Source of the DNA: Mycobacteriales bacterium
Lineage (GTDB): Bacteria; Actinomycetota; Actinomycetes; Mycobacteriales; CADCTP01
NCBI GenBank assembly: GCA_035995165.1
Contig: DASYKU010000048.1
Span: forward strand, 62,001 to 126,000
DNA: 64,000 nucleotides
Direction: 5' to 3'
Shown: piece after piece, positions 1 to 64,000 of the stretch
Position numbering within the stretch: position 1 is the first letter of the stretch
Layout: each line of letters starts with the position of its first letter
Position numbers and translations under genes: made by a program
Notes under the pieces: generated by a model
What the model was told of the DNA's origin: nothing
What the model saw: the letters and a program-made list of their open reading frames with translations, nothing else
The model's database searches: none

Positions 1-124
1 GGTCGATCGTCGCCTCCTGGCCGAACCAGGCGGCCAGACCCTCGGCCGTGGTCAGCGCCGTCCAGACCTTCGCCGGCGGGTGCGCGACCTCGACGACCCG
101 CTCGATCCGATCCGGGAACCCCAT
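1..124 (-). CDS. SRPBCC/AHSA1-like protein, N-terminal part (cut by window edge)
   Basis: The first 41 codons of a gene running leftward out of the window. The protein begins MGFPDRIERVVEV and continues with HPPAKVWTALT and LAAWFG, the usual opening of the START-like AHSA1/SRPBCC fold: a first beta strand followed by the P-x-x-V-W-x-A-L helix. A GAGGAGG ribosome binding site lies a few bases before the ATG. Many actinobacterial members are co-transcribed with an ArsR repressor, which fits the twin inverted repeats upstream, but no ArsR gene is visible and it may lie outside the window. The ligand or substrate cannot be inferred. Confidence 0.75.
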   Translation of the reverse strand, partial: MGFPDRIERVVEVAHPPAKVWTALTTAEGLAAWFGQEATID

Positions 125-142
125 GACTGCCTCCTCGAAGTA

Positions 143-183
143 GCAACTGAACGGTTGCCACCCTATAGCAACCGTTCGATTGC
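143..183. promoter_or_regulatory. Twin inverted-repeat operator upstream of the SRPBCC gene
   Basis: Two 16-bp arms, GCAACTGAACGGTTGC and GCAACCGTTCGATTGC, face each other across 9 bases and match in inverted orientation at 14 of 16 positions. Each arm is also itself a small palindrome (CAAC...GTTG and CAAC...ATTG). That layout, two dyads in tandem just upstream of the start codon, is typical of operators for dimeric winged-helix repressors such as ArsR. Binding by an ArsR protein is inference. Confidence 0.6.
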
Positions 184-262
184 GTCAACGGGGCGTGCGA
201 GACATCGGGCGGGATCGACCCCTGCGCGCCGTCGAACACGGCGCGGCTCCTAACGTCGGGTC

Positions 263-958
263 ATGGATCACCCGATCACGCTGATCACCGGCGCCAACAA
301 GGGCCTCGGGTACGAGACGGCCCGCCGCCTGCTCGCCGCCGGCCACACCGTGCTGCTCGGCGCCCGCGACCGCGTCCGGGGCGAGGCGGCGGCGGGCGAG
401 CTCGGCGCCGCCTTCGTGCCGATCGACGTCACCGACGAGGCCGGCGTCGGCGCCGCCGCCGACCACGTCCGCGAGCGCCACGGCCGCCTCGACGTGCTGA
501 TCAACAACGCCGGCATCGTCGGCCCCCGGGGCCCGCTCGCCGACACGACCGCGGCCGAGGCGCTCGCGACGTTCGACACCAACGTCCTCGGCGTCGTCCG
601 CGTCACCCACGCGTTCCTGCCGCTGCTCCGCGAATCCGAGCACCCGCGGATCGTCAACGTCTCCAGCGGGACCGGGACGATCAGCCGGATGGAGGAGATC
701 GGCTGGAACCAGGAGGTGGCGCCGGCGATCTACTCGACCAGCAAGGCCGCGCTGAGCATGCTCACCCTGCACTACGCGCACGCGCTGCCCGGCATCCTGG
801 TCAACGCCGTCGACCCGGGCTACACCGCGACCGCGCTCAACGACTTCCAGGGCACCCAGACCATCGCCCAGGGCACCGACCTGATCGTCGAGCTGGCGAC
901 CCTCCCACCCGGCGGCCCCACCGCCACCGTCCGCCGGCACTGGACGACCCCGGCGTAG
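263..958 (+). CDS. SDR family NAD(P)-dependent oxidoreductase
   Basis: A 231-residue classical short-chain dehydrogenase/reductase. The Rossmann glycine motif TGANKGLG is at residues 9-16, NNAG near 80, the catalytic Ser in NVSSG near 134, and the catalytic pair Y157-x3-K161 in YSTSK. The DPGY segment after the active site is also standard. The G-A-N-K-G-L-G variant is common in members annotated as carbonyl reductase-like. Substrate and cofactor preference are not readable. It is transcribed alone, divergently from the SRPBCC gene, so the twin operator could also affect it. Confidence 0.92.
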   Translation: MDHPITLITGANKGLGYETARRLLAAGHTVLLGARDRVRGEAAAGELGAAFVPIDVTDEAGVGAAADHVRERHGRLDVLINNAGIVGPRGPLADTTAAEALATFDTNVLGVVRVTHAFLPLLRESEHPRIVNVSSGTGTISRMEEIGWNQEVAPAIYSTSKAALSMLTLHYAHALPGILVNAVDPGYTATALNDFQGTQTIAQGTDLIVELATLPPGGPTATVRRHWTTPA

Positions 959-1083
959 CATCCGCAGCGCACGATCGACCCGAGGAGGTGAGACCCATTT
1001 CCGCACAGTCCGGCTGGGTGCTCCCGACCTCCAGGCTCGCCTGACGGGAGTGCCGGCAGAAGGCATCCCGAAAGGCGAACTCC

Positions 1084-1836
1084 ATGTACTTCACCGCGAC
1101 GGCGACCGCCGACGGCGTCACCGAACGCCTCTTCACGCTCGACGACGTCCCCGGCGTCCTCTGGACCCCGGCCGACGCCGGCCGTCCGCCGGGCGCCGCC
1201 GGCGGTCCGCTGATCCTGCTCGGCCACGGCGGCGGCCAGCACAAGAGGGCGCCGGGCCTGCTCGCCCGGGCCCGCCGCTTCGTGGCCGCGGGCTTCACGG
1301 TCGCCGCCGTCGACGCCCCCGGCCACGGCGACCGGCCGACCGCCGCCCGCGAGCAGCGGTACGCGGAACTGGCCCGGCGGGTCGCCGCCGGCGAACCGCT
1401 GGCCGACCTGATGACCCGGGAGAACGCCGAGCTGGCCGCGGTCGCGGTCCCGGAGTGGCGCGTCACCCTCGACGCCCTGCTCGACGGCGGCCACGCGCAC
1501 GGCCCGGTCGGCTACTGGGGCGTCTCGATGGGCGCCGGCCTCGGCCTCCCGTTCGTCGCCGCCGACGCCCGGATCGGGGCCGCGGTGCTCGGCCTCGCCG
1601 CCGGCGCCGGGCTGGTCGAGGCGGCGGCCCGGATCACCGTCCCGGTCGAGTTCCTGCTGCAGTGGGACGACGACGTGGTGCCGCGCGCGGGCGGCCTGGC
1701 CCTCTTCGACGCGTTCGCCTCAGCGGAGAAGACCCTGCACGCCAACCCGGGCGGCCACACCGCCGTCCCCGCCTTCGAACTGGACAGCGCCGAGCGCTTC
1801 TTCCGCCGCCACCTCAGCCGCGCAGACCCGCGATGA
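1084..1836 (+). CDS. Alpha/beta hydrolase (dienelactone hydrolase-like)
   Basis: A 250-residue alpha/beta hydrolase. The HGGGQHK segment near residue 45 matches the oxyanion-hole strand, GVSMGAG places the nucleophile at Ser148, D194-D196 in QWDDDVVP supplies the acid, and H225 in NPGGHTAV completes the triad. Family resemblance is to dienelactone hydrolase or acyl-peptidase-like esterases; the substrate is unknown. The ATG follows an AAAGGCG ribosome binding site. The gene stands alone, with its 3' end overlapping a TetR remnant on the other strand. Confidence 0.85.
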   Translation: MYFTATATADGVTERLFTLDDVPGVLWTPADAGRPPGAAGGPLILLGHGGGQHKRAPGLLARARRFVAAGFTVAAVDAPGHGDRPTAAREQRYAELARRVAAGEPLADLMTRENAELAAVAVPEWRVTLDALLDGGHAHGPVGYWGVSMGAGLGLPFVAADARIGAAVLGLAAGAGLVEAAARITVPVEFLLQWDDDVVPRAGGLALFDAFASAEKTLHANPGGHTAVPAFELDSAERFFRRHLSRADPR

Positions 1837-1915
1837 GCAGGTCGATCAGGCGGGTCGGGTCGTAGTTGTCGTCGGCGCCGATGCAGAGCTGGCCGACGCC
1901 GCGCAGCAGCTCGAG
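1814..1915 (-). pseudogene. TetR-family regulator, C-terminal remnant
   Basis: Read on the minus strand, the last ~30 codons before a stop give GVGQLCIGADDNYDP followed by TRLIDLLIAGL. Tails of this form (acidic ...YDP, then a hydrophobic helix ending the protein) are common in TetR repressors. Beyond position ~1915 similarity stops, and the other strand becomes an aldo/keto reductase without its N-terminus. There is no helix-turn-helix. I read it as the surviving 3' end of a TetR gene that once faced away from the reductase gene. The identification rests on a short stretch. Confidence 0.5.
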
Positions 1916-1918
1916 GGG

Positions 1919-2443
1919 TGGACCGCCCGGGAGCACCACCTCGGCCGGTACGTGACCGAGCAGCCGCCGTACTCGATCCTGCAGCGCGGCATCGAGACGC
2001 ACGTCCTGCCGGTGACCGAGGAGTACGGCATGGGCGTGCTCGCCTGGAGCCCGCTGGCCTCGGGCTGGCTGTCCGGCGCGGTCCGGGCCGGCCAGGAGGT
2101 CACCGGCAACCGCGCGACCGCGGTCCCGCAGCGCTTCGACCTCACCGTCCCGGCCAATCAGGCCAAGCTGGACGCGGTCGAGCAACTGGCCAAGGTCGCG
2201 GCCGAGGCCGGCCTGACGATGATCCAGCTCGCGCTGGGGCTCGTCACCGCGCACCCGGCCGTGACCAGCGCGATCATCGGTCCCCGTACGGTCGAGCACC
2301 TGCGCTCGCAGATCGCCGCCGCCGACACCGTGCTGCCCGCCGACATGCTCGACGCGATCGTCGCCCCCGGCACCGACCTGGCCCCGGAGGAGAAGTTCGA
2401 CGCCCCGCCGGCGCTGCTCGACCCGTCCCTGCGCCGCCGCTGA
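1919..2443 (+). pseudogene. Aldo/keto reductase, C-terminal half only
   Basis: About 174 in-frame codons match the C-terminal half of AKR-superfamily proteins: GRYVTEQPPYSIL, YGMGVLAWSPLASGWLSG and TSAIIGPRTVEHL (cofactor-binding end). A complete enzyme is ~330 residues and has its catalytic Asp-Tyr-Lys-His set in the missing half, so this fragment cannot be active. A nominal start exists at 1952, within the conserved core. The fragment begins exactly where a TetR remnant on the opposite strand stops, so one deletion appears to have removed both 5' ends and the shared promoter. Confidence 0.75.
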
Positions 2444-2493
2444 CGAGCCGAGCTCGTCATGACGGCGGGCCGGGGGCGCGCGATGATGGGCGG

Positions 2494-3663
2494 ATGGACC
2501 GGGACGTTCTCGAGGGCGGCGGGCCGCCGCGGGCCGGGTCGCCCCGGCGGCTCCCCCGGTTCCGGCCGCCCCGGCTGGGCCCGCGCGGCCGGTGGGTCGC
2601 CGGGATCGGCGCCGGGCTGACCGCGGTCCTCGCGATCACGCTGCTGCAGCGCACCGCGCCCGAGCCGGTGCCGGTGGCCGCGCCGAGCCCGTCGGCCCCG
2701 ATCGCCGCGCCGGAGCCGGCGCCGGCCCTGGCGCCGCCGCTGCCGGCGACCGGATCCAGCATCGGGCCGGGATTCCTGGACCCGGTGGCGAAGTGGGAGC
2801 TGTTCGCCCGTACCGACACCGAGGTCGACCGGATCCAGCCGCTGCTGGCCCGGGTGACCCGGACCGCGGTGCCTCGGCTGCTGAGCACCGGGCCGGTCTC
2901 GTTCCTGGTGACCGCGGACCGGGCGCTGGTCCGGCCGCTGGACGTCGTACCCGGGTACGAGGTGCCCGACGGACGGCCGGCACGGGAGATGCCGACCGCG
3001 CTGAGCCCGCACGGGCCGGTCTTCCCCGGGCCCGATCCCGGGCACATCTGGGTGCCGTCGGGCAGCTCGCTGGTGCTGCGGGCGCTGGACGGCGGTCCGG
3101 ACGTGGCCCGGATCGTGCTGCCGGAGGACGAGCCGTACCAGCTCGTGGTCGTGGACGGGGGCGGCACCCTGCTCGTCCCCGGCACCAGCGGGGTGTACGA
3201 GGCCCGGCCGGACGGGCTGCGCAAGCTCAGCACCGGCGCGCTGCTCGCCGTCGGGCCGCGCAACTGGCTGGTGGCCGAGTGCACCGACCGGCACCGCTGC
3301 TACAGCGACCTCCTCGACCGCGCCACCGGCGCCCGGCGCGAGATCGGGCCGCCGGTGTCGGTCGGCCCGACGGTGGGCGCGATCTCACCGGACGGGCGGA
3401 CCGCGGCCATCTACCGGACCGAGGACGGCGGCCACGTCGACCTCGACCTGGTCGACCTCGCCAGCGGCGAGATCCGGACCGCCGACGTGGAGCTGGAGCA
3501 GTCCGTCGAGCCGGGCATGCTCGCCTGGTCGCCGGACGGCCGGCTGTTCGTGATCGCCGCCGGCGGCGCGATCCGGATGATCGACCGCGACTCCGGGCGC
3601 GCCGGGCCGATCGGCCCGCCACTCCCCCCGGTCCGCCAGCTCGCCGTCCGGACCACCGGGTGA
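2494..3663 (+). CDS. Membrane-anchored propeller-like protein of unknown function
   Basis: A 389-residue protein with a basic, Pro/Arg-rich cytoplasmic N-terminus, one membrane segment near residues 31-48 (WVAGIGAGLTAVLAITLL), a Pro/Ala/Ser linker, and a soluble domain that should lie outside the membrane. That domain contains repeated blade-like strands, including GAISPDGRTAAIY and LAWSPDGRLFVIA, the signature of WD40/TolB-type beta-propellers. No catalytic motif is seen. I start it at ATG 2494, because everything upstream in this frame belongs to the reductase remnant. A sensor or scaffold role is conceivable but unsupported. Confidence 0.7.
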   Translation: MDRDVLEGGGPPRAGSPRRLPRFRPPRLGPRGRWVAGIGAGLTAVLAITLLQRTAPEPVPVAAPSPSAPIAAPEPAPALAPPLPATGSSIGPGFLDPVAKWELFARTDTEVDRIQPLLARVTRTAVPRLLSTGPVSFLVTADRALVRPLDVVPGYEVPDGRPAREMPTALSPHGPVFPGPDPGHIWVPSGSSLVLRALDGGPDVARIVLPEDEPYQLVVVDGGGTLLVPGTSGVYEARPDGLRKLSTGALLAVGPRNWLVAECTDRHRCYSDLLDRATGARREIGPPVSVGPTVGAISPDGRTAAIYRTEDGGHVDLDLVDLASGEIRTADVELEQSVEPGMLAWSPDGRLFVIAAGGAIRMIDRDSGRAGPIGPPLPPVRQLAVRTTG

Positions 3664-3790
3664 TCCACCGCCGCCGGACGATCCACCGTCGCCGGGCGCC
3701 CAGGATGATCCACCGGATCGGGTGAGCCCGTGGACGGGACTCGCGCCGGGGACGGAGACTGCGGGGGCGGAACGAGTCCGGGAGGCAACG

Positions 3791-5311
3791 ATGCCCAGCG
3801 AGACCCACCTCGGCGCGCTCGTCGAGTCGGCGTTCGAACGGCGCGGCGACGAGACGACGCTCGTGTACGAGGGCCGGCGCCTGTCCGCGGCCGAACGCCT
3901 CGACGCCGTCCGGCGGCTGACCGGCGGCCTGGTCGGTCTCGGTATCAGACCCGGCGAGCGGGTCGTCGTCTGCATGGCCAACGGACCCGAGGTCGAGGTC
4001 GCGTACGGGGCGATCTGGCGGGCCGGCGCGGTCGTCACCCCGGTGGTGTTCCTGCTCAGCGAGGCCGAGCTGCGGCACGTGCTGGCCGACTCCGGCGCGG
4101 TCGCCGTGATCACCTCACCCGAGCTGCTCGTCCGGGTGGCGCCGGCCGCGGCCGCGGCGCCGGCGGTCCGGCACGTCATCGTGGCCGGGGACGCGCCGGG
4201 CACGGTCCCGTACGCGGAGCTGGTCGCGGCCGACCCGCACCCGCTGGTGGACCGGAAGGCCGACGACCTCGGTGCGCTGATGTACACCGGTGGCACGACC
4301 GGCCGGGCCAAGGGCGTCATGCTCACCCACGGCAACCTCTGGTGGTGCGGGCGCTGCGCGTACGAGCGGGGCCGGGACACCTACGACGGCAAGTCGAGCC
4401 TGACCGCGTTGCCGCTGTCGCACGCGTTCGGGCTGATCGTGACGATCGTCGGGGCGTTCATCGAGGAGCAGCCCGGCCCGTCGGTGCTCATGCGCTGGTT
4501 CGAGCCGGCCGGCTGGCTGCGGCTCGCGGCCGAGCACCGGGTCAGCGGCGGCCAGCTGGTGCCCTCGATGCTCGCGCTGCTGCTGCAGCAGCCGCTGGAG
4601 GACCACGACCTGTCCGAGCTGCGGTACCTCAGTGTCGGGGCCGCGCCGCTGCCGGCCGCCGTCCGGGCCGAGTGGGAGAAGCGGGTGCCGGGGGCGGAGG
4701 TGCTGGAGGGGTACGGCTGCACCGAGTCCGGCGCGGTGATCTCCAGCTCGACGCTGGCGGACCGCCGGGCCGGGTCGGTCGGCCGCCCGCTCCCCCGCTA
4801 CGAGGTCCGGGTCGTCGACGACGCCGGCCGCGATGTCGCGGCGGGCGCGGACGGCGAGGTCTGGGCCCGCGGCCCGGGCGTGATGACCGGCTACTGGAAC
4901 GACCCGGAGACCACCGCCGGCACGCTGGCCGAGGGCTGGCTGCACACCGGCGACGTCGGCCACCTCGACGCCGACGGCTTCCTCTGGCTGGTCGACCGCA
5001 AGAAGGACCTCATCATCCGCAGCGGTGTGAACGTCTTCCCGCGCGACGTGGAGGAGGTCCTGCTGGAGCACCCGGGCATCGCCGCGGCGGCGGTCGTCGG
5101 CCGGCCCGATCCCGTCCGCGGCGAGGAGGTCGTCGCGTTCGTCGCGGCCCGCCCCGGGTCGATCCTGGACGCGGCCGAGGTCGAGGCGTTCGCGGCCGCC
5201 CGTCTCTCCGGCATCCACCGCCCGCACGACGTCCGCGTCGTCGACACCATCCCCGTCACCAGCGTCGGCAAGACCGACCGCAAGGCCCTCCGCAGCCGCC
5301 TGCTCCAGTGA
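3791..5311 (+). CDS. Acyl-CoA synthetase / AMP-dependent ligase
   Basis: A 506-residue ANL-superfamily adenylating enzyme. Motifs in order: P-loop YTGGTTGRAKG near residues 165-175, GYGCTESG near 313, GWLHTGDVG near 380, the hinge DRKKDLIIRSG near 401, and catalytic lysine ~493 in GKTDRK. It should activate a carboxylic acid as acyl-AMP and transfer it to CoA. Chain length and ring preference are not predictable; overall it looks like medium- or long-chain fatty acid or aryl acid ligases. The ATG at 3791 follows GGAGG with 5-base spacing; upstream in-frame starts lack a site. Confidence 0.92.
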   Translation: MPSETHLGALVESAFERRGDETTLVYEGRRLSAAERLDAVRRLTGGLVGLGIRPGERVVVCMANGPEVEVAYGAIWRAGAVVTPVVFLLSEAELRHVLADSGAVAVITSPELLVRVAPAAAAAPAVRHVIVAGDAPGTVPYAELVAADPHPLVDRKADDLGALMYTGGTTGRAKGVMLTHGNLWWCGRCAYERGRDTYDGKSSLTALPLSHAFGLIVTIVGAFIEEQPGPSVLMRWFEPAGWLRLAAEHRVSGGQLVPSMLALLLQQPLEDHDLSELRYLSVGAAPLPAAVRAEWEKRVPGAEVLEGYGCTESGAVISSSTLADRRAGSVGRPLPRYEVRVVDDAGRDVAAGADGEVWARGPGVMTGYWNDPETTAGTLAEGWLHTGDVGHLDADGFLWLVDRKKDLIIRSGVNVFPRDVEEVLLEHPGIAAAAVVGRPDPVRGEEVVAFVAARPGSILDAAEVEAFAAARLSGIHRPHDVRVVDTIPVTSVGKTDRKALRSRLLQ

Positions 5312-5363
5312 TCGTGGAGCCGCAGCGCCTCGACGAGATCGACCGCCTGCACGGGCGGGACGG

Positions 5364-5480
5364 CTCCGCCGATCGCGAGCCCGCACGCTCGGGATCACCG
5401 GACGGACCGTACGAACCCACCTGTCACAGATCTACACGCGACCGGGCGTCGCCAGCCGCGGCGAGGCGGTCGCGCTCACC
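5364..5480 (+). pseudogene. LuxR-type HTH, C-terminal remnant
   Basis: From 5388 the plus strand reads LGITGRTVRTHLSQIY, then GVASRGEAVALTR, which is the recognition helix and last helix of a LuxR/GerE DNA-binding domain. The residues before it (GRLRRSRART) are a degraded version of the usual G-L-s-n-r-e-I-A motif. The rest of the regulator is absent and there is no start codon. Its end overlaps the 3' end of the VWA gene on the other strand. Confidence 0.55.
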
Positions 5481-6573
5481 CGGCCGTCCGGGGTGGGGTG
5501 GGGCGGGGGGACGGGAGGTGGCGGACGCGGTTCCACCAGAGGGAGAGGCCGACCGCGAGGGCGACCAGGAGACCGCCCAGCCCGGCGAACCAGGCGGCGA
5601 GGTCGAGGTGCTTGTGGGTGACGGTGATCGCCCGCGGCAGGTCGCCGAGCGCGCTCTGCAGCTGGGTCGCGTCCTGCGCGCTGTAGAAATGACCGCCGGT
5701 GGTCGCGGCGACCTGCTTGAGCGAGGCGTAGTCGGCGACCAGCGGACCACCCCGGCCACCGCCGCGACCACCGCCGCCGAACGGGCCGCCGCCGAAGATC
5801 CCGCCCGGTCCGTCCCCGATCTGGGAGGCGTCGCAGACCATCGGCGCCGGCGTCGTCGTACCGAAGCCGATCGTGTAGACGCGCAGCTTGCGGGCGGCCG
5901 CCTCCTGCGCGGCCGTCTGCGGCTCGACGCCCTGGGTGTTCGCGCCGTCGGTGAGCACGACGATCACGTCGGCCGCGTACGCGGTCCCCTCGGCGCTGCT
6001 GCTGACCGCGGCCCCGGTCGGCGGCACCGAGCTGTCCACGTCGGCGATCGCGTCGATCGAGGTGAGGATCGCCTGCCCGATCGCGGTGCCGCGGGAGGTG
6101 GTCAGGTTCGGCAGCGCGTCCAGCAGGGCCTTGGTGTCGGTGGTCGGCGGCACGATCACGCCGGCCACCCCGGCGAAGGCGACGAGCCCGATCCGGGCCC
6201 CGCCCGGCTGCGCCTTGATGAAGTCGGCGGCGGCCTTCTCGGCCGCGGTGAGCCGGTTCGGTGAGACGTCCGCGGAGCACATCGAGCCGGAGACGTCCAG
6301 GGCCAGCAGGATCGTGGTCTGGCTGGACGGGACGGCGACCGAGGCCTGCGGGCGGGCGGCCCCGACCGCGAGCACGGCGAGCCCGGCGACGAGCAGGGCG
6401 GTGGGGATGCGGCGGCGCCAGAGCGTCCGGCCCGGCAGCGCGGCGCGGACGAGCGCGGCCGAGGTGACCCGGACCGCGGCCCGCCGGCGGCGGCGCCGGG
6501 TCCACCAGGCCACGCCGAGCACGAGCGGGACGACGATCAGCGCCAGCAGGGCCGTGGGCCACGCGAACGACAT
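5476..6573 (-). CDS. VWA-domain membrane protein (BatB-like)
   Basis: A 365-residue protein with two N-terminal membrane segments (about 7-24 and 58-74), a von Willebrand A domain and a C-terminal membrane segment (about 325-343). The metal-ion-dependent adhesion motif starts at D93 in DVSGSM, with the later TDGAN motif conserved. A Gly-rich loop (IFGGGPFGGGGRGGG) interrupts the domain. Such proteins work with MoxR AAA ATPases, as in the Bacteroides Bat and actinobacterial MoxR-DUF58-VWA operons. Its ATG overlaps the upstream gene's stop (TGATG), so it is the last gene of the operon. Confidence 0.88.
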   Translation of the reverse strand: MSFAWPTALLALIVVPLVLGVAWWTRRRRRRAAVRVTSAALVRAALPGRTLWRRRIPTALLVAGLAVLAVGAARPQASVAVPSSQTTILLALDVSGSMCSADVSPNRLTAAEKAAADFIKAQPGGARIGLVAFAGVAGVIVPPTTDTKALLDALPNLTTSRGTAIGQAILTSIDAIADVDSSVPPTGAAVSSSAEGTAYAADVIVVLTDGANTQGVEPQTAAQEAAARKLRVYTIGFGTTTPAPMVCDASQIGDGPGGIFGGGPFGGGGRGGGRGGPLVADYASLKQVAATTGGHFYSAQDATQLQSALGDLPRAITVTHKHLDLAAWFAGLGGLLVALAVGLSLWWNRVRHLPSPRPTPPRTAG

Positions 6574-7526
6574 CAGACCAGCCTCCCCGTACGCAGGACG
6601 GTGAGGACCGCTCCGGTCGCCAGCAGCAGGATGGCGAACCCGGTGAACGCACCGGCCAGCGGAAGGTCCTCGCGGTGGGTGGTCAGCCGCAGGTCGATGG
6701 TGGAGGCGATGCCGTCGAGCTCGGCGGCGTCCGAGGCGGGGTGGTACGAGCCGCCGGTGGTCTTCGCGATCCCGGCCAGCGTGTCCTCGTCCAGCACGGT
6801 GTGGATCTTGAAGCCGTCGACGGTGACCGTCCCGCCGGCCGCGGTGCCGACCCCGACGGTCTCCACGTGCACGCCGGCCTTCTGCGCGGCCGTCGCCGCC
6901 GCCGCGGTGGCCTCGTCGCTGCCCCGGTCCTCGCCGTCGGAGAACAGCACGACCGTCGCCGACGGCCAGAACCCGAGGTCGGGCACGGTGCCGTCCTTGC
7001 CGATCACGACCTTCTTGCCGGTGATCGCGGACAGGGAGGTGAGCAGCGCGTTCGCCAGCGACGTACCGCCGGCGACGTTGAGGCGGTTGACCGCGTTCGC
7101 GGCCGCCTCGTGGTCGGCGCCGGGCCGGTCGGTGGTGAGCCCGCCGTTCTGGAAGGCGACGACGCCGACGTCGACGCTGTCCGGCTGCGCGTCGATGAAC
7201 GCGGTCGCGGCCTGCTTCGCCGCGGCCATCCGCGTCGGCGCGACGTCGGTGGCGGCCATGCTGTTGGACACGTCCATCGCGACGATCACCGTCCCGGCGG
7301 CCCGGGTCACCGGGACCGACGCGGCCGGCCCGGCGATGGCCAGCGCCAGCACCGCGAGCCCGCCGATGCTGAACCAGAGCCCGGCCGCGCGCCGCGACCC
7401 GCCGGTGGACAGGCCCGCGGCGGCGAGGGCCGCGGCCCGGCGCCGGGACGCGATCACGGCGCCCGCGACCAGCGCCGCCACGACGAGGACGCCGAGCACG
7501 AGCCACCAGGGCGAGGAGAACCTCAC
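6573..7526 (-). CDS. VWA-domain membrane protein (BatA-like)
   Basis: A 317-residue paralogue of the next gene. It has N-terminal membrane segments near residues 8-25 and 52-70, the MIDAS motif DVSNSM at 85-90, GGTSL and SDGEDRG further on, and a membrane segment at the C-terminus. The GTG start overlaps the stop of the DUF58 gene (GTGA). Two adjacent membrane VWA proteins behind MoxR and DUF58 genes is the classical Bat-like arrangement, taken to be a membrane complex remodelled by the ATPase. The client is unknown. Confidence 0.88.
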   Translation of the reverse strand: MRFSSPWWLVLGVLVVAALVAGAVIASRRRAAALAAAGLSTGGSRRAAGLWFSIGGLAVLALAIAGPAASVPVTRAAGTVIVAMDVSNSMAATDVAPTRMAAAKQAATAFIDAQPDSVDVGVVAFQNGGLTTDRPGADHEAAANAVNRLNVAGGTSLANALLTSLSAITGKKVVIGKDGTVPDLGFWPSATVVLFSDGEDRGSDEATAAAATAAQKAGVHVETVGVGTAAGGTVTVDGFKIHTVLDEDTLAGIAKTTGGSYHPASDAAELDGIASTIDLRLTTHREDLPLAGAFTGFAILLLATGAVLTVLRTGRLV

Positions 7527-8407
7527 GCGCGCCTCCAGCGGGTGCCGGCGACGACCTCGACCAGCGCCTCGACCAGGTCGCGGTCGGTGCCGATCCGGTG
7601 CAGCGGTACGCCGGCCCGGCGCATCCGGCCCGCGATGACGGCGTCGCGCTCCGCCACCCCGGCCCGGAACCGGCTGCGGAACAGCGGGTCGCCGGAGTCG
7701 ACGAACAGCTGCTCGCCGGTCTCGGCGTCCTCGACCACGACCAGGCCCACGTCGGGCAGGTCGTCGTCGGCCGCGTCCAGGACCCGCAGCGCGACCACGT
7801 CGTGCCGGTGTACGAGGCGCAGCAGCGGCTTGTCCCAGTCCCCCGTACCGATGAAGTCGGACACGATGATGATCAGCGAACGCCGCTTCGCCAGCGACGA
7901 CACCGCGTCGAGCATCACGGCGAAGTCGGTGGTGACGGCGGCCGGCGCCGCGGTCGTCCGGTCGAGCTCGTGCCCGATCCGGAGCGCGTGCGCGCGACCG
8001 GTCCCCGCCGGGACGACCCGCATCTCGGCGCCGTCGTGCAGCACCGCGCCGATCCGGTTGCCGCCGCGGCCGAACAGCCGGGCCAGGATCAGCGCGAGCT
8101 CGCCCAGCACGTCCTGCTTGCCGCGACCCGGCGTACCGACGGTCATCGAGGCGGACCGGTCCAGCACCAGCCAGACGGTGAGCTCGCGGTCCTCGGTGAA
8201 CTGCCGGACCTGCGGCTCGTTCAGCCGGGCGGTCGCGTTCCAGTCGATGTGCCGGGCGTCGTCCTCCTCGACGTACTCGCGCAGGCCGGCGAAGTCGAGC
8301 CCGGAGCCCCGGTACGGCGTGCGGTACGCGCCCTGGAGCCGCCCGTCGAGACGGCGGATCACCCGCCACTCCAGTCGGAGCAGCAGACGGTCGGGCGCGG
8401 TCGCCAT
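7523..8407 (-). CDS. DUF58 domain protein
   Basis: A 294-residue soluble protein. The segments DFAGLREYVEEDDARHIDWNATAR and, further on, VWLVLDRSASM are the DUF58 hallmark followed by its VWA-like core. DUF58 proteins are invariable partners of MoxR ATPases and often precede transglutaminase or VWA genes. Here the gene sits three bases after the MoxR stop and overlaps the following VWA gene by four. The Asp-x-Ser-x-Ser metal site is kept (DRSAS), so it may bind Mg2+ and act as the adaptor between ATPase and VWA proteins; the adaptor role is inference. Confidence 0.9.
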   Translation of the reverse strand: MATAPDRLLLRLEWRVIRRLDGRLQGAYRTPYRGSGLDFAGLREYVEEDDARHIDWNATARLNEPQVRQFTEDRELTVWLVLDRSASMTVGTPGRGKQDVLGELALILARLFGRGGNRIGAVLHDGAEMRVVPAGTGRAHALRIGHELDRTTAAPAAVTTDFAVMLDAVSSLAKRRSLIIIVSDFIGTGDWDKPLLRLVHRHDVVALRVLDAADDDLPDVGLVVVEDAETGEQLFVDSGDPLFRSRFRAGVAERDAVIAGRMRRAGVPLHRIGTDRDLVEALVEVVAGTRWRRA

Positions 8408-8410
8408 GGG

Positions 8411-9376
<966 letters not shown>

Positions 9377-9387
9377 GGGTACTCCTG

Positions 9388-10158
9388 TCATGTCTGCGGC
9401 CCGCCTCCCCCGCCGGGGCCGCCGCCGAGGGCGGTCCCGATCGGGACGGCGAACGCGATCCCGGCGAACGAGTCGTCGTGGCTCGGGTCGGCGATGGACA
9501 GCACGATGCCGATGACGTCGCCCTGCGCGTCCAGCAACGGTCCCCCGGAGCTGCCCGGGTTCACCGACGCGTCGAACTGGATCAGCCCGGTGAACTTCCC
9601 GGTGTTCGTGTCGGCCGTCCGGCCGATCGCGGAGACGACCCCGGACGAGACGCTGTACGTCAGCCCGAGCGGGTTGCCGATCGCCACCACCTCGCCGCCG
9701 ACCTCGGCGTCGCCGCCGAGCGTGGCCGGCACGATGGGCTGCGGCAGCGTCGCCGGGGTCAGCGTCGCGATGTCGTGGGCCGGGTCGGCCGAGGCGACCG
9801 TGGCGGCCGACCTCGTCCCGTCGGCGAAGATGAGGCTCACCGCGCTGCGGTCGGCGATCACGTGGTTCGCGGTCAGGACGGTGCCGTCGCTGCCGACGAT
9901 CACGCCGGTGCCGAGCGCGCCCTTCGCGGTCCGGATGACCGCGACCGACGGCCCGACCCGCTGGTAGATGTCCGGCACGGTGACCGTCTTGGTCGGCGTG
10001 GGCGTCGGGGTCGGGGCCGCGGCGGCGCTCCCGTCGTCGCCCCGCCCGGTCGCCAGCAGCACCGCCGCCACCAGCAGGAGAACCAGCAGCACGCCGCCGC
10101 CGACGAGCATGCCGCGGGCACCGCGCGGGCGCGACACGGCCTGCGGCCCGGATGCCAT
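9388..10158 (-). CDS. Membrane-anchored trypsin-like serine protease (S1C/HtrA-like, no PDZ)
   Basis: A 256-residue protein: a cytoplasmic tail, one membrane segment (about 17-37), a Thr-Pro repeat linker, then an extracellular S1C protease domain with H99 (TANHV), D129 (AHDIA) and S204 (NPGSSGGP). It ends in a Gly/Pro tail and lacks the PDZ domain found in most HtrA/DegP proteins. It heads the MoxR operon, so it may process or guard the membrane VWA complex; that functional link is inferred from position only. Confidence 0.88.
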   Translation of the reverse strand: MASGPQAVSRPRGARGMLVGGGVLLVLLLVAAVLLATGRGDDGSAAAAPTPTPTPTKTVTVPDIYQRVGPSVAVIRTAKGALGTGVIVGSDGTVLTANHVIADRSAVSLIFADGTRSAATVASADPAHDIATLTPATLPQPIVPATLGGDAEVGGEVVAIGNPLGLTYSVSSGVVSAIGRTADTNTGKFTGLIQFDASVNPGSSGGPLLDAQGDVIGIVLSIADPSHDDSFAGIAFAVPIGTALGGGPGGGGGPQT

Positions 10159-10294
10159 GACCCCAGGTTAGGGACCGCCCGTGTAGGGCGCCCGTGAAAG
10201 GGCGACCCGATCTGTCGCCCTGTCGAACCCTTGCCTATGGGCGACCACGCTGCTCCGATGCGGACCTGGCGGACCCGCACTCCCCCGGCGGGGT

Positions 10295-10630
10295 TCAGCG
10301 GGTGCACCACTGGCGGGTCTGCCAGGCCGGCTGCCAGCGGGCGATGTCGGCGGCCGGCACCCAGGCGACCCGCTGCGGCCGGCCGGGATCGGTCGAGCCG
10401 ATCAGGACGCCGGCCGCCGGTCCCGTACCCCACAGCTGCGGCACCCGGCACCCGTGCTGCTCGGCGAGCAGCTGGGCGCCGGAGGCCGGCACCGCGCCGG
10501 CGGGCTCGGTCGGGCGGCGGCTCTGCTGCCAGACCAGCAGCTCGACCAGCAGCAGCCCGAGTACCAGCACGCCGATCAGCCCGCTCACGGTCCGCCGGCG
10601 CGACGGCCCGTCGAGTGTGACGCCGCTCAT
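10295..10630 (-). CDS. Small single-pass membrane protein, unknown function
   Basis: A 111-residue protein with one membrane helix (about 16-34, SGLIGVLVLGLLLVELLVW) and a short exported domain with two cysteines (HGCRVP and QWCTR at the very end) that could form a disulfide. I use ATG 10630; an in-frame GTG at 10645 is possible. No family is recognised. It lies 136 bases upstream of the S1C protease on the same strand and might belong with it. Confidence 0.55.
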   Translation of the reverse strand: MSGVTLDGPSRRRTVSGLIGVLVLGLLLVELLVWQQSRRPTEPAGAVPASGAQLLAEQHGCRVPQLWGTGPAAGVLIGSTDPGRPQRVAWVPAADIARWQPAWQTRQWCTR

Positions 10631-10663
10631 GCGAGCAGTGTCCACCCGAACGGGCCAGACGCA

Positions 10664-11437
10664 TCAGGCCTGGAGGAAAGAGAGCAAGTCCGCGTTGATC
10701 GTGGCGGCCTCGGTGGTCGGCATGCCGTGCGGGAAGCCCGCGTACGTCTTGAGGGTCCCGTGCTGGACGAGCTCCGCCGACAGCGGCCCGGAGTCCGCGT
10801 ACGGCACGACCTGGTCGTCGTCGCCGTGCATGACCAGCACCGGCACCGAGATCTTCGTCAGGTCCTCGGTGAAGTCGGTCTGGGAGAAGGCGACGATGCC
10901 GTCGTAGTGCGCCTTCGCGCCGCCCATCATCCCCTGCCGCCACCGGTTCTGGATGAGCGCCTCCTGGGGCTCGACGCCCGGCCGGTTGAAGCCGTAGAAG
11001 GCGGTGGCGGGCAGGTCCCGGTAGAAGTTCGTCCGGTTCGTGGCCACCTGCTCCTGCAGGCCGTCGAACACGCTCTTGGGCAGCCCGCCGGGGTTGGCCT
11101 CGGTCCGGACCATCAGCGGCGGCACGGAACTGATCAGCACCGCCTTCGCGACCCGGCTCTCGCCGTGCCGGGCGAGGTAGCGCACGACCTCGCCGCCGCC
11201 GGTCGAGTGTCCGATGTGGACGGCGTCGTGCAGGTCCAGGTGCTCGGTCACCGCGGCCAGGTCGTCGGCGTAGTGGTCCATGTCGTGGCCGTCGGCGGTC
11301 TGGGTCGAGCGCCCGTGCCCGCGGCGGTCGTGGGCGATCACCCGGTAGCCGTGTTGCAGGAAGAACAGCATCTGGGTGTCCCAGTCGTCGGCCGACAGGG
11401 GCCAGCCTCCCGATACCGGCCCATGCCGCGCCGCCAC
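10664..11437 (-). CDS. Alpha/beta hydrolase, N-terminally altered
   Basis: From WPLSADDWD onward this matches the non-heme chloroperoxidase/arylesterase group: VIAHDRRGHGRS, the nucleophile in GHSTGGGE, the acid in VMHGDDDQVVPY, and the catalytic His in GFPHGMP. Family members are ~275 residues and begin with ~30 residues containing two strands and the H-G oxyanion motif just before W-P-L-S. Here that part is replaced by MAARHGPVSGG, with Gly where the His should be. The codons upstream show no resemblance in any frame. The gene is probably truncated and inactive, or refolded. Confidence 0.7.
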   Translation of the reverse strand: MAARHGPVSGGWPLSADDWDTQMLFFLQHGYRVIAHDRRGHGRSTQTADGHDMDHYADDLAAVTEHLDLHDAVHIGHSTGGGEVVRYLARHGESRVAKAVLISSVPPLMVRTEANPGGLPKSVFDGLQEQVATNRTNFYRDLPATAFYGFNRPGVEPQEALIQNRWRQGMMGGAKAHYDGIVAFSQTDFTEDLTKISVPVLVMHGDDDQVVPYADSGPLSAELVQHGTLKTYAGFPHGMPTTEAATINADLLSFLQA

Positions 11438-11571
11438 CGGAGCCCGTACAGCGCCGGGCCGGCCCTGACCGGTGTCCGCCCCGCTCGCTGCCCGCCCCGC
11501 CGCATCGGCAACCCTTGGGACGGGCCGGCGGTACGGTCCGCTGGGGTGGTGTTCGGCGTGGGAGGCGAGCG

Positions 11572-11892
11572 GTGGACGGTGTTCCGAGTCCGGTGCGAGT
11601 GGTGCTGGATGCGGCGAACGGCGGTGACGTCGAGGCGTTCCTGGATGCCTTCACCGGCGACGCCGTCGTCGACGACTGGGGGCGGGAGTTCGCCGGGCGG
11701 GACGCGATCCGCGGGTGGAGCGATGCCGAGTTCATCGGCAAGCAGGTGACGCTCGCGGTGACCGCGGTCGAGACCGACGGCACCCGGACCGTCGTGACCG
11801 CCGCCGTCGGCGGCAAGGGCTTCACCGGCCCGAGCCACTTCGCGTTCGACATCGACGGCGGGCGCGTGTCTCGGATGACGATCCGGGCCTGA
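11572..11892 (+). CDS. SnoaL-like / NTF2-fold protein
   Basis: A 106-residue small alpha+beta-barrel protein: helix with NGGDVEAFLDAF, strand with DDWGREFAGRDAIRGWSD, and sheet strands ending SHFAFDIDGGRVSRMTI. This is the nuclear-transport-factor-2 fold used by polyketide cyclases, isomerases and many uncharacterised proteins. The GTG at 11572 has GGGAGG seven bases upstream; a longer in-frame version from 11515 would add an Arg/Gly-rich stretch unlike the family. Function unknown. It stands alone between two minus-strand genes. Confidence 0.75.
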   Translation: MDGVPSPVRVVLDAANGGDVEAFLDAFTGDAVVDDWGREFAGRDAIRGWSDAEFIGKQVTLAVTAVETDGTRTVVTAAVGGKGFTGPSHFAFDIDGGRVSRMTIRA

Positions 11893-11941
11893 CCGTACGG
11901 TTTCGGCATGGACGAGGGCCTGGCGCGGGGGATGATCCGGA

Positions 11942-14632
11942 TCACCGGGCGCGACGACCCGGCTCGCCGTTGTGAAGGCGGGCGGCGAGCTCGGTCCGGC
12001 GGCGCAGGCCGAGCTTGCGGTAGATGCGGGTCAGGTGCGCCTCGACCGTCGAGACGCTGACGAACAGCTCGGCGGCGATCTCACGGTTGCTCCGGCCGCC
12101 GGCGACGAGCGCGGAGACCTGCACCTCCGTACGGGTGAGGGTGTCCTCGGCCCCGCTCGCACCGGCCCGCCGGAGCAGGTCATCGGCCATCGCGACCCAG
12201 CCGGGCGCGCCGGCGGCGGCGAAGATGTCCCGGGCCGCCTGCGCGCTCTCCCGGGCCCGGGTCCGCCGGCCGGACCGCAACCAGGCGCGGGCGAGCGCGA
12301 GCCCGGCCCGGCCGGCGTCGAACCGATAGCCGCCGTAGGCCGCGACCGCGGCCTCCAGACAGCCGACCGCGCGGTCGCGATCGGAGTCCAGCAGCGCGAG
12401 CTGTCCTTCCGCCGCGACCAGGTGGGCGTTCACCAGAGGCACCGGCAACGCGGCCGCCTGCTCGCGCAGCCGCGCCGTGAGGCGCGCGCAGAGGTCGCGG
12501 TCGCCGACCATCGCGGCGGCCTCGATCGCCCGCGGCAGCCCGGGCCGGGCGCCCGGGTGCGCGTACCCCATCGCGTCGAGCCGGTCGGCCATCGCGGTGA
12601 AGTGGCGCAGTGCCCGGGCCCAGTCGCCGGCGCCGGCCGCCAGGCTGCCGCGGATCTCGTCGGCCATCGTCCGCCGCGGCGGCTCGTCGTTCGTCTCGCC
12701 CCAGTCGACGAGCAGCCCGGCCGCCCACTCGGCCTGCTCGGCGTCGCCCCGCAGCGCCGCCGCGAGCCCGAGCGGGTACGCCAGCCAGATGATCGCGTGC
12801 TCGTTGCCGGCGTCCCGGGCGGCCGCGATCCCGTCCTCGGCGTCCCGGGTCGCACCACCGAGCTCGCCCGCGTACGCCGCGAGCAGGGCCAGGTCGCACA
12901 GCCGGTACGGCCGCTGGAACTCCGAGCCGAGGGCGACCGCGTCCTTCTGCAGCTGCAGGAACTCGCGCCGGGCCGCGTCCAGGCGCCCGGACCACAGCCA
13001 GACGCGGGCCCGGAACACCCGCGGCCAGCGCCCGAGCGGGAAGGGCCGCAGCTCGGTGGCGCGCCGGACCGCGTCGTCGAGCAGCTCGTCGCTCGGCCGG
13101 CCGCTCAGGGTGAGCGACGCGGCCAGGGTCGCCCCGGCCACGCAGGTGGTCTCGGCGTCGCCGAGGTCGGCGGCGAGCGCCAGCGCGGAGGTGGAGGCGG
13201 CGATGCCGTCGGCGAGGCGGCCGCGGTACAGGCCGAGCTGCCAGCCGAGCAGGTCGAGCGTGCGGGCCCGCGAGGCCGGGTCCTCGCCGACGTCGTCGAG
13301 CGCCTGGCGCAGGAACCGCTCGCTGTCGGCGAAGTCGAGGAACACCCGCAGCGTCAGCGCCTCGGCGCGCCGCCGGCCGGACCCGAGCCGGGCCACCAGC
13401 CGGTCGGCGAGCGCCATGGCCCGGGCGGTCTCCCCCGCCGCGGCGCGGTACTCGACCTCGCGCAGACCGCGCCGGGCGGCGGCGTCGGCCCGCTCCGGCG
13501 GGGTCAGCCGGGCGCTCTGGGCGGCCAGCTCGGCGGCCTCGTCGGACCGGCCGCGGCGCGCGCAGCGCTCGGCGACCTGTTCCAGCCGGTCGGCGACGGC
13601 CTCGTCGGGCAGCAGCGTCGCCGCCGCCAGGTGCCGGGCGGCGACCTCGGGCGCCGCGACCACGCCGGCGAGCCGGCCGGAGATCGCGGCCCGGTCGAGC
13701 GGGTTGACGCCGCCGCGGACCGCGTTCGCGTACAGGGTGTGGGTGAAGCGGACGGTCAGGTCGTCGGCGACCCGGACCACGCCGGCCTCGACCGCGGCCC
13801 GGACGGCCTTGTCGAAGTCGTCCACGTCCGCCGCCGCCGCGAGCACCCCGATCGGCGACGGGCCGGCGACGGCGAGCGCCCGGATCACCGCGGCCACCTC
13901 GGGCGGGAGGTCGCGGATCTCCCGGTCCAGGCCGTGGTCGTCGGAGACCGCGGGGGCGCCCTGCCGCTCGCGGGCCCAGGACCGGATGAGCTGCAGCGCC
14001 GCGGTCGGGTTGCCGTCGGAGACCGCGTGCGCCCGGACCAGCTCCGGCCGGGTCACGGCCGGCAGCGAGCGGGCGAGGACCTGGCGCAGGACGTCCACCG
14101 GCAGCGGGCCGAGCTCGACCTGCCGGGCGTGCCGACCGTCCACGACGACGACCTCGTCGGCCGGCGTGGTCGTGACGACCACCCCGATCCGCTCGTCCGC
14201 CAGCCGGTCGACCGCGAACCGCAGCGCGTTCGCGCTCCCGGCGTCGAGCCACTGCTGGTCGTCCACGCCGACCAGTACGGGGGTGTCCGCCGACAGCCGC
14301 CGCAGCAGCTCGCGGATCCGGCGCCCCCGGTCGAAGGCCGGTACGGACTCGCGGGCCCCGGCCCGCGGGCCGTCGCCGGGGCCGAACAGGTCCTCCAAGC
14401 CGGCCCGCTCCCCCTGCGGCGCCGGGACGGCGCGGACCGAGAAGACCGCGAAGCCGCGGGCGGTCGCCGTGTCCAGCGCGTACCGCCAGAGCGTGCTCTT
14501 GCCGATGCCGGCCTCGCCGCGGACGACGAGCGTCGCCGGGCCGAGCGCGGCGGCGGCCAGGAACGCGTCGACACCCGCCCGCTCGCCGGCACGGCCGATC
14601 ACCGCGGCACACGCCGCCGGGGCGCCCGTCAT
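11942..14632 (-). CDS. LAL-type LuxR regulator with ATPase domain
   Basis: An 896-residue large ATP-binding LuxR-family (MalT-like) regulator. Walker A GEAGIGKST is at residues 39-47 and a Walker B-like LVGVDDQQWLD near 120. A long helical TPR-like middle part follows, and the LuxR/GerE helix-turn-helix ends the protein (LTRTEVQVSALV, then SNREIAAEL and VSTVEAHLTRIY). The start follows GGAGGTG. Such regulators often act as activators inside biosynthetic clusters. It is divergent from the three-gene unit at 14778-17525, with ~145 bases between them, and is the likely controller of that unit. Confidence 0.92.
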   Translation of the reverse strand: MTGAPAACAAVIGRAGERAGVDAFLAAAALGPATLVVRGEAGIGKSTLWRYALDTATARGFAVFSVRAVPAPQGERAGLEDLFGPGDGPRAGARESVPAFDRGRRIRELLRRLSADTPVLVGVDDQQWLDAGSANALRFAVDRLADERIGVVVTTTPADEVVVVDGRHARQVELGPLPVDVLRQVLARSLPAVTRPELVRAHAVSDGNPTAALQLIRSWARERQGAPAVSDDHGLDREIRDLPPEVAAVIRALAVAGPSPIGVLAAAADVDDFDKAVRAAVEAGVVRVADDLTVRFTHTLYANAVRGGVNPLDRAAISGRLAGVVAAPEVAARHLAAATLLPDEAVADRLEQVAERCARRGRSDEAAELAAQSARLTPPERADAAARRGLREVEYRAAAGETARAMALADRLVARLGSGRRRAEALTLRVFLDFADSERFLRQALDDVGEDPASRARTLDLLGWQLGLYRGRLADGIAASTSALALAADLGDAETTCVAGATLAASLTLSGRPSDELLDDAVRRATELRPFPLGRWPRVFRARVWLWSGRLDAARREFLQLQKDAVALGSEFQRPYRLCDLALLAAYAGELGGATRDAEDGIAAARDAGNEHAIIWLAYPLGLAAALRGDAEQAEWAAGLLVDWGETNDEPPRRTMADEIRGSLAAGAGDWARALRHFTAMADRLDAMGYAHPGARPGLPRAIEAAAMVGDRDLCARLTARLREQAAALPVPLVNAHLVAAEGQLALLDSDRDRAVGCLEAAVAAYGGYRFDAGRAGLALARAWLRSGRRTRARESAQAARDIFAAAGAPGWVAMADDLLRRAGASGAEDTLTRTEVQVSALVAGGRSNREIAAELFVSVSTVEAHLTRIYRKLGLRRRTELAARLHNGEPGRRAR

Positions 14633-14777
14633 CCGACACCTCCCGACACGACCCCTGCTCAGGCTGGCACAGCTGGGGCGTGCAGGTGTGGGGTTTTCCC
14701 GCTCGCCGCGCCCGACCCCGGCGTGCGGCACTGGACCTCGCCGGCCACCACGGCCGGCGACAACGAGGGGGAAGCAC

Positions 14778-15302
14778 ATGACCAGCACGATGGAGCCCGC
14801 GATCGCCGCTCCGGTGACGCCTGCGAACACCGTCCTCAGCGACCTGGTGGACGCGATCGAGACGTACCCGACGACGTACCTGACCGTCGAGATCTTCGAC
14901 GTCGACCCGCCCGGGACCGGTACCGGGATCAACGAGGCCGAGGACATCACCTGCAAGGTGCGCGTCCACAACTCCGGCCCGCTGAACGTCCTGCAGCTGA
15001 GGCTGCTCGTCACCGGCGAGGCCGGCTCCGACGGCGTGCGGTTCCACGACGACACGGCCTTCAGCCCCTCGCTGTTCAGCACGCCGATCGAGCTGGTGCC
15101 GGCGCACATGCAGGACGGGGACTGGGTGGAGACGCCGGAGCACTACCACTTCAAGGCCGGCGCCGTCAGCGGCGGCAGGGTCGACCTCGTCGGCGTCTCC
15201 GTCGACACCTGGAACGCCGACCTCGAGCACCCGCTCACGGCGCACAGCGACCCGGACCCGTCGGTCGGGGACACGCTGTCCAAGTCCGTGCTGAGGGCCT
15301 GA
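14778..15302 (+). CDS. Hypothetical protein with predicted beta-sandwich
   Basis: A 174-residue soluble protein that I do not recognise. The middle part (DITCKVRVHNSGPLNVLQL) alternates like a CARDB/Ig-like strand pattern and the rest is acidic and strand-rich, with no signal peptide, no cysteine pair and no catalytic signature. A purine-rich site (GAGGGGGAAG) precedes the ATG. The next gene starts one base after its stop, so the two are co-translated. It may be a carrier, chaperone or structural partner for the downstream enzymes; this is inference. Confidence 0.6.
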   Translation: MTSTMEPAIAAPVTPANTVLSDLVDAIETYPTTYLTVEIFDVDPPGTGTGINEAEDITCKVRVHNSGPLNVLQLRLLVTGEAGSDGVRFHDDTAFSPSLFSTPIELVPAHMQDGDWVETPEHYHFKAGAVSGGRVDLVGVSVDTWNADLEHPLTAHSDPDPSVGDTLSKSVLRA

Positions 15303-15303
15303 C

Positions 15304-16122
15304 GTGACCGTCGCCGAATACGCCCTCGGGCGGACCGCGAGCGAGTACGAACGGCTGCGGGTCCAGGCCCGCATGTGGGAGCCCGCGACCGTACGGCTGC
15401 TCGACCGGGTCGGGGTCGGCGCCGGGGCGTCCTGCCTCGACGCCGGCTGCGGTCCCGGCGAGACGATGCGGCTGCTGGCCCACCGGACCGGCGCCGGCGG
15501 CACGGTCACCGGCATCGACGTGGACGCCGCGCTCGGGTCGCTGGCCGAGCGCGGCCTGCACGCGGACGGCCTGCCCCAGTGCCGGTTCGTCGCCGCCGAC
15601 CTCACCGACGACGCGCCGGTCCCGGGCGGCCCGTACGACCTGGTGTTCGCCCGGCTGCTGCTGTTCCACCTGCCGCAGCGGGTGTCCGTGCTGGCCCGGC
15701 TGTGGGAGGCGGTGCGGCCCGGCGGGCACCTCGTCGTGCAGGACTACGACCTCGGGCCCGCGGGCGTGGAGCCGCCGGCGGCGAGCGTGGTGGAGACCGT
15801 ACGGCTGCTGGTCGCGACGTTCGAGGCGCTCGGCTGCGACGTGCGGGCCGGCGTCCGGCTGCCGCTGCTGTTCGCCGCGGCCGGCGTCGGCCATCCGGAC
15901 GACACCGACGTCGCCGGCCGGCTGGAGCCGTTCGCGACCGGGCAGGCGATGCTGGCGCACACGCTGCGCAGCCTGCTGCCGGCCGCCTGCGCGCACGGGG
16001 TCACGTCCGAGGCCCACGTGGAGGAGACGCTGACGGCGCTGCGCCGGGACGCCGCCGACGGCACCGACCGGCCCATGCTCTGGCCGCTGATGGTCGGCGC
16101 CTGGCGCCGCAAGCCGGTATGA
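15304..16122 (+). CDS. Class I SAM-dependent methyltransferase
   Basis: A 272-residue Rossmann-fold methyltransferase with motif I LDAGCGPG near residues 45-52, the acidic end of strand 2 in GIDVD near 73, VAADLTDD near 97, and the post-motif PGGHLVVQDYD near 141. These are typical of UbiE/type-11 small-molecule O-, N- or C-methyltransferases. GTG start one base after the previous stop; its own stop overlaps the next start (ATGA). The substrate is presumably made or altered by the neighbouring PLP enzyme, which is inference from context. Confidence 0.85.
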   Translation: MTVAEYALGRTASEYERLRVQARMWEPATVRLLDRVGVGAGASCLDAGCGPGETMRLLAHRTGAGGTVTGIDVDAALGSLAERGLHADGLPQCRFVAADLTDDAPVPGGPYDLVFARLLLFHLPQRVSVLARLWEAVRPGGHLVVQDYDLGPAGVEPPAASVVETVRLLVATFEALGCDVRAGVRLPLLFAAAGVGHPDDTDVAGRLEPFATGQAMLAHTLRSLLPAACAHGVTSEAHVEETLTALRRDAADGTDRPMLWPLMVGAWRRKPV

Positions 16123-17525
16123 CCGCCGGCCTGGACGACTGGCAGCTGCGGCGGATCCGGTCGCACTTCGCGTTCCCGGCGACCGGGCGGGTGGTGACCA
16201 ACAACGCGGCGAGCACCCAGCCGCCGTGCGAGCTGCTCGACCTCTACCGCTCGCTCGCGCCCTGGTACGAGAACGTGCACCGCGGCCAGTCCCCGGCCTC
16301 GCAGCGGATGACGACGCTGTTCGAGGAGTCGTACGACACGATCGCGCAGTGGCTCAACGCGCCGAGCCGCCGCACGATCGTCCCGTACCGCAACACGACC
16401 GAGGCGATCAACGCGGTCATGTACTCGCTGCTGTCGGACTTCCGCGACGGCGACAACGTGGTCAGCACCGAGCTCGAGCACAACTCGAACTTCGTGCCCT
16501 GGTACGCGCTGAGCCGGGAGATCCTGCCCCGCTTCGGCCGCCGGGTCGAGTGCCGCGTCGCGCGGTTCGACCCGGCGACCGGGGCCCTCGACCTCGACCA
16601 CCTGGCGTCGCTGGTGGACCGGCGGACGAAGCTGGTCTGCGTCACCGGCGCGTCCAACTTCCTCGGCACGAAGCCGCCGCTGCCGGTGCTGCGGTCGATC
16701 GCGGACGGCAGCGGGTACGGGCAGCCGTCCGGGGAACGCCGGTCGTTGCTGCTCATCGACGCCGCCCAGCTGGTGCCGAGCTCCACTGTGGACGTTCAGG
16801 CGCTGGACGTCGACTACCTGGCGTTCTCGTTCCACAAGCTGCTGGCGCCGTTCGGGGTCGGCGTCCTCTACGGGAAGGAACACCTGCTGCGGCAGGCGCT
16901 GCCGTTCCTCTACGGCGGCGACATGATCGCCGAGGGCCACGTCGCGCCGGACCTGGTCGAGTACGCCGAGCTGCCGTGGAAGTACGCGGCCGGGACCCCG
17001 AACATCCTCGGCCTGATCGTCTCCGCGCAGGCGCTGCGGCTGATCCTCGACCTGGTCCTGGAGGAGTCGGCGCCCTGGTTCCGCACCTCCCGGCCGGTCG
17101 GGCCACGGGACGTCGCCGCCGCGATGACGCGGGTCGGGGCCCACCTCGACGCGCTCACGGCCCGGGCCCTGGAGCGGGCCCGCGCCATTCCGGGGATCAC
17201 CGTGTACGGGCCGCCGCCCGGGGTGCCGCGCGCGCCGTTGCTGGCGTTCACGGTCGCCGGGACCGACCCGCTGCGGCTGGCGCAGCGGCTCGGCGAGCTC
17301 GGCGTGGAGGCGCGCGGCGGCTGCCACTGCGCGACGCTCGCGCACCGCGCGCTCGGCCTGACCCCGCCGGCGAGCTGCCGCCTGAGCTTCGCCCTCTACA
17401 CCGACACGGGCGACGTCGAGCGGGCGCTGGACACCCTCGCCCAGGTCGCGGCGGAGGATCAGGCGGTCCAGCCGGCGAGCAGGGAGCGGCGGTCGGCGGT
17501 CGGGGAGCCGGGCTCGGGCTGGTAG
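16119..17525 (+). CDS. Class V aminotransferase / cysteine desulfurase-like enzyme
   Basis: A 468-residue PLP enzyme of fold type I, class V. NTTEAINAV binds the cofactor phosphate, ELEHNSNFVPW matches SufS-like desulfurases, DAAQLVPSS carries the ring-stacking Asp, and SFHKLLAPFG holds the Schiff-base lysine near residue 240. A Cys-His-Cys group (GGCHCA near 400) occupies the place of the persulfide cysteine. It could release sulfur or selenium, or act as a C-S lyase or isopenicillin epimerase-like enzyme. The last ~25 residues look like read-through beyond the family's normal end. Confidence 0.82.
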   Translation: MTAGLDDWQLRRIRSHFAFPATGRVVTNNAASTQPPCELLDLYRSLAPWYENVHRGQSPASQRMTTLFEESYDTIAQWLNAPSRRTIVPYRNTTEAINAVMYSLLSDFRDGDNVVSTELEHNSNFVPWYALSREILPRFGRRVECRVARFDPATGALDLDHLASLVDRRTKLVCVTGASNFLGTKPPLPVLRSIADGSGYGQPSGERRSLLLIDAAQLVPSSTVDVQALDVDYLAFSFHKLLAPFGVGVLYGKEHLLRQALPFLYGGDMIAEGHVAPDLVEYAELPWKYAAGTPNILGLIVSAQALRLILDLVLEESAPWFRTSRPVGPRDVAAAMTRVGAHLDALTARALERARAIPGITVYGPPPGVPRAPLLAFTVAGTDPLRLAQRLGELGVEARGGCHCATLAHRALGLTPPASCRLSFALYTDTGDVERALDTLAQVAAEDQAVQPASRERRSAVGEPGSGW

Positions 17526-17718
17526 CGCGCGGCGCGCTGGAGGGCGAGGGCGCCGGGGGCGATCGCCTCCAGCGCCTCTTCCAGGCCGGCCCGGACGGAG
17601 CCGGCCCCGTCGCCGTCGGCCCGCCCCTCGCCGGCCGCCCCCGGGCCGCGGGCGAGGTACTGGTACCAAGGTCCGATTGGTCCTGCGGTACGAGCCCGGC
17701 CGTACGACGATCTGCTGA

Positions 17719-17919
17719 TCAGTCCTCGCTGCTGCGGCGGCCGGCCACGTACTCGGCCAGGCGGGGATCGGCGGAGGTGAGCCGGCCGGCCTCCGCTCCC
17801 CCGTCGCACTGGCAGAGCGCGATCGTCACGGCGTCCCGCCGCCGGGCCAGCACCCGCCAGACCGCCCCGGCCGCCTCCCAGCGGACCAGCGTCGCGACCG
17901 GATCGTCGGGCGCGGTCAT
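17719..17919 (-). CDS. Small conserved actinobacterial protein
   Basis: A 66-residue protein whose ATG overlaps the stop of the SufR-like regulator gene (ATGA), so it is translated with it. It reads as a compact fold (LVRWEAAGAVWRVLARR, then VTIALCQCDGG and a tail RLTSADPRLAEYV) and has two nearby cysteines. I recall similar small proteins near regulators in other actinobacteria but know of no function. It might modulate the regulator. Confidence 0.65.
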   Translation of the reverse strand: MTAPDDPVATLVRWEAAGAVWRVLARRRDAVTIALCQCDGGAEAGRLTSADPRLAEYVAGRRSSED

Positions 17920-18608
17920 GACGCCGGGGTGAGGACGACGCAGCAGCGGCCGGGCGCGGGCGCCAGCGCGACCTGCGGGCAGTGCGGCGTGAGGGTGGCG
18001 GCGACGCCGCCGACGAGGGCCTGGTTCATCCGGCAGACCAGGTCGGTCTGGGTCCGGGCCAGCGAGTGGAACGGGCAGTTGGCCAGCACGACCCGGCCCT
18101 CCTCGGCCCGCGGCTCGTAGCCGTGCCCGGCCAGCACCGAGGCGGCCAGCTCCAGGGCCGAGCCCGCGGACGCCGGGTGTCCCCCGGCCGAGACCGCCGC
18201 CGCGCCCAGAGCGCCGCCGTGGTCGGCGGCGAGCCGGTCCAGCGCGACCATGACCGGCTCGCCGGAGCCGGCCGAGGCGGCGATCGCGTCGGCCATGAGC
18301 CGCCCGGCCAGCTCGTACTCGCGGTCGGGCAGGGAGACGGTGATCTCCCGGTCGGCCCGCCGGTAGAGCTTGGAGGTCCGGCCGGCACCGGGTCCGCTGC
18401 GGCCGCCGACCCGCGCGTACCCGGTCTCCAGCAGGCCCTCGGCCTCCAGCCGGTCGAGGTGGAACTTGGCCTGGTGGCGGGCGATCCCGGCGCCGGCCGC
18501 GGCCTGGTCCCGGCTCACCGGCTCGACCTGGGCGCAGACGTAGAGGTAGAGCCGGCGCCGGACCGGGTCGGCCAGCGCCCCGATCCCGGCCACGTCCCGC
18601 TCCCGCAC
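17916..18608 (-). CDS. SufR-like HTH regulator with C-terminal cysteines (copy 1)
   Basis: A 230-residue repressor-like protein. An N-terminal winged helix (DPVRRRLYLYV, then DQAAAGAGIARHQAKFHLDRL) is followed by a linker and a C-terminal domain with a C-x13-C pair (NCPF...LVC) and a later CC pair. SufR uses three similarly placed cysteines for an Fe-S cluster, so redox or iron sensing is plausible but unproven. A related copy lies at 31284-31976; together they bracket the cytochrome maturation locus. It is divergent from that locus across a perfect 15-bp inverted repeat, its probable operator. Confidence 0.82.
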   Translation of the reverse strand: MRERDVAGIGALADPVRRRLYLYVCAQVEPVSRDQAAAGAGIARHQAKFHLDRLEAEGLLETGYARVGGRSGPGAGRTSKLYRRADREITVSLPDREYELAGRLMADAIAASAGSGEPVMVALDRLAADHGGALGAAAVSAGGHPASAGSALELAASVLAGHGYEPRAEEGRVVLANCPFHSLARTQTDLVCRMNQALVGGVAATLTPHCPQVALAPAPGRCCVVLTPAS

Positions 18609-18635
18609 CGGCGCCTCCTCTAAAAGAGATAGGTC

Positions 18636-18668
18636 TTGACGTTAGAGAGCCGCGCTCTCTAACGTCAA
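18636..18668. promoter_or_regulatory. Perfect 15-bp inverted repeat, probable operator of the SufR-like regulator
   Basis: TTGACGTTAGAGAGC (18636-18650) and its exact inverse (18654-18668) are separated by three bases. Each arm starts with TTGACG, a good -35 hexamer, pointing into the opposite gene, so both divergent promoters would be covered by one dimer. Weaker symmetry extends outward (TCTAAAAGAGA near 18619 against TCTCTTAGA near 18677). The half-site core CGTTAGA also occurs before the cytochrome gene and before the second regulator copy. Confidence 0.75.
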
Positions 18669-18700
18669 CGCTACCTTCTCTTAGATTCGGGAGCCACCCC

Positions 18701-19129
18701 ATGAGCGCCGATCTGCCCGACGACCTGAAGGACCCCGCCTTCCAGGCGTACGCGCTGCTGCGCAGCGTCTTCACGGTCGCGCCGATCCTGTTCGGCCTGG
18801 ACAAGTTCTTCAACGTCCTCACCGACTGGACCGCCTACCTCGCACCGTGGATCGACCGCCTCGTGCCGGGCGACGCCGCCGACGCGATGCACGTCGTCGG
18901 CGTCGTCGAGATAGCGGCCGGCGTCCTGGTCGCGGTCGCGCCGCGCATCGGCGCCTACGTCGTGGCGCTCTGGCTGGCCGGCATCATCCTCGACCTGCTC
19001 ACCCTCTCCGGCTTCTACGACGTGGCCCTGCGGGACTTCGGCCTGCTGGTCGCCGCGCTCGCCCTCGGCCGGCTGGCCCAGGCCCGCTACGTGCGCGCCG
19101 GGCACGGCGTCAAGGCCGGCGTCCGGTGA
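18701..19129 (+). CDS. DoxX-like membrane protein
   Basis: A 142-residue membrane protein with about four hydrophobic segments: near 18-35 (LLRSVFTVAPILFGLDKF), 62-80, 85-103 and 109-125. The opening R-x-x-x-x-x-x-P-x-L-F-G-x-x-K-F is the pattern seen in DoxX/DoxD-like proteins linked to thiosulfate or quinone redox chemistry, though the family is poorly understood. It is the first gene after the operator, and its stop overlaps the GTG of folE, so it belongs to the same operon. Confidence 0.75.
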   Translation: MSADLPDDLKDPAFQAYALLRSVFTVAPILFGLDKFFNVLTDWTAYLAPWIDRLVPGDAADAMHVVGVVEIAAGVLVAVAPRIGAYVVALWLAGIILDLLTLSGFYDVALRDFGLLVAALALGRLAQARYVRAGHGVKAGVR

Positions 19130-19683
19130 CGAACCTGGAGGTCGCCGCCCGCGCGGCGGAGGAGTTCCTGGAGGCCCTGGGCATCTCGACCGACGGGCCC
19201 GGGTTGCGGGACAGCCCGGCCCGGATGGCCCGGGCGTACGCGGAGATGCTCACCCCGCGCAGCTTCGAGCTGACCACCTTCCCCAACGACGAGAAGTACG
19301 ACGAGCTCGTCGTGGTCAAGGACATCCCGGTCCAGTCCCTGTGCGAGCACCACCTGCTCCCGTTCACCGGCGTCGCGCACGTCGGCTACCTGCCCGGCGA
19401 CCGGATCCTGGGGCTGTCGAAGCTCGCCCGCGTGGTCGAGCTGTTCGCGCGCCGGCCGCAGGTCCAGGAGCGGCTCACCCAGCAGGTCGCGACCTGGCTC
19501 GACGACCACCTCGTGCCGCAGGGCGTCGGCGTCGTGGTCGAGGCCGAGCACAGCTGCATGTCGTTGCGGGGCGTCCGGGCGGCGGGCGCCGTCACCCGGA
19601 CCTCCGCCCTGACCGGGACGATCCGCAGCAACCCGGCCACCCGGTCGGAGTTCCTCGCCGCGCTCCCCCGGACCGCGGCATGA
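19126..19683 (+). CDS. folE: GTP cyclohydrolase I
   Basis: A 185-residue FolE. Zn ligands are present in SLCEHHLLPF (Cys and His, near residues 68-70) and EHSCMSLRG (Cys near 141); the GTP-binding region with RDSPARMARAY and LGLSKLARVVE is conserved. It converts GTP to 7,8-dihydroneopterin triphosphate, the entry to folate and pterin cofactors. Its length is normal for the short form. Overlaps at both ends (GTGA with the DoxX gene, ATGA with the reductase) tie it to this operon. A pterin requirement in cytochrome maturation is not established, so the role here is unexplained. Confidence 0.92.
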   Translation: MTNLEVAARAAEEFLEALGISTDGPGLRDSPARMARAYAEMLTPRSFELTTFPNDEKYDELVVVKDIPVQSLCEHHLLPFTGVAHVGYLPGDRILGLSKLARVVELFARRPQVQERLTQQVATWLDDHLVPQGVGVVVEAEHSCMSLRGVRAAGAVTRTSALTGTIRSNPATRSEFLAALPRTAA

Positions 19684-20867
19684 GCGCCGGCACGGTCGTC
19701 GTCGGCGGTGGCCTGGCCGCCGCCCACACGATCTCGACGCTGCGCGACCACGGGTACGCCGACCCGATCACGCTGATCGGCGAGGAGCAGGAGCTGCCGT
19801 ACGAGCGGCCCGCGCTGTCCAAGGACTACCTGCTCGGCAAGACCGGCGAGCTGCAGGTCCACGACGCCGGCTGGTACGCCGACCACCAGGTCGACGTCCG
19901 GACCGGGGTCCGGGCCACCGCCGTCGACCGGGACGCGCACCTGGTCCGGGTCGGCTCCGAGCTGATCCCGTACGAGGACCTGGTGCTCGCGACCGGCGCC
20001 CGGCCCCGGCTGCTCCCGATCCCCGGCGCCGACCGGCCCGGCGTGCACACGCTGCGGACCCGGGCCGACAGCGACCGGCTCCGCGAGGCGCTGGACCGCG
20101 ACGAGCGCTGGGTGATCATCGGCGGCGGCTGGATCGGCCTGGAGGTCGCGGCCGCGGCGATCGCGCACGGTCGCGTGGTGACCGTGCTGGAGCACGCGTC
20201 GCTGCCGCTGCAGCGGGTGCTCGGCGACCGGCTCGGCCGCTACTTCCTCGACCTGCATCTCGGCAACGGCGTCGACCTGCGGACCGGCAGCGAGGTCCGG
20301 GCGATCGAACGGTCCGGGCCCGGCCTGCGGGTGCACGCGAGCGACGGGTCGATCGACGCCGACACGGTCGTGATGGCGGTCGGGGCCGCGCCGAACACCG
20401 AGCTCGCGGCCGGGCTGGCGGTGGACAACGGCATCGTCGTGGACCGGCAGCTGCGCACCGCCGACCCGCACGTGCTCGCCGCCGGCGACGTCGCGACCGC
20501 GGACAACACCGCGCTGGGCCGGGCATTGCGGGTGGAGCACTGGGACAACGCGATCCGCCAGGGCCGCCTCGCCGCCCGCACGATCCTCGGCACCGGCGAC
20601 GAGTACGACTGGCAGCCGTACTTCTTCACCGACCAGTACGACCTCGGCATGGAGTACGTCGGCCACGGCACCCCGGGCGATCAGGTCCTGATCCGCGGCA
20701 GCCTGCTCAGCGGCGAGTTCATCGCCTTCTGGGCCGACGGGGAGCGGATCACCGCCGCGATGAACGTCAACCTCTGGGACGTCAACTCCGAGCTGCGCGG
20801 GCTGGTCGGGCGCAGCGTCCCGGCCGCCCGCCTCACCGACATCCATGTCCCGCTCACCGACCTCTAG
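19680..20867 (+). CDS. FAD-dependent ferredoxin reductase-like oxidoreductase
   Basis: A 395-residue two-dinucleotide-fold flavoprotein. It has the FAD motif VVVGGGLAAAH near residues 6-16, YERPALSKDYL near 40, LATGARPRLLP near 103, the NAD(P)H motif IIGGGWIGLEVA near 143, and AAGDVA near 264. The domain plan is that of rubredoxin/ferredoxin reductases such as those serving P450s and Rieske oxygenases. No CxxC redox disulfide is seen, so it is not a thioredoxin reductase. It could supply electrons to the exported cytochrome chain or to reductant for CcdA; both ideas are inference. Confidence 0.88.
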   Translation: MSAGTVVVGGGLAAAHTISTLRDHGYADPITLIGEEQELPYERPALSKDYLLGKTGELQVHDAGWYADHQVDVRTGVRATAVDRDAHLVRVGSELIPYEDLVLATGARPRLLPIPGADRPGVHTLRTRADSDRLREALDRDERWVIIGGGWIGLEVAAAAIAHGRVVTVLEHASLPLQRVLGDRLGRYFLDLHLGNGVDLRTGSEVRAIERSGPGLRVHASDGSIDADTVVMAVGAAPNTELAAGLAVDNGIVVDRQLRTADPHVLAAGDVATADNTALGRALRVEHWDNAIRQGRLAARTILGTGDEYDWQPYFFTDQYDLGMEYVGHGTPGDQVLIRGSLLSGEFIAFWADGERITAAMNVNLWDVNSELRGLVGRSVPAARLTDIHVPLTDL

Positions 20868-20878
20868 CCGGGCCCGCG

Positions 20879-21607
20879 GTGTCGGCCACCGGCTTCGCGC
20901 TGGCCTTCGGCGGCGGCGTCGTCTCCTTCCTGTCCCCGTGCGTGCTGCCGCTGGTCCCGGCGTACCTGTCGCTGACCTCCGGAGTGCCCGGCCGGGTCGG
21001 GGCCGTGCGGGCCGGGGCGCTGTTCTGCGGCGGGTTCGCGGTCGTGTTCGTCCTCCTAGGACTGTCGGCGACGGCGCTGGGGTCGGTGCTGCTGCGCCAG
21101 CAGGTCCCGGTCACCCGGCTGGCCGGGGTCGCGGTCGCGGGCCTGGCGGTCGTGCTGGCCCTGCCGGCGGTCTCGGCCCGCCCGGCGGGCCGGTTCGCCG
21201 GGCGGGACCTCCGGTTCCGGCCGCGGCTGGCCCGGCTCGGGGCCTGGGGTGCGCCGGTGGCCGGGGCGGCGTTCGGGTTCGGCTGGACCCCGTGCATCGG
21301 GCCGGTCCTGGGCTCGGTCCTCGCGGTCGCGGCCGACCAGCGCCGGCTCGGCGCGGGCGTGCTGCTGCTCAGCGCGTACGCGGCCGGGCTGGCGGTGCCG
21401 TTCCTGATCGCGGCGCTGGCGCTGGACCGGTCGCTGGTCGCGTTCCGGTTCCTCCGGCGGCACTCGGCCGTGCTGGCGCTGGGATCGGCCGCGGTCCTCG
21501 GGACGTACGGGGTGCTGCTGGCCTTCGACCGGCTGGACAGCGTCACCGTGGCGCTCCAGCACGGGATGACCACGCTCGGCCTCGGCCGGCTGGTCGGACT
21601 CGGGTGA
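20879..21607 (+). CDS. ccdA: Cytochrome c biogenesis thiol transporter CcdA
   Basis: A 242-residue six-helix membrane protein. The two redox cysteines sit in FLSPCVLPLVP near residue 21 and GWTPCIGPVLG near 141, the invariant S/T-P-C motifs of CcdA/DsbD. It carries electrons from cytoplasmic thioredoxin across the membrane to reduce the apocytochrome thiols via CcmG/CcmH. GTG start, 11 bases after the reductase stop; ccmA follows seven bases downstream. Confidence 0.93.
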   Translation: MSATGFALAFGGGVVSFLSPCVLPLVPAYLSLTSGVPGRVGAVRAGALFCGGFAVVFVLLGLSATALGSVLLRQQVPVTRLAGVAVAGLAVVLALPAVSARPAGRFAGRDLRFRPRLARLGAWGAPVAGAAFGFGWTPCIGPVLGSVLAVAADQRRLGAGVLLLSAYAAGLAVPFLIAALALDRSLVAFRFLRRHSAVLALGSAAVLGTYGVLLAFDRLDSVTVALQHGMTTLGLGRLVGLG

Positions 21608-21614
21608 GCCCGTC

Positions 21615-22277
21615 GTGATCGACCCCCTCGCACGGACGACGAGCGCGGTCGGCCTGGTCCGGGTGACGCGGCTGTTCGACGGCCTGGCCGCGGTCAGCCA
21701 GATCAGCCTGGAGCTCGCCCTCGGCGAGACGGTCTGGCTGCGCGGCTCCAACGGCTCCGGCAAGTCCACGCTGCTGCGGCTGGTCGCGACCGCGATCTCC
21801 CCCACGTACGGCGGCGGCACGGTGCTCGGCCACGACCTCACCCGCGGCCGGGCCGCGATCCGCGCCGAGACGGACCTGGTCGGCCACCAGACCCGGCTCT
21901 ACGACGACCTCACCGCCGCGGAGAACCTGCGCTTCGCCGCCGACCTGCACGGCCTGGATCCCGGCGGGATCCCGGCGGCGCTGGACCGGGTCGGGCTGCA
22001 GGAGGTCGCGACGGTCCGGGCGGCCAGCTTCTCCCAGGGCATGCGGCAGCGCCTCGTGCTGGCCCGCTGCCTGCTGCGGGCGCCGCGGCTCATCCTGCTC
22101 GACGAGCCGTACGCGGGGCTGGATCCGGACGCCCGCACCGTCGTCGACGACCTGCTCGCCGGCGCCCGCGGAGCCGGCCGCACGATCGTGATCGCCAGCC
22201 ACGACCCACCCCCACCCCGGTTCGTGGACCGGACCCTGCTGATGGACGGCGGCCGGCTCTCGGGCGGGCCACCGTGA
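21615..22277 (+). CDS. ccmA: Heme exporter ATP-binding subunit CcmA
   Basis: A 220-residue ABC ATPase of CcmA size. Walker A GSNGSGKST is near residues 41-49, the signature FSQGMRQRLVLAR near 137, Walker B LILLDEPYAGLD near 158 and switch His in IASHD near 195. The Y-A-G-L-D form after Walker B is typical of CcmA. Paired with CcmB it drives release of holo-CcmE from CcmC in System I. The stop overlaps the GTG of ccmB (GTGA). Confidence 0.9.
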   Translation: MIDPLARTTSAVGLVRVTRLFDGLAAVSQISLELALGETVWLRGSNGSGKSTLLRLVATAISPTYGGGTVLGHDLTRGRAAIRAETDLVGHQTRLYDDLTAAENLRFAADLHGLDPGGIPAALDRVGLQEVATVRAASFSQGMRQRLVLARCLLRAPRLILLDEPYAGLDPDARTVVDDLLAGARGAGRTIVIASHDPPPPRFVDRTLLMDGGRLSGGPP

Positions 22278-22945
22278 CCGCCCGGGTGATCCGCGCGATC
22301 GCGGCCAAGGACCTGCGGATCGAGCTCCGCAGCCGGTCGGCGGTGAACGCGGTCCTGCCGTTCGCGGCGACGATCCTGCTCGCGCTCGGGTTCGCGCTCG
22401 GGCCCGACCGGCTGCTGCTGCAGCAGACCGCGCCCGGGCTGCTCTGGGTCGCGGCGCTGTTCGCCTCGGTCGAGCTCTGCCATCGGGCGTACCTGACCGA
22501 GGCGGCCAACGGCGCCCTGGAGGGCCTGCTGCTCGGGCCCGCCGACAAGGGAGCCGTCTTCCTCGGCAAGGCCGCGGCCGCGTTCGTCCAGCTGCTGGCG
22601 CTGTTCGTGGTCACCACCGGCATCGTGATCGTGTTGTTCGGGCTGCCGCTCGGGCCGGACCCGGCGCTGCTCGCGCTGACCGCGGTGCTGGGTGTCGCCG
22701 GGCTCAGCGCCATGGGCGCGCTGCTGGGGCTGCTCGCCGTCCAGGGGCGGACCCGGCAGGCGGCGCTGCCGGTCATCGTGCTGCCGCTGGTGACCCCGGT
22801 GATCATCGCCGCGACCCGGGCCACGGTCGCGCTCACCCAGGGCCAGTCGGCCGGCGTGGGCGGCTGGCTGGGGCTGCTCGTCGCGTTCGACGCGGCCTTC
22901 CTGGCCGCCGGCTACCTGGTCTACGGAAACCTGCTCGAAGACTGA
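22274..22945 (+). CDS. ccmB: Heme exporter membrane subunit CcmB
   Basis: A 223-residue membrane protein with six hydrophobic segments beginning near residues 25, 50, 95, 130, 157 and 195, and the CcmB-like opening AAKDLRIELRSR followed by FASVELCHRAYLTEA. The second segment carries G-A-L-E-G-L-L-L, equivalent to the D/N-G-x-L-E-x-L motif of the family. It forms the membrane half of the CcmAB transporter. An 89-base gap with a possible second promoter separates it from the cytochrome gene. Confidence 0.88.
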   Translation: MTARVIRAIAAKDLRIELRSRSAVNAVLPFAATILLALGFALGPDRLLLQQTAPGLLWVAALFASVELCHRAYLTEAANGALEGLLLGPADKGAVFLGKAAAAFVQLLALFVVTTGIVIVLFGLPLGPDPALLALTAVLGVAGLSAMGALLGLLAVQGRTRQAALPVIVLPLVTPVIIAATRATVALTQGQSAGVGGWLGLLVAFDAAFLAAGYLVYGNLLED

Positions 22946-22956
22946 CTCCCGGGCCA

Positions 22957-22991
22957 TTGACAACCCGATGGCGACCGGACACGCTCTAACG
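22957..22991 (+). promoter_or_regulatory. Candidate second promoter with shared CTCTAACG half-site
   Basis: The 89-base gap after ccmB contains TTGACA at 22957 and, 21 bases on, CTCTAACG at 22984-22991. That 8-mer is identical to part of the perfect inverted repeat at 18636-18668. Further along is TTTAGAAAG at 23008. No convincing -10 hexamer is placed at 17 bases, so promoter activity is uncertain; the shared half-site suggests control by one or both SufR-like regulators. Confidence 0.4.
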
Positions 22992-23034
22992 ACCAGATTG
23001 ACTAGCTTTAGAAAGCAGATCGAGGTGACGTGGC

Positions 23035-24399
23035 ATGGGCCGCTCGAGAAGGATCGGCGTCGCCCTGGCGGTCGCCGTGGCCGGAGCACTCACGGCAACG
23101 ATGCTGGTGGCGGTGTCGGCCGGGTTGTCCCCGGTCGCGGCCGGGCCCACCGGCGGGACGCAGAGCGTCGGATCGGGTTCGTCCGCGGTCCGGCCCATCG
23201 ACGCGCTGGTGGCGCAGGGGAAGCAGACCTTCCGGTTCGACACCTTCGGTGACCAGGCGTTCTGGGGCGACACGCTGCACCTGAACCAGGCCATCGCCGG
23301 CGCCGCCAACGGCGGGGTCGGGCCCGGGGTCAGCCCGAGGACCGCGCTGTCGGTCGGGCTCAAGGTCGACGTCGACGCGCTGCCCGGCGCGGTCCGGACG
23401 GCGATCGTGAACGGTCAGGTGAACCTGGACGACCCGGCGGTCACCCTGACCCTGCTCAAGCTCAACTCCGTGGTCGGCGTCAAGGGGATCTTCGACCGCG
23501 CCGGCAAGCTCAACGCGGTCGGCATCGAGTGCGCCCTCTGTCACTCCACAGTGGACAACTCGCTGGCCCCCGGCATCGGGCACCGGCAGGACGGCTGGGC
23601 CAACCAGGACCTGAACATCGGCGCGATCATCGGACTGTCGCCGAACCTGCAACCGGTCGCCTCGCTGCTGCACACCGACGTCCCGACCGTGCACAAGGTG
23701 CTCGACGCGTGGGGACCGGGCAAGTTCGACGCCGAGCTGTTCCTGGACGGCAAGGCTTTCCAGCCCAACGGCACCTCGGCGGCGACGCTGATCCCGCCGG
23801 CGTTCGGGCTGGCCGGCGTGAACCTGCACACCTGGACCGGCTGGGGCTCCATCCCGTACTGGAACGCGTTCGTGGCGATCCTGGAGATGCACGGGCAGGG
23901 GACGTTCTTCGACCCGCGGCTGGACAACGCCACGCAGTTCCCGATCGCGGCTGAGAACGGCTTCGGCCACATCACCGCGAAACCGGACCTGGTGAGCCCG
24001 AAACTGCCGGGCTTGCAGGCGTACCAGCTCTCGTTGAAGGCGCCGACGCCGCCGAAGGGCTCGTTCGACCCGGTGGCCGCGGCCCGCGGGAAGACGCTGT
24101 TCACCGGCCAGGCCGAATGCTCGACCTGCCACGTGGCCCCGACGTTCACCGAACCGGGCGAGAACCTGCACCCCGGCAGCCAGATCGGCATCGACAACTT
24201 CGAGGCCGACCGGTCCCCGACCCACATGTACCGGACCAGCCCGCTGGCCGGCCTGTGGACCCATCAGAAGGACGGCTTCTACCACGACGGCCGCTTCCCG
24301 GACCTGCTCTCGGTCGTCAAGCACTACGACAGCACGTTCCACCTGAAGCTGTCGGCCCGGCAACAGAGCGATCTCGTGCAGTACCTGCTCTCCCTGTAG
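23035..24399 (+). CDS. Secreted di-heme cytochrome c (cytochrome c peroxidase/MauG-like)
   Basis: A 454-residue exported protein with a signal or anchor helix near residues 8-30 and two C-x-x-C-H heme sites, CALCH near 166 and CSTCH near 361. The C-terminal part (RTSPLAGLWTHQKDGFYHDG, then VVKHYD) matches the second-heme half of bacterial di-heme peroxidases; the N-terminal half is unfamiliar. It is the only evident c-type cytochrome here and sits inside the ccm genes, so it is the likely dedicated client. Substrate and electron partners are unknown. The ATG is preceded by GAGGTGACG. Confidence 0.85.
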   Translation: MGRSRRIGVALAVAVAGALTATMLVAVSAGLSPVAAGPTGGTQSVGSGSSAVRPIDALVAQGKQTFRFDTFGDQAFWGDTLHLNQAIAGAANGGVGPGVSPRTALSVGLKVDVDALPGAVRTAIVNGQVNLDDPAVTLTLLKLNSVVGVKGIFDRAGKLNAVGIECALCHSTVDNSLAPGIGHRQDGWANQDLNIGAIIGLSPNLQPVASLLHTDVPTVHKVLDAWGPGKFDAELFLDGKAFQPNGTSAATLIPPAFGLAGVNLHTWTGWGSIPYWNAFVAILEMHGQGTFFDPRLDNATQFPIAAENGFGHITAKPDLVSPKLPGLQAYQLSLKAPTPPKGSFDPVAAARGKTLFTGQAECSTCHVAPTFTEPGENLHPGSQIGIDNFEADRSPTHMYRTSPLAGLWTHQKDGFYHDGRFPDLLSVVKHYDSTFHLKLSARQQSDLVQYLLSL

Positions 24400-24426
24400 T
24401 TCGAACCCCTTGGACAGGAGCCACCC

Positions 24427-25176
24427 ATGCGGCGCTTCTACCGCGTGCTCACCGTGCTCGGCAGCCTCCGCGCCCAGCGGATCCTGGGCTGGTCGACCCT
24501 GCTGGGTCTGCTCGCGACGACGGCGGTCGCGCTGACCGTCGTCCCCGCGGACGCCAACCAGGGCGACGTGCAACGGCTGATGTACGTGCACGTGCCGGCC
24601 GCATGGGTGGCCTTCCTGTCCTTCGGGGTGGTCTTCCTCGGCAGCGTCGCCTACCTCAGGACCGGGCGTATCCACTGGGACCGCATCGCGGTCTCCTCGG
24701 CCGAGATCGGCGTGGTGTTCTGCGCGCTGACGATCGTGCTGGGCTCGCTGTGGGGGCGCCCGGTCTGGGGCACCTGGTGGACCTGGGATCCCCGGCTCAC
24801 CACGACCGCGCTGCTGCTGCTGATCTACACCGGCTACCTCTCGCTGCGGCGGGTGGCCGACAGCCCGGCGCGCCGGGCCCGGTGGTCCGCGGTGGTCGGG
24901 GTGATCGGCTTCGTGGACGTGCCGATCGTGCACATGTCCGTGGTGTGGTGGCGGTCGCTGCACCAGGAGGCGACCGTGCTGCGGCCGGGGTCGCCGACGA
25001 TCGCGGGCAGCATGCTGGCCACGCTGCTGTTCGCGTTCCTGGTCTTCTCGGTCGCGTACGGCTATCTGATGGCGGCCCGGCTGCGGGTCGGGCGGCTGGA
25101 GGAGCGGGGCGCCGTCCCGGTCTCCACGCCGCGGGCCCGCCGTCCCGCCCCGGTGGGGGGTGTCACCGGTGCATGA
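24427..25176 (+). CDS. ccmC: Heme-handling protein CcmC
   Basis: A 249-residue protein with six membrane segments. The tryptophan-rich heme loop is present as WGTWWTWDPRLTTT near residues 117-130. Flanking heme-ligand histidines are in MYVHVPAAW near 58 and VPIVHMSVVWW near 180. CcmC presents heme to the chaperone CcmE. A Pro/Arg-rich tail follows the last helix. It starts 27 bases after the cytochrome gene behind GGACAGGAG, and overlaps ccmD by eight bases. Confidence 0.93.
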   Translation: MRRFYRVLTVLGSLRAQRILGWSTLLGLLATTAVALTVVPADANQGDVQRLMYVHVPAAWVAFLSFGVVFLGSVAYLRTGRIHWDRIAVSSAEIGVVFCALTIVLGSLWGRPVWGTWWTWDPRLTTTALLLLIYTGYLSLRRVADSPARRARWSAVVGVIGFVDVPIVHMSVVWWRSLHQEATVLRPGSPTIAGSMLATLLFAFLVFSVAYGYLMAARLRVGRLEERGAVPVSTPRARRPAPVGGVTGA

Positions 25177-25303
25177 CCTGACCTACGTGGTCGCCGGGTA
25201 CGCCGCGACCGGGGCCGCGCTCGGCGGCTACCGCTGGCGGCTGGCGGTCCGGCTGCGCCGGGCCCGCCGCTACATCGCCACGGTCAGCGGGCGAGAACGG
25301 TGA
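25169..25303 (+). CDS. ccmD: CcmD-like small membrane protein
   Basis: A 44-residue protein (GTG start), short enough to be missed by length cut-offs. It has one hydrophobic helix near residues 5-20 (TYVVAGYAATGAALGGY) followed by a strongly basic tail (RLAVRLRRARRY), the usual CcmD layout with the positive end in the cytoplasm. It overlaps ccmC by eight bases and ccmE by four (GTGA), the standard position for ccmD. CcmD stabilises the CcmC-CcmE complex and helps holo-CcmE release. Identification rests on position, size and topology rather than on strong sequence conservation. Confidence 0.8.
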   Translation: MHDLTYVVAGYAATGAALGGYRWRLAVRLRRARRYIATVSGRER

Positions 25304-25788
25304 CCCAGGAGCCGATCGCCGCGGCGGTGCCGCAGGACACGGCCCCCGCCCGCTGGCTGCACGGAGCCCGGTTGCGGCTGCTGATCGGGCTGGCCGTCAT
25401 CGTGGGCGCGCTGGTCTGGGTCACCGTGCGCGGGCTGACCGGCAGCTTCGTCTACTACCTCACCCCGACCGACGTCGTCACCCAGCACAAGGCGCATGTC
25501 GGCGAGCGGATCCGGCTCGGCGGGTACGTCGTGCCCGGCAGCGTCGGGCACACCACCAGCACGCTGACCTTCACCGTGACCGACGGCACCGACTCGGTGC
25601 CGGTCTCCGACCTCGGCTCGGTGCCGGAGCTGTTCAAGCCCGGCCAGGGGGTCGTGCTGGAAGGCGCCCTCGGCACCGACGGGCGCTTCCATTCCGACAC
25701 GCTGCTGGTCAAGCACAGCGGCGACTACCGGCCGCCGGCGCCGGGCCAGAGACCGCCGAACACCGCCGACCTGGAATCCGGGGGCTGA
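25300..25788 (+). CDS. ccmE: Cytochrome c-type heme chaperone CcmE
   Basis: A 162-residue protein with one N-terminal membrane anchor (about 27-45) and an OB-fold exported domain (VGERIRLGGYVVPGSV, FTVTDGTDSVPVSD, and GQGVVLEGAL). The heme-linking motif is KHSGDY near residue 138: His and Tyr keep the H-x-x-x-Y spacing of proteobacterial CcmE (usually HDENY), with the middle residues changed. It is therefore a His-type, not the Cys-type seen in some archaea and Desulfovibrio. It takes heme covalently from CcmC and hands it to CcmF. Confidence 0.92.
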   Translation: MTQEPIAAAVPQDTAPARWLHGARLRLLIGLAVIVGALVWVTVRGLTGSFVYYLTPTDVVTQHKAHVGERIRLGGYVVPGSVGHTTSTLTFTVTDGTDSVPVSDLGSVPELFKPGQGVVLEGALGTDGRFHSDTLLVKHSGDYRPPAPGQRPPNTADLESGG

Positions 25789-25791
25789 GCC

Positions 25792-27773
<1,982 letters not shown>

Positions 27774-27774
<1 letters not shown>

Positions 27775-28310
27775 TGCGCCGTCGTGTGCTGCTGCTCGCG
27801 CTCGTCGCGGCGCTCGTGGCCGGGGTGGTCGCGGTGCTGTCGACCGGTCTCGGCCGGGACCCCGCCGCGACCGCGTCGCCACTGGTCGGCCGGACCGCGC
27901 CGGACTTCACCCTGTCCGGACTGGACGGCCCGGCGGTGACGCTCTCGACGTTGCGCGGGCAGGTCGTGATCGTCAACTTCTGGGCGTCCTGGTGCGCCGA
28001 GTGCCACGACGAGCAGGACGCGCTCGACCAGACCTGGCAGCGGTACCGGGACGCCGGGGCGGTCGTGCTCGGGGTGGACTTCCAGGACACCACCGACGGT
28101 GCCCGCGACTACGTCCACCAGTCCGGGCTCACCTACCCGGTGGTCGAGGACAAGGACTCCCGGACGGCGCTGGCGTACGGGATCCGCGGCATCCCGGAGA
28201 CGTTCCTGCTCGACCGGTCCGGCCGGATCGTGAACCGGATCATCGGCCGGGTCGACGCCGCCGTGCTGGCCGCGCAGGTCGATCCGCTCGTCCGGACGGC
28301 CGCGCCGTGA
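27774..28310 (+). CDS. ccmG: Thioredoxin-like CcmG/DsbE/ResA protein
   Basis: A 178-residue exported thioredoxin with an N-terminal membrane anchor (about 4-24). The redox site is NFWASWCAECHDEQ near 68-75 (CAEC), the cis-Pro loop is GIRGIPETFLLDRSG near 139-153. It keeps apocytochrome heme-binding cysteines reduced, receiving electrons from CcdA. A Glu in the CxxC (usually PxC in E. coli DsbE, EPC in ResA) is an uncommon choice and may tune the potential. Confidence 0.92.
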
Positions 28311-28813
28311 GCCGGCGCTGGTCGGCCGCCGACCTGCTCGTGGCGCTCGCCGCGCTCGCCGCGGTGGTGACCGTCGGGCTGGTGGCGGCCGGCGGGCACC
28401 GGGCGCCGGCGAGCCGGGCCGCGCAGGTCCAGCAGATCGCGTCCGGGCTGCACTGCCCGATCTGCAAGGACCTCTCGGTCGCCGACTCCCCCGCACCGCT
28501 GGCGCAGCAGATGCGCCAGCAGATCGAGCAGGACCTGGCCACCGGGCAGTCGGCCGACCAGATCCGGACCGGGTTCGTCGCCGCGTACGGGGACTCGGTG
28601 CTGATGTCGCCGCCGCGGCACGGGCTGGCGCGGACCGCGTACTACCTGCCGCTGACCGTCGTCGCGGGCGGCGCGCTGCTCGTGCTGACGTTGCTGCGGC
28701 GCTGGCGGCGACTGTCCACTCCGGACGACTCCGAGGCGCCGCCGCCGTTGTCGGCGGCACAGCGGCTGGCGTTGCGGCGGGCGGTCGAGCGACTGCGGGA
28801 GGAGGAGGGATGA
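28307..28813 (+). CDS. ccmH: Cytochrome c maturation protein CcmH
   Basis: A 168-residue protein with a signal/anchor near residues 8-25, the redox motif LHCPICKDLSVADS near 47-60 (standard form L-R-C-x-x-C-q-n-q-s-I-a-D-S), the following PLAQQMRQQI helix, and a C-terminal membrane helix (about 108-127) before a charged tail. The cysteine pair resolves disulfides on apocytochrome. Overlaps of four bases with ccmG and with the next gene. Confidence 0.92.
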   Translation: MSRRWSAADLLVALAALAAVVTVGLVAAGGHRAPASRAAQVQQIASGLHCPICKDLSVADSPAPLAQQMRQQIEQDLATGQSADQIRTGFVAAYGDSVLMSPPRHGLARTAYYLPLTVVAGGALLVLTLLRRWRRLSTPDDSEAPPPLSAAQRLALRRAVERLREEEG

Positions 28814-30051
28814 CGGCCGAGTCCGACCGGCAGCGGGCACTGCTGCGGCAACTGCGCGACCTCGACGACGACCGCGCCGCCGGCAAGATCACCGATGACG
28901 ACCACCGCCGCCTCCGCGCGCCGCTGGAACGCGCCGCCGCCGCAACCCTCCACCCCGCCAAGCCCCCCGCCGCCGCTGACATCCCGACCCGGCGCCCCGG
29001 CGCCACCGAGACCCCGACCCGGGGCCCCGGCGCTACCGAGACCCCGACCCGGGGGCGTGGTGCCGCCGAGACCGCGACTCGGGGGCGTGGTGACGCCGAG
29101 ACCGCCGAGGCGGCCGCGACCCCCCGGCGCGGGCGGGGCCGCGTACCTGAGCGCAGCAGCGCGACGACGCCTGAGGGCGCGGAGAACGCGGCCGGGGCCG
29201 GGAAGTCTCCGGCGGCTGCGGATGCGGCGGCGGATGCGGCGGCCGGGGCCGGGGGGTCTCCGGCGGCCGCGGATGGGGCGGTGGGACGGCGGGGGACGGC
29301 GGGGGGGCGGCGGAGGCGCCGCGTGGTGACGGTGCTCGCCGCGGCGGCGGCCGTGGCGAGCGTCGCCGTCCTGCTCGCGGGCGCGATCGCGCCGCGCGGC
29401 GCGGGCGAGACGGTGTCCGGGGACGCACCGGCGGCGGCAGCGACGGCGTCGCCGGGTGCCCCGGCCGGCGGATCGGCGGCTCAGCCCGCCGATCCGCCGG
29501 CAGGCAGTCCCGCCGGCCCCGCGGGGCCCGCCACCGGGCCGACGGGAGCCGGGCCGACGGGAGCGGCGGGAGCCGGGCCGACGGGAGCGGCGGGCGCCGG
29601 GCCGACGGACGCGGCGCAGACCGCGACTCCGGAGCAGGCCGCGGCGATCGACACCGCCGCCCTGGACGTCAAGGCGCACCCGAAGGACATCGCGAAGCAC
29701 ATCACGCTCGCCCACGCGTACGCGGACGGCGGCGAGGGCCAGCTGGCCGCGGTCGAGTACCTGGCGATCCTCCGGCTCGACCCCGGCAACGCCGAGGCGA
29801 ACACGGCCCTGGCCCTGCTCGCGTTCGAGGTCGGCCAACCGCAGCAGGCCAAGGACATGCTCGACGCGGTGCTGGCCGCGGACCCGGCCTACCCGGAGGC
29901 GCTCTACGTCCGCGGCCTGGTCCTGCTCTCCGGCCTGCACCAGCCCGCGGCGGCGACCCGGGACCTGCACGCCTACCTCAGCGCGGCGCCGTACGGGTCG
30001 CACCGCACCGCCGCGGAGACCCTGCTCGCGCTGGCCGGCAGCACCCCGTGA
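28810..30051 (+). CDS. CcmI-like TPR protein with repetitive linker
   Basis: A 413-residue protein in the position of CcmI (CcmH C-terminal half). The N-terminus (RQRALLRQLRDLDDDRAAGKIT) matches the cytoplasmic coiled part of CcmI-type proteins; one membrane helix lies near 173-192; the C-terminal ~130 residues form TPRs (HITLAHAYADGGEGQLAAVEYLAIL and ALYVRGLVLLSGL) that would hold apocytochrome C-termini. Two low-complexity stretches flank the membrane helix: a 10-residue repeat near 58-97 and a Gly-Pro-Thr-Gly-Ala-Ala repeat near 244-265. Role by position and architecture. Confidence 0.78.
   Translation: MTAESDRQRALLRQLRDLDDDRAAGKITDDDHRRLRAPLERAAAATLHPAKPPAAADIPTRRPGATETPTRGPGATETPTRGRGAAETATRGRGDAETAEAAATPRRGRGRVPERSSATTPEGAENAAGAGKSPAAADAAADAAAGAGGSPAAADGAVGRRGTAGGRRRRRVVTVLAAAAAVASVAVLLAGAIAPRGAGETVSGDAPAAAATASPGAPAGGSAAQPADPPAGSPAGPAGPATGPTGAGPTGAAGAGPTGAAGAGPTDAAQTATPEQAAAIDTAALDVKAHPKDIAKHITLAHAYADGGEGQLAAVEYLAILRLDPGNAEANTALALLAFEVGQPQQAKDMLDAVLAADPAYPEALYVRGLVLLSGLHQPAAATRDLHAYLSAAPYGSHRTAAETLLALAGSTP
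28981..29100 (+). repeat. Four 30-bp tandem repeats inside the CcmI-like gene
   Basis: Four consecutive 30-base units, each beginning near ACCCCGACCCGG and ending GCCGAG or ACCGAG, encode variants of the decapeptide T-P-T-R-G-P-G-A-T-E. The reading frame is preserved, so copy number can change without breaking the gene. The units lie in the cytoplasmic linker before the membrane helix. Confidence 0.85.
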
Positions 30052-31433
30052 CCGGTCTCGGCTGCGTCTCCGTCGCCGGTTGCCAGGCACCGCTGGCCCT
30101 GCTGGAGCGGCTCGCGTACGGACGGGCCGAGCCGGCCGCCCGGCTGCCGGGACTGCGGGCCGCCGCCGGCGCCCGCGGCCTGGTCGTCCTGTCCACCTGC
30201 CAGCGGGTGGAGCTCTACGGGAGCTGGGACGCCGACCCCGACCCGGAGGCCCTGCTCACCGCGCTCGCGGCCGACCGCGGCGTGCCGGCGGCGGTCGTCC
30301 GGGCGGCCGCGACGACGTACGCGGGCGACGCGGCGGCCCGGCACCTGCTGCGGGTCGCGACCGGTATGGAGTCCTTCGTGCTCGGCGAGACCGAGATCGC
30401 CGGCCAGGTCCGGCACGCGGCCGAGGCCGGCCGGGCCGCCGGTGCCGACGCCGCGCTGGAACGCCTGCTGGCCACCGCGGTCAGCGCCGGCCGGCGCGCC
30501 CACCGGCACACCGGGATCGCCGCCAGCAGCCGCTCGGTCGCGGCGGTGGCCCTGGACGCCGTCGCGGCCGAGCACGGCGGCACCCTCGCCGGCGAACGGC
30601 TGCTCGTGGTCGGCGCGGGCGAGGTCGCAGCCGTCGTGGTGACCCGCGGCGCGGCCCTGGGAGCGCACGTGACGGTCTGCAACCGCACCCGCCGGCACGC
30701 CGCCCGCTTCGCCGCCGCCGGAGCCACCGTGGTCGATCTGGCCGCGCTGCCCGACGGCCTGGCCACCGCGGACATCGCGATCACGGCCACCGCGGCGCCG
30801 CACCCGCTCGTCGACACCGACCTGCTGCGCCGCTGCCGTCCGCACGGCCGGCCGCTGACGCTGGTGGACCTCGCGCTCCCCCGCAACGTGGCCGCGTCCG
30901 TCCGGGACCTGGATTCCGTACGGCTGATCGACCTGGCCGACCTGCGCGCCGACGGGACCACCAGCGCGACCGCCGCCGCCGCGCTCACCGCCGAGATCGC
31001 CGCGGTCGAGGCGGTCATCGAGGCCGAGCTCGCCCGCTACCGCCGCTGGGAGGCCGGTCGCGGCGCCGGCCCGGCGCTGCGCCGGATGCGCGCCGACGCC
31101 GAGGAGGTCGCCCGGCAGGAGATCGCCCGCGCCGCCGTCCCGCCCGAGGTCCGGCCGGCGCTGGAACGGGCCGTGCTGCGGACCGTGCACCGGCTCGCGC
31201 ACGCGACGACCCGCGAGCTGCTGGCCGCCGCCCAGGCCGGCGACGACGCCCTCGTCGCCCGGCTGGGTTCCTTGTACGGCCCGTCAGTGCCCGACGACGC
31301 GCACGCAGCAGCTGGACTCGGCGATCCGTTCCTCGGCCGGCCGCCCCTCGACCCGCAGCGACCGCAGCTGCGCCCCCTCCAGCAGGCCCCGGACCAACGC
31401 GGCGTTCATCCCGCAGACGAGCTCGCGGTGTGA
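30048..31433 (+). CDS. hemA: Glutamyl-tRNA reductase, divergent, in the ccm operon
   Basis: A 461-residue GluTR. The catalytic cysteine lies in STCQRVE near residue 50 (usual form STCNRxE), the glutamate-recognition stretch is GMESFVLGETEIAGQ near 107-121, the NADPH fold starts at LLVVGAGEVA near 187, and a helical dimerisation tail follows. The family's S-H-[KR]-T-A-P opening is replaced by AGCQAP. It makes glutamate-1-semialdehyde, the first heme precursor. GTG overlaps the previous stop. The natural end should be near 31285; the last ~50 codons run antisense through the convergent regulator gene. Confidence 0.88.
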   Translation: MTGLGCVSVAGCQAPLALLERLAYGRAEPAARLPGLRAAAGARGLVVLSTCQRVELYGSWDADPDPEALLTALAADRGVPAAVVRAAATTYAGDAAARHLLRVATGMESFVLGETEIAGQVRHAAEAGRAAGADAALERLLATAVSAGRRAHRHTGIAASSRSVAAVALDAVAAEHGGTLAGERLLVVGAGEVAAVVVTRGAALGAHVTVCNRTRRHAARFAAAGATVVDLAALPDGLATADIAITATAAPHPLVDTDLLRRCRPHGRPLTLVDLALPRNVAASVRDLDSVRLIDLADLRADGTTSATAAAALTAEIAAVEAVIEAELARYRRWEAGRGAGPALRRMRADAEEVARQEIARAAVPPEVRPALERAVLRTVHRLAHATTRELLAAAQAGDDALVARLGSLYGPSVPDDAHAAAGLGDPFLGRPPLDPQRPQLRPLQQAPDQRGVHPADELAV

Positions 31434-31976
31434 CTCCGACACCTCCCGGAAGACGCAGTTGCGCAGCACGAGGTCGCTGCCGCGGGACTGCGGCTCGAAG
31501 CCGAGCTGCTCGAGCTGGCGCAGCGCGGCCTCGCGGCGGCCGTTCTTCGTCCGGGCCTGCGCCTTGACCTCGGCACCGAGCAGGTCGCCGACGGTTCCGG
31601 CCACCTGCGCCAGCGTGGCCGCGCCGTCCCCGCCGGTGTCCCCGGACAGGGCGGTCGCCATCATCGAGGCGGCCAGCGCGTACCGGGTCTGGGGCAACTC
31701 GATGGAGAACGACCGCGCCGAGGCCGTGTAGACCTTCGCCGTCCGCCCGGCCCCGGGCCCGACCCGGCCGGTCAGCCGCCGGTAGTCGACGTCCAGCAGG
31801 CCGGCCTGCGCCATCCGGTCCAGGTGGAAGGCGGCCAGCTTGACCGAGATCCCGGCGTCGTTCGCGGCGTCCTCCCGGCCCACCGGCTCGCGGCGGTCCC
31901 GGACGTAGCGGTAGAGCCGTTGCCGGACGGGCTCGGCCAGCAACGCGATCGCGGCCAGGTCCTCCGCGCTGTTCAT
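31284..31976 (-). CDS. SufR-like HTH regulator with C-terminal cysteines (copy 2)
   Basis: A 230-residue homologue of the regulator at 17916-18608, with the same length and domain plan: winged helix (EPVRQRLYRYV, then LAAFHLDRMAQAGLL), the GRVGPGAGRTAKVY wing, and cysteines in NCVF...LVC (C-x13-C) and SSCC near the end. Its last 150 bases overlap the 3' end of hemA on the opposite strand. The 56-base region before its ATG holds CGTTAGAAC (minus-strand TTCTAACG), sharing the core of the big inverted repeat. An Fe-S or metal-sensing function is inferred from SufR. Confidence 0.8.
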   Translation of the reverse strand: MNSAEDLAAIALLAEPVRQRLYRYVRDRREPVGREDAANDAGISVKLAAFHLDRMAQAGLLDVDYRRLTGRVGPGAGRTAKVYTASARSFSIELPQTRYALAASMMATALSGDTGGDGAATLAQVAGTVGDLLGAEVKAQARTKNGRREAALRQLEQLGFEPQSRGSDLVLRNCVFREVSESHRELVCGMNAALVRGLLEGAQLRSLRVEGRPAEERIAESSCCVRVVGH

Positions 31977-32032
31977 GTGACCGCCCTCGTCCGCCGCGTG
32001 CTCTATGGCCCGAGTTTACGGCGTTAGAACGG

Positions 32033-32707
32033 TCACCCCGCCGCGGGCACCGGCTTCGGGCCGGACAGCAGGCCCAGCCGCCGGGCGGTGACGACGGCCT
32101 CGAGCTGGGAGTGGCAGTTGAGCTTGGCCAGCGTGCTCTTCACGTAGCCGCGGCAGGTGTGCACGCTGATGCAGAGCTCGCGGGCGATCGTGCGGGGGTC
32201 CTTGCCCTGGCCGAGGCGTTCCAGGACGTCGAGCTCGCGGCGCGTCAGCACCGGGGGCGGCGGCCCGTCGTCGGCCGCGGGCCGCCGACGGGACGACCCG
32301 AGGCGGGCCAGGAAGACCGGGTCCACGATCATCGTGCCGATCCGGGCGGCCCGGATCGTGTCGAGCAGCTGGCTGAGCGCGCCGGACTTCATCACGAAGC
32401 CGGCGGCCCCGGCGCGGGCGGCCAGGGTGATCAGCTCGGCGTCCTCCGACGCGGTCAGCATCACCACCCGGGTCTCGGGATGGTCGTGCGCCAGCGCGGT
32501 CGCGACGGTGACGCCGTCGCCGTCCGGCAGCACGAAGTCGAGCAGGACCACGTCCGGACAGGTGCGCGCGACCAACGCCAGGCCGTCCGCGGCCGTCGTC
32601 GCCGTCCCCACCACCACGAGGTCGGACTCGGCGTCGATGGCGAAGCCGAGCAGATCCAGCAGGGTCTGGTGGTCGTCGACGAGAGCGACGGTGGTGGTGG
32701 TGCCCAT
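32033..32707 (-). CDS. NarL/LuxR-type response regulator (orphan)
   Basis: A 224-residue two-domain regulator. The receiver has VALVDDHQTLL, phosphoacceptor Asp near 54 in LLDFVLPDGDG, T/A switch MLTAS near 84 and lysine in VMKSG near 106. A LuxR helix-turn-helix follows (LTRRELDVLERLGQGKDPRTIARELCISVHTCRGYVKS). No sensor kinase gene is nearby. The ATG at 32707 follows AAGGCAC; a longer in-frame version would add a stretch foreign to the family. It lies just upstream of the second SufR-like gene on the same strand. Confidence 0.9.
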   Translation of the reverse strand: MGTTTTVALVDDHQTLLDLLGFAIDAESDLVVVGTATTAADGLALVARTCPDVVLLDFVLPDGDGVTVATALAHDHPETRVVMLTASEDAELITLAARAGAAGFVMKSGALSQLLDTIRAARIGTMIVDPVFLARLGSSRRRPAADDGPPPPVLTRRELDVLERLGQGKDPRTIARELCISVHTCRGYVKSTLAKLNCHSQLEAVVTARRLGLLSGPKPVPAAG

Positions 32708-32944
32708 GTGCCTTCCCCCCAACGTGGACGGCTCCCCCCGTCGCCGGTGGAATTCCGGCACTTGTCGCCAGGCTAGTAAGGCACATCAGTCGGTGACCGA
32801 TAACCCCCTACCGGGTGAATGATGGCCTCAGCGAGATAACGATGTGTCCGGACAGGTCCGGACGGCCGAGGCCACCGTTCGGCCGGTCGGGCGTGTACGG
32901 ACTCCGGGACCGAAACGGCTCGACCGCGGTGGTAAGCGTCCGGT

Positions 32945-33460
32945 ATGGCTATCGCCGCACCACCTGACACCCGGACCTGGCCGGCCACCGTCGGCGCCGA
33001 GCGCGACCTGCTGACACAACTGCTCGACTATCACCGCGAGACGCTGGCCTGGAAGTGCGCCGGCCTGACCGACGAGCAGCTGCGGGCCCGGCCGATCGCC
33101 ACCACCACTCTCTCGCTGCTCGGGCTCGTCCGGCACCTCACCGAGGTCGACCGCGACCGGTTCTCCGAGTTCTTCGGGGACCCGCCGGTGCCGATCTACT
33201 GCACCGACGCGGCACCGGAGGCCGACCTGGAGGAGACCGGCAGCGTGCCGGTCGCCGAGGTCTTCAGCCGCTGGCGGGACGAGGCCGGCCGGATCCGGCA
33301 GGGTCTGGCCGCCGTCCCGCTGGACGCGCGGATCACCGACCCGCGCGGCCGGTCGTACTCGCTGCGCTGGAACTACCTGCACGTCATCGAGGAGTACGCG
33401 CGCCACAACGGCCACGCCGACCTGCTCCGGGAGGCGATCGACGGCGTCACCGGCGAGTGA
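32945..33460 (+). CDS. DinB / DUF664 family protein
   Basis: A 171-residue four-helix-bundle protein. The metal-binding histidines are visible in LVRHLTEVDRD near 60 and EEYARHNGHAD near 155-163, with SLRWNYLHVI before the last helix. DUF664/DinB members include mycothiol- and bacillithiol-dependent transferases; here mycothiol would be the expected thiol in an actinomycete. The substrate is unknown. Start ATG at 32945; the 237 bases upstream, between it and the divergent response regulator, contain direct GTCCGGAC copies but no clear promoter. Confidence 0.85.
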   Translation: MAIAAPPDTRTWPATVGAERDLLTQLLDYHRETLAWKCAGLTDEQLRARPIATTTLSLLGLVRHLTEVDRDRFSEFFGDPPVPIYCTDAAPEADLEETGSVPVAEVFSRWRDEAGRIRQGLAAVPLDARITDPRGRSYSLRWNYLHVIEEYARHNGHADLLREAIDGVTGE

Positions 33461-33617
33461 CCGGCCGTCCACTGTGGACGGCGCAGGCCCATGCCGGTCC
33501 GCAGGTCGGCCAGCAGCGGCCGCACATCACCTCCTCCGGCGCCCGCGCCGGCTGCCGCCGCGCCGCCGGCGGCCAGCGGTCTCGACCACCGATCGTCCGG
33601 CGTGCCAGGCTCGTCCC

Positions 33618-34490
33618 GTGATCGTTCACCTGGTCGACGGGACCTACGAGATCTTCCGGCAGCACTACGCGCCGCGACCCGGACATCTCGACAGCGACGG
33701 CGTCGAGATCGGCGCGACCCGCGGCGTGGTCCAGTCCGTCTTCACGATGCTGCAGGACGGCGCGACCCACGTCGGGGTCGCGACCGACCACGTCATCGAG
33801 TCCTTCCGCAACGACATGTGGCCGACGTACAAGTCCAGCGCCGGCATGGAGCCGGTGCTGCTGGCCCAGTTCGACTGGCTGGAGGACGCGCTGCGGGCGC
33901 TCGGCGTCGCGGTCTGGCCGATGGTCGACGTCGAGGCGGACGACGGCCTGGCCAGCGCGGCGGCCGTCGCCAAGTCCGACCGGCGGGTCACGCAGGTGGT
34001 CATCTGCTCGCCGGACAAGGACCTGGGGCAGTGCGTCGGCGGCAAGGTCGTCCAGCTCGACCGCCGGCAGGACAAGCAGCTCGACGCCGACGGGGTCATC
34101 GCGAAGTTCGGCGTCCCGGCCGGGTCGATCCCCGACTGGCTGGCCCTGGTCGGCGACAGCGCCGACGGTTTCCCGGGGCTGCCCGGGTTCGGCGCGAAGA
34201 CCACGGCGACGTTGCTCGCCCGGTACAAGCACCTCGAGGCCATCCCGGCCGACGCCGCGGACTGGGACGTCACGGTCCGGGGCGCGGCCAAGCTGGCGGC
34301 GACGCTCGTCGCCCAGCGCGCGGACGCCGACACGTTCAAGGACCTGGCCACCCTCCGTACGGACGCCGAGGTCGGGAAGGTCGACGACTGGGAGTGGACC
34401 GGGCCGACGAAGGACTTTCCCGCCTGGTGCGAGCGCTTCGGCTGGCCGCGGCTGGCGAAGGACGCGGCCGCCCTGGCCGCCGGCCGCTGA
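33618..34490 (+). CDS. 5'-3' exonuclease (FEN/PIN-like)
   Basis: A 290-residue stand-alone 5' nuclease like the N-terminal domain of DNA polymerase I. Acidic metal ligands are in HLVDGTYEIF near 4-8, VATDHVIESFRND near 55, DVEADDGLAS near 106-112 and SPDKDLGQC near 132; the helix-hairpin-helix/H3TH part is GFPGLPGFGAKT near 184-195. It should trim flaps or primers in replication or repair. The GTG start is the first in frame with the conserved opening. It is convergent with the P450 gene, with no gap. Confidence 0.88.
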   Translation: MIVHLVDGTYEIFRQHYAPRPGHLDSDGVEIGATRGVVQSVFTMLQDGATHVGVATDHVIESFRNDMWPTYKSSAGMEPVLLAQFDWLEDALRALGVAVWPMVDVEADDGLASAAAVAKSDRRVTQVVICSPDKDLGQCVGGKVVQLDRRQDKQLDADGVIAKFGVPAGSIPDWLALVGDSADGFPGLPGFGAKTTATLLARYKHLEAIPADAADWDVTVRGAAKLAATLVAQRADADTFKDLATLRTDAEVGKVDDWEWTGPTKDFPAWCERFGWPRLAKDAAALAAGR

Positions 34491-35723
34491 TCAGCCCGTC
34501 TCGACCAGCAGTCGCTGGGGTCCGCGGAAGCTGATGTTGGGGTGGAACGGGATCTGCTGGGCCGGCATCGACAGGTGCGGGAACCGGGTGGCCAGCCGTT
34601 GCACCGCGATCGCCGCCTCCAGCCGGCCCAGTCCGGCGCCCAGACACAGGTGGATGCTGCGGCCGCCGAAGGCGAGGTGGGCCCTGGCGTCGGGCCGGTC
34701 CAGCTCGAACCTGTCGGCGTCGGGCCAGACGTCGGTGTCGCGGCCGGCCGCCGCGAGCCAGAGGAACAGCTTCGCGCCGGCCGGGAGCTCGACCCCCGAC
34801 AGCGTGGTGGGCCGGGTCGTGATCCGGCGCCAGACCGGCACCGACGGGTCGTACCGCAGGGTCTCCTCGACGGCGCCGGGAGCGAGCGCCGGGTCGGCCA
34901 CGATCCGGGCCCAGCGGGACGGGTCCTCCAGCAGCCGCCGGACGGTGTTGCCGATGAGGTTGTTCGTGGTCTCGTGGCCGGCGAACGACAGCGAGAACAG
35001 GATCGAGGCGATCTCGTCCAGGCCGAGCTTGTCCGGGTCCTCGCGGTGGATGACGAGCAGGTCCGAGGTGAAGTCGTCCCCCGGCGTACCGGCCTTGGTG
35101 TCCACGAGGTCCCGCAGGTAGCGCCGGTACGCGACCATGTTCGTGGCGATGTCGATCTGCTCCTCCGGCGCGGGCCGGCCCCAGGCCAGCGCCGCCCGCG
35201 AACCGCACCAGGCCCGCAGCTGCGGGTAGTCCTCCCGCGGCACGCCCATCAGCGAGAAGATCGTGTCCGCCGGCAGCGGGAAGCACAGCGCCTCGACCAG
35301 GTCGAACGCCGGCGCGTCCGCGACCGCGTCGAGCAGTGCGTCGACGCGCGCGGTGATCTCCGGCGCCATCGCCTGCACCCGCGCCGCCGTGAACGCCCGG
35401 GTCGCCGGCCGCCGCAGGCGGGTGTGCTCGGGCTGGTCGAGGCTGACCATCGACGGCTGTGGCCGGTGCCCGCCGTCGAGCAGGATCCGGCCCGCCTCCG
35501 GCTCCAGCGCCACCAGCGGGAGCTGCGCCGCCGCGGCCGAGTACGTCCCGGTGTCGCGGAAGACCGCGGCGATGTCGGCGTGCCGGGTCACCACGTAGTA
35601 GTCCAGCGACGGTGCGTAGAACACCGGCTGCTCCCGTACGGCGGCCAGCACCGCGAACGGGTCGGCCAGGAACTCCGCGCCGAGCGGGTCGAAATCAGGC
35701 CGTACGGGACAGGTGCCGGTCAC
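34491..35723 (-). CDS. Cytochrome P450
   Basis: A 410-residue bacterial class I P450. I-helix oxygen-activation motif FAGHETTNN is near residue 243, the K-helix E-x-x-R is in EETLR near 280, and the heme loop FGGRSIHLCLG places the thiolate at Cys360. It oxidises an unknown substrate with electrons from a ferredoxin; none is encoded beside it. GTG 35723 is chosen because GGAAGG precedes it and the protein then begins as family members do (TCPVRPDFDPLG). Confidence 0.92.
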   Translation of the reverse strand: MTGTCPVRPDFDPLGAEFLADPFAVLAAVREQPVFYAPSLDYYVVTRHADIAAVFRDTGTYSAAAAQLPLVALEPEAGRILLDGGHRPQPSMVSLDQPEHTRLRRPATRAFTAARVQAMAPEITARVDALLDAVADAPAFDLVEALCFPLPADTIFSLMGVPREDYPQLRAWCGSRAALAWGRPAPEEQIDIATNMVAYRRYLRDLVDTKAGTPGDDFTSDLLVIHREDPDKLGLDEIASILFSLSFAGHETTNNLIGNTVRRLLEDPSRWARIVADPALAPGAVEETLRYDPSVPVWRRITTRPTTLSGVELPAGAKLFLWLAAAGRDTDVWPDADRFELDRPDARAHLAFGGRSIHLCLGAGLGRLEAAIAVQRLATRFPHLSMPAQQIPFHPNISFRGPQRLLVETG

Positions 35724-35824
35724 CGGCCCAGTGGACCGCCTTCCCCTACGGGAAGTCCAGGCCCGCGGGTGGACGCCGGGGCGGAGGGGGCGCACCCTGG
35801 GCGCAGTCCGGGGAGGCGAGTGGT

Positions 35825-35992
35825 GTGTGGGCCACGATCGGGGTGATCCTGTTCCTGGGCTTCGGCGTGTACGCGTTCGTGGCGCTCACCGGTGTCCGGA
35901 CCCGCCTGCTGGACCGGCACACCGAGCGCCGCGCCGAGGACATGTACGACAACTACGACGACCGCAAGCCCGCCAGGCACCGCCCCCGCTAG
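35825..35992 (+). CDS. Small single-pass membrane protein
   Basis: A 55-residue protein: GTG start after GGGGAGGCG, one membrane helix at residues 2-19 (WATIGVILFLGFGVYAFV), then a basic cytoplasmic tail with MYDNYDDRK. The layout looks like a real small membrane protein rather than chance. Function unknown. It ends right before the MerR-type promoter. Confidence 0.55.
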   Translation: MWATIGVILFLGFGVYAFVALTGVRTRLLDRHTERRAEDMYDNYDDRKPARHRPR

Positions 35993-35993
35993 G

Positions 35994-36024
35994 TTGACCT
36001 CGAGCGTGGTCGAGGTTCTAGCAC
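35994..36024 (+). promoter_or_regulatory. MerR-type promoter (19-bp spacer with central dyad)
   Basis: TTGACC at 35994 and TAGCAC at 36019 are separated by 19 bases, longer than usual. The spacer region holds the dyad ACCTCGA (35997-36003) and TCGAGGT (36010-36016). A dyad between over-spaced hexamers is the hallmark of promoters activated by MerR/SoxR family proteins. No MerR gene is in the window. The gene it should drive is only a remnant. Confidence 0.6.
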
Positions 36025-36298
36025 CGACGCCGCGCGCGCCCGGGAGCTCGCCCGCGGACCGCTGACGTTCCTCGCCACCGTGCCGGGCTACCGCACCAGC
36101 TTCGCCCGGATGGGCTTCACCGACGACGAGGTCACCGGCCTCGCCGACCGCCTGGTCGACGCGCTCGTCGCCTGGGGCGACGTCGACGCCGTCGCCGAGC
36201 GGATCGACGCCCACCGGGTGGCCGGCGCCGACCACGTCGTCCTCTCGATCCTCAACGAGGACCGCCTGACCGTCGCGCGGCGGCTCGCGAACGGCTGA
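36020..36298 (+). pseudogene. LLM-class (F420-dependent) oxidoreductase, C-terminal remnant
   Basis: About 92 codons match the C-terminus of luciferase-like F420-dependent oxidoreductases: ARELARGPLTFLATVPGY, then FARMGFTDDEVTGLADRLVDALVAWG and VAGADHVVLSILN. Complete enzymes are ~280-320 residues with the flavin site in the missing barrel. No ATG or GTG lies before GTG 36080, which is inside the conserved core. The fragment abuts the MerR-type promoter, so a deletion seems to have removed the first two thirds and left promoter and tail. Confidence 0.72.
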
Positions 36299-36330
36299 GG
36301 GGCCCGCCGCGGGGTGCGGCGGGCCCCTCA
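36296..36330. terminator. Strong bidirectional hairpin terminator
   Basis: TGAGGGGCCCGCCGC and its exact inverse form a 15-bp stem around a 5-base loop. The stem begins at the stop codon of the LLM remnant and lies 12 bases beyond the end of the convergent secreted-protein gene, so it can end transcripts from both sides. There is no T-tract, as is common in actinomycetes. Confidence 0.8.
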
Positions 36331-36342
36331 GATCCGCGGGTG

Positions 36343-38652
36343 TTATCCGTTGGCGACGGTGAACGGTCCGGCGGTGCCGCCGCCGCTGGACTCGATCCAG
36401 ACCGTTCCCGGGTTGACGTTCAGCGGCGCTCCGGTCGCCCGGGAGCGGGCGTCGTAGTCGCCGATGCCCGGCGGCGCGGCCGCGGTGACCGCCGCCTGCA
36501 CGAGGACGGTGCCGCTGAGAGATCCTCTGTGGACGGTGATCGTCGTCCCGACGAGCGAGCCCGTGCCGACGACCCGGAAGTCACCGACCTTCCACTTCGA
36601 CGTCCCGATCGTGACCCGGTCCGGGACCGGGGTGACGAGGACCTCGTCGGTCTTGCTGCCCGCCCCGGTGGTGACGGTGAGCTGGAACCGCAGCGGATTG
36701 TTCGTCATGGGGTACACGAACAGCCGCAGCGGGAAGCTCGGGCTCGCCGTGGTGGCTCCGGTGAGGGTGACGAAATCGGGGTCGGTGGTCGGCATCTGGG
36801 TGGTGCCGGTCCCCGGGCTGAGCTGCACCCACCGGTACGTCCCGCCGGTGGTCGAGCCGGCCGCGGTCAGAGTGACCGTGGTGGGCGTCGTCCGGCGGTT
36901 GATGGTCTGGTCGGGACCGGCATTGGCGACGACGGCACCCTGCGGGGTCAGCGGACCCACCCGGTCCGAGGGGGCGCTGGAGCCGTTGGCATTCGTCGCG
37001 ACGACGCTGAAGAACAGCGGCTGGTCGCCGGTCAGGCCGGTGATCGTGACCGACCGGGCGGCCGTCTCGGCCGGCGTGGTCACCCGCGGCGCACCGACCG
37101 TGGCCCCGGCCGGCGTGAAGGCCTGGACCGTGAACGAGGTGATCGACGGGTCCGGCGCGGTGAGGTTCAGGGTGACCGAGCCGGGACCCACACTGGCACT
37201 GGCCACCGTCGGCGAGTCCGGCGTCGGCGTGTTGGTGATGACGTACGTCGCCTCGCCGATGTGGGAGACGTTCCCGGCCGGGTCGAATGCGACGTACTTC
37301 AGGTCGGTGTTCACCGTGACCGGGATCGGCGCGGTGTACCGGATCGCGTCCACGTCGAGGATGTCGCCCTCGACCGGGTCGTCGCCGTTGGTCGTGTAGT
37401 AGATGTCCGAGCCGTTCTCGTTCGCGCTCAGCGTGACGGTGCGGGCGGTCGAGTACGTGCCACCGCCCGGGGACGCGCTGACCGTGGGCGGCGTGGTGTC
37501 GGTGACCGGGATCGCGTGCACCGCGGGGAAGGTCTCCCCGACGCTGCTGGCCGCGACGACATCGATGTCGTACGCCTCACTCGCGGACAGCCCGGTGATC
37601 GTGGTGCCGCGGGCTCCGACGCCGGCGATCCGGCGGCCGATCTCGACCCGCTCACCGGCGGCGTTCGTGGTCTGCGCGACGGCGTGGGCCCGGTAGCCGG
37701 TGATGGCGGGGGTGCCCGGGACCGCGACGGCCGGAGTCCAGGTCAGCCGGATGCCGCCGGCGACGTTCACGGCGCTGATGTCGGTCGGCCCGGGCGGCCC
37801 GGCCTGCAGCGGGCCGTTCGGGCAGCCGCCGAAGCCGGGGCCGCCGAGCTCGCCGAACTCGGCGATGGTCATGCCCTGCCGGTTGCCGTCGGCGTCGGTG
37901 AACTCCCACGACAGCAGCCGCTCGCCCAGCTCGGCGTTCGCGGCAATCTGCGCCGCCGCGGGGTCGGTGAAGACGTACGTCGCCCGGAACGTGTCCGGGC
38001 CGTCCAGGCCGAACTCCAGGGCCGAGGAGTAGCCGCCCTTGGGAGACGGGGTCAGCGGCCCGGGGACCGCCCGGACGTCGCGGCGCGCGACGTTGGTGCC
38101 GACCAGGGCGGGGTCGACGATCCGCTGCTCGGTGTTGGCCGGGTCGACGCCGGGGCCGACGTGGCCCCGCACGACGACCGTGGAGCCGCTGAGGCTGGCG
38201 TCCTCGGTGGCGAACCCGTCCTGCACGCGGGTGTCGCCGGCGGTCGCCCCGCCGAAGCTGATCGACGCGACGTCCCCGGGCAGGATGTCCGGGGTGACCT
38301 TGAGGTTCGTGCCGGCGCCCCAGCAGATCCCGCCCGGGTGGTTGACCTCGAAGGCCACCTCGTCGCCGGAGACCCGGCCCTGGGCCGACCCGACCACCTG
38401 GCCGCCGATGGAGGGACGGGTCACGGTGATCGTGGCGGTCTCGCCCGCGTGGTCCTCGTAACCCTCGACCGTGATGAAGTCGCGGTTGGGGAAGACCAGG
38501 ATGTTGTCGGGGGCGGTGGGGATCACCGCGGCGTGTGCCCGCTCGGCGCTGGCGACGGCCACCAAGGACACCCCCGCCAGCAGTACGCCGACGAGTGCGG
38601 CGCGCAGAACTCGACTGGGCGGCCGCCTCAGTGCTGTGGTCGATGCGTCCAT
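36343..38652 (-). CDS. Large secreted protein with fibronectin III-like and CHB_HEX_C-like domains
   Basis: A 769-residue secreted protein. A signal peptide with basic start (RRPPSRVLRAALVGVLLAG) ends near an AHAA cleavage site at ~40. Then come a unique N-terminal region (ENILV-type opening, with Cys in GGICWG), two fibronectin III-like modules near 255-345 and 445-530 (ITGYRAHAVAQTT; VTITGLTGDQPLFFSVVATN), a chitobiase C-terminal-like module between them (GGTYSTARTVTLSAN, IYYTTNGDDP), and a PKD/Ig-like C-terminus. No catalytic domain is evident. It may be a surface or matrix adhesin. The ATG follows GGGGGAGCGG. Confidence 0.78.
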   Translation of the reverse strand: MDASTTALRRPPSRVLRAALVGVLLAGVSLVAVASAERAHAAVIPTAPDNILVFPNRDFITVEGYEDHAGETATITVTRPSIGGQVVGSAQGRVSGDEVAFEVNHPGGICWGAGTNLKVTPDILPGDVASISFGGATAGDTRVQDGFATEDASLSGSTVVVRGHVGPGVDPANTEQRIVDPALVGTNVARRDVRAVPGPLTPSPKGGYSSALEFGLDGPDTFRATYVFTDPAAAQIAANAELGERLLSWEFTDADGNRQGMTIAEFGELGGPGFGGCPNGPLQAGPPGPTDISAVNVAGGIRLTWTPAVAVPGTPAITGYRAHAVAQTTNAAGERVEIGRRIAGVGARGTTITGLSASEAYDIDVVAASSVGETFPAVHAIPVTDTTPPTVSASPGGGTYSTARTVTLSANENGSDIYYTTNGDDPVEGDILDVDAIRYTAPIPVTVNTDLKYVAFDPAGNVSHIGEATYVITNTPTPDSPTVASASVGPGSVTLNLTAPDPSITSFTVQAFTPAGATVGAPRVTTPAETAARSVTITGLTGDQPLFFSVVATNANGSSAPSDRVGPLTPQGAVVANAGPDQTINRRTTPTTVTLTAAGSTTGGTYRWVQLSPGTGTTQMPTTDPDFVTLTGATTASPSFPLRLFVYPMTNNPLRFQLTVTTGAGSKTDEVLVTPVPDRVTIGTSKWKVGDFRVVGTGSLVGTTITVHRGSLSGTVLVQAAVTAAAPPGIGDYDARSRATGAPLNVNPGTVWIESSGGGTAGPFTVANG

Positions 38653-39551
38653 CGGTACCCGCTCCCCCCGTGTGGTGGCCATGTCCGGGAGGAGCACATG
38701 GCTATGCGCTCCCTTTAGGCGGACTTGGCTAAAAAGCACCGTGGTGGAGGCAGACTTGAGCCGCCAGACCTAGATTGGGGGGTCTAAACCACCCAAATTT
38801 CGGGGTACCCATGAGTGCGTGTTGACGCGAACGGGTGAATCTCAGCCGCCCGCCCACAGGGCTCACCAAAAAGCCTTCGAGTGCGCAATCCGGCATAACG
38901 GGTGTCGGGCTGAGCCGCGTAACCGCTGGGCGCCCGCACGCCGCCGCGATCATGCTGCGCCGCGTGGCGTACGGGCGTCCGCTCGCCCGCGCACGCAACG
39001 GCGTCGGCCAGAGCGGGAAGAGGCCATTCCCTTGACGACGAGACCGGATCCCGAGGGCCGGCACGACGAACGGAACTGACCACCGGCAGGGCCGTCGTCC
39101 AGCCCGGCCGCAGCCGCTGGGCCCGGGCCAGCAGACCCCGCGACCGGATCAGCAGGAGCCCGATCCCGGCAGCAGCAGCCTGGGCCCGTCCCCGCCGCAC
39201 TCCACCTCGATCACGGGCCCCACTGGTTCCACCTACCTGGTCTCCCCGCCACACGTCCACATCACCTGCGCGGACGTCACGTACGCAATCCGCGCACTGG
39301 AGCTGGCCTCTTCCCAGGTGGTGGACAAGCGCCGGCAACGCCGGGCCGACGCGTACTACTTGGAGTGGTACCTACCACTCCGAGTAGTACGCGTCCCGAC
39401 GAACCACGTCACTGGGCCGGCCGAGGGTGAGTGGTGCGGAAGGATCGGGGCGTGCCGGAGGCGACGCTGTCGGACCTGGTCGGGGCCGCGCAGGTGCTGA
39501 GTCTTTGTCCGCTGCCGTAGTCGCGACTCCGGTCCGGACGGGGTGGCTGGG
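38653..39551. other. 0.9-kb region without a supported gene
   Basis: The first ~150 bases, upstream of the secreted-protein gene, are locally AT-richer (for example GGTCTAAACCACCCAAATTT) and should hold its promoter. From 39070 to 39400 one plus-strand frame is open and protein-like in its last part (HVHITCADVTYAIRALELA) but has no good start, and runs straight through a 48-bp palindrome. Short open frames at 38819-39079 have no family resemblance. It may be the decayed remnant of a small element. No tRNA or insertion sequence end was recognised. Confidence 0.5.
39348..39395. repeat. 48-bp near-perfect palindrome
   Basis: Two 23-base arms (39348-39370 and 39373-39395), starting GACGCGTACTACT on either strand, match at 22 of 23 positions around a central CC. 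This is far more symmetric than a normal terminator and has no T-tract. Read from either side it encodes D-A-Y-Y-[LS]-E-W. It could be an inverted duplication made during repair or the foot of a lost element. Confidence 0.8.
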
Positions 39552-41468
39552 TCAGCTGTAGAGGCGGGTGTCGGCGACGGACCACCAGCTGTCGGAGGTG
39601 CCGGTGGAGACGACGCGGAGGTAGCGGGCTCGGGTTCGGGGGACGTCGATGGTGGTGAGCTGGCCGGTGCCCGTTGCGCTGGCGAGGGTCCGCCAGTGGG
39701 TCGCGTCGTCGCCGGCCTGCAGCGTGAAGGAGCGGGCGAAGTCGCCGGTGCTGGCGCCGGTGTCGAGGACGACCCGGCGGAAGGTCTCCCGCCGGCCGAG
39801 GTCGAGCTGGATCTGCTGCCCCGGGACCTGGGCGGTGCCGGTGGTCCACCGGGTCGAGGCGTCGTCGTCGACCGCGTTCTGGGCCGGCTCCCCCGCCGGC
39901 GTCGCCGTCGCGGTCGTTCCGGTCGCCGGGAGCAGGTGGTCGCCCGGAGCGCCGCCGCGCGGCCAGGTGAACGTCGCGAGCGCACCACCGGGCAGCGTGT
40001 AGTCGAACGACCGGCCGCCGACGGCGACCGCGAACGTCCGCGGGTCGTCGTTCTCGTTGTGTACGACCAGCGCGGTCGAGCCGTCCGGGTTGCGGAACGC
40101 GACGTCCATGATCTGGCCGTTCCAGCCGGTCGTCCCGAAGGACGTGCTGGCGATCCGCACCGCGCCCGGCTTCACGAACTTGGAGAGGTGGCCGATCGTG
40201 TAGTACTCCGCGTTGGTGGTGACGGAGCCGTCGGCCTGCAGCGTCAACACCCCGGTGCAGGTGTCGCAGCCGCCGTTGTGCGGACCGCCGGTCGAGTCGA
40301 GCGCGATGTTCCAGGCGATCGCGGTCTTGGCCCAGTTGCGGGTCGTGCCGATGGTGATGTTGCGGGCGTGGAAGGTCAGCGTGTCCCGGAAGAACTGGGC
40401 CGGCGGGTCGTCCGGGCCGTGCGAACCGGAGCACTCGGTGAACCAGATCCCCTTGTCCGGATGGGCATCGTGCAGCGCGGTCTGCGCGCTCGGGTCGCCG
40501 GAGTAGCAGTGGTACGCGGTGCCGGCCACCCAGCGCGCGGCCGGGCTGTCGAGCACCTCGTACGGATAGTCGGTCTCGGGGCTCTCGCCCGGCGGCGTGT
40601 TGGCGATGTCGTCGGGGTGGGTCGACCAGTTGTGGTCGTAGGCCAGGATCTTCGTCCGCAGACCGGCCGCCCGCAGCGCCGGCCCGACCGCCTCGATGAG
40701 CGCGACCTCCTGCCGCACCGGCATGTCGGTGCCCGGGTACGCGTTCGGCTTCCGGTTCTGCGGCTCGTTCTGCAGGGTCAGGTAGTCGACCGGGACGCCG
40801 GCGGCGCGATAGGCCTGGACGTACTTCACGAAGTACCGCGCGTACGCCGCGTAGACCCGGGGATCGTCCTTCAGCCGCCCGCCGATGAGCGAGTCGGTGG
40901 TCTTCATCCAGGCCGGCGGGCTCCACGGGGTGGCGATCACGGTCAGCCGCGGGTTCAGTGCCCTGGCCCGGCGCAGCAGCGGCAGGATCTGGGCCTGGTC
41001 GTGGGCGACGCTGAAGTGCCGCAGCGCGAAGTCGGTCTGCCCCGCGGGCACGTCGTCGTACGTGTAGTGCGGGTCGTCGGTGAAGTCGGAGGACCCGATC
41101 GGCTGGCGGAGCGCGCTGATGCCGATCCCCCGGTCCGGATCGAACAGGCTGCGCATCGCCTGGTCCCGCGCGGCCGGGGCGAGCCGGTAGAGCACGGCCG
41201 CGGACGAGTCGGTGATCGACGCCCCGAACCCGTCCACGGTCTGGTATGTCCGGCTGGGATCGACCGTGATCGTCAGCTCGTCGCTCGGCCCGGTCGTGAA
41301 CGGGACCGTGCCGCGGTCGTGCAGCAGTTCGGCCTGGTCGGGCGTGGTGACCCAGACCCGTGCGGCCGGAGCACCGCCGTGGTCGGCGTTCGCGGAGACG
41401 GCCGGGGCGACCGCCACGACGAGCGCGGCGACGGCAGCCGGGACGAGGACGAAGCGACGTTGCTTCAT
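39552..41468 (-). CDS. Secreted GH30 glycosidase with C-terminal F5/8-type carbohydrate-binding domain
   Basis: A 638-residue secreted glycoside hydrolase family 30 enzyme. The signal peptide covers residues 1-27. The (beta/alpha)8 barrel has the acid/base Glu in LQNEPQ near 231 and the nucleophile in WFTECSGS near 345, plus ATPWSPPAWMK. A beta-sandwich side domain follows (LVVHNENDD), then a discoidin/CBM32-like domain (QNAVDDDASTRWTTG, LDLGRRETFRRVVLD) at the end. Likely substrates are beta-glucosides, beta-1,6-glucan or glucosylceramide-like compounds. A small hairpin at 41504-41524 sits in the leader. Confidence 0.92.
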   Translation of the reverse strand: MKQRRFVLVPAAVAALVVAVAPAVSANADHGGAPAARVWVTTPDQAELLHDRGTVPFTTGPSDELTITVDPSRTYQTVDGFGASITDSSAAVLYRLAPAARDQAMRSLFDPDRGIGISALRQPIGSSDFTDDPHYTYDDVPAGQTDFALRHFSVAHDQAQILPLLRRARALNPRLTVIATPWSPPAWMKTTDSLIGGRLKDDPRVYAAYARYFVKYVQAYRAAGVPVDYLTLQNEPQNRKPNAYPGTDMPVRQEVALIEAVGPALRAAGLRTKILAYDHNWSTHPDDIANTPPGESPETDYPYEVLDSPAARWVAGTAYHCYSGDPSAQTALHDAHPDKGIWFTECSGSHGPDDPPAQFFRDTLTFHARNITIGTTRNWAKTAIAWNIALDSTGGPHNGGCDTCTGVLTLQADGSVTTNAEYYTIGHLSKFVKPGAVRIASTSFGTTGWNGQIMDVAFRNPDGSTALVVHNENDDPRTFAVAVGGRSFDYTLPGGALATFTWPRGGAPGDHLLPATGTTATATPAGEPAQNAVDDDASTRWTTGTAQVPGQQIQLDLGRRETFRRVVLDTGASTGDFARSFTLQAGDDATHWRTLASATGTGQLTTIDVPRTRARYLRVVSTGTSDSWWSVADTRLYS

Positions 41469-41721
41469 GAACAGCCCTTCGGTCAAGAAAGGGGCACGAG
41501 ACACCCGGCTCTTACCCAGCCGGGCTGCCGACCACCCCCGGTCGGCGACCACCTCCGTCGCCGACCACCCGCCGGGTGCCCGTTCGGAAGCCGGACACTG
41601 CCCGTCCGCGACGACGTCGGCCACAGCGGCTCGCTCACCTCGAACGCGACCTGGGAGCGGTTCAAGATCGGTCCGGCGGGGTGTCGTCCCCGCCGGGCCG
41701 CGTGCCGTATACGGTTTTTGA

Positions 41722-43032
41722 GTGCCTATCGCCTGGACCGCCGACCAGGTGCTGGCGCTCGCGCCGGACGCCGGGTCGATCGCGGCCGGCCGGAAGCTGT
41801 CCGGGCCGGGACCGTGGTCCGGGACCGGGACGCGGGAGGACGCCGCGGTCTGGGGCGAATGCGCGGGCAGTGGCAAGCACCCGTACCGGACCGTGGTCGA
41901 CCTGGGCGGGCCGGCGTACCGGTGCTCGTGCCCGTCGCGGAAGTTTCCCTGCAAGCACGCGCTGGGGCTGCTGCTGCTCTGGTCGGCCGGGCAGGTCCGG
42001 CCGGGGACGCCGCCGGAGTGGGCCGGGACGTGGTTGGCCGAGCGGGCCACCCGGCCGCCGGCCGCCGCCCAGTCCGGCGTCTCCGACCCCGCGGCCGCGC
42101 GGAAGCGGGTCGAGCGCCGGGGCGAGCGGGTCGCGGCCGGGGTGGACGAGCTGGACCGGTGGCTGCTGGACCAGGTCCGCGGCGGTCTGGCCGCGCTGCA
42201 GCAGGGCGGCTACTCCTACGTCGAGCCGATGGCGGCCCGGATGGTCGACGCGCAGGCGCCGGGGCTGGCGAGCGCGCTGCGGCGGCTGCCCGGGGCCGGC
42301 GCCGGGCAGCCCGACCGCAGCGGGCCCTTGCTCGAGGGGCTCGCGCTGCTCCGGCTCGCCGTGACCGCGCACCGTGGGCTCGACCGGCTGCCGCCGTCGC
42401 TCGCGGCGTGCGTCCGGCGCGAGGTCGGCTACCCGATCGCCAAGGACGACGTGCTCGCCGGACCGCCCGTCGCCGACCGCTGGCAGGTGGTCGGGCGCCG
42501 GGACGACGAGCAGGAACGGCTGACCGTGCGGCGGGTCTGGCTGCGCGGGGAGCGGACCGGCCGGCCGGCGCTGGTGCTCTCCTTCGCCGGGGCCGGCCAG
42601 CAGCTGGACGCGTCGTTGGCGGCCGGCCTGACCGTGGACGCCGACCTGCACTTCTACCCCGGTACGGCGCCGCTGCGGGCGCTCGTCGGGACCCGCCGGG
42701 GTGCTCCGGAGCCGATCGGGACATTGCGCGGCGGGAGCCTGCAGGACGCGGCGGCGGCGTACGCGGCGGCCGTGGCGGCGGACCCGTGGACGTACTCGTG
42801 GCCGGTCGTGGTGGGTGGGCTCACGCCGGTGCCCGGTCCGGTCTGGCAGGCGTACGACGGCGGCGGGCGGCGGGTGCGGCTGCTCGGCGGGGACGAGCTC
42901 TACCGGCTGCTGGCGGTCTCCGGCGGGCACCCGGTCACGGTCGCCGCCGACTACACGCCCGGTGGGCTGCGGCCGGTGTCGGTGCTGGACGCCGACCCCG
43001 GGCGTGCGGCCGGTCAGCTGGTGCTGCTGTGA
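41722..43032 (+). CDS. SWIM zinc-finger protein of a MoxR/VWA cluster
   Basis: A 436-residue protein with the SWIM zinc motif RCSCPSRKFPCKHALGLLLL near residues 74-93 (C-x-C-x6-C-x-H). The rest is strand- and Arg-rich and unfamiliar. SWIM fingers bind DNA or proteins. It heads a coupled operon with DUF5691, MoxR, DUF5682 and VWA genes; in Enterobacteria the yeh cluster contains a SWIM protein in the same company. The GTG lies right after GTATACGGTTTTTGA, an AT-richer stretch that may carry the promoter. Confidence 0.87.
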   Translation: MPIAWTADQVLALAPDAGSIAAGRKLSGPGPWSGTGTREDAAVWGECAGSGKHPYRTVVDLGGPAYRCSCPSRKFPCKHALGLLLLWSAGQVRPGTPPEWAGTWLAERATRPPAAAQSGVSDPAAARKRVERRGERVAAGVDELDRWLLDQVRGGLAALQQGGYSYVEPMAARMVDAQAPGLASALRRLPGAGAGQPDRSGPLLEGLALLRLAVTAHRGLDRLPPSLAACVRREVGYPIAKDDVLAGPPVADRWQVVGRRDDEQERLTVRRVWLRGERTGRPALVLSFAGAGQQLDASLAAGLTVDADLHFYPGTAPLRALVGTRRGAPEPIGTLRGGSLQDAAAAYAAAVAADPWTYSWPVVVGGLTPVPGPVWQAYDGGGRRVRLLGGDELYRLLAVSGGHPVTVAADYTPGGLRPVSVLDADPGRAAGQLVLL

Positions 43033-44780
43033 CCAGCTGGGCCGATCTCAGCGCGGCCGCGCTCCTCGGCACCGCTCGCCGCGACGTCGACGTCACCGCC
43101 CTTCCCGGCCCCCTCGGCACCGCCGCCGCGCGCCTCACGCCGGTGAACGCCGACGATGCCGCGGTCCCGTCCCCGGGCGGCGCGGGACCGTCTGCGGACG
43201 GTACGGCCGGGGCGGGTGGCGGGGTGGTCCGGAGCGCGGCCGGGGATCCGGCGGCGCGGTTGCTGGATGCGGCGGCGTTGGCTACGCCGTATCGGCGGGC
43301 GGGGATGCGACCGGGGGTGGCTCCGGTCGAGAGTGGGCCGGCGGCCGGGCCGGAGACGGCGCGGCTGGTGCGGCCGGCCGGGGCTGCGCACCTCGGGCGG
43401 GTGCTCGGGGGCAACCAGGACCTGCTGGTGGAGTGGGCCGGCGCCGCGGCCGCCGGTCGCTGGCGACCGCCGGCCGACCTGCTGCCCGCGCTGCTGGACG
43501 CGGCCGCCCGCGACGGGGCGGCCGCGGCGGCGGTGGTTCCGGTCCTCGGCGTCCGCGGGCGCTGGCTGGCCGCCGCCCGCCCCGACTGGGCGCAGGCGAT
43601 CACCATCGCCGACCCCTCGACCCTCGCCACCCCGAACGCGACTCCACCGACGGCCCCGAGCCCTACCGCGACCCCGAACCCGGGCGCGATTCCGGGGCCG
43701 GGCCCGACCCCAGGCCCGGGCGCGATTCCGGGGCCGGCTCCGGGGCCGGGGGCGACTCCAGGCCCGGCGACGGCTCCTGCGGGATCGGGGCCGGCGGAGG
43801 TCGATGAGGTGTGGGAGCACGGGGAGCGGGCGGAACGGCGCGACCGGTACGACGTGCTGCGAGCGGCCGACCCCGCGCGCGCCCGCGCGCTGCTGACCGC
43901 GACCTGGGCGAAGGAGACCGGCGAGGACCGGGAGTGGTTCCTCGACCAGATCGGCGTCCGGCCGCAGGACGCGGACGAACCCCTGCTGGAGACCGCCCTG
44001 CGGGACCGGCGCAAGGGCGTCCGGGACCGCGCCGCGGCCACGCTCGGCGTACTCCCCCGCTCCGCCTACGCGGCCCGCATGTCCGAGCGGGCCCGGGCCG
44101 CGGTCTCCGTCGAGCGCCGCCGGCTGCGGACCCGGCTGGTCGTCGCGCCCCCGGAGACCTGCGACGACGCGATGGCCGGCGACGCGATCAGCCGTACGCC
44201 GCCGGCGGGCATCGGCGCACAGGGCTGGTGGCTGCGGGAGATCGTGTCCGCGACCCCGCTGCCGGTCTGGTCCGCGCTCGGACCCCCTGCCCAGCTGCTG
44301 GGCTGGGCCGGTGACACCGACTGGCGGGACGTGCTGGTCGGCGGCTGGCAGGACGCCGCGATCCGGCAGCAGGACGCCGGCTGGGCCGCCGCCCTGCTGG
44401 ACCGCCGCCCGCCGCAGCGGGACTGGCCGGCGCTCGTCGGCGCGCTGCCGCCGGACCGCCGCGGCCTCGCCGTGGCCCGCCTGCTGGCCGGCAAGGACAC
44501 CACACCGTGGCTGCTGTCCGCGGTGCTCACCGTCTGCCCGCCGCCGTGGCCGGACGAGCTCGGCCGGGCCGTGCTGGCCCGGCTGGTCCGGACCGACGTC
44601 GGGCCCCGCGACACCGGCATCCGGGACGCGCTGACCCTGCTGGCCCACCGGCTGCCGCCGCACCGGGCCGCCGCCGTACGCGACCGGGCCGGGAAGGCCG
44701 GCTCGGACTGGGGACCGGCGCTGACCCGCGTCGCCGAGACACTCGAATTCCGTTACGCCATGCTCGAGGAGCTCCGTTGA
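43029..44780 (+). CDS. DUF5691-like protein
   Basis: A 583-residue helical-repeat protein (HEAT-like segments such as LLETALRDRRKGVRDRAAATL, then RLLAGKDTTPWLLSAVL). The opening SWADLSAAALLGTARR and its position between SWIM and MoxR genes suit DUF5691. A proline-rich insertion at about residues 198-250 (repeats of P-G-A-I-P-G-P) is encoded by imperfect tandem DNA repeats. GTG overlaps the SWIM stop (GTGA). It could be a scaffold for the ATPase; the role is inferred. Confidence 0.75.
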   Translation: MTSWADLSAAALLGTARRDVDVTALPGPLGTAAARLTPVNADDAAVPSPGGAGPSADGTAGAGGGVVRSAAGDPAARLLDAAALATPYRRAGMRPGVAPVESGPAAGPETARLVRPAGAAHLGRVLGGNQDLLVEWAGAAAAGRWRPPADLLPALLDAAARDGAAAAAVVPVLGVRGRWLAAARPDWAQAITIADPSTLATPNATPPTAPSPTATPNPGAIPGPGPTPGPGAIPGPAPGPGATPGPATAPAGSGPAEVDEVWEHGERAERRDRYDVLRAADPARARALLTATWAKETGEDREWFLDQIGVRPQDADEPLLETALRDRRKGVRDRAAATLGVLPRSAYAARMSERARAAVSVERRRLRTRLVVAPPETCDDAMAGDAISRTPPAGIGAQGWWLREIVSATPLPVWSALGPPAQLLGWAGDTDWRDVLVGGWQDAAIRQQDAGWAAALLDRRPPQRDWPALVGALPPDRRGLAVARLLAGKDTTPWLLSAVLTVCPPPWPDELGRAVLARLVRTDVGPRDTGIRDALTLLAHRLPPHRAAAVRDRAGKAGSDWGPALTRVAETLEFRYAMLEELR

Positions 44781-45874
44781 CATCGATGACCGCCGACACC
44801 GGGCTGCTGCGGCCGCACGCCGAGCAGGCCTTCGCCGCCGAGCTGACCGCGCTGGCCGTCGCCGACGACCGGCCCCGCCCGCCCGGCTGGCGCATGTCCC
44901 CGTCGGCCGTGGTCACCTACCTGCTCGGCGGGAAGGCCGGCGGCACCGAGATCACACCGAAGTACGTCGGACCGCGCCGCCTGATCGAGGTGGCCGTGGC
45001 CACCCTGGCGACCGACCGCGCCCTGCTGCTGCTCGGCGTACCCGGGACCGCGAAGACCTGGGTCAGCGAGCACCTCACCGCGGCCGTCAGCGGCGACTCG
45101 ACGCTGCTGGTGCAGGGCACCTCCGGCACCCCCGAGGAGGCCATCCGGTACGGCTGGAACTACGCCCGGCTGCTCGCCGAGGGCCCGACGCCGGCCGCGC
45201 TGGTGCCCTCCCCCGTGATGACCGCGATGCGGGAGGGCCGGATCGCCCGGGTCGAGGAGCTGACCCGGATCCCGAGCGACGTGCAGGACGCGCTGATCAC
45301 CGTGCTCAGCGAGAAGACGCTGCCGGTGCCGGAGCTCGGCACCGAGGTGCAGGCCATCAAGGGCTTCACCGTCATCGCCACCGCCAACGACCGGGACCGC
45401 GGCGTCAACGAGCTGTCCAGCGCGCTGCGGCGGCGGTTCAACACGGTGGTGCTGCCGCTGCCGGCCTCGTTCGAGGACGAGGTCGACATCGTCACCCGCC
45501 GGGTCGAGCAGCTCGGCCGGTCGCTGGAGCTGCCGGACACGCCGGCCGCGCTGGACGAGATCCGCCGGGTGGTCAGCGTGTTCCGGGAGCTGCGCTCCGG
45601 CGCGACCGCGGACGGGCGGACGAAGCTGAAGTCGCCGTCCGGGACGCTGTCCACCGCGGAGGCGATCTCGGTGGTGACGGCCGGGCGGGCGCTGGCCGCG
45701 CACTTCGGCGACGGGGTGCTGCGGCCGGCCGACATCGCCGCCGGCCTCGTCGGCGCGGTGGTCCGGGACCCGGTCGCGGACGCGGTGGTCTGGACCGAGT
45801 ACCTGGAGGTCGTGGTCCGGGAGCGGCGCGGCTGGGGCGAGTTCTACCGCGCCTGCCGCGAGGTCAGCGGGTGA
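44777..45874 (+). CDS. MoxR-like AAA+ ATPase (YehL-like)
   Basis: A 365-residue AAA+ ATPase. Walker A is GVPGTAKT near residues 92-99, Walker B-like VEELTRIPSDVQDAL near 160, sensor 1 ATANDRDRGVNEL near 200, and arginine finger ALRRRFNTVVLPLP near 215. It differs from the MoxR at 8411 by its longer N-terminus and lack of the A-D-E-I-N-R box (here V-E-E-L-T-R). The TTG start overlaps the DUF5691 stop (TTGA) five bases after GAGGAG; ATG 44786 is the alternative. It is the motor of this operon. Confidence 0.88.
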   Translation: MTSMTADTGLLRPHAEQAFAAELTALAVADDRPRPPGWRMSPSAVVTYLLGGKAGGTEITPKYVGPRRLIEVAVATLATDRALLLLGVPGTAKTWVSEHLTAAVSGDSTLLVQGTSGTPEEAIRYGWNYARLLAEGPTPAALVPSPVMTAMREGRIARVEELTRIPSDVQDALITVLSEKTLPVPELGTEVQAIKGFTVIATANDRDRGVNELSSALRRRFNTVVLPLPASFEDEVDIVTRRVEQLGRSLELPDTPAALDEIRRVVSVFRELRSGATADGRTKLKSPSGTLSTAEAISVVTAGRALAAHFGDGVLRPADIAAGLVGAVVRDPVADAVVWTEYLEVVVRERRGWGEFYRACREVSG

Positions 45875-48213
45875 CCGTGACGGCTGGGGCGCCCGCGGTC
45901 CGGGTGCTCGGCATCCGGCACCACGGGCCCGGCTCGGCCCGGTCGGTGCGGGCCGAGCTCGAGGCGTACCGGCCGGACGTCCTGCTGGTGGAGGGACCGG
46001 CGGACGCCGACCCGCTGGTGCCGTTGGTCGCGGAGGCCGGGATGGAGCCGCCGGTGGCGCTGCTGGCGTACGCGAACGACGCGCCGCAGGTGGCGGCGTT
46101 CTGGCCGTTCGCGGTGTTCTCGCCGGAGTGGCAGGCGATCGACTGGGCGGTCCGGGCCGGCGTCCCGGTCCGCTTCTGCGACCTCCCGGCGGCCGCCAAC
46201 CTCGCCGACGACCGCCGGCACAGACTGTCCGAAGTGGACCCCCAAGCTCCAGAGCAGTCCGAAGTGGACCCTGAAGGTCCAGAACAGTCCGGAGTGGACC
46301 CCGATGCCCCGGACCAGGATGGACAGTCCGCTGTGGACGGCGAGGAACCGGCAGGCGTACGAGAGGACCCGCTCGCCCTGCTCGCCGCCGCGGCCGGGTA
46401 CGACGACCCGGAGCGCTGGTGGGAGGACCTGGTCGAGTCCCGCCAGGACGGCCGCGGCCCGTTCGACGCGATCACCGAGGCGATGGCCGAGCTGCGCGAC
46501 GCCGCCCCGCCCCAGGCGCCGGGCGAGCAGGCGCGGGAGGACCGGCGCGAGGCCTACATGCGCACGGTCCTGCGGGCCGCGATCAAGACCGGCGCGCAGC
46601 GGGTCGCGATCGTCTGCGGCGCCTGGCACGCGCCCGCGCTCGCCGGTCCGCTCCCGGCCGCCGCGGCCGACGCCCGCGTGCTGACCGGCCTGCCGAAGCG
46701 GAAGGTGTCGCTGACCTGGGTGCCGTGGACGCACGGCCGGCTCGCGATGGCCTCCGGGTACGGCGCGGGCGTCACCAGCCCGGGCTGGTACCACCACCTC
46801 TTCACCGCCCCCGACCGCCCGGTCACCCGCTGGCTCACCCTGGTCGCCGGCGTCCTGCGCACCGAGGACCTGCCGGTCTCCAGCGCGCACGTCATCGAGG
46901 CGGTCCGGCTGGCCGACACGCTGGCCGTCCTGCGCGGCCGCCCGCTGGCCGGGCTGGCCGAGGTGACCGAGGCGACCCGGGCCGTGCTGGTGGACGGCGA
47001 CGAGGTCGCGCTGGACCTGGTCACCCGCCGGCTGGTGGTCGGCGAGGCGCTCGGCTCCGTGCCCGGGTCCGCGCCGACGGTCCCGCTCGCGACCGACCTG
47101 CGGGCGCAGGCCCGGCGGCTGCGGCTCAAGCTGGACGCGGCCGAGAAGGCGTACGAGCTGGACCTGCGCAAGCCCGTGGACCTGGACCGCAGCCGGCTGC
47201 TGCACCGGCTGCGGCTGCTCGGCATCGGCTGGGGCACCCCGGCCCGGGCGGCGGCCCGCAACCTCGGCACGTTCCGGGAGACGTGGTCGCTGCGCTGGCA
47301 GCCGGAGCTGGAGATCGACCTGGTCGAGGCGTCGGTCTGGGGCACCACGGTGGCCGCCGCGGCCGCGGCGAGGACGGTCGCGACGGCCGGCACCGGCACG
47401 CTGGTCGAGCTCACCGCCGCGGTCGAGGCGGCGCTGCTGGCCGACCTGCCCGACGCGCTGCCGGCCCTGCTGACCGCGCTGGACGCCCGGGCCGCGCTCG
47501 ACACCGACGTCGCGCACCTGATGGAGGCGCTCCCGCCGCTGGTCCGCTCCCGCCGGTACGGCGACGTGCGCGACACCGACACCGCCGCCCTCGACCGGGT
47601 CGCGGGCGCGCTGCTGGAGCGGATCCGGGCCGGCCTGCCGGCCGCGCTGACCGCCCTGGACGACGACGCCGCGGCGCTGCTGCGGGACCGGATCACCGGC
47701 GTGCACGCGGCGCTGGCGCTGCGCGAGGACCCGGCCGCGCGGGACCGCTGGCTGGACACCCTGGCCGGGCTGGCCGACCGGGACGACGTGCACGGGCTGG
47801 TCGTCGGCCAGCTGGTCCGGCTGCTGCGGGACGCGGGCCGGATCGACGGCCCCGGCTCCGGCGTACGGCTGTCGAGGGCGCTGTCGGTCGGCTCGCCGGC
47901 GAACGCGAAAGCGGCCTGGGTGGAGGGGTTCCTGGCCGGCGGCGGGATGCTGCTGGTGCACGACACCGACCTGCTCGGCGTGCTCGACGGCTGGGTCGGC
48001 GAGCTCGACCCGCAGGCGTTCGTGGACGTGCTGCCGCTGCTGCGCCGGACGTTCGGGTCGTTCGCGGCGCCGGAGCGGCGCGCGCTCGGCGACCGGTTCC
48101 GCCGGCTGTCCACCGTGGACGGCGCGAAAGAGTCCACAGTGGACGACATCGACGAGGAGCTGGCGGTGCCGGTGCTGGCCACTGTCGAGCTGCTGCTGGG
48201 GCTGCAGCCATGA
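45871..48213 (+). CDS. DUF5682 family protein
   Basis: A 780-residue protein. The opening GIRHHGPGSARSVRAEL, with LLVEGPADADPLVPL next, and the later IVCGAWHAPAL are typical of DUF5682, a TraB/EreA-like fold in which early His and Glu residues may bind metal. After residue ~115 an acidic insertion of 10-residue repeats (SEVDPQAPEQ type) breaks the domain. The C-terminal half is helical. Overlaps of four bases with both neighbours. Biochemical role unknown; it always travels with SWIM, MoxR and VWA genes. Confidence 0.83.
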   Translation: MTVTAGAPAVRVLGIRHHGPGSARSVRAELEAYRPDVLLVEGPADADPLVPLVAEAGMEPPVALLAYANDAPQVAAFWPFAVFSPEWQAIDWAVRAGVPVRFCDLPAAANLADDRRHRLSEVDPQAPEQSEVDPEGPEQSGVDPDAPDQDGQSAVDGEEPAGVREDPLALLAAAAGYDDPERWWEDLVESRQDGRGPFDAITEAMAELRDAAPPQAPGEQAREDRREAYMRTVLRAAIKTGAQRVAIVCGAWHAPALAGPLPAAAADARVLTGLPKRKVSLTWVPWTHGRLAMASGYGAGVTSPGWYHHLFTAPDRPVTRWLTLVAGVLRTEDLPVSSAHVIEAVRLADTLAVLRGRPLAGLAEVTEATRAVLVDGDEVALDLVTRRLVVGEALGSVPGSAPTVPLATDLRAQARRLRLKLDAAEKAYELDLRKPVDLDRSRLLHRLRLLGIGWGTPARAAARNLGTFRETWSLRWQPELEIDLVEASVWGTTVAAAAAARTVATAGTGTLVELTAAVEAALLADLPDALPALLTALDARAALDTDVAHLMEALPPLVRSRRYGDVRDTDTAALDRVAGALLERIRAGLPAALTALDDDAAALLRDRITGVHAALALREDPAARDRWLDTLAGLADRDDVHGLVVGQLVRLLRDAGRIDGPGSGVRLSRALSVGSPANAKAAWVEGFLAGGGMLLVHDTDLLGVLDGWVGELDPQAFVDVLPLLRRTFGSFAAPERRALGDRFRRLSTVDGAKESTVDDIDEELAVPVLATVELLLGLQP
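46227..46338 (+). repeat. 30-bp tandem repeats carrying GTCC-N3-GTGGAC
   Basis: Units begin at 46227, 46257 and 46287, and a fourth truncated start is at 46326. Each begins GTCC-N3-GTGGAC and encodes S-x-V-D followed by an acidic, Pro-rich stretch. They lie in a surface-loop insertion of the DUF5682 protein, in frame. The leading 13-mer also occurs singly elsewhere in the window. Confidence 0.85.
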
Positions 48214-49358
48214 CCGAGCCGGAGGAGACCGAACGGGTACGCCGCTGGCGGCTGCTGCTCGGGGCGGCGTCCGGCCTGGACGATCCCGGCAAGGGCAGCG
48301 CCGACGCCGCCATGGACGGCGCGCTGGCCGCGCTCTACGACGAGGCCGAGGACGGGCCGCGCGAGGGCGGCCTCGGCGGCTCGGCCCCGCGGGTCTCCCG
48401 CTGGCTCGGCGACATCCGGACGTACTTCCCCAGCACGGTCGTGCAGGTCATGCAGCGCGACGCGGTCGACCGGCTCGACCTCAACCGGTTGCTGCTGGAA
48501 CCGGAGCTGCTGGAGTCGGTGGTGCCGGACGTGCACCTGGTCGGCACGCTGCTCAGCCTCAACCGGGTCATGCCGGCCAGCTCGAAGGCCTCGGCCCGCG
48601 CGGTCGTCGCCCAGGTGGTCGCGGAGATCGAGCGGCGGGTGGCCGAGCGGACCCGGGCGGCGGTGTCCGGCGCGCTCAACCGGGCCGCCCGGACGCAGCG
48701 GCCGAAGCTGCGCGACATCGACTGGAACCACACGATCGCCGCCAACCTCAAGCACTACCTGCCCGAGCACCGCACCGTGGTGCCGGAGCGGCTGGTCGGC
48801 TACGGCCGCCGGCAGCAGATCGTCGCCCGCGACGTGGTGGTCGCGATCGACCAGTCCGGCTCGATGGCCGCCTCGGTCGTGTACGCCAGCGTCTTCGGGT
48901 CCGTACTCGCCTCGATGCGCACGCTGCGGACCTCGGTCGTCGTCTTCGACACCGAGGTCGTGGACCTCACCGAGCACCTGGACGACCCGGTCGACGTCCT
49001 GTTCGGCACCCAGCTCGGCGGCGGCACCGACATCAACCGGGCCATCGCGTACAGCCAGCAGCTCATCACCCGGCCCGCGGACTCGCTGTTCATCCTGATC
49101 AGCGACCTGTACGAGGGTGGCGTACGGGAGGAGATGCTGCGCCGGATCGGGTCGATGAAGACCTCCGGCGTGCAGGTCGTGGTGCTGCTCGCGCTGTCCG
49201 ACTCGGGCGCGCCGTCCTTCGACCGCTACAACGCGGCCGCGCTGGCCGAGCTGGGCGTGCCGGCGTTCGCCTGCACCCCGGACGCGTTCCCCGACCTGCT
49301 CGCAGTCGCCCTCGGCAAGGGCGACGTCGGCCGCTGGGCCGAGCAGGCCCTGCGCTGA
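48210..49358 (+). CDS. VWA-domain protein of the MoxR/SWIM cluster (CoxE/YehP-like)
   Basis: A 382-residue soluble VWA protein. After a helical N-terminal part come the MIDAS motif AIDQSGSM near residues 212-219, VVFDTEVVDL near 252, LGGGTDINRAI near 270, and LISDLYEGG near 300. There is no membrane segment, unlike the VWA proteins at 5.5-7.5 kb. ATG overlaps the DUF5682 stop. It is presumably loaded or opened by the MoxR ATPase two genes upstream. Last gene of the operon. Confidence 0.9.
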   Translation: MTEPEETERVRRWRLLLGAASGLDDPGKGSADAAMDGALAALYDEAEDGPREGGLGGSAPRVSRWLGDIRTYFPSTVVQVMQRDAVDRLDLNRLLLEPELLESVVPDVHLVGTLLSLNRVMPASSKASARAVVAQVVAEIERRVAERTRAAVSGALNRAARTQRPKLRDIDWNHTIAANLKHYLPEHRTVVPERLVGYGRRQQIVARDVVVAIDQSGSMAASVVYASVFGSVLASMRTLRTSVVVFDTEVVDLTEHLDDPVDVLFGTQLGGGTDINRAIAYSQQLITRPADSLFILISDLYEGGVREEMLRRIGSMKTSGVQVVVLLALSDSGAPSFDRYNAAALAELGVPAFACTPDAFPDLLAVALGKGDVGRWAEQALR

Positions 49359-49454
49359 GCGACTTTGCGCGAACCGGTCCCGGCCGGGCGTCAAGTTCGG
49401 CACTATGCGGCTGCGACGGGACCGGTCCGGGCCCGGAGGACGCATGGGGGCACT

Positions 49455-50480
49455 GTGTGGTGGGAACCTCGCTCCGACGCCGAGGCGCAACTCCGGAACA
49501 CGGTCCAGGGGATGCGGGAGCGCTACGTCCAGTTGCTCGGGCGTGACCGCGACCAGGGGCCGGACCCGGCCGGCGGGTTCACCCCGATCCGCGGCATCGG
49601 GGCCGGGAGCAGGGTGCCCGTACCCCGGTTGACGCCGGACCGGCTGCTCGGCGCGGGCGACGCCCTCGCCCTGGTCGAGGACTGGCACCCGCTGGTGCTC
49701 GTGGACGTCGCGGCGCTGCCCGGGGTGGACGCGGCCGGTCAGCGCATCCCGTGGCAGGCGGTGGCCGAGTCGGCGGCCGGCGACGACCTCCGCTCGCTCG
49801 AACCGCCCGAGGACACCGTGGTGGAACCGGTCGGCCCGCTGGCGGCGGCCGCGCAGCCCGGCGACCGGACCTCGTCGACCACGGCGGGCGTCGCGACGGT
49901 CGGCCTGCCGGTGGTCCTGCGGTACCCCACACCGACCCTGAGCGAGGGCTTCCTGACGGTCTCCCACGGCGCGCCCAGCGGAGCCGTCACGGTGATGTCC
50001 CCCGGCGGGTCCCCGGTCACCGGTCAGGTCCTGTTCTCGGCGGGCTCGGCCACGGGATCTCGCGGCGGCGACGACATCGCCCTCGTGGGCCTCCCGCCCG
50101 GATCGCTGGGCGGATGGGTGCAGAACTCGGGCACGCAGCCGCCACCGGCGGGCCCGCCGTACCTGACGCTGCCGGTGGACCTGTTCGCCGGGCGGACGGG
50201 GCACGTCCTGGCGCAGGTGAACGGAGCGCTGCTCCAGCACGGCGACCAGCACTGGCAGTGGCTCGACTGCTGGGAGCTGGGCGGCACCACCCCGGGGATG
50301 CAGCCGGGCGACTCGGGTTCGCTCGCCGTCGGCCCGGTCGCGCCCCATCCGCTGTTCGGCCACTTCGTCGGCGGCGCGGTGAACGTTCGCGGCGGCCCGG
50401 GCTTCACCCACCACTGGGTCCAGGACCTGGGTCAGGTGCTGTCCCGCCAGCCCTTCCTGGCCGACCTGATCCGATTCTGA
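49455..50480 (+). CDS. Chymotrypsin-like serine protease-fold protein
   Basis: A 341-residue protein. The N-terminal ~120 residues are unfamiliar (VWWEPRSDAEAQLRN...). The rest contains a plausible trypsin-fold triad in order: His in FLTVSHGAPSG near 176, Asp in GDDIALVGLP near 210, and Ser in MQPGDSGSLAVG near 287. No signal peptide is visible, so it would act in the cytoplasm unless exported otherwise. The GTG at 49455 is chosen from the start of protein-like sequence. The next gene follows after ten bases with a good ribosome binding site, so they form a pair. Confidence 0.68.
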   Translation: MWWEPRSDAEAQLRNTVQGMRERYVQLLGRDRDQGPDPAGGFTPIRGIGAGSRVPVPRLTPDRLLGAGDALALVEDWHPLVLVDVAALPGVDAAGQRIPWQAVAESAAGDDLRSLEPPEDTVVEPVGPLAAAAQPGDRTSSTTAGVATVGLPVVLRYPTPTLSEGFLTVSHGAPSGAVTVMSPGGSPVTGQVLFSAGSATGSRGGDDIALVGLPPGSLGGWVQNSGTQPPPAGPPYLTLPVDLFAGRTGHVLAQVNGALLQHGDQHWQWLDCWELGGTTPGMQPGDSGSLAVGPVAPHPLFGHFVGGAVNVRGGPGFTHHWVQDLGQVLSRQPFLADLIRF

Positions 50481-50489
50481 GGAGCCGAC

Positions 50490-51053
50490 GTGAGCGTACG
50501 AAGTGTGGGGGCGCTGGCCGTACGCAGGAGGACCGTCGCCGGGCAGCCGACCGGGGCGGCCGCGGCCCTGGCGCCGGGATCGTCCGGCGACGACCCCGGC
50601 TCCTTGAACTCCCTGGAGCAGGCCGTGCCGACGGAGGTCATCACCTTCTACACGGCCCTGATCGCGGCCTGCGAGACCGTCCTGGCCCGCAGCCCCACCG
50701 ACACGTTCCTTCCGTTCCGGCTCAGCGTCTACGTGATCGGGCTGGTGGCGACCCTGATCGCCGCCGGGGTCGCGGTCCGGCCCGCGGTCCGGCGCTGGAC
50801 CGACGTCCTCGGGACGCCGGAGTGGTGGACGGCGGTCCTGTCCTTCGCGGCCTGGGGCCTGGTCCTGCCGGGATCCTTCCTCTACGAGTGGCTCCGTCCC
50901 GACCCGCTCACCCTCACCGTCGCCGCCATCACCGCCGTCGCGGCCCTGGTCATCGGGATCGGCCTCACGCCGAGGCTCCGGGCGAAGGCGCCCGCCGGCG
51001 CCGGCGCGCCCGCGGCCGGCCTGACGCTCACGCCGATCCCGCCCACCGGCTAG
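50490..51053 (+). CDS. Membrane protein paired with the protease-like gene
   Basis: A 187-residue protein with a ~50-residue disordered start (S-x-D-D-P-G-S-L), the stretch EQAVPTEVITFYTALIAA, and about three or four membrane segments (near 47-65, 74-93, 108-125 and 133-153), ending in a Pro/Ala-rich tail. GAGGAG precedes the GTG. I do not recognise the family. Pairing with an intracellular protease-like protein suggests a regulatory or effector role at the membrane; this is inference. Its stop overlaps the convergent methyltransferase stop (CTAG). Confidence 0.65.
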   Translation: MSVRSVGALAVRRRTVAGQPTGAAAALAPGSSGDDPGSLNSLEQAVPTEVITFYTALIAACETVLARSPTDTFLPFRLSVYVIGLVATLIAAGVAVRPAVRRWTDVLGTPEWWTAVLSFAAWGLVLPGSFLYEWLRPDPLTLTVAAITAVAALVIGIGLTPRLRAKAPAGAGAPAAGLTLTPIPPTG

Positions 51054-51685
51054 CGCCGGGTGATGCGCGCGAGCCAGGCGGGGGCGCCGTTCTCGTCGTG
51101 GAACCTCGTGTGCACGCGGTCGGGCTCGATGGCGACGTCCCAGCCGCTGTCGAACGCGGTGTGCAGGTCGGCCCGGCTGACCGGGTGCGGGCCGGTGCCG
51201 GGGCCCTCGTCGCTGAAGCAGAGCACGTACAGAATCGCACCGGGGTCGGTGACCGACACGAGGCCGGCCGCGTACCGCGGTCGTTCGCCGGCATCGCAGG
51301 TGTGGAACATGCCGGAGTCGAGCACGGTCGCGAACCGGCGCCCCAGCCGGTCCAGCCGGTACGCGTCGGCGACCGCGAACTCGACCTCGAGCCCGCGGTC
51401 CGCGGCCTTGGCCCGGGCGATCGCCAGCGCCGTCTCCGCGACGTCGACGCCGAGCACGGGCAGTCCCAGCGACGCGAGGTGCAGCGCGTTGTCGCCGGAT
51501 CCGCAGCCCACGTCGAGCACCGGGCCGGTGAACGCGCCGGCCGCGGCCAGCCGCACCACCGCCGGCTGCGGGCCGACGTCCCACGGCGCCGGGCCGTCCT
51601 GGTACGAGGCGTCCCAGGGCAGTCCCGTCATCCGCTCGTGGCTGGTCGGCTCCCGCCCACCGAACGGATCCTGCGCCACCGTCAC
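51050..51685 (-). CDS. Class I SAM-dependent methyltransferase
   Basis: A 211-residue methyltransferase: motif I VLDVGCGSGDNALHL near residues 57-70, GVDVAETALAIARAKA near 78-93, VADAYRLDRL near 103, and VLDSGMFHTCD near 118. It is the thiopurine/tellurite-resistance-like small-molecule type. The GTG at 51685 follows GTAGGGAC and keeps the family's N-terminal W-D-x-x-Y motif (PWDASYQDG); starting at the later ATG would also keep it. Substrate unknown. Confidence 0.85.
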   Translation of the reverse strand: MTVAQDPFGGREPTSHERMTGLPWDASYQDGPAPWDVGPQPAVVRLAAAGAFTGPVLDVGCGSGDNALHLASLGLPVLGVDVAETALAIARAKAADRGLEVEFAVADAYRLDRLGRRFATVLDSGMFHTCDAGERPRYAAGLVSVTDPGAILYVLCFSDEGPGTGPHPVSRADLHTAFDSGWDVAIEPDRVHTRFHDENGAPAWLARITRR

Positions 51686-51756
51686 GTCCCTACCTAACCA
51701 GTCCGGACAGATTCCGGACCAGCCGACGGGCCTTCGAGGACGGTGACGGCCGACGG

Positions 51757-51927
51757 GGCCTTCCTCACCCCGGGTACGGCGACGTTCCCGCCGGCGAGCC
51801 CGTCCTCGTCGAGCAGGGCCACGCCCTCGGCCGCCCGAGCCGCCTGCGCGTCGACGTCGACGGCGACCGGGTCCACCTCTCCGGCAGCGGCCTCGTCGTC
51901 GGGCGCGGCCGGCTGACCGGGCCTGGA
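51757..51927 (+). pseudogene. PhzF-family isomerase, C-terminal remnant
   Basis: One plus-strand frame reads GYGDVPAGEPVLVEQGHALG, then RPSRLRVDVDGDRVHLSGSG, which matches the last ~55 residues of PhzF-type (phenazine biosynthesis-like) isomerases, ending in the usual L-V-V-G-R-G. No upstream part or start is present. It lies in the leader region of helR and is in the same reading frame, but helR has its own ribosome binding site 145 bases later. Confidence 0.55.
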
Positions 51928-51996
51928 CGACTGTCCGGAGTGGACGACGCGGGAAGGAGGACGCACTCCCCGCCACTATCAACGTATAGCGCACCG

Positions 51997-52016
51997 GGGG
52001 GCTTGCGGCAAGACCC
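51997..52016 (+). promoter_or_regulatory. Rifamycin-associated element (RAE) upstream of helR
   Basis: GGGGCTTGCGGCAAGACCCG, with the perfect core dyad CTTGC-G-GCAAG, lies 56 bases before the helR start. As I recall it, the published RAE found before rifamycin-inactivating genes and helR in actinomycetes has this GGGGCTTGCGGCAAG core. It makes the downstream gene inducible by rifamycins. Position and sequence both fit; I could not check the consensus here. Confidence 0.82.
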
Positions 52017-52071
52017 GGGTCGTGCCGCAGAATCGGCCGCCGAAGCCATGACCTGCGGAAATAGGAGCGGC

Positions 52072-54219
52072 GTGACCCCCCTGACGACCACTGCGTTCGC
52101 GCTTCCCGACCGACTCGCGGCCAAGGCCGACCCGGCGCTCATCGCCGCCGACGAACTGCGCTTCGCGGCGATCGCGGAGAGCCTGGAGCAGTCGATCGCC
52201 GACCTGTCCGAGCGCCTCGACGCCGAACGCAGAGCGCCCGGCGGCAGCGGCCAGGAGGCGATGGACCGGGACCTGGAGATCCACCGGCTGACCGGGCGGC
52301 TGCGGGTGCTGCGCCGCTTCGGGCTGGACCTGTGTCTCGGCCGCATGGTCGGCGCGGACGGCACCGAGCCCGTGTACGTCGGGCGGCTCGGCCTCACCGA
52401 CAGCACCGGCCGCCGGCTGTTGCTCGACTGGCGCTCGCCCCTGGCCGAGCCGTTCTTCGGGGCGACGCACGCCAACCCGATGGGTCTGGACAGCCGCCGC
52501 CGGTACCGCTGGACCCTCGGCCGGATCAGCGACTACTGGGACGAGGTGTTCACCCCGGACGGGCTCGTCGGGCACGCCGCCCTGGACGACCAGTCCGCGT
52601 TCATCGCCAGCCTGGGCACCAACCGGTCCGGCCGGATGCGCGACGTGCTCGGCACCATCCAGGCCGACCAGGACGCGATCATCCGGGCGGGATCCCGCGG
52701 CGCGCTCGTGGTCGACGGCGGCCCCGGTACGGGCAAGACGGTCGTCGCCCTGCACCGCTCGGCCTACCTGATCTACTCCGATCCCCGCCTCGGCCACCAC
52801 CGCGGCGGCGTGCTGTTCGTCGGCCCGAGCCGACCGTACCTGGCGTACGTGGCCGACGTCCTGCCCGGCCTCGGCGAGGAGGGCGTGCAGACCTGCACCC
52901 TGCGCGACCTCGTTCCCGAGGGCGCCGCGGCGGCGGTCGAGACCGATCCGGAGGTGGCCCGGCTGAAGTCGTCGAAGCGGATGGTGTCCGCGATCGAGGC
53001 CGCCGTCCGCTTCTACGAGGAGCCGCCGGCCCGGGCCCTGACGGTGACGACCCCGTGGTCGGAGGTACGGCTGAGCGCGGCGGACTGGGCCGACGCGTTC
53101 ACCGCGCCGGGGCCGGGCACGCCGCACAACGAGGCGCGCGCGGAGATCGTGGCCGAGCTGGCGGAGATCCTGGTGGACGAGCTGGACGACGAGGACGTCT
53201 CGGCCGCCGAGCTCCGGACGGCGCTGCTGGCCGACCGGGAGCTGATGGCGACCCTGAACCGGGCCTGGCCGCTGCTGGACGCGGCCGACCTGGTCGGCGA
53301 TCTGTGGTCGGTGCCCGCCTACCTGCGTACGTGCGCGCCCTGGCTGAGTCCCGCGGAGATCCGGACGCTGCAGCGCCCCGGCGCCACGGCCTGGACGGCG
53401 GCCGACCTGCCGCTGCTGGACGCGGCCCGGCACCGGCTCGGCGACGCGGAGGCGGCCCGGCGCGCGCAGCGGCACGCGGCCACGGTCGCCGCCGAGCACG
53501 AGCACATGACCAGCGTGGTCGACGACCTGATCGCGGCCGACGACTCCGAGCTGCTGGTGATGTCGATGCTGCGCGGGGAGGACCTGCGCAACGCCCTGGA
53601 CGACGGGATCGCGCCGCCGAGCGCCGGGCCGGACCTGCTGGCCGGGCCGTTCGCGCACGTCGTCGTGGACGAGGCCCAGGAGCTGACCGACGCGGAGTGG
53701 CAGATGCTGCTGCTGCGCTGCCCGTCCCGCAGCTTCACCGTGGTCGGCGACCGCGCCCAGGCCCGGCACGGGTTCCCGGAGTCCTGGGCGGACCGGCTCG
53801 GGCGGGTCGGGCTGGACCGGATCACCCTGGCCTCGCTGAGCATCAACTACCGGACGCCGGAGGAGGTCATGGCCGAGGCCGCGCCGGTCATCCGGGCCGT
53901 CCTCCCGGACGCCAACGTGCCGACCTCGATCCGCGGCAGCGGCCTCCCGGTCGCACACGGGTCCGCGTCGGAGCTGCGCTCCGTTGTGGACGGTTGGCTG
54001 GCCACCGATGCCGAGGGGATCGCCTGTGTCATCGGCGATCCCGGCTTCCCGGCGACATCGCGGGTCCGGTCGCTGACCCCGGAACTGGCGAAGGGGCTGG
54101 AGTTCGACCTCGTCGTCCTCGTCGACCCCGCGGCGTTCGGGGAGGGCGTCGAGGGCGCGGTCGACCGGTACGTCGCGATGACCCGCGCCACCCGGCAACT
54201 CGTGATCCTCACGACGTAG
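52072..54219 (+). CDS. helR: HelR-like RNA polymerase recycling ATPase (UvrD/HelD family)
   Basis: A 715-residue superfamily 1 helicase-like ATPase. An N-terminal coiled region (SIADLSERLDAERR) is the part that enters the polymerase channel in HelD proteins. Walker A GGPGTGKT is near residues 217-224, Walker B HVVVDEAQEL near 531, SINYRTPEE near 593, and motif VI VAMTRATRQLVIL ends the protein. The length suits HelR, which displaces rifamycins from RNA polymerase and confers tolerance. The GTG follows AGGAG; the RAE just upstream strongly supports the HelR assignment over generic HelD. Confidence 0.9.
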   Translation: MTPLTTTAFALPDRLAAKADPALIAADELRFAAIAESLEQSIADLSERLDAERRAPGGSGQEAMDRDLEIHRLTGRLRVLRRFGLDLCLGRMVGADGTEPVYVGRLGLTDSTGRRLLLDWRSPLAEPFFGATHANPMGLDSRRRYRWTLGRISDYWDEVFTPDGLVGHAALDDQSAFIASLGTNRSGRMRDVLGTIQADQDAIIRAGSRGALVVDGGPGTGKTVVALHRSAYLIYSDPRLGHHRGGVLFVGPSRPYLAYVADVLPGLGEEGVQTCTLRDLVPEGAAAAVETDPEVARLKSSKRMVSAIEAAVRFYEEPPARALTVTTPWSEVRLSAADWADAFTAPGPGTPHNEARAEIVAELAEILVDELDDEDVSAAELRTALLADRELMATLNRAWPLLDAADLVGDLWSVPAYLRTCAPWLSPAEIRTLQRPGATAWTAADLPLLDAARHRLGDAEAARRAQRHAATVAAEHEHMTSVVDDLIAADDSELLVMSMLRGEDLRNALDDGIAPPSAGPDLLAGPFAHVVVDEAQELTDAEWQMLLLRCPSRSFTVVGDRAQARHGFPESWADRLGRVGLDRITLASLSINYRTPEEVMAEAAPVIRAVLPDANVPTSIRGSGLPVAHGSASELRSVVDGWLATDAEGIACVIGDPGFPATSRVRSLTPELAKGLEFDLVVLVDPAAFGEGVEGAVDRYVAMTRATRQLVILTT

Positions 54220-54229
54220 CCGGGACGGG

Positions 54230-54265
54230 GACGGGCGGCGGTCGCCCCGGTGACCGCCGCCCGTC
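54230..54265. terminator. Bidirectional hairpin terminator after helR
   Basis: GACGGGCGGCGGTC pairs perfectly with its inverse across an 8-base loop (14-bp stem). It lies between the convergent ends of helR and the secreted-protein gene, and would serve both. No T-tract. Confidence 0.8.
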
Positions 54266-54280
54266 GTCGGTGGAGCTGGA

Positions 54281-54736
54281 TCAGAGCGCCGGCAGGTCGA
54301 CCACGCCGTCGATGACCTCACCGGTGGCCTCGTCGACCGCGTGCACGCTCATGAACTGCTCGATGCCCGTGTCGGCGGCCTTGCTCATCGCCCGCACCCC
54401 GGTCGCGGTGGCCGTCACGTCCTGGGTGAAGAAGGGCGCGCCGTTGTCGGCCAGGGTGACCGTCCAGACGTGCCCGGTGGGCGTGTTGATCTCGAACTCC
54501 TCGCCCACGACCGGGCCGGGGCCGTCGTCGTCGTGCGCGGACTTCAGCGTCCAGCCGCTGCCGAGCGAGCCGGTGCCGCTGGTGGAGACCGCGGGGCCGA
54601 GCTTGCGGCCGCCGCCGTTGCCGCCGCCACCGCCGCCCTTGCCGCCCGAGGCGAACGCGGCCGGCGCCGCCAGCATGCTGAGCGCCACCGCTGCCGTCGC
54701 GGTGACCGCGGCCGCCGAGGACCAAGTGAGCTTCAC
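54281..54736 (-). CDS. Small secreted protein, unknown function
   Basis: A 151-residue exported protein: a signal peptide (KLTWSSAAAVTATAAVALSM) with an AFA-S cleavage site near residue 29, a Gly-rich spacer (GGKGGGGGGNGGG), then a ~100-residue beta-rich domain (GEEFEINTPTGHVWTVTLADN). No cysteines or catalytic signature. The region upstream (54737-54914) must contain promoters for this gene and for the divergent sigma factor; I see no clear hexamers in it. Confidence 0.7.
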   Translation of the reverse strand: MKLTWSSAAAVTATAAVALSMLAAPAAFASGGKGGGGGGNGGGRKLGPAVSTSGTGSLGSGWTLKSAHDDDGPGPVVGEEFEINTPTGHVWTVTLADNGAPFFTQDVTATATGVRAMSKAADTGIEQFMSVHAVDEATGEVIDGVVDLPAL

Positions 54737-54914
54737 GAGCTTTCTCCATTCGGTACGAAATCCCGGCCGGCTGCGATGGCGGCCGGGTGTGACGTCAGGA
54801 GATAGCGCGGTGGGTTACAGCACCCGGCCGTGTAACCCGGGGCCCTATTGGTTGATGATGAGGGCGTCGCGCGCGGGCGGACGCTGCCGTGGGCGGTGAA
54901 GGCGGAGGCGTCAG

Positions 54915-55481
54915 GTGCGGATCGCACGCCGGTCTGTTGATGAGGTGGGTGCGACGGACCAGGGTGGGTCGGTCCCCCGGCTGCGAGTCGTCTCGGGTGA
55001 GGCGTACTCGGGCTGGGAGGAGATCTACCGGGACAACGTCGACCGGCTCTTCCGGGTGATGTACGGCAAGGTCGGCAACCGGCCGGACGCGGAGGATCTC
55101 ACCGCCGAGGTGTTCCTCACCGCGCTGCGCCCGCTGCGGGTCTCGGCCAGCGTGGGCGAGGTGCGCGCCTATCTCCTGGCGACCGCCCGTACGGTGCTGG
55201 CCGCGCACTGGCGCCGGACGCTCGGCGTGCAGGTCACCACCCTCGACGACGAGCGGGTGGAGACGGTGTTCAGCGACGCGCCGCCGGAGGTGGACCAGAC
55301 GGCCCGGGCCGACGCCCTCCTGGACGCGCTGCCGGACCGGTACGGGACGATCCTTCGGCTGCGGTTCCTGGAGGGCCGCTCGGTGCAGGATGTCGCCGAC
55401 GTCATGGGGGTCACCGTGGGAAACGCGAAGGTGCTCCAGCACCGCGCCCTGCGCGCCGCGGCGAAGGCGGGGGTCCGGTGA
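54915..55481 (+). CDS. ECF-type RNA polymerase sigma factor
   Basis: A 188-residue group 4 sigma factor. Region 2 contains YRDNVDRLFRVMYGKVGNRPDAEDLTAEVF near residues 38-68 (core binding and -10 recognition) and region 4 contains LPDRYGTILRLRFLEG and QDVADVMGVTVGNAKVLQHRAL near 135-180 (-35 recognition). The stop overlaps the start of the Rieske gene, so that neighbour is translated with it; no zinc-type anti-sigma gene follows. The first ~25 residues are unusual, so a later start is possible. Confidence 0.88.
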   Translation: MRIARRSVDEVGATDQGGSVPRLRVVSGEAYSGWEEIYRDNVDRLFRVMYGKVGNRPDAEDLTAEVFLTALRPLRVSASVGEVRAYLLATARTVLAAHWRRTLGVQVTTLDDERVETVFSDAPPEVDQTARADALLDALPDRYGTILRLRFLEGRSVQDVADVMGVTVGNAKVLQHRALRAAAKAGVR

Positions 55482-56170
55482 TGGGCGGCGTGCGCAGGTT
55501 CGTCGAGGACCTGCTCGGGGATCGGCGGCCGCGACGGTTCCGGGTCCGCGACGAGGACCAGGCGGCGGAGCTCCGCGCGGCGATCGCGCTGCGGGCGGCC
55601 GGGCCGGCGGGCGACGAGGGACCCGGCGAGGAGTTCACCGCGGGTCTGCAGCAGCGGCTGGCGGCCCAGCTGGAGGCGGAGCCGGTCGAGGCTGCGCACC
55701 CGACCCGGCGCCGGTTCGTCCAGGCCGCGGGGATCGCGGCCGCGGGGGTCGCGGTCGGCGGCGTGGTCGACCACCTGCTGATCGGCCCCGCGGGCGTCGC
55801 GCCGGCGGCCGCGCCCGAGGACACCGGCACGCTGATGCCGAACACCGGGGTCTGGCGGCCGGTCGTCGCCAGCGCGGAGCTGCCCGAGGGCGGCGTGCAC
55901 GCCTTCGACGTCGGCACCCTGGTCGGCTTCGTGGAACGGACCGGCGGCAGGCTTCGGGCCGTGTCCGGCGTCTGCACCCACCAGGGCTGCCGGTTGGCCC
56001 TGGAACCCGCCGCCCGCGAGCTCGCCTGCCCCTGCCACCGGACGGTCTTCGCGCTGGCCGGCACCGTGGTCCGGTCCCAGCTGCGCACCCCGCCGGCCGT
56101 GCTCCCCCGGCTGCCCGTCCGCGAGGTCGACGGCAGCATCCAGGTGTACGCACCGCCGACGCCGACCTGA
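55481..56170 (+). CDS. Rieske [2Fe-2S] protein coupled to the sigma factor
   Basis: A 229-residue protein. The N-terminal ~75 residues are cytoplasmic and charged (VRRFVEDLLGDRRPRRF). A twin-arginine-like TRRRFVQAAG precedes a membrane helix near 80-97. The exported Rieske domain has cluster ligands in GVCTHQGC near 163-170 and CPCHRTVF near 185. GTG 55478 is an equally possible start. Being coupled to an ECF sigma gene, with a cytoplasmic head on one helix, it has the topology of a transmembrane anti-sigma factor with a redox sensor outside. Confidence 0.82.
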   Translation: MGGVRRFVEDLLGDRRPRRFRVRDEDQAAELRAAIALRAAGPAGDEGPGEEFTAGLQQRLAAQLEAEPVEAAHPTRRRFVQAAGIAAAGVAVGGVVDHLLIGPAGVAPAAAPEDTGTLMPNTGVWRPVVASAELPEGGVHAFDVGTLVGFVERTGGRLRAVSGVCTHQGCRLALEPAARELACPCHRTVFALAGTVVRSQLRTPPAVLPRLPVREVDGSIQVYAPPTPT

Positions 56171-56180
56171 CAATGACCGG

Positions 56181-56882
56181 GTGAGCCCCACCCCGCAGGC
56201 GGTCCTGTTCGACACGTTCGGCACGGTGGTCGACTGGCGGTCCGGGATCGCCACGGCCGTCTCCGAGCTGGCCGGACCGGTCGACCCGGCGGCCTTCGCC
56301 GACGCCTGGCGCGCGAAGTACCAGCCGTCGATGGAGCCCGTACGGTCCGGTCGCCGGCCGTTCGTCCGGCTCACCGACCTGCACCGGGAGAACCTCACCG
56401 CCACCCTGGCCGAGTTCGGCTGGGATCTCCCCGCGGCCGGGACCGAGCACCTCAACCGCGCCTGGGAGCGGCTGCCGGCCTGGCCGGACAGCGTCGACGG
56501 GCTCCGGCTGCTCAAGCAGCGCCACCTGATCGGGCCGCTGTCCAACGGCGACACCGCCCTGCTCGTCCGGATGGCCCGGCATGCCGGGCTGCCCTGGGAC
56601 GTGGTCGTGGGCTCCGACCTGCTGGGGCAGTACAAGCCGCACCCGGACGCCTACGCGCGGGCGGCCGCCGTCCTGGACCTGCCGCCGTCGGCGGTGATGC
56701 TGGTCGCCGCGCACAACAACGACCTGGCCGCCGCCCGCGCGGCCGGCCTGGCCACCGGCTTCCTCCCTCGCGCCGCGGAACACGGTCCGGGCCAGACCAC
56801 CGACCTGACCGCGGACGCGGACTGGGACGTCGTCGCGAACGATCTGGTCGATCTCGCGGCTCAGCTGAACAGCGCGCTGTAG
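56181..56882 (+). CDS. HAD-type haloacid dehalogenase-like hydrolase
   Basis: A 233-residue HAD enzyme of the L-2-haloacid dehalogenase type: nucleophile D11 in [17 protein letters not shown] near 119, Lys in YKPHPDAY near 155, and [15 protein letters not shown] near 177 for the acidic metal loop, where Asn-Asn-Asp replaces the usual Asp-Asp pattern, as in dehalogenases. It could remove halide from 2-haloacids; other substrates are possible. Its 3' end overlaps the ACC deaminase gene by 22 bases. Confidence 0.87.
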
Positions 56883-57883
56883 CCGTTGAGCGCCGGCTGG
56901 CCGCCGAGGTGTGCGTACAGCACGGTCGAGTCGCGGGCGATCTCGCCGCGGGTGACCAGGTCGATCAGCCCGGCCATCGACTTCCCCTCGTACACCGGGT
57001 CGGTGATCATGCCGTCGGTCCTCGCCGCCAGGCGCATCGCGTCGAGGGTCTGCTCGTCCGGGATGCCGTAGACACCGGCGTGGTAGCGGGCGTCCAGCTC
57101 GACGGCGTCGGCGGCCAGCTCGCCCTCGACCCCGATCAGCCGGGCCGTACGGCGGGCGATGCGGTCGACCTGGTCCCGGGTCTCGTCCGGCTTGGCAGAC
57201 GCGTCGATGCCGAGGACCCGGCGCGGGCGGGCGCCGGCCTGCTCCAGGGCGGCGAACCCGGCCACCATCCCGGCCTGGGTGCTCCCGGTCACCGAGCACA
57301 CGATGATCGTGTCGAAGAAGACGCCGAGCGCCCGCTCCTGCTCGGCCACCTCGTACGCCCAGCGGGCGAAGCCGAGCCCGCCGAGCTCGTGGTCGGACGC
57401 CCCGGCCGGGATCGCGTACGGCGTGCCGCCGCGCTCCCCGACCTCCCGCAGCGCCTGCTCCCAGCTCTCCTTGAAGCCGATGCCGAACCCGGCCCGCACC
57501 AGCCGTACGTCGGCGCCGGCGAGACGGCTGAGCAGGATGTTGCCGACCTTGTCGTAGACGGCGTCCGGCCAGTCCACCCAGGATTCCTGGACCAGCACGC
57601 AGCGCAGGCCCACGCTGGCGGCGACGGCCGCGACCTGCCGGGTGTGGTTGGACTGGACCCCGCCGATCGAGACCAGCGTGTCGCAGCCCTTGGCCAGCGC
57701 GTCGGCGACCAGGTACTCCAGCTTGCGGGTCTTGTTGCCGCCGAAGGCGATGCCGGAGTTGCAGTCCTCCCGCTTGGCCCAGACCTGCGCGCCGCCGCCC
57801 AGGTGCGCGGTCAGCCGCTCCAGCCGGTGCACCGGCGACGGCCCGAACAACAACGGCTGCCGCGCGAACGCCTCGATCGACAC
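56861..57883 (-). CDS. acdS: 1-Aminocyclopropane-1-carboxylate deaminase
   Basis: A 340-residue fold-type II PLP enzyme. The PLP lysine is K51 in [30 protein letters not shown] follows near 73-90. The residues that separate ACC deaminase from D-cysteine desulfhydrase are the deaminase type: Glu in [10 protein letters not shown] and Leu in [13 protein letters not shown]. It opens ACC, the plant ethylene precursor, to 2-oxobutyrate and ammonia. The GTG start matches the family opening. No regulator of the AcdR type is adjacent. Confidence 0.88.
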
Positions 57884-58063
57884 TCCGCCACAGTACTGAT
57901 CCCGTTGTCGGTGCGAGGTGGTCGCCGATCATGGCGCCCTGGCCACGACCCGGCGCGCCGTCATGGTCACCGCCGACGGGCGGCCGTCCGACGACGACCC
58001 GCGGGAGAACGGCCCCACTGTTCGCGACGTCGGCGGCTTCGCCACCATCGCCTGACCGTCGCC

Positions 58064-59020
58064 CTAGGGCACGTTGAACGGGGTGATGATCTGGACCGGC
58101 GAGGGTGCCGTCCGGAGCGGCCCAGGCAGGGCGCGGTGGGCCTGCATGATGATCTGACAGGCCCGCCGCATGTCCTGGCGCAGGTCGTGGTGCAGGACCG
58201 CGGAGATCCTTCCGTCCCGCAGCAGCCGGCGGTTGTCCGGGTCGAGGTCGTGGCCGACGAACGCGGCACAGTGCCGTCCGGCCGCCTCGAACGCCTCGAC
58301 CGTGGCGACGTTGCCGCCGCCGATCGAGTAGACCGCGACGATGTCCGGGTGGCTCGCCAGCGCCGCCCCGACCCGGATGCGGAGGGCGTCGTCGAGGCCG
58401 TCGGTCTCGGCGATGTCGACCAGCGCGCGGCCCGGATACAGCTCCCGCATCGCGCCGCGGAAGCCGGTCTCCCGCTCCTCCTCGCCCCGGAAGTACGCGC
58501 TGCTGACCGAGACCAGGACGCTGCCGGGCTCCCGGCCGACCCACCGGCCGAGCAGGTACGCCGCGGTCGCGCCGGCCGCGCGGTTGTCCATCCCGACGTA
58601 CGCGACCCGCTCGCTGCCGGGGAGGTCGGTGACCAGCGTGACCACCGGGACGCCCGCGCGGGACAGCCGGGCCGCGGCCGCGGCCACCCCCGGTAGGTCC
58701 GGGGCCTTGAGGATCACCCCGTGCGAGCGGCGGTCCGCGATCCGGTCCAGCACCGCGATCAGCTCGGCCGGGTCGCCGGACTCCCGCAGGTGGAACCGCG
58801 AGCGGATCACCGCCGGCCGCAGGGACGGCAGCTCCTCCTCCAGCGCCGCCCGGACGGCGCCGGAGAACCGCTCCGGGGCCTGGACGACGACGTCCACCAT
58901 GAACGTCCGCCCGCCGAGCTGCAGCTGGGACCGCTGGCGCTGCAGGTCCGCGATCGCCTGCGTCACCTGCTCGGCCGTGCTCGGGCGGACCATGCCGCGG
59001 CGGTTCAGGACCCGGTCCAC
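58064..59020 (-). CDS. LacI-family transcriptional regulator with problematic start
   Basis: A regulator with a periplasmic-binding-protein-like sensor (VVTLVTDLPGSERVAYVGMDN, VLHHDLRQDMRRA). The only usual start, GTG 59020, falls inside the helix-turn-helix. The full motif is encoded upstream in frame (VRIREIAEQSGLSEATV, residues before 59020), but that frame meets a stop at 59084-59086 with no ATG, GTG or TTG between. Either a frameshift near 59070 joins ATG 59088 to this frame, or the gene is broken. If functional it would repress the divergent dioxygenase via the nearby dyad. Confidence 0.75.
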   Translation of the reverse strand: MDRVLNRRGMVRPSTAEQVTQAIADLQRQRSQLQLGGRTFMVDVVVQAPERFSGAVRAALEEELPSLRPAVIRSRFHLRESGDPAELIAVLDRIADRRSHGVILKAPDLPGVAAAAARLSRAGVPVVTLVTDLPGSERVAYVGMDNRAAGATAAYLLGRWVGREPGSVLVSVSSAYFRGEEERETGFRGAMRELYPGRALVDIAETDGLDDALRIRVGAALASHPDIVAVYSIGGGNVATVEAFEAAGRHCAAFVGHDLDPDNRRLLRDGRISAVLHHDLRQDMRRACQIIMQAHRALPGPLRTAPSPVQIITPFNVP

Positions 59021-59104
59021 GGTCGCCTCACTCAGCCCGGACTGCTCGGCGATCTCCCTGATCCGAACGGGTGCGGCACCGCCTCATGCTGAGGGGTTTT
59101 TGAT

Positions 59105-59117
59105 GGCTTGCCAAGCC
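59105..59117. promoter_or_regulatory. GGCTTGCCAAGCC dyad, probable LacI-type operator
   Basis: A perfect 13-bp palindrome with central C lies between the LacI-type regulator and the divergent dioxygenase gene. Short odd or even palindromes of this GC-centred kind are usual LacI-family operators. Assignment to the adjacent regulator is inference. Confidence 0.5.
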
Positions 59118-59182
59118 TGTGCTGATGGCTCTGGCCGTCGTACCGTCGGGTGGACGGCGACCCGACCTCCGGAGGACGTTCG

Positions 59183-60352
59183 ATGACCACTCTCACCGGC
59201 GCGGGCTGGTTCGGTGCGGCCGACTGCCGCCTCGAGGACTTCCGGGCGCTCGTCGAGCAGCCGACCGACCTCGCCGACTACCCGCATGCCGAGGCGGTCG
59301 AGCGCAACGTCCTCGTCTACGGCCCCGGGCTCGCGGAGCGCTGCGGCGCCCCGGCCGAGCGCCGCGCGCTGCAGGACGAGCTGTCCCGCGCGCTCAGTGA
59401 CGGCCCCGGGATCGTCGTGTTCGCCGGGGCGTTCGCCGATCTGTCCATTGTGGACCGTGCCACCGACTCGTTCACCGCGATGATCGAGGACCAGAACGCG
59501 CGCGGCGTCCTCGGCGGCGACCACTTCGCCCGGCCCGGCGCCAACGACCGGATCTGGGGCGCGCTGGACAAGTTCGGCCTGCGCGCGCCCGAGCTCTTCG
59601 CGGACTACTACGGCAACGACGTCATCGCCCTGGTCAGCGAGGCCTGGCTGGGTCCGAACTACCAGGTCACCTCGCAGGTCAACGTCGTCAACCCCGGTGG
59701 CCGGGCCCAGGTCGCGCACCGCGACTACCACCTCGGCTTCATGTCGGCGGCGCAGAGCGAGGCCTACCCGGCCGCGATCCACCGGCTGTCCCCGCGGCTG
59801 ACGCTGCAGGGCGCGGTCGCGCACTGCGACATGCCGGTCGAGACCGGCCCGACGATGTACCTGCCGCACTCGCAGAAGTACGGGCCCGGCTACCTCGCCT
59901 TCCACCGGCCCGAGTTCACCGAGTACTTCGACGCCCACTTCGTCCAGCTGCCGCTGGCCAAGGGCGACGCCGCGTTCTTCGACCCCGCGCTGTTCCACGG
60001 GGCCGGCACCAACCACTCCACCGGCGTACGGCGGATGGCGAACCTGCTGCAGGTGTCCTCGGCCTTCGGCCGCGCGATGGAGACCGTGGACCGGACCGCC
60101 CTGTGCGAGGCGCTGTTCGAGACGCTGGCGCGGCGCCGCCGGGAGGGCGCCGCCGAGCGGAGCCTGCGCAACGTCGTCGCCGCCTCCGCCGAGGGGTACG
60201 CGTTCCCGACCAACCTCGACCGGGACCAGCCGGTCGGCGGTCTGGTCCCGCAGACCCAGGCCGAGCTGGTCTGGCAGGCCGTCGACGAGCTGTGGGCTCC
60301 GGACGCGTTCCGCAAGGCGCTGCACGCCCAGGCCGAACGCCGCCACACCTGA
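59183..60352 (+). CDS. Phytanoyl-CoA dioxygenase-like Fe(II)/2-oxoglutarate enzyme
   Basis: A 389-residue non-heme iron dioxygenase of the PhyH group. The iron ligands are His and Asp in VAHRDYH near residues 179-181 and a distal His in ALFHGAGTNHS near 271; Arg in GVRRMANLLQ near 282 would bind 2-oxoglutarate. The substrate is unknown; divergent control by a LacI-type regulator suggests a sugar-, polyol- or catabolite-like inducer. GGAGG lies 8 bases before the ATG. Confidence 0.85.
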   Translation: MTTLTGAGWFGAADCRLEDFRALVEQPTDLADYPHAEAVERNVLVYGPGLAERCGAPAERRALQDELSRALSDGPGIVVFAGAFADLSIVDRATDSFTAMIEDQNARGVLGGDHFARPGANDRIWGALDKFGLRAPELFADYYGNDVIALVSEAWLGPNYQVTSQVNVVNPGGRAQVAHRDYHLGFMSAAQSEAYPAAIHRLSPRLTLQGAVAHCDMPVETGPTMYLPHSQKYGPGYLAFHRPEFTEYFDAHFVQLPLAKGDAAFFDPALFHGAGTNHSTGVRRMANLLQVSSAFGRAMETVDRTALCEALFETLARRRREGAAERSLRNVVAASAEGYAFPTNLDRDQPVGGLVPQTQAELVWQAVDELWAPDAFRKALHAQAERRHT

Positions 60353-60414
60353 CCCGCCTGCCGGGCCCGGGCCGGGCCCCGGCGCGGGTCCCGGCCGGCG
60401 CGGGTCCGGCCGGA

Positions 60415-60453
60415 GCGGTCCGACGGCGCGGTCCGACGGCGCGGTCCGACGGC
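60415..60453. repeat. Three exact 13-bp tandem repeats
   Basis: GCGGTCCGACGGC occurs three times head to tail between the convergent dioxygenase and metE genes, flanked by further GGTCCGGCC-like pieces (60353-60508). The whole stretch is extremely GC-rich and self-complementary in parts, so it may act as a transcription end or simply be a slippage product. No gene is present. Confidence 0.85.
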
Positions 60454-60508
60454 GCCGTCCGGCCGGAGCGGTCCGGCCAAATCGGGTCCGGCCCGGCGCG
60501 GGTCCGGG

Positions 60509-62833
60509 TCAGGCGGCCTGGGGTTCCTCGACCGGGGGTTCGCCGGCGTCGAGCTCGGCGCGGATCTCGCCGGTCGCGGCGACGAGATTGGCCAGGCTGG
60601 CCCGGACCTCGTCGTACCCGCGGGTCTTCAGCCCGCAGTCCGGGTTCACCCAGAGCCGCCCGACCGGCAGCTGCTCGATCGCGGCCCGCAGCCGGTCGCC
60701 GATCTCGGCGGTGGACGGCACCCGCGGCGAGTGGATGTCCCAGACCCCGGGGCCGACCTCGTTGGGGTAGCCGGCCCGGGCCAGGTCGCCGACGACCGCC
60801 ATCTCCGACCGCGCCGCCTCCAGGCTGGTCACGTCGGCGTCCATGTCGATGATCGCCTGCAGGACGTCGCCGAACTCGGCGTAGCACATGTGGGTGTGGA
60901 TCTGGGTGTAGTCCCGGGCCCCGGCGGTGCTCAGCTGGAACGCCCGTACGGCCCAGCCCAGGTAGGCGGCGTGGTCCTCCTGCCGGAGCGGGAGGGTCTC
61001 CCGCAGGGCGGGCTCGTCGACCTGGATCACCGGGATGCCGGCCGCCTCGAGGTCGATGACCTCGTCCCGCAGCGCGAGCGCGACCTGGGCCGCGGTGTCC
61101 GCGGCCGGCTGGTCGTCGCGGACGAAGGACCAGGCCAGCATGGTGACCGGACCGGTGAGCATGCCCTTGACCGGGCGGCTGGTCCGCGACTGGGCGTACT
61201 CGGCCCAGCGGACGGTCATCGGTTCCGGGCGGGAGACGTCGCCGGCGATGATCGGCGGCCGGACGTAGCGGGTCCCGTACGACTGGACCCAGCCGTGGGT
61301 GGTGGCCAGGAAGCCGGTCAGCTGCTCGGCGAAGTACTGGACCATGTCGTTGCGCTCGGGCTCGCCGTGCACGAGCACGTCCAGGCCGAGCTCGGTCTGG
61401 GTGTCGAGGACGGCGTCGATCTCGGCCCGCATGGCGGCGTCGTAGTCCTCGCCGCTGAGCTTCCCGGACCGCAGCGCGGCCCGGGCCCGCCGCAGGTCGT
61501 CGGTCTGCGGGAACGAGCCGATCGTCGTGGTCGGCAGCACGGGCAGGTCCAACCGCGCCTGCTGGGCCGCCCGCCGGGCCGGGTACGGGTGCGGCCGGCG
61601 CAGGTCCGCCCTGCCCACGGCGTCGACCCGGGACCGGACGGCGTCGTCCCGGACGATCGGGGACCCGGCCCGGCCGGCCAGCAGGACCAGGTTGTCCCGC
61701 AGCTCGTCGGAGATCGTGTTCCGCCCGCCGGTGCGGGCGCGACCGAGCAGGACCAGCTCGTCGAGCTTCTGCCGGGCGAACGCGAACCAGCCGGCCGGCT
61801 GCGGGTCGAGGTCCTCCTCCAGCGTGACGTCGAGCGGGACGTGCAGCAGCGAGCAGGACGCCGCGGCGTCGACCGTGCCGGCCAGGTCGGCCACCGTGCT
61901 CAGCATGATGAGCGCCCGGGTCAGGTCGGTCCGCCAGACGTTGCGGCCGTCGACGACGCCCGCGACGAGCCGGCGCCCGGGCAGCCCGCCGATCCCGGCG
62001 AGCGCGTCCAGGTTGGCCACGGCCGGACCGGTGAAGTCCATGGCCAGGCCCTCCACCGGCGTGCCGGCCAGGATCGGCAGCGCGTCGCCGAGCTGGTCGA
62101 AGTACGACGCCACCAGGATCTTCGGCCGGGCGGGCATCGCGGCCAGCGACTGGTACGTCCGGTCCACCGCCGCCAGCACCGCCGCCGGCTGGTCGGTCAC
62201 CAGGGCGGGCTCGTCGAGCTGGACCCACTCCGCGCCGGCCTCGTCCAGCCGGGTGAGCACCTCGGCGTACAGGGGCAGGATCCGGTCCAGCAGGATCAGC
62301 GGGTCGAAGCCGTCCGGGCCCTTGCTCAGCAGCAGGAAGGTGACCGGGCCGACCAGCACCGGGCGGGTCCGGACGCCGGCCTCGAGCGCCTCCGTGAACT
62401 CGGTCAGCGGCTTGGTCGCGTCGAGCTCGAACTGCGAGTCGGGCCCGAGCTCGGGGACGAGGTAGTGGTAGTTGGTGTCGAACCACTTGGTCATCTCCAG
62501 CGGCGCGGCGTCCGCGGTCCCGCGGGCCATCGCGAAGTACCGGTCCAGCCGGCCGGCCGCCGTGCTCACGTCCGGCACCGCGGCGACGTGCCGCTCCGGG
62601 ATCGCGCCCAGCATCCAGGCGGTGTCCAGGACGTGGTCGTAGAGGGAGAAGTCGTTGCTCGGGACCTCGCCGATCCCGGCCTCGGACAGCTCGGCCAGCC
62701 GGTCCCGGCGCAGGTCTCGGGCGGCTGCCAGCAGGTACGGAGCGTCGCCGCGCCCGGCCCAGTACGCCTCGACCGCCTGCTTCAGCTGCCGGTCGGCACC
62801 TTGACGGGGATAACCGTAGAGCGTCGTCGTCAC
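60509..62833 (-). CDS. metE: Cobalamin-independent methionine synthase
   Basis: A 774-residue MetE of normal length with both barrels. Zinc ligands: His and Cys in THMCYAEF near residue 648, Glu in DVLVHGEPERNDMVQYF near 490 binds homocysteine, and Cys in VNPDCGLKTR near 731. The N-terminal FPRxG-type opening is GYPRQGADRQLK. It transfers the methyl group from 5-methyl-tetrahydropteroyl-polyglutamate to homocysteine. GTG start behind GGAGGAG. The 49-base gap to the upstream aminotransferase gene is too short for a B12 riboswitch but can form a hairpin. Confidence 0.95.
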   Translation of the reverse strand: MTTTLYGYPRQGADRQLKQAVEAYWAGRGDAPYLLAAARDLRRDRLAELSEAGIGEVPSNDFSLYDHVLDTAWMLGAIPERHVAAVPDVSTAAGRLDRYFAMARGTADAAPLEMTKWFDTNYHYLVPELGPDSQFELDATKPLTEFTEALEAGVRTRPVLVGPVTFLLLSKGPDGFDPLILLDRILPLYAEVLTRLDEAGAEWVQLDEPALVTDQPAAVLAAVDRTYQSLAAMPARPKILVASYFDQLGDALPILAGTPVEGLAMDFTGPAVANLDALAGIGGLPGRRLVAGVVDGRNVWRTDLTRALIMLSTVADLAGTVDAAASCSLLHVPLDVTLEEDLDPQPAGWFAFARQKLDELVLLGRARTGGRNTISDELRDNLVLLAGRAGSPIVRDDAVRSRVDAVGRADLRRPHPYPARRAAQQARLDLPVLPTTTIGSFPQTDDLRRARAALRSGKLSGEDYDAAMRAEIDAVLDTQTELGLDVLVHGEPERNDMVQYFAEQLTGFLATTHGWVQSYGTRYVRPPIIAGDVSRPEPMTVRWAEYAQSRTSRPVKGMLTGPVTMLAWSFVRDDQPAADTAAQVALALRDEVIDLEAAGIPVIQVDEPALRETLPLRQEDHAAYLGWAVRAFQLSTAGARDYTQIHTHMCYAEFGDVLQAIIDMDADVTSLEAARSEMAVVGDLARAGYPNEVGPGVWDIHSPRVPSTAEIGDRLRAAIEQLPVGRLWVNPDCGLKTRGYDEVRASLANLVAATGEIRAELDAGEPPVEEPQAA

Positions 62834-62882
62834 GGGATTCTCCTCCGCGAGTTCGGGACGAGGAGGAACCCGCTCACCGACG

Positions 62883-64000
62883 CTAGGCGACGCCGCGGTC
62901 CGGCAGCACCCGCCAGAGTGCGCGACCGCAGCGGGCCGCGAGCTCGTCCACCTGGGCCGCGGACATGACCAGCGGCGGGCCGAGCAGGATCAGGTCGCCG
63001 TTGCGGCCGTCCGCGCCGCCGGTGGAGGAGTAGACCAGCGCGCCCTCCTCGGCGCAGGCGGCGACGACCTGCTCGGTGATCCGCCGGTCCCGCGGGAACG
63101 GGGCCTGGGTGTCCCGGTCGGCGACGAGCTCGACCCCGCGCAGCATGCCCAGCCCGCGGATGTCACCGACGGCCGGGTGGCCGGCCAGCTCGGCCCGCAG
63201 CACCGCGTCGAGGTGGGCGCCCATGGCCTCGGCCGCGGCGATGAGGTCGCGCTCCCGCAGCACCCGCAGCACCGCCAGCCCGGCGGCAGCCCCGACCGGG
63301 TGGTGGGAGTTGGTGAAGCCGTGCGTGAACCCGCCGGCCACGATCGTGTCGTGGACGGCCCCGGTGCTGGCCGCGAAACCCAGCGGCCAGTAGCCGGACG
63401 AGGCGCCCTTGGCCCCGACGACGAGGTCCGGCCGGACGTCCCAGTGCTCGCAGGCGAACCAGCGACCGGTCCGGCCGAACCCGGTCATCACCTCGTCCGC
63501 GATCAGCAGCACCCCGTACCGCCGGCAGACCTCCGTCACGGCCGGCCAGTAGTCCGCCGGGGGCACGCAGGCGCCCAGCGCCGCCCCGGCCACCGGCTCG
63601 GCGATGAACGCGGCCACCCGGTCGGGGCCGGCTTCCAGGATCGTGCGCTCCAGCTCGGCGGCGTGCCGGGCGCCGCAGCCGACCGGGTGGGTGTCCGGGA
63701 ACGGGCAGCGGTACTCGTACGGGGTGCTCGTGTGCCGCGCCGCGCCGAGCCAGGGCAGGTACGGCGCCCGCAGCCCGGCCCGACCGGACACGTCCAGCGC
63801 CGCCCGGGTGTTGCCGTGGTACGAGCCCTGCCGGGAGACCAGCACGTGCCGGTCCTCCCCCCGGGCCAGGTGATAGGCCCGGGCCATCTTCATCGCGGTC
63901 TCGACCGCCTCGCTGCCGCCCGAGACCGGGTAGACCCGGGCGTCGGCCAGCGGCAGCACGGCGGCCAGCTCGTCCGCGTACGCCTCGACCGGGGCCGAGG
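62883..64000 (-). CDS. Class III aminotransferase, N-terminus outside the window
   Basis: At least 372 residues of a PLP-dependent omega-type aminotransferase; the start lies beyond 64000. Visible marks are PVSGGSEAVETAMKMAR (phosphate binding), RQGSYHGNTRAAL, LLIADEVMTGFGRTG (Asp to the pyridine nitrogen) and DLVVGAKGASSGYWPLG (Schiff-base lysine). It resembles the aspartate/4-aminobutyrate or beta-alanine:pyruvate type rather than ArgD. It lies upstream of metE on the same strand with 49 bases between, so co-transcription is likely, without an evident metabolic link. Confidence 0.9.
   Translation of the reverse strand, partial: SAPVEAYADELAAVLPLADARVYPVSGGSEAVETAMKMARAYHLARGEDRHVLVSRQGSYHGNTRAALDVSGRAGLRAPYLPWLGAARHTSTPYEYRCPFPDTHPVGCGARHAAELERTILEAGPDRVAAFIAEPVAGAALGACVPPADYWPAVTEVCRRYGVLLIADEVMTGFGRTGRWFACEHWDVRPDLVVGAKGASSGYWPLGFAASTGAVHDTIVAGGFTHGFTNSHHPVGAAAGLAVLRVLRERDLIAAAEAMGAHLDAVLRAELAGHPAVGDIRGLGMLRGVELVADRDTQAPFPRDRRITEQVVAACAEEGALVYSSTGGADGRNGDLILLGPPLVMSAAQVDELAARCGRALWRVLPDRGVA

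What the first reader, a model, noticed from the sequence alone, without database searches (positions are those of the whole stretch)
18701..31433. Complete System I cytochrome c maturation locus in an actinomycete, built around one di-heme cytochrome
All System I parts are present in order: CcdA, CcmA, B, C, D, E (His type), F, G, H and an I-like protein. Established knowledge: Gram-positive bacteria generally use System II (ResB/ResC), and System I is typical of proteobacteria, deinococci, some archaea and plant mitochondria. Here the ccm genes enclose one exported di-heme cytochrome and are joined by overlaps to hemA, folE, a flavoprotein reductase and a DoxX-like protein. Inference: a self-contained redox module that makes heme precursor, exports heme and matures its own cytochrome.
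Basis: partly seen in the sequence, partly recalled or inferred. Interest (0 to 1): 0.88.

Follow-up and report, generated by a model that had tools for sequence, protein, structure and literature searches.

The report
Imported heme-attachment kit with its cytochrome
An actinobacterium that already has the usual Gram-positive machine for attaching heme to cytochromes also carries a second, different machine, wrapped around one two-heme protein and apparently acquired together with it from distant relatives, which suggests that an enzyme and its own assembly line can travel as one package.

Summary
Window 18701-31433 encodes a complete, intact System I set (ccdA, ccmA-I, His-type CcmE) on one strand, with one exported di-heme cytochrome between ccmB and ccmC. 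CcmC and CcmF are System I proteins, not ResC. The premise needs correcting: CcmF occurs in 175 of 396 genomes sampled across the phylum, but in only 3 of 61 genomes of the window's order, its own included.

What is unusual: (1) The same assembly has System II (ResB, ResC/CcsA, CcdA- and ResA-like genes) and QcrC, its usual client. (2) The closest match is in another class (G088/G073): same order ccmAB-cyt-ccmCDEFGHI, cytochrome 66% and CcmF about 62% identical. The CcmF tree groups the window with them, away from its order and class mates, which indicates lateral transfer. (3) The cytochrome belongs to an uncharacterised CCP/MauG/RoxA-like family, also on proteobacterial and Gemmatimonadota plasmids, sometimes near GTP cyclohydrolase genes or four-cysteine regulators.

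Best reading: a transferred maturation cassette dedicated to one redox-stress di-heme enzyme. Client specificity and enzyme activity are untested.

The parts
17916..18608 (-). HTH_20 (ArsR/SufR-like) regulator 1, divergent from the operon; four conserved C-terminal Cys
   Evidence: PF12840 35.0 bits over cut-off 27; four Cys columns invariant in 5 of 5 aligned proteins
18636..18668 (.). perfect 33-nt palindrome (15-bp arms, 3-nt centre) between regulator 1 and the operon; candidate operator
   Evidence: function inferred
18701..19129 (+). small membrane protein (reader: DoxX-like; no DoxX profile match); 72% identical over 104 residues to a G088 protein in the same context
19126..19683 (+). 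second folE, GTP cyclohydrolase I
   Evidence: PF01227 211.2 bits; TIGR00063 196.3 over cut-off 181.6; better-scoring copy at G000:C19
19680..20867 (+). ferredoxin-reductase-type FAD protein (Pyr_redox_2 + Reductase_C)
20879..21607 (+). ccdA
   Evidence: PF02683 38.5 bits over cut-off 27.1
21615..22277 (+). ccmA
   Evidence: ABC_tran 96 bits; TIGR01189 123.6, just under cut-off 131.6; 56% identical to G088 CcmA
22274..22945 (+). ccmB
   Evidence: PF03379 120.7 bits
22957..23012 (+). candidate promoter (TTGACA at 22957) and 28-nt imperfect inverted repeat (22985-23012; 43% self-complementary) before the cytochrome; a better 28-nt repeat (71%) lies at a similar place before the G088 cytochrome
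   Evidence: suggestive only, no control run
23035..24399 (+). exported di-heme cytochrome (CALCH, CSTCH), CCP/MauG/RoxA-like superfamily, uncharacterised family
   Evidence: export inferred from the N-terminus
24427..25176 (+). ccmC
   Evidence: PF01578 117.3 bits; TIGR01191 170.3 vs CcsB model 46 bits
25169..25303 (+). ccmD (44 aa, GTG start)
   Evidence: position, size, 64% identity over 25 residues to G088; no Pfam match
25300..25788 (+). ccmE, His type (VKHSGDYRPP)
   Evidence: PF03100 94.3 bits; motif
25792..27774 (+). ccmF
   Evidence: PF16327 197.1 bits, PF01578 103.8 bits
27774..28310 (+). ccmG, thioredoxin-like (WCAECH)
   Evidence: AhpC-TSA 90.9 bits; DsbE family 99.1 bits, under cut-off
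28307..28813 (+). ccmH
   Evidence: PF03918 89.6 bits
28810..30051 (+). ccmI-like TPR protein
   Evidence: TPR models only; same position in G088/G073
30048..31433 (+). second hemA, divergent glutamyl-tRNA reductase (STCQR instead of STCNR)
   Evidence: TIGR01035 243.6 over cut-off 209.55; of 4 genomes searched only G000 has two copies; motif
31284..31976 (-). HTH_20-like regulator 2, convergent with and overlapping hemA; 46-48% identical to the regulator downstream of ccmI in G088/G073
   Evidence: PF12840 23.8 bits, under the 27 cut-off

Best explanation
A laterally acquired System I maturation cassette dedicated to one di-heme enzyme, kept beside a resident System II.

Shown by sequence: a complete System I set with intact catalytic motifs; the cytochrome inside it; a System II set and its usual client QcrC elsewhere in the same assembly; the same ccmAB-cyt-ccmCDEFGHI-regulator arrangement, followed by a flavoreductase, in another class; a CcmF tree that groups these two against the host's own order and class.

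Inferred: CcmABCD exports and loads heme on CcmE, CcmFHI attaches it to the two CxxCH sites of the cytochrome, CcdA/CcmG keep the apo-cysteines reduced, and HemA-2 raises 5-aminolevulinate supply. Two four-cysteine SufR/ArsR-like repressors sense Fe-S, redox or NO stress and release the operon. The product is an extracytoplasmic di-heme peroxidase-type enzyme fed by the flavoprotein reductase or the respiratory chain. FolE-2 is a stress-backup or partner pteridine enzyme. System II continues to serve QcrC.
For: Complete Ccm set and motifs. ResB at C92, 455.9 bits with the Pfam model (no NCBIfam match); ResC/CcsA TIGR03144 259.3 over cut-off 187.6 and actinobacterial QcrC 335.9 over 200; CcdA- and ResA-like genes next to ResB.

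Same module in G088 (L126) and G073 (L127, contig starts inside the cytochrome): CcmF about 62%, CcmC 69%, cytochrome 66-70%, regulator 46-48%, reductase 42-44%. CcmF tree: window + G088 + G073 SH-aLRT 99, inside an 8-row group (100) with other-class families f64 and f29; G007/G022 (same order) and G120 (same class, with Tersicoccus) lie elsewhere.

Cytochrome found in 2 of 396 phylum genomes and 1 of 397 order genomes, the window's own included each time (mostly at most four first-look candidates scored per genome), and in 0 of 80 named ccm loci with the flanks held. Left half (regulator, small membrane protein 72%, folE 65%, reductase 45%) also a unit in G088 on another contig. Same-genus G001 has no CcmF and no cytochrome but matches the contig at window 43811-49342 at 81-84%, so the contig is the host's.
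Against: No experiment shows that the cytochrome is the only client. The regulators' signal is inferred from four conserved cysteines; the window regulators match no NCBIfam model at E <= 0.01 and regulator 2 is under the HTH_20 cut-off. The module has the flanks' base composition (GC 0.748 against 0.751 and 0.744), so the transfer is old or from a similar donor. The left flank (4000-18650) has only gene-family-level matches in G001 (best 66-77%), much as in G088 and G073, so host backbone is shown on the right side only. Only three genomes carry the linked cytochrome, two of them from one genus. Whether G088 also has System II was not tested. The three rhizobial cytochrome loci read show no ccm, folE or such regulator beside it, judged by eye.
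Confidence: 0.6

Rival explanations
1. Ordinary System I of deep actinobacteria, inherited or acquired as a general maturation system; the cytochrome between ccmB and ccmC is a chance neighbour.
For: CcmF_C in 175 of 396 phylum genomes; 19 of 80 named ccm loci have the colinear order ccmA-B-C-E-F-G-H without the cytochrome, and 2 of them (L060, L065, Acidimicrobiales) have ccdA about 0.2 kb in front and a relative of regulator 1 behind; 9 of 80 loci hold a relative of regulator 1 or 2.
Against: Linkage of this cytochrome to ccm is kept in two lineages at 62-70% identity; the cytochrome was found in no other genome of the two samples; CcmF is rare in the order; System II is also present.
Confidence: 0.2
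2. System I here also matures, or has taken over, QcrC and any other cytochromes, with System II redundant.
For: System I machines accept many CxxCH substrates (established knowledge); both systems are in one assembly.
Against: 58 of 61 genomes of the order lack CcmF although c-type cytochromes are expected in them (established knowledge; ResB was not searched there), and ResB/ResC here look intact.
Confidence: 0.1
3. Binning artefact: the ccm contig, or the ResB or QcrC contig, comes from another organism (162 contigs, 3.91% contamination).
For: No single contig carries both systems. Tetranucleotide profiles do not settle it: loci of other genomes correlate with the module as well as the genome's own contigs do (G022 0.92, G007 0.90, C92 0.89, C114 0.86).
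Against: The ccm contig is 145,781 bases and matches the same-genus genome G001 at 81 and 84% over two stretches totalling about 5.4 kb and at 79% over 1.1 kb; module and flanks have like profiles (0.93-0.95).
Confidence: 0.07

Closest known systems
System I cytochrome c maturation (CcmABCDEFGHI), as in proteobacteria, Thermus/Deinococcus (recalled; control genomes) and Acidimicrobiia
   Same: All components, motifs and the A-B-C-(D)-E-F-G-H order
   Different: A di-heme cytochrome sits between ccmB and ccmC; joined to second hemA and folE copies, a flavoreductase and a pair of regulators; co-exists with System II in one assembly
Dedicated cytochrome c synthases such as NrfEFG (System I) or the Wolinella CcsA/NrfI isoenzymes (System II) (passages of PMC12285233 seen; otherwise recalled)
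   Same: A maturation factor encoded beside, and devoted to, one multiheme enzyme
   Different: Those are extra synthases for unusual heme sites on top of a general system of the same type (recalled); here a whole heme exporter plus synthase of the other type sits with one client that has two ordinary CxxCH sites
Bacterial di-heme peroxidases / MauG / MbnH / RoxA superfamily
   Same: Profile of six homologues matches peroxidase structures (3o5c, E 3.3e-06; 1eb7; 1nml) and hydrazine synthase gamma (5c2v) over the C-terminal heme domain; NCBIfam CytoC_perox and MauG in 6 of 6 members, MbnH and RoxB in 4 of 6
   Different: The window protein is far below the cut-offs (24.5 of 150, 25.4 of 443.85); heme sites 196 residues apart; N-terminal part unmatched by these structures; activity unknown
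SufR-type Fe-S repressors
   Same: Winged helix plus four conserved C-terminal cysteines in 5 of 5 aligned; the Gemmatirosa member matches TIGR02702 SufR at 27.9 bits
   Different: Under the SufR cut-off of 178.8; window regulators match no NCBIfam model at E <= 0.01; no suf genes seen beside them

Membership tests
System I (Ccm) | CcmABCD heme exporter with WWD-type CcmC | tested here: met
   (CcmD by size, place and G088 match only)
System I (Ccm) | CcmE with heme-binding His (or Cys) | tested here: met
   PF03100; VKHSGDYRPP, His; of 50 loci in which the motif could be read (duplicates and the window's own loci included) 37 have His and 13 Cys
System I (Ccm) | CcmF with CcmF_C domain, WWD and four His; CcmH with CxxC; CcmG thioredoxin | tested here: met
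   role of P-His/TM-His from passages of PMC10746174; that these four are those His is inferred from their conservation
System I (Ccm) | attaches heme to cytochrome c | not testable with these tools
   needs heme stain of mutants
System II (ResBC/CcsBA) | ResC/CcsA-type WWD protein and ResB in this locus | tested here: not met
   window CcmC and CcmF score 46 and 41 bits with the CcsB model against 170 and 411 with CcmC and CcmF models; ResB and ResC lie on another contig
Di-heme cytochrome c peroxidase / MauG superfamily | C-terminal heme domain homologous to bacterial di-heme peroxidases | tested here: met
   weak but consistent in 6 of 6 members
Di-heme cytochrome c peroxidase | family score over curated cut-off | tested here: not met
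   24.5 bits against 150 for CytoC_perox; no Pfam family over cut-off
Di-heme cytochrome c peroxidase | distal heme ligands and peroxidase activity | not tested
   structure model too poor
SufR | HTH plus Fe-S-binding cysteines | tested here: inconclusive
   four cysteines conserved; no SufR model match for the window regulators

The most novel reading that the evidence does not exclude
This is one form of a wider but unstudied stress cassette whose constant part is a new di-heme enzyme family tied to GTP cyclohydrolase I, a flavoreductase and a four-cysteine repressor. Where the cassette entered a System II host it travelled with a private copy of the whole System I assembly line, so client and maturation machine form one transferable unit that bypasses the host's own system.
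Probability: 0.3. Interest if true: 0.75.

Novelty: new variant of a known kind. Interest (0 to 1): 0.58.

Why it matters
How Systems I and II came to be distributed among bacteria is called unexplained in a 2022 review (PMC9145763, passage seen). An assembly holding both, with System I wrapped around one client and shared with another class, offers a natural case for testing whether maturation systems spread with their substrates. It also points to an unnamed di-heme protein family with a partly recurring neighbourhood (GTP cyclohydrolase I, flavoreductase, cysteine-rich regulator) that could be assayed directly.

Tried and rejected
AlphaFold of the cytochrome from a single sequence gave mean pLDDT 33.2, so no fold search was run. 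A scan of viral contigs with the cytochrome profile found no relative. phmmer of the cytochrome alone against the PDB gave one chance match; the six-member profile did better. The raw CxxCH pattern over the genome (83 matches, against 265 for the reversed pattern) is uninformative, so the number of cytochromes in the genome is not established: QcrC and the window protein are the two seen, and searched only one cytochrome family, which does not detect the window protein. No tRNA in the window and no mobility gene among nine flanking genes scanned, so no integration element was identified. An empty site in G001 could not be located: its matches lie near the ends of its contigs C200 and C427.

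Literature: searches showed, in the titles and abstract starts listed, no paper on co-existing Systems I and II in an actinobacterium or on this cassette. Lists were capped (20 of 22 papers, 15 of 467). Only passages of PMC9145763, PMC12285233 and PMC10746174 were seen.

Rows dropped: the CcmF tree left out six named loci (L002, L004, L015, L032, L033, L127: the window itself or duplicates of genomes kept) and fragments under 450 residues, and kept two identical rows of G007; it is a quick search with SH-aLRT only and is drawn from the midpoint. The WWD tree used 43 rows, partly a random draw from 60 CcmC and 117 CcmF extracted, held the window's own CcmC twice (L124), and had a single long-branched ResC, so it separates CcmC from CcmF but cannot place ResC well.


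Full report
What is there. The finding's coordinates are right. From 18701 to 31433 on the plus strand run a small membrane protein, folE, a ferredoxin-reductase-type flavoprotein, ccdA, ccmA, ccmB, a di-heme cytochrome, ccmC, ccmD, ccmE, ccmF, ccmG, ccmH, a ccmI-like TPR protein and hemA. The Ccm proteins pass Pfam cut-offs, with limits: CcmD matches nothing, CcmA and CcmG pass general ABC and AhpC-TSA models, and the CcmI-like protein passes TPR models only. Several miss the stricter NCBIfam cut-offs, so they are intact but divergent. Motifs are complete: CcmE His in VKHSGDYRPP, WWD motifs in CcmC and CcmF, four CcmF histidines invariant across nine aligned relatives, CPIC in CcmH, CAEC in CcmG. 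Two flanking genes on the minus strand, 17916-18608 and 31284-31976, encode HTH_20-like regulators with four conserved C-terminal cysteines. A perfect 33-nt palindrome (18636-18668) lies between regulator 1 and the operon.

Is it System I? Yes. With the CcsB (System II) model CcmC and CcmF score 46 and 41 bits, against 170 and 411 with CcmC and CcmF models, while the genome's own ResC scores 259.3 over a cut-off of 187.6. In a WWD-domain tree CcmC and CcmF form separate groups at SH-aLRT 99 with the window proteins inside (limits in Tried and rejected).

Two systems in one assembly. ResB is on contig C92 (455.9 bits with the Pfam model; no NCBIfam match), with ResC/CcsA, a CcdA homologue and a ResA-like thioredoxin next to it. 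QcrC, the di-heme subunit of the actinobacterial bc1 complex, is on C114 (335.9 bits over a 200 cut-off), beside COX-III-like, Rieske-like and cytochrome-b-like genes judged by eye. So System II and its usual client are there as well. The assembly is in 162 contigs with 3.91% contamination, so binning error must be weighed. Against it, the 145.8-kb ccm contig matches the same-genus genome G001 at 81-84% over window 43811-49342 and 79% over 41705-42791. The left flank shows only gene-family-level matches. Tetranucleotide profiles are alike in module and flanks (0.93-0.95) but do not discriminate: loci of G022 and G007 correlate with the module at 0.92 and 0.90, C92 and C114 at 0.89 and 0.86.

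Distribution. CcmF_C is found in 3 of 61 genomes of the window's order (G000, G007, G022; same-genus G001 lacks it) but in 175 of 396 genomes across the phylum. All the listed matches except G000 and G120 are from other classes (how many of the sample are from the window's class is not shown). System I is thus common in other actinobacterial classes and rare near the window; the contrast between Gram-positive System II and proteobacterial System I is too coarse.

The same module elsewhere. The cytochrome was found in 2 of 396 phylum genomes (G000 and G088), 1 of 397 order genomes (its own) and 1 of the 3 held genomes of G088's class. In some searches mostly at most four first-look candidates per genome were scored, so distant forms could be missed. 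In G088 the order is ccmA-ccmB-cytochrome-ccmC-D-E-F-G-H-I, a minus-strand HTH_20 regulator, then a divergent flavoreductase. Its genus mate G073 has the same from the cytochrome's last residues onward; the contig starts inside the gene, and one search counts it as a miss. Identities to the window: cytochrome 66-70%, CcmC 69%, CcmF about 62%, CcmA and CcmB 55-56%, regulator 46-48%, reductase 42-44%. A second G088 contig carries regulator, small membrane protein (72%), folE (65%) and reductase (45%) in the window's left-hand arrangement. The window therefore looks like a fusion of two units that also co-occur in G088.

Transfer. In the CcmF tree (114 rows, quick search) the window groups with G088 and G073 (SH-aLRT 99), inside an 8-row group (100) of other-class families f34, f64 and f29. 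CcmF of the order mates G007 and G022, and of the class mate G120 (with Tersicoccus phoenicis), lie in other groups. Together with absence from the same-genus genome, this supports lateral acquisition. Base composition does not mark the module as foreign.

The cytochrome. It matches no Pfam family over cut-off. tblastn over plasmids finds 15 records: Sinorhizobium 6 and Rhizobium 5 (55-58% where most of the protein is covered), Cupriavidus 2 (49-50%), Gemmatirosa 1 (49%) and a weak partial Hymenobacter match (31%). A profile of six members matches bacterial di-heme peroxidase structures and hydrazine synthase gamma over the C-terminal heme domain, and all six match NCBIfam CytoC_perox and MauG, weakly for the window protein. 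It is best called an uncharacterised family of the CCP/MauG/RoxA superfamily.

Neighbourhood of its relatives. Cupriavidus necator N-1 has folE2, GTP cyclohydrolase IB (PF02649, 302.5 bits), about 1.1 kb away, and an ECF sigma factor. Cupriavidus P-10 has a folE2-like protein by eye, an NAD-binding flavoreductase-like protein and a DUF4142 protein. Gemmatirosa has an HTH_20 regulator with the same four cysteines and a DUF4142 protein. Hymenobacter has a sigma factor, histidine kinases and LytTR proteins. The window and G088 have folE (3.4 kb upstream in the window, on another contig in G088), flavoreductases and HTH_20 regulators. Over the five lineages looked at (actinobacterial module, Cupriavidus, Gemmatirosa, rhizobia, Hymenobacter) GTP cyclohydrolase I occurs in 2 of 5, the four-cysteine regulator in 2 of 5, and an ECF-type sigma factor in 2 of 5. 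The three rhizobial loci read show no folE and no such regulator, judged by eye; one has a different FAD protein with a Rieske domain. No random-gene control was run, so this is a lead only.

Extra copies. hemA: G000 has a better-scoring copy on C34 (176.7 bits) and the module copy (111.5 bits, STCQR in place of STCNR); G001, G088 and G073 have one each. folE: G000 has one on C19 (252.5 bits) and the module copy (210.7). G001 also has a second folE, 46% identical to the module's and in a cluster that looks by eye like queuosine-precursor genes, so a second folE alone is not a mark of the module.

Mechanism. Most likely, Fe-S, redox or NO stress inactivates the four-cysteine repressors and the operon is expressed. 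HemA-2 raises heme supply. CcmABCD loads CcmE, and CcmFHI with CcdA/CcmG attaches heme to the cytochrome. The holoenzyme works outside the membrane as a peroxidase-like or oxidising di-heme enzyme. Shown by sequence: the parts, their intactness, the two systems in one assembly, the conserved linkage and the tree. Inferred: signal, repression, client exclusivity and enzyme activity.

Verdict. Real, correctly read as System I, somewhat over-sold in its premise, and made more interesting by the co-resident System II and the cross-class match. I score it a new variant of a known kind.

Noticed in passing
window 31284-31433: hemA and the convergent regulator gene overlap by 150 nt, so the last ~50 HemA residues are read antisense to the regulator, as if hemA had been inserted between ccmI and the regulator (in G088 the regulator follows ccmI directly).
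   Followed up: partly
window 27990-28007: The CcmG active site reads WCAECH, itself a CxxCH motif; 3 of 64 CcmG-like loci read, the window's own included, have C..CH there. G088 and G073 have WCAECR.
   Followed up: partly
L062: Tersicoccus phoenicis (Micrococcaceae) has a System I locus whose CcmF is sister to that of G120: possibly a separate entry of System I into the window's class.
   Followed up: no
L085: Bacillus sp. DNRA2 carries CcmF with ccmA-, B-, C- and G-like genes: System I-type genes in a Bacillota genome.
   Followed up: no
L160 6647-7486, L162 6357-7175, L161 7470-8159: folE2 near the cytochrome homologue on Cupriavidus plasmids, and a four-cysteine HTH_20 regulator near it on a Gemmatirosa plasmid.
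   Followed up: partly
L005 (G395:C133): A second CcmF in an actinobacterial genome with a far higher CcmF_C score (E 3.9e-126) and a very long branch (2.43), perhaps a contaminating contig.
   Followed up: no
window 45871-48213: Large DUF5682 protein (930.8 bits) within the flank conserved with G001.
   Followed up: no

What the first reader, a model, noticed from the sequence alone, without database searches (positions are those of the whole stretch)
54915..56170. ECF sigma factor translationally coupled to a transmembrane Rieske protein
The place usually taken by a zinc anti-sigma factor holds a protein with a cytoplasmic head, one helix and an exported [2Fe-2S] domain. It could be a redox-sensing anti-sigma factor, a form I do not know to be described.
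Basis: inference. Interest (0 to 1): 0.6.

Follow-up and report, generated by a model that had tools for sequence, protein, structure and literature searches.

The report
Sigma factor with Rieske membrane partner
A bacterial gene switch (an ECF sigma factor) is made together with a membrane protein that carries an iron-sulphur cluster outside the cell; comparison of about 140 related loci shows that the two travel together with one private DNA address, so the membrane protein is very probably the switch's keeper, with a kind of sensor that I found in no paper.

Summary
The sigma ORF (54915-55481) overlaps by one base a 229-aa protein (55481-56170) with a 70-aa cytoplasmic head, a Tat-like anchor and an exported Rieske domain. 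The pair is conserved in actinobacteria: all 80 named loci found have the sigma directly upstream, 70 with a 4-bp stop/start overlap.

The head (three helices, no zinc motif) was found only in such loci. It stays beside the sigma when the Rieske domain is replaced (two genomes, RskA-like exterior) or missing (a 60-aa head-only ORF). This supports an anti-sigma head with an exchangeable exterior.

A directional box, TGTAACCC-N6-cTA(T/C)(C/T), precedes the sigma operon and neighbouring exported-protein genes. In the window's 5.4-Mb genome it occurs exactly twice, back to back, before the sigma and before a divergent exported protein (54281-54736, -).

The Rieske protein is not the bc1 subunit: a separate ctaE-qcrCAB locus exists. 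Sigma binding and redox sensing were not shown; coevolution and head-fold tests were inconclusive. I found no paper joining Rieske proteins to ECF anti-sigmas, but key ECF classification papers were not readable. Verdict: new variant of a known kind.

The parts
54915..55481 (+). ECF sigma factor gene, 188 aa, regions 2 and 4
   Evidence: PF04542 35.4 bits, PF08281 43.2 bits, both above cut-off
55481..56170 (+). Rieske anti-sigma candidate, 229 aa, start overlaps the sigma stop by one base
   Evidence: 80 of 80 named relatives have the sigma upstream
55481..55690 (+). cytoplasmic head, aa 1-70, three predicted helices (2-12, 25-40, 50-65), proposed sigma-binding part
   Evidence: conserved as strongly as the rest; found only in loci of this kind
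55703..55795 (+). twin-arginine signal and membrane anchor, aa 75-105
   Evidence: TIGR01409 above cut-off; RR present before the Rieske domain in 140 of 140 members
55832..56167 (+). exported Rieske [2Fe-2S] domain, aa 118-229; ligands C165, H167, C183, H186; extra cysteines C170, C185
   Evidence: PF00355, fold match to solved Rieske proteins, motif complete in 140 members
54831..54849 (+). box TGTAACCCGGGGCCCTATT facing the sigma-Rieske operon
54801..54819 (-). box TGTAACCCACCGCGCTATC facing the divergent exported-protein gene
   Evidence: only two full boxes in the 5.37-Mb genome, these two
54281..54736 (-). predicted single outside target: exported 151-aa protein without a Pfam family
   Evidence: box in front; homologues beside the pair in L102, L055, L071, L077, with a box facing them (in L055 the minus-strand box reads CGTAAC)

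Best explanation
The two genes encode an ECF sigma factor and its membrane-anchored anti-sigma factor. At rest the three-helix cytoplasmic head of the Rieske protein holds the sigma at the membrane; translational coupling keeps the two in balance. The exported Rieske domain, loaded with its cluster inside the cell and moved out by Tat, reports on conditions outside the membrane (cluster oxidation, damage, or contact with a redox partner). A change there lets the head release the sigma, by a shape change or by regulated proteolysis of the anchor. The freed sigma starts transcription at TGTAACCC-N6-cTA(T/C)(C/T) boxes: its own operon and a very small set of exported-protein genes, here one divergent gene, in relatives a cupredoxin plus phosphoesterase, a PAP2/haloperoxidase-like enzyme or DoxX. 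Shown: gene structure, exclusive linkage, domain swap, intact ligands, box distribution. Inferred: sigma binding, the box being the sigma's promoter, the signal, the release step. My estimates: anti-sigma function 0.85; Rieske domain as the sensor 0.55.
For: Sigma directly upstream in 80 of 80 named loci, 4-bp overlap in 70. Head found only in such loci in about 1,300 genomes sampled. Head, anchor, overlap and sigma kept while the exterior is RskA-like in L127 and L129, and a 60-aa head-only ORF coupled to the sigma in G1052. Single anchor, head inside, Rieske outside. Ligand motif complete in 140 members. Box in front of sigma and partner operons, twice in the whole own genome, at chance level in genomes without the pair. 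Canonical qcrA elsewhere.
Against: No direct evidence of sigma binding. Head has no detectable homology to RsbN and no fold match; head model confidence is only moderate. Sigma-head coevolution was inconclusive. The box has a weak -10 and an unexplained invariant TA in the spacer. Some members have tandem or separate extra copies, which a simple one-to-one pair does not need. Nothing shows that the cluster's redox state matters.
Confidence: 0.6

Rival explanations
1. Anti-sigma factor, but with the cluster as a checkpoint and not an outside sensor: only the loaded, folded domain is exported by Tat, so failed cluster assembly or failed Tat export changes the head's state and frees the sigma.
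For: Tat carries folded cofactor proteins (established knowledge); RR before the anchor in 140 of 140 members and intact ligands.
Against: Two genomes use a Rieske-less exterior with the same sigma and box. Partner genes are exported redox and phosphoesterase proteins, not cluster-assembly genes.
Confidence: 0.2
2. The Rieske protein is an exported electron carrier working with the cupredoxin, and the sigma merely controls the cassette; the head is not an anti-sigma domain.
For: Cupredoxin and phosphoesterase genes lie beside the pair in 68 of 80 named loci (two of these with phosphoesterase only); bc1-type cysteines conserved.
Against: A conserved cytoplasmic head, unknown in other Rieske proteins of the genome, kept when the Rieske domain is gone. 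The window's genome has no homologue of the phosphoesterase but keeps the pair.
Confidence: 0.12
3. The box is not the sigma's promoter but the operator of another regulator that controls the locus.
For: The invariant TA lies only 15 nt from the first T, closer than a canonical -35/-10, and the -10 is weak.
Against: The box is directional, and TGTAACC equals a published ECF -35 (ECF16, tGTAACc-N16-CGAA, PMC3420878). In 20 genomes without the pair it is at chance level (3 matches; reversed control 4). No other DNA-binding gene recurs across the loci.
Confidence: 0.12

Closest known systems
BldN-RsbN (Streptomyces ECF sigma and membrane anti-sigma, class III anti-sigma domain)
   Same: Sigma is nearest to BldN in NCBIfam and PDB searches; single-anchor membrane partner next door; three-helix head without zinc; -35 related (CGTAAC from memory).
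   Different: Sigma far below the BldN cut-off; head has no detectable homology to RsbN; exterior is Rieske; partner translationally coupled.
RskA/RseA-type transmembrane anti-sigma factors (class I)
   Same: Cytoplasmic head, one anchor, exported sensor domain; the exterior of L127 weakly resembles RskA_C.
   Different: No HxxxCxxC motif, three helices, Rieske exterior and Tat signal.
ECF16 sigma with NrsF/OsrA anti-sigma (Caulobacter, Bradyrhizobium, Brucella; oxidant response)
   Same: -35 TGTAACC; a small regulon that includes the sigma itself and a divergent small exported-type gene in Brucella (PMC8315932, PMC3420878).
   Different: Anti-sigma there has six membrane helices and thiol sensing; -10 CGAA; other phylum.
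QcrA, Rieske subunit of the actinobacterial bc1-aa3 supercomplex
   Same: Rieske fold, Cys/His ligands, extra cysteines, Tat export.
   Different: One anchor, no QcrA_N, no cytochrome b neighbour, sigma-linked; a separate qcrCAB exists.

Membership tests
ECF (group 4) sigma factor | Regions 2 and 4 only | tested here: met
   PF04542 and PF08281/PF04545 above cut-off, nothing else
BldN family (TIGR02952) | Score above the curated cut-off of 206 bits | tested here: not met
   71.2 bits
Class I zinc anti-sigma (ZAS) | HxxxCxxC motif in the head | tested here: not met
   Absent in the alignment; only 2 of 148 heads hold any Cys
Class III anti-sigma (RsbN) | Three-helix head | tested here: met
   Models; moderate confidence
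Class III anti-sigma (RsbN) | Sequence or fold similarity to RsbN | tested here: not met
   hhalign P 0.05 to 0.8; no PDB fold match
Anti-sigma factor (function) | Binds and inhibits the cognate sigma | not testable with these tools
Rieske [2Fe-2S] protein | PF00355 with CxHxGC and CxCH ligands and Rieske fold | tested here: met
QcrA (bc1 Rieske subunit) | QcrA_N region and qcrB neighbour | tested here: not met
ECF16 promoter class | TGTAACC-N16-CGAA | tested here: not met
   -35 identical, but weak GGTGA at the -10 place and an invariant TA in the spacer (consensus from PMC3420878)

The most novel reading that the evidence does not exclude
A class of anti-sigma factor that carries a high-potential Rieske cluster outside the membrane: the cluster's redox state sets release of the sigma, and in many species the sigma's own target, an exported cupredoxin, could exchange electrons with that cluster and so close a feedback loop. 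The head would be an anti-sigma domain unrelated in sequence to the known classes, with exchangeable exteriors.
Probability: 0.4. Interest if true: 0.85.

Novelty: new variant of a known kind. Interest (0 to 1): 0.68.

Why it matters
If right, a Rieske cluster, known as an electron carrier, serves as the outside sensor of a transcription switch. The system occurs in mycobacteria, Nocardia, Streptomyces, Actinomadura and Frankia relatives and on a plasmid, whose annotation calls the protein only a 'Rieske (2Fe-2S) protein'. The DNA box is so specific (two copies in 5.4 Mb) that regulon, signal and sigma binding can be tested directly, and cluster-ligand mutants give a clean test of redox gating.

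Tried and rejected
Standard bc1 subunit: rejected. Zinc anti-sigma: rejected. RsbN homology of the head: not found. Head fold search: nothing. Mirror-tree and mean-field DCA of sigma against head: a first result that favoured the pair vanished when Rieske-less members were removed and representatives used, so it is not counted. Second pair in L031: assembly artefact. Head hits L133-L135: chance hits in LytR-type proteins. Viral contigs: no relative. Sigma reading TATC as a -10 with a nine-base spacer: considered, judged sterically unlikely.

Full report
WHAT IS THERE. The window holds an ECF sigma gene (54915-55481, +) whose stop codon shares one base with the start of a 229-aa gene (55481-56170, +). 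The sigma has regions 2 and 4 above Pfam cut-offs; its nearest NCBIfam equivalog is BldN, but far below cut-off, and its best PDB match is chain A of 6dxo, which I recall as the BldN-RsbN complex. The second protein has a head of about 70 residues, a twin-arginine anchor and a Rieske domain. AlphaFold2 gives three helices in the head (2-12, 25-40, 50-65), a poorly predicted anchor and a confident Rieske domain that matches solved Rieske proteins. The ligand residues and the two extra cysteines of bc1-type Rieske proteins are present.

LINKAGE. A scan of named genome contigs gave 80 relatives in Mycobacterium, Mycobacteroides, Mycolicibacterium, Nocardia, Streptomyces, Actinomadura, Actinoallomurus, Pseudonocardia, Pseudofrankia and Solihabitans. 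All 80 have the sigma directly upstream (L052 is broken), 70 with a 4-bp overlap. Head searches of 395 genomes of the class, 399 of the order, 24 and 297 of two families and 296 of the phylum (the samples overlap) found the head in about 6-8% of the class, order and larger-family samples and in 1.4% of the phylum sample. Of 148 head instances examined, 143 have the sigma adjacent. The other five are two views of one second tandem copy, a head fragment after a cupredoxin, a contig end, and a second copy 2 kb below a sigma of this kind. The window's genome has no other head although it has eight other Rieske matches.

DOMAIN SWAP. Two genomes of one family (L127, L129) keep sigma, overlap, head and anchor but have a different exported domain, resembling the exterior of RskA-type anti-sigmas (weak: RskA_C E 0.012 in one of the two). 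One genome has a 60-aa head-only ORF coupled to the sigma. What stays with the sigma is therefore the head. This is the best evidence available here that the head is the sigma-binding part, and it argues against a pure electron carrier.

BOX. Counting bipartite words upstream of 87 nonredundant sigma genes gave GTAAC with GGTG at 17 nt as the top motif (19 genes, against at most 10 for any word in shuffles). Inspection showed TGTAACCC-N6-cTA(T/C)(C/T): 111 of 136 upstream regions have [TG]GTAAC on the coding strand, 59 of 59 nonredundant TGTAAC sites have TA exactly 15 nt on, and 134 of 148 nonredundant TGTAACC sites in all pair loci do so. In 59 of 65 cupredoxin-linked loci both the sigma and the cupredoxin operon carry the box; 40 shuffled loci gave none. 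Where the cupredoxin operon is divergent (L037, L075) each direction has its own box. In Actinomadura the boxes sit between a PAP2/haloperoxidase-like gene that heads the sigma operon and a divergent homologue of the window's exported protein; in five Mycolicibacterium loci the box lies upstream of a DoxX gene that precedes the sigma. The plasmid copy of the cassette (L210) has a box before the sigma and one before the cupredoxin.

THE WINDOW'S REGULON. The full box occurs twice in the 5.37-Mb genome, both in the 178 bp between the sigma and the divergent exported-protein gene; the reversed control pattern has no match. Predicted targets are therefore the sigma-Rieske operon and gene 54281-54736 (-). 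Of 20 genomes with the pair 18 had matches, of 20 without it 3 (Fisher p 3.4e-6). The first number is partly expected, because the sigma's own box counts; the informative part is that genomes without the pair are at chance level (3 matches, against 4 for the reversed pattern).

PROMOTER CAVEAT. TGTAACC equals the published -35 of ECF16 sigmas (tGTAACc-N16-CGAA, PMC3420878), and the Brucella BcrS sites listed in PMC8315932 also contain CCTATC before GCGAA. At the canonical distance our sites show only a weak GGTGA. Why the spacer TA is invariant is unexplained.

NOT THE BC1 SUBUNIT. A ctaE-qcrC-qcrA-qcrB locus lies on another contig of the same genome, with a QcrA_N region in its QcrA.

WHAT FAILED OR STAYED OPEN. 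Head against RsbN profiles: no homology. Head alone: pLDDT 67, no fold match. Coevolution: inconclusive (effective number of sequences about 45). No paper was found that joins Rieske proteins and ECF anti-sigma factors. The main ECF reclassification paper and the RsbN structure paper were not held, and supplements could not be read, so a mention in a group table is possible.

VERDICT. Anti-sigma function is likely (0.85), a sensory role for the exported Rieske domain is plausible (0.55), and a redox-gated mechanism is inference. New variant of a known kind.

Noticed in passing
L127 and L129 (also L142 260-1521 -, L143 4056-5302 -): Same sigma, head, overlap and box, but an RskA-like exported domain in place of Rieske: a natural domain swap.
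   Followed up: yes
L162 1389-4717 (G1052): Sigma coupled to a 60-aa head-only ORF, then cupredoxin, phosphoesterase, membrane protein, and a head-Rieske gene with CTHMAC instead of CTHxGC 2 kb downstream.
   Followed up: partly
L140 4756-6860 and L141 about 4030-4470 (G926): One sigma followed by two tandem head-Rieske genes; on another contig a head fragment ending in TAG right after a cupredoxin gene.
   Followed up: partly
L210 (NC_021278.1, 107501-110632): The sigma-Rieske-cupredoxin-phosphoesterase cassette with both boxes on a mobilizable Mycobacteroides abscessus plasmid.
   Followed up: partly
L055 2112-3368, L169 4609-5871, L140 2209-3819, L143 1-912: A PAP2/vanadium-haloperoxidase-like exported enzyme recurs beside the pair where the cupredoxin is missing.
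   Followed up: partly
window 51940-54219 (+): RNA polymerase recycling ATPase HelR (NF041254, 1260 bits) ends just before the divergent exported-protein gene.
   Followed up: no
window 56181-56882 (+): Haloacid dehalogenase type II gene 10 bp after the Rieske stop; possibly in the same transcript, but no homologue in the related loci.
   Followed up: partly
134 of 148 nonredundant TGTAACC sites in the pair loci; window 54801-54849: Invariant TA(T/C)(C/T) inside what should be a promoter spacer, at a fixed 15 nt from the first T of TGTAACC; unexplained.
   Followed up: partly
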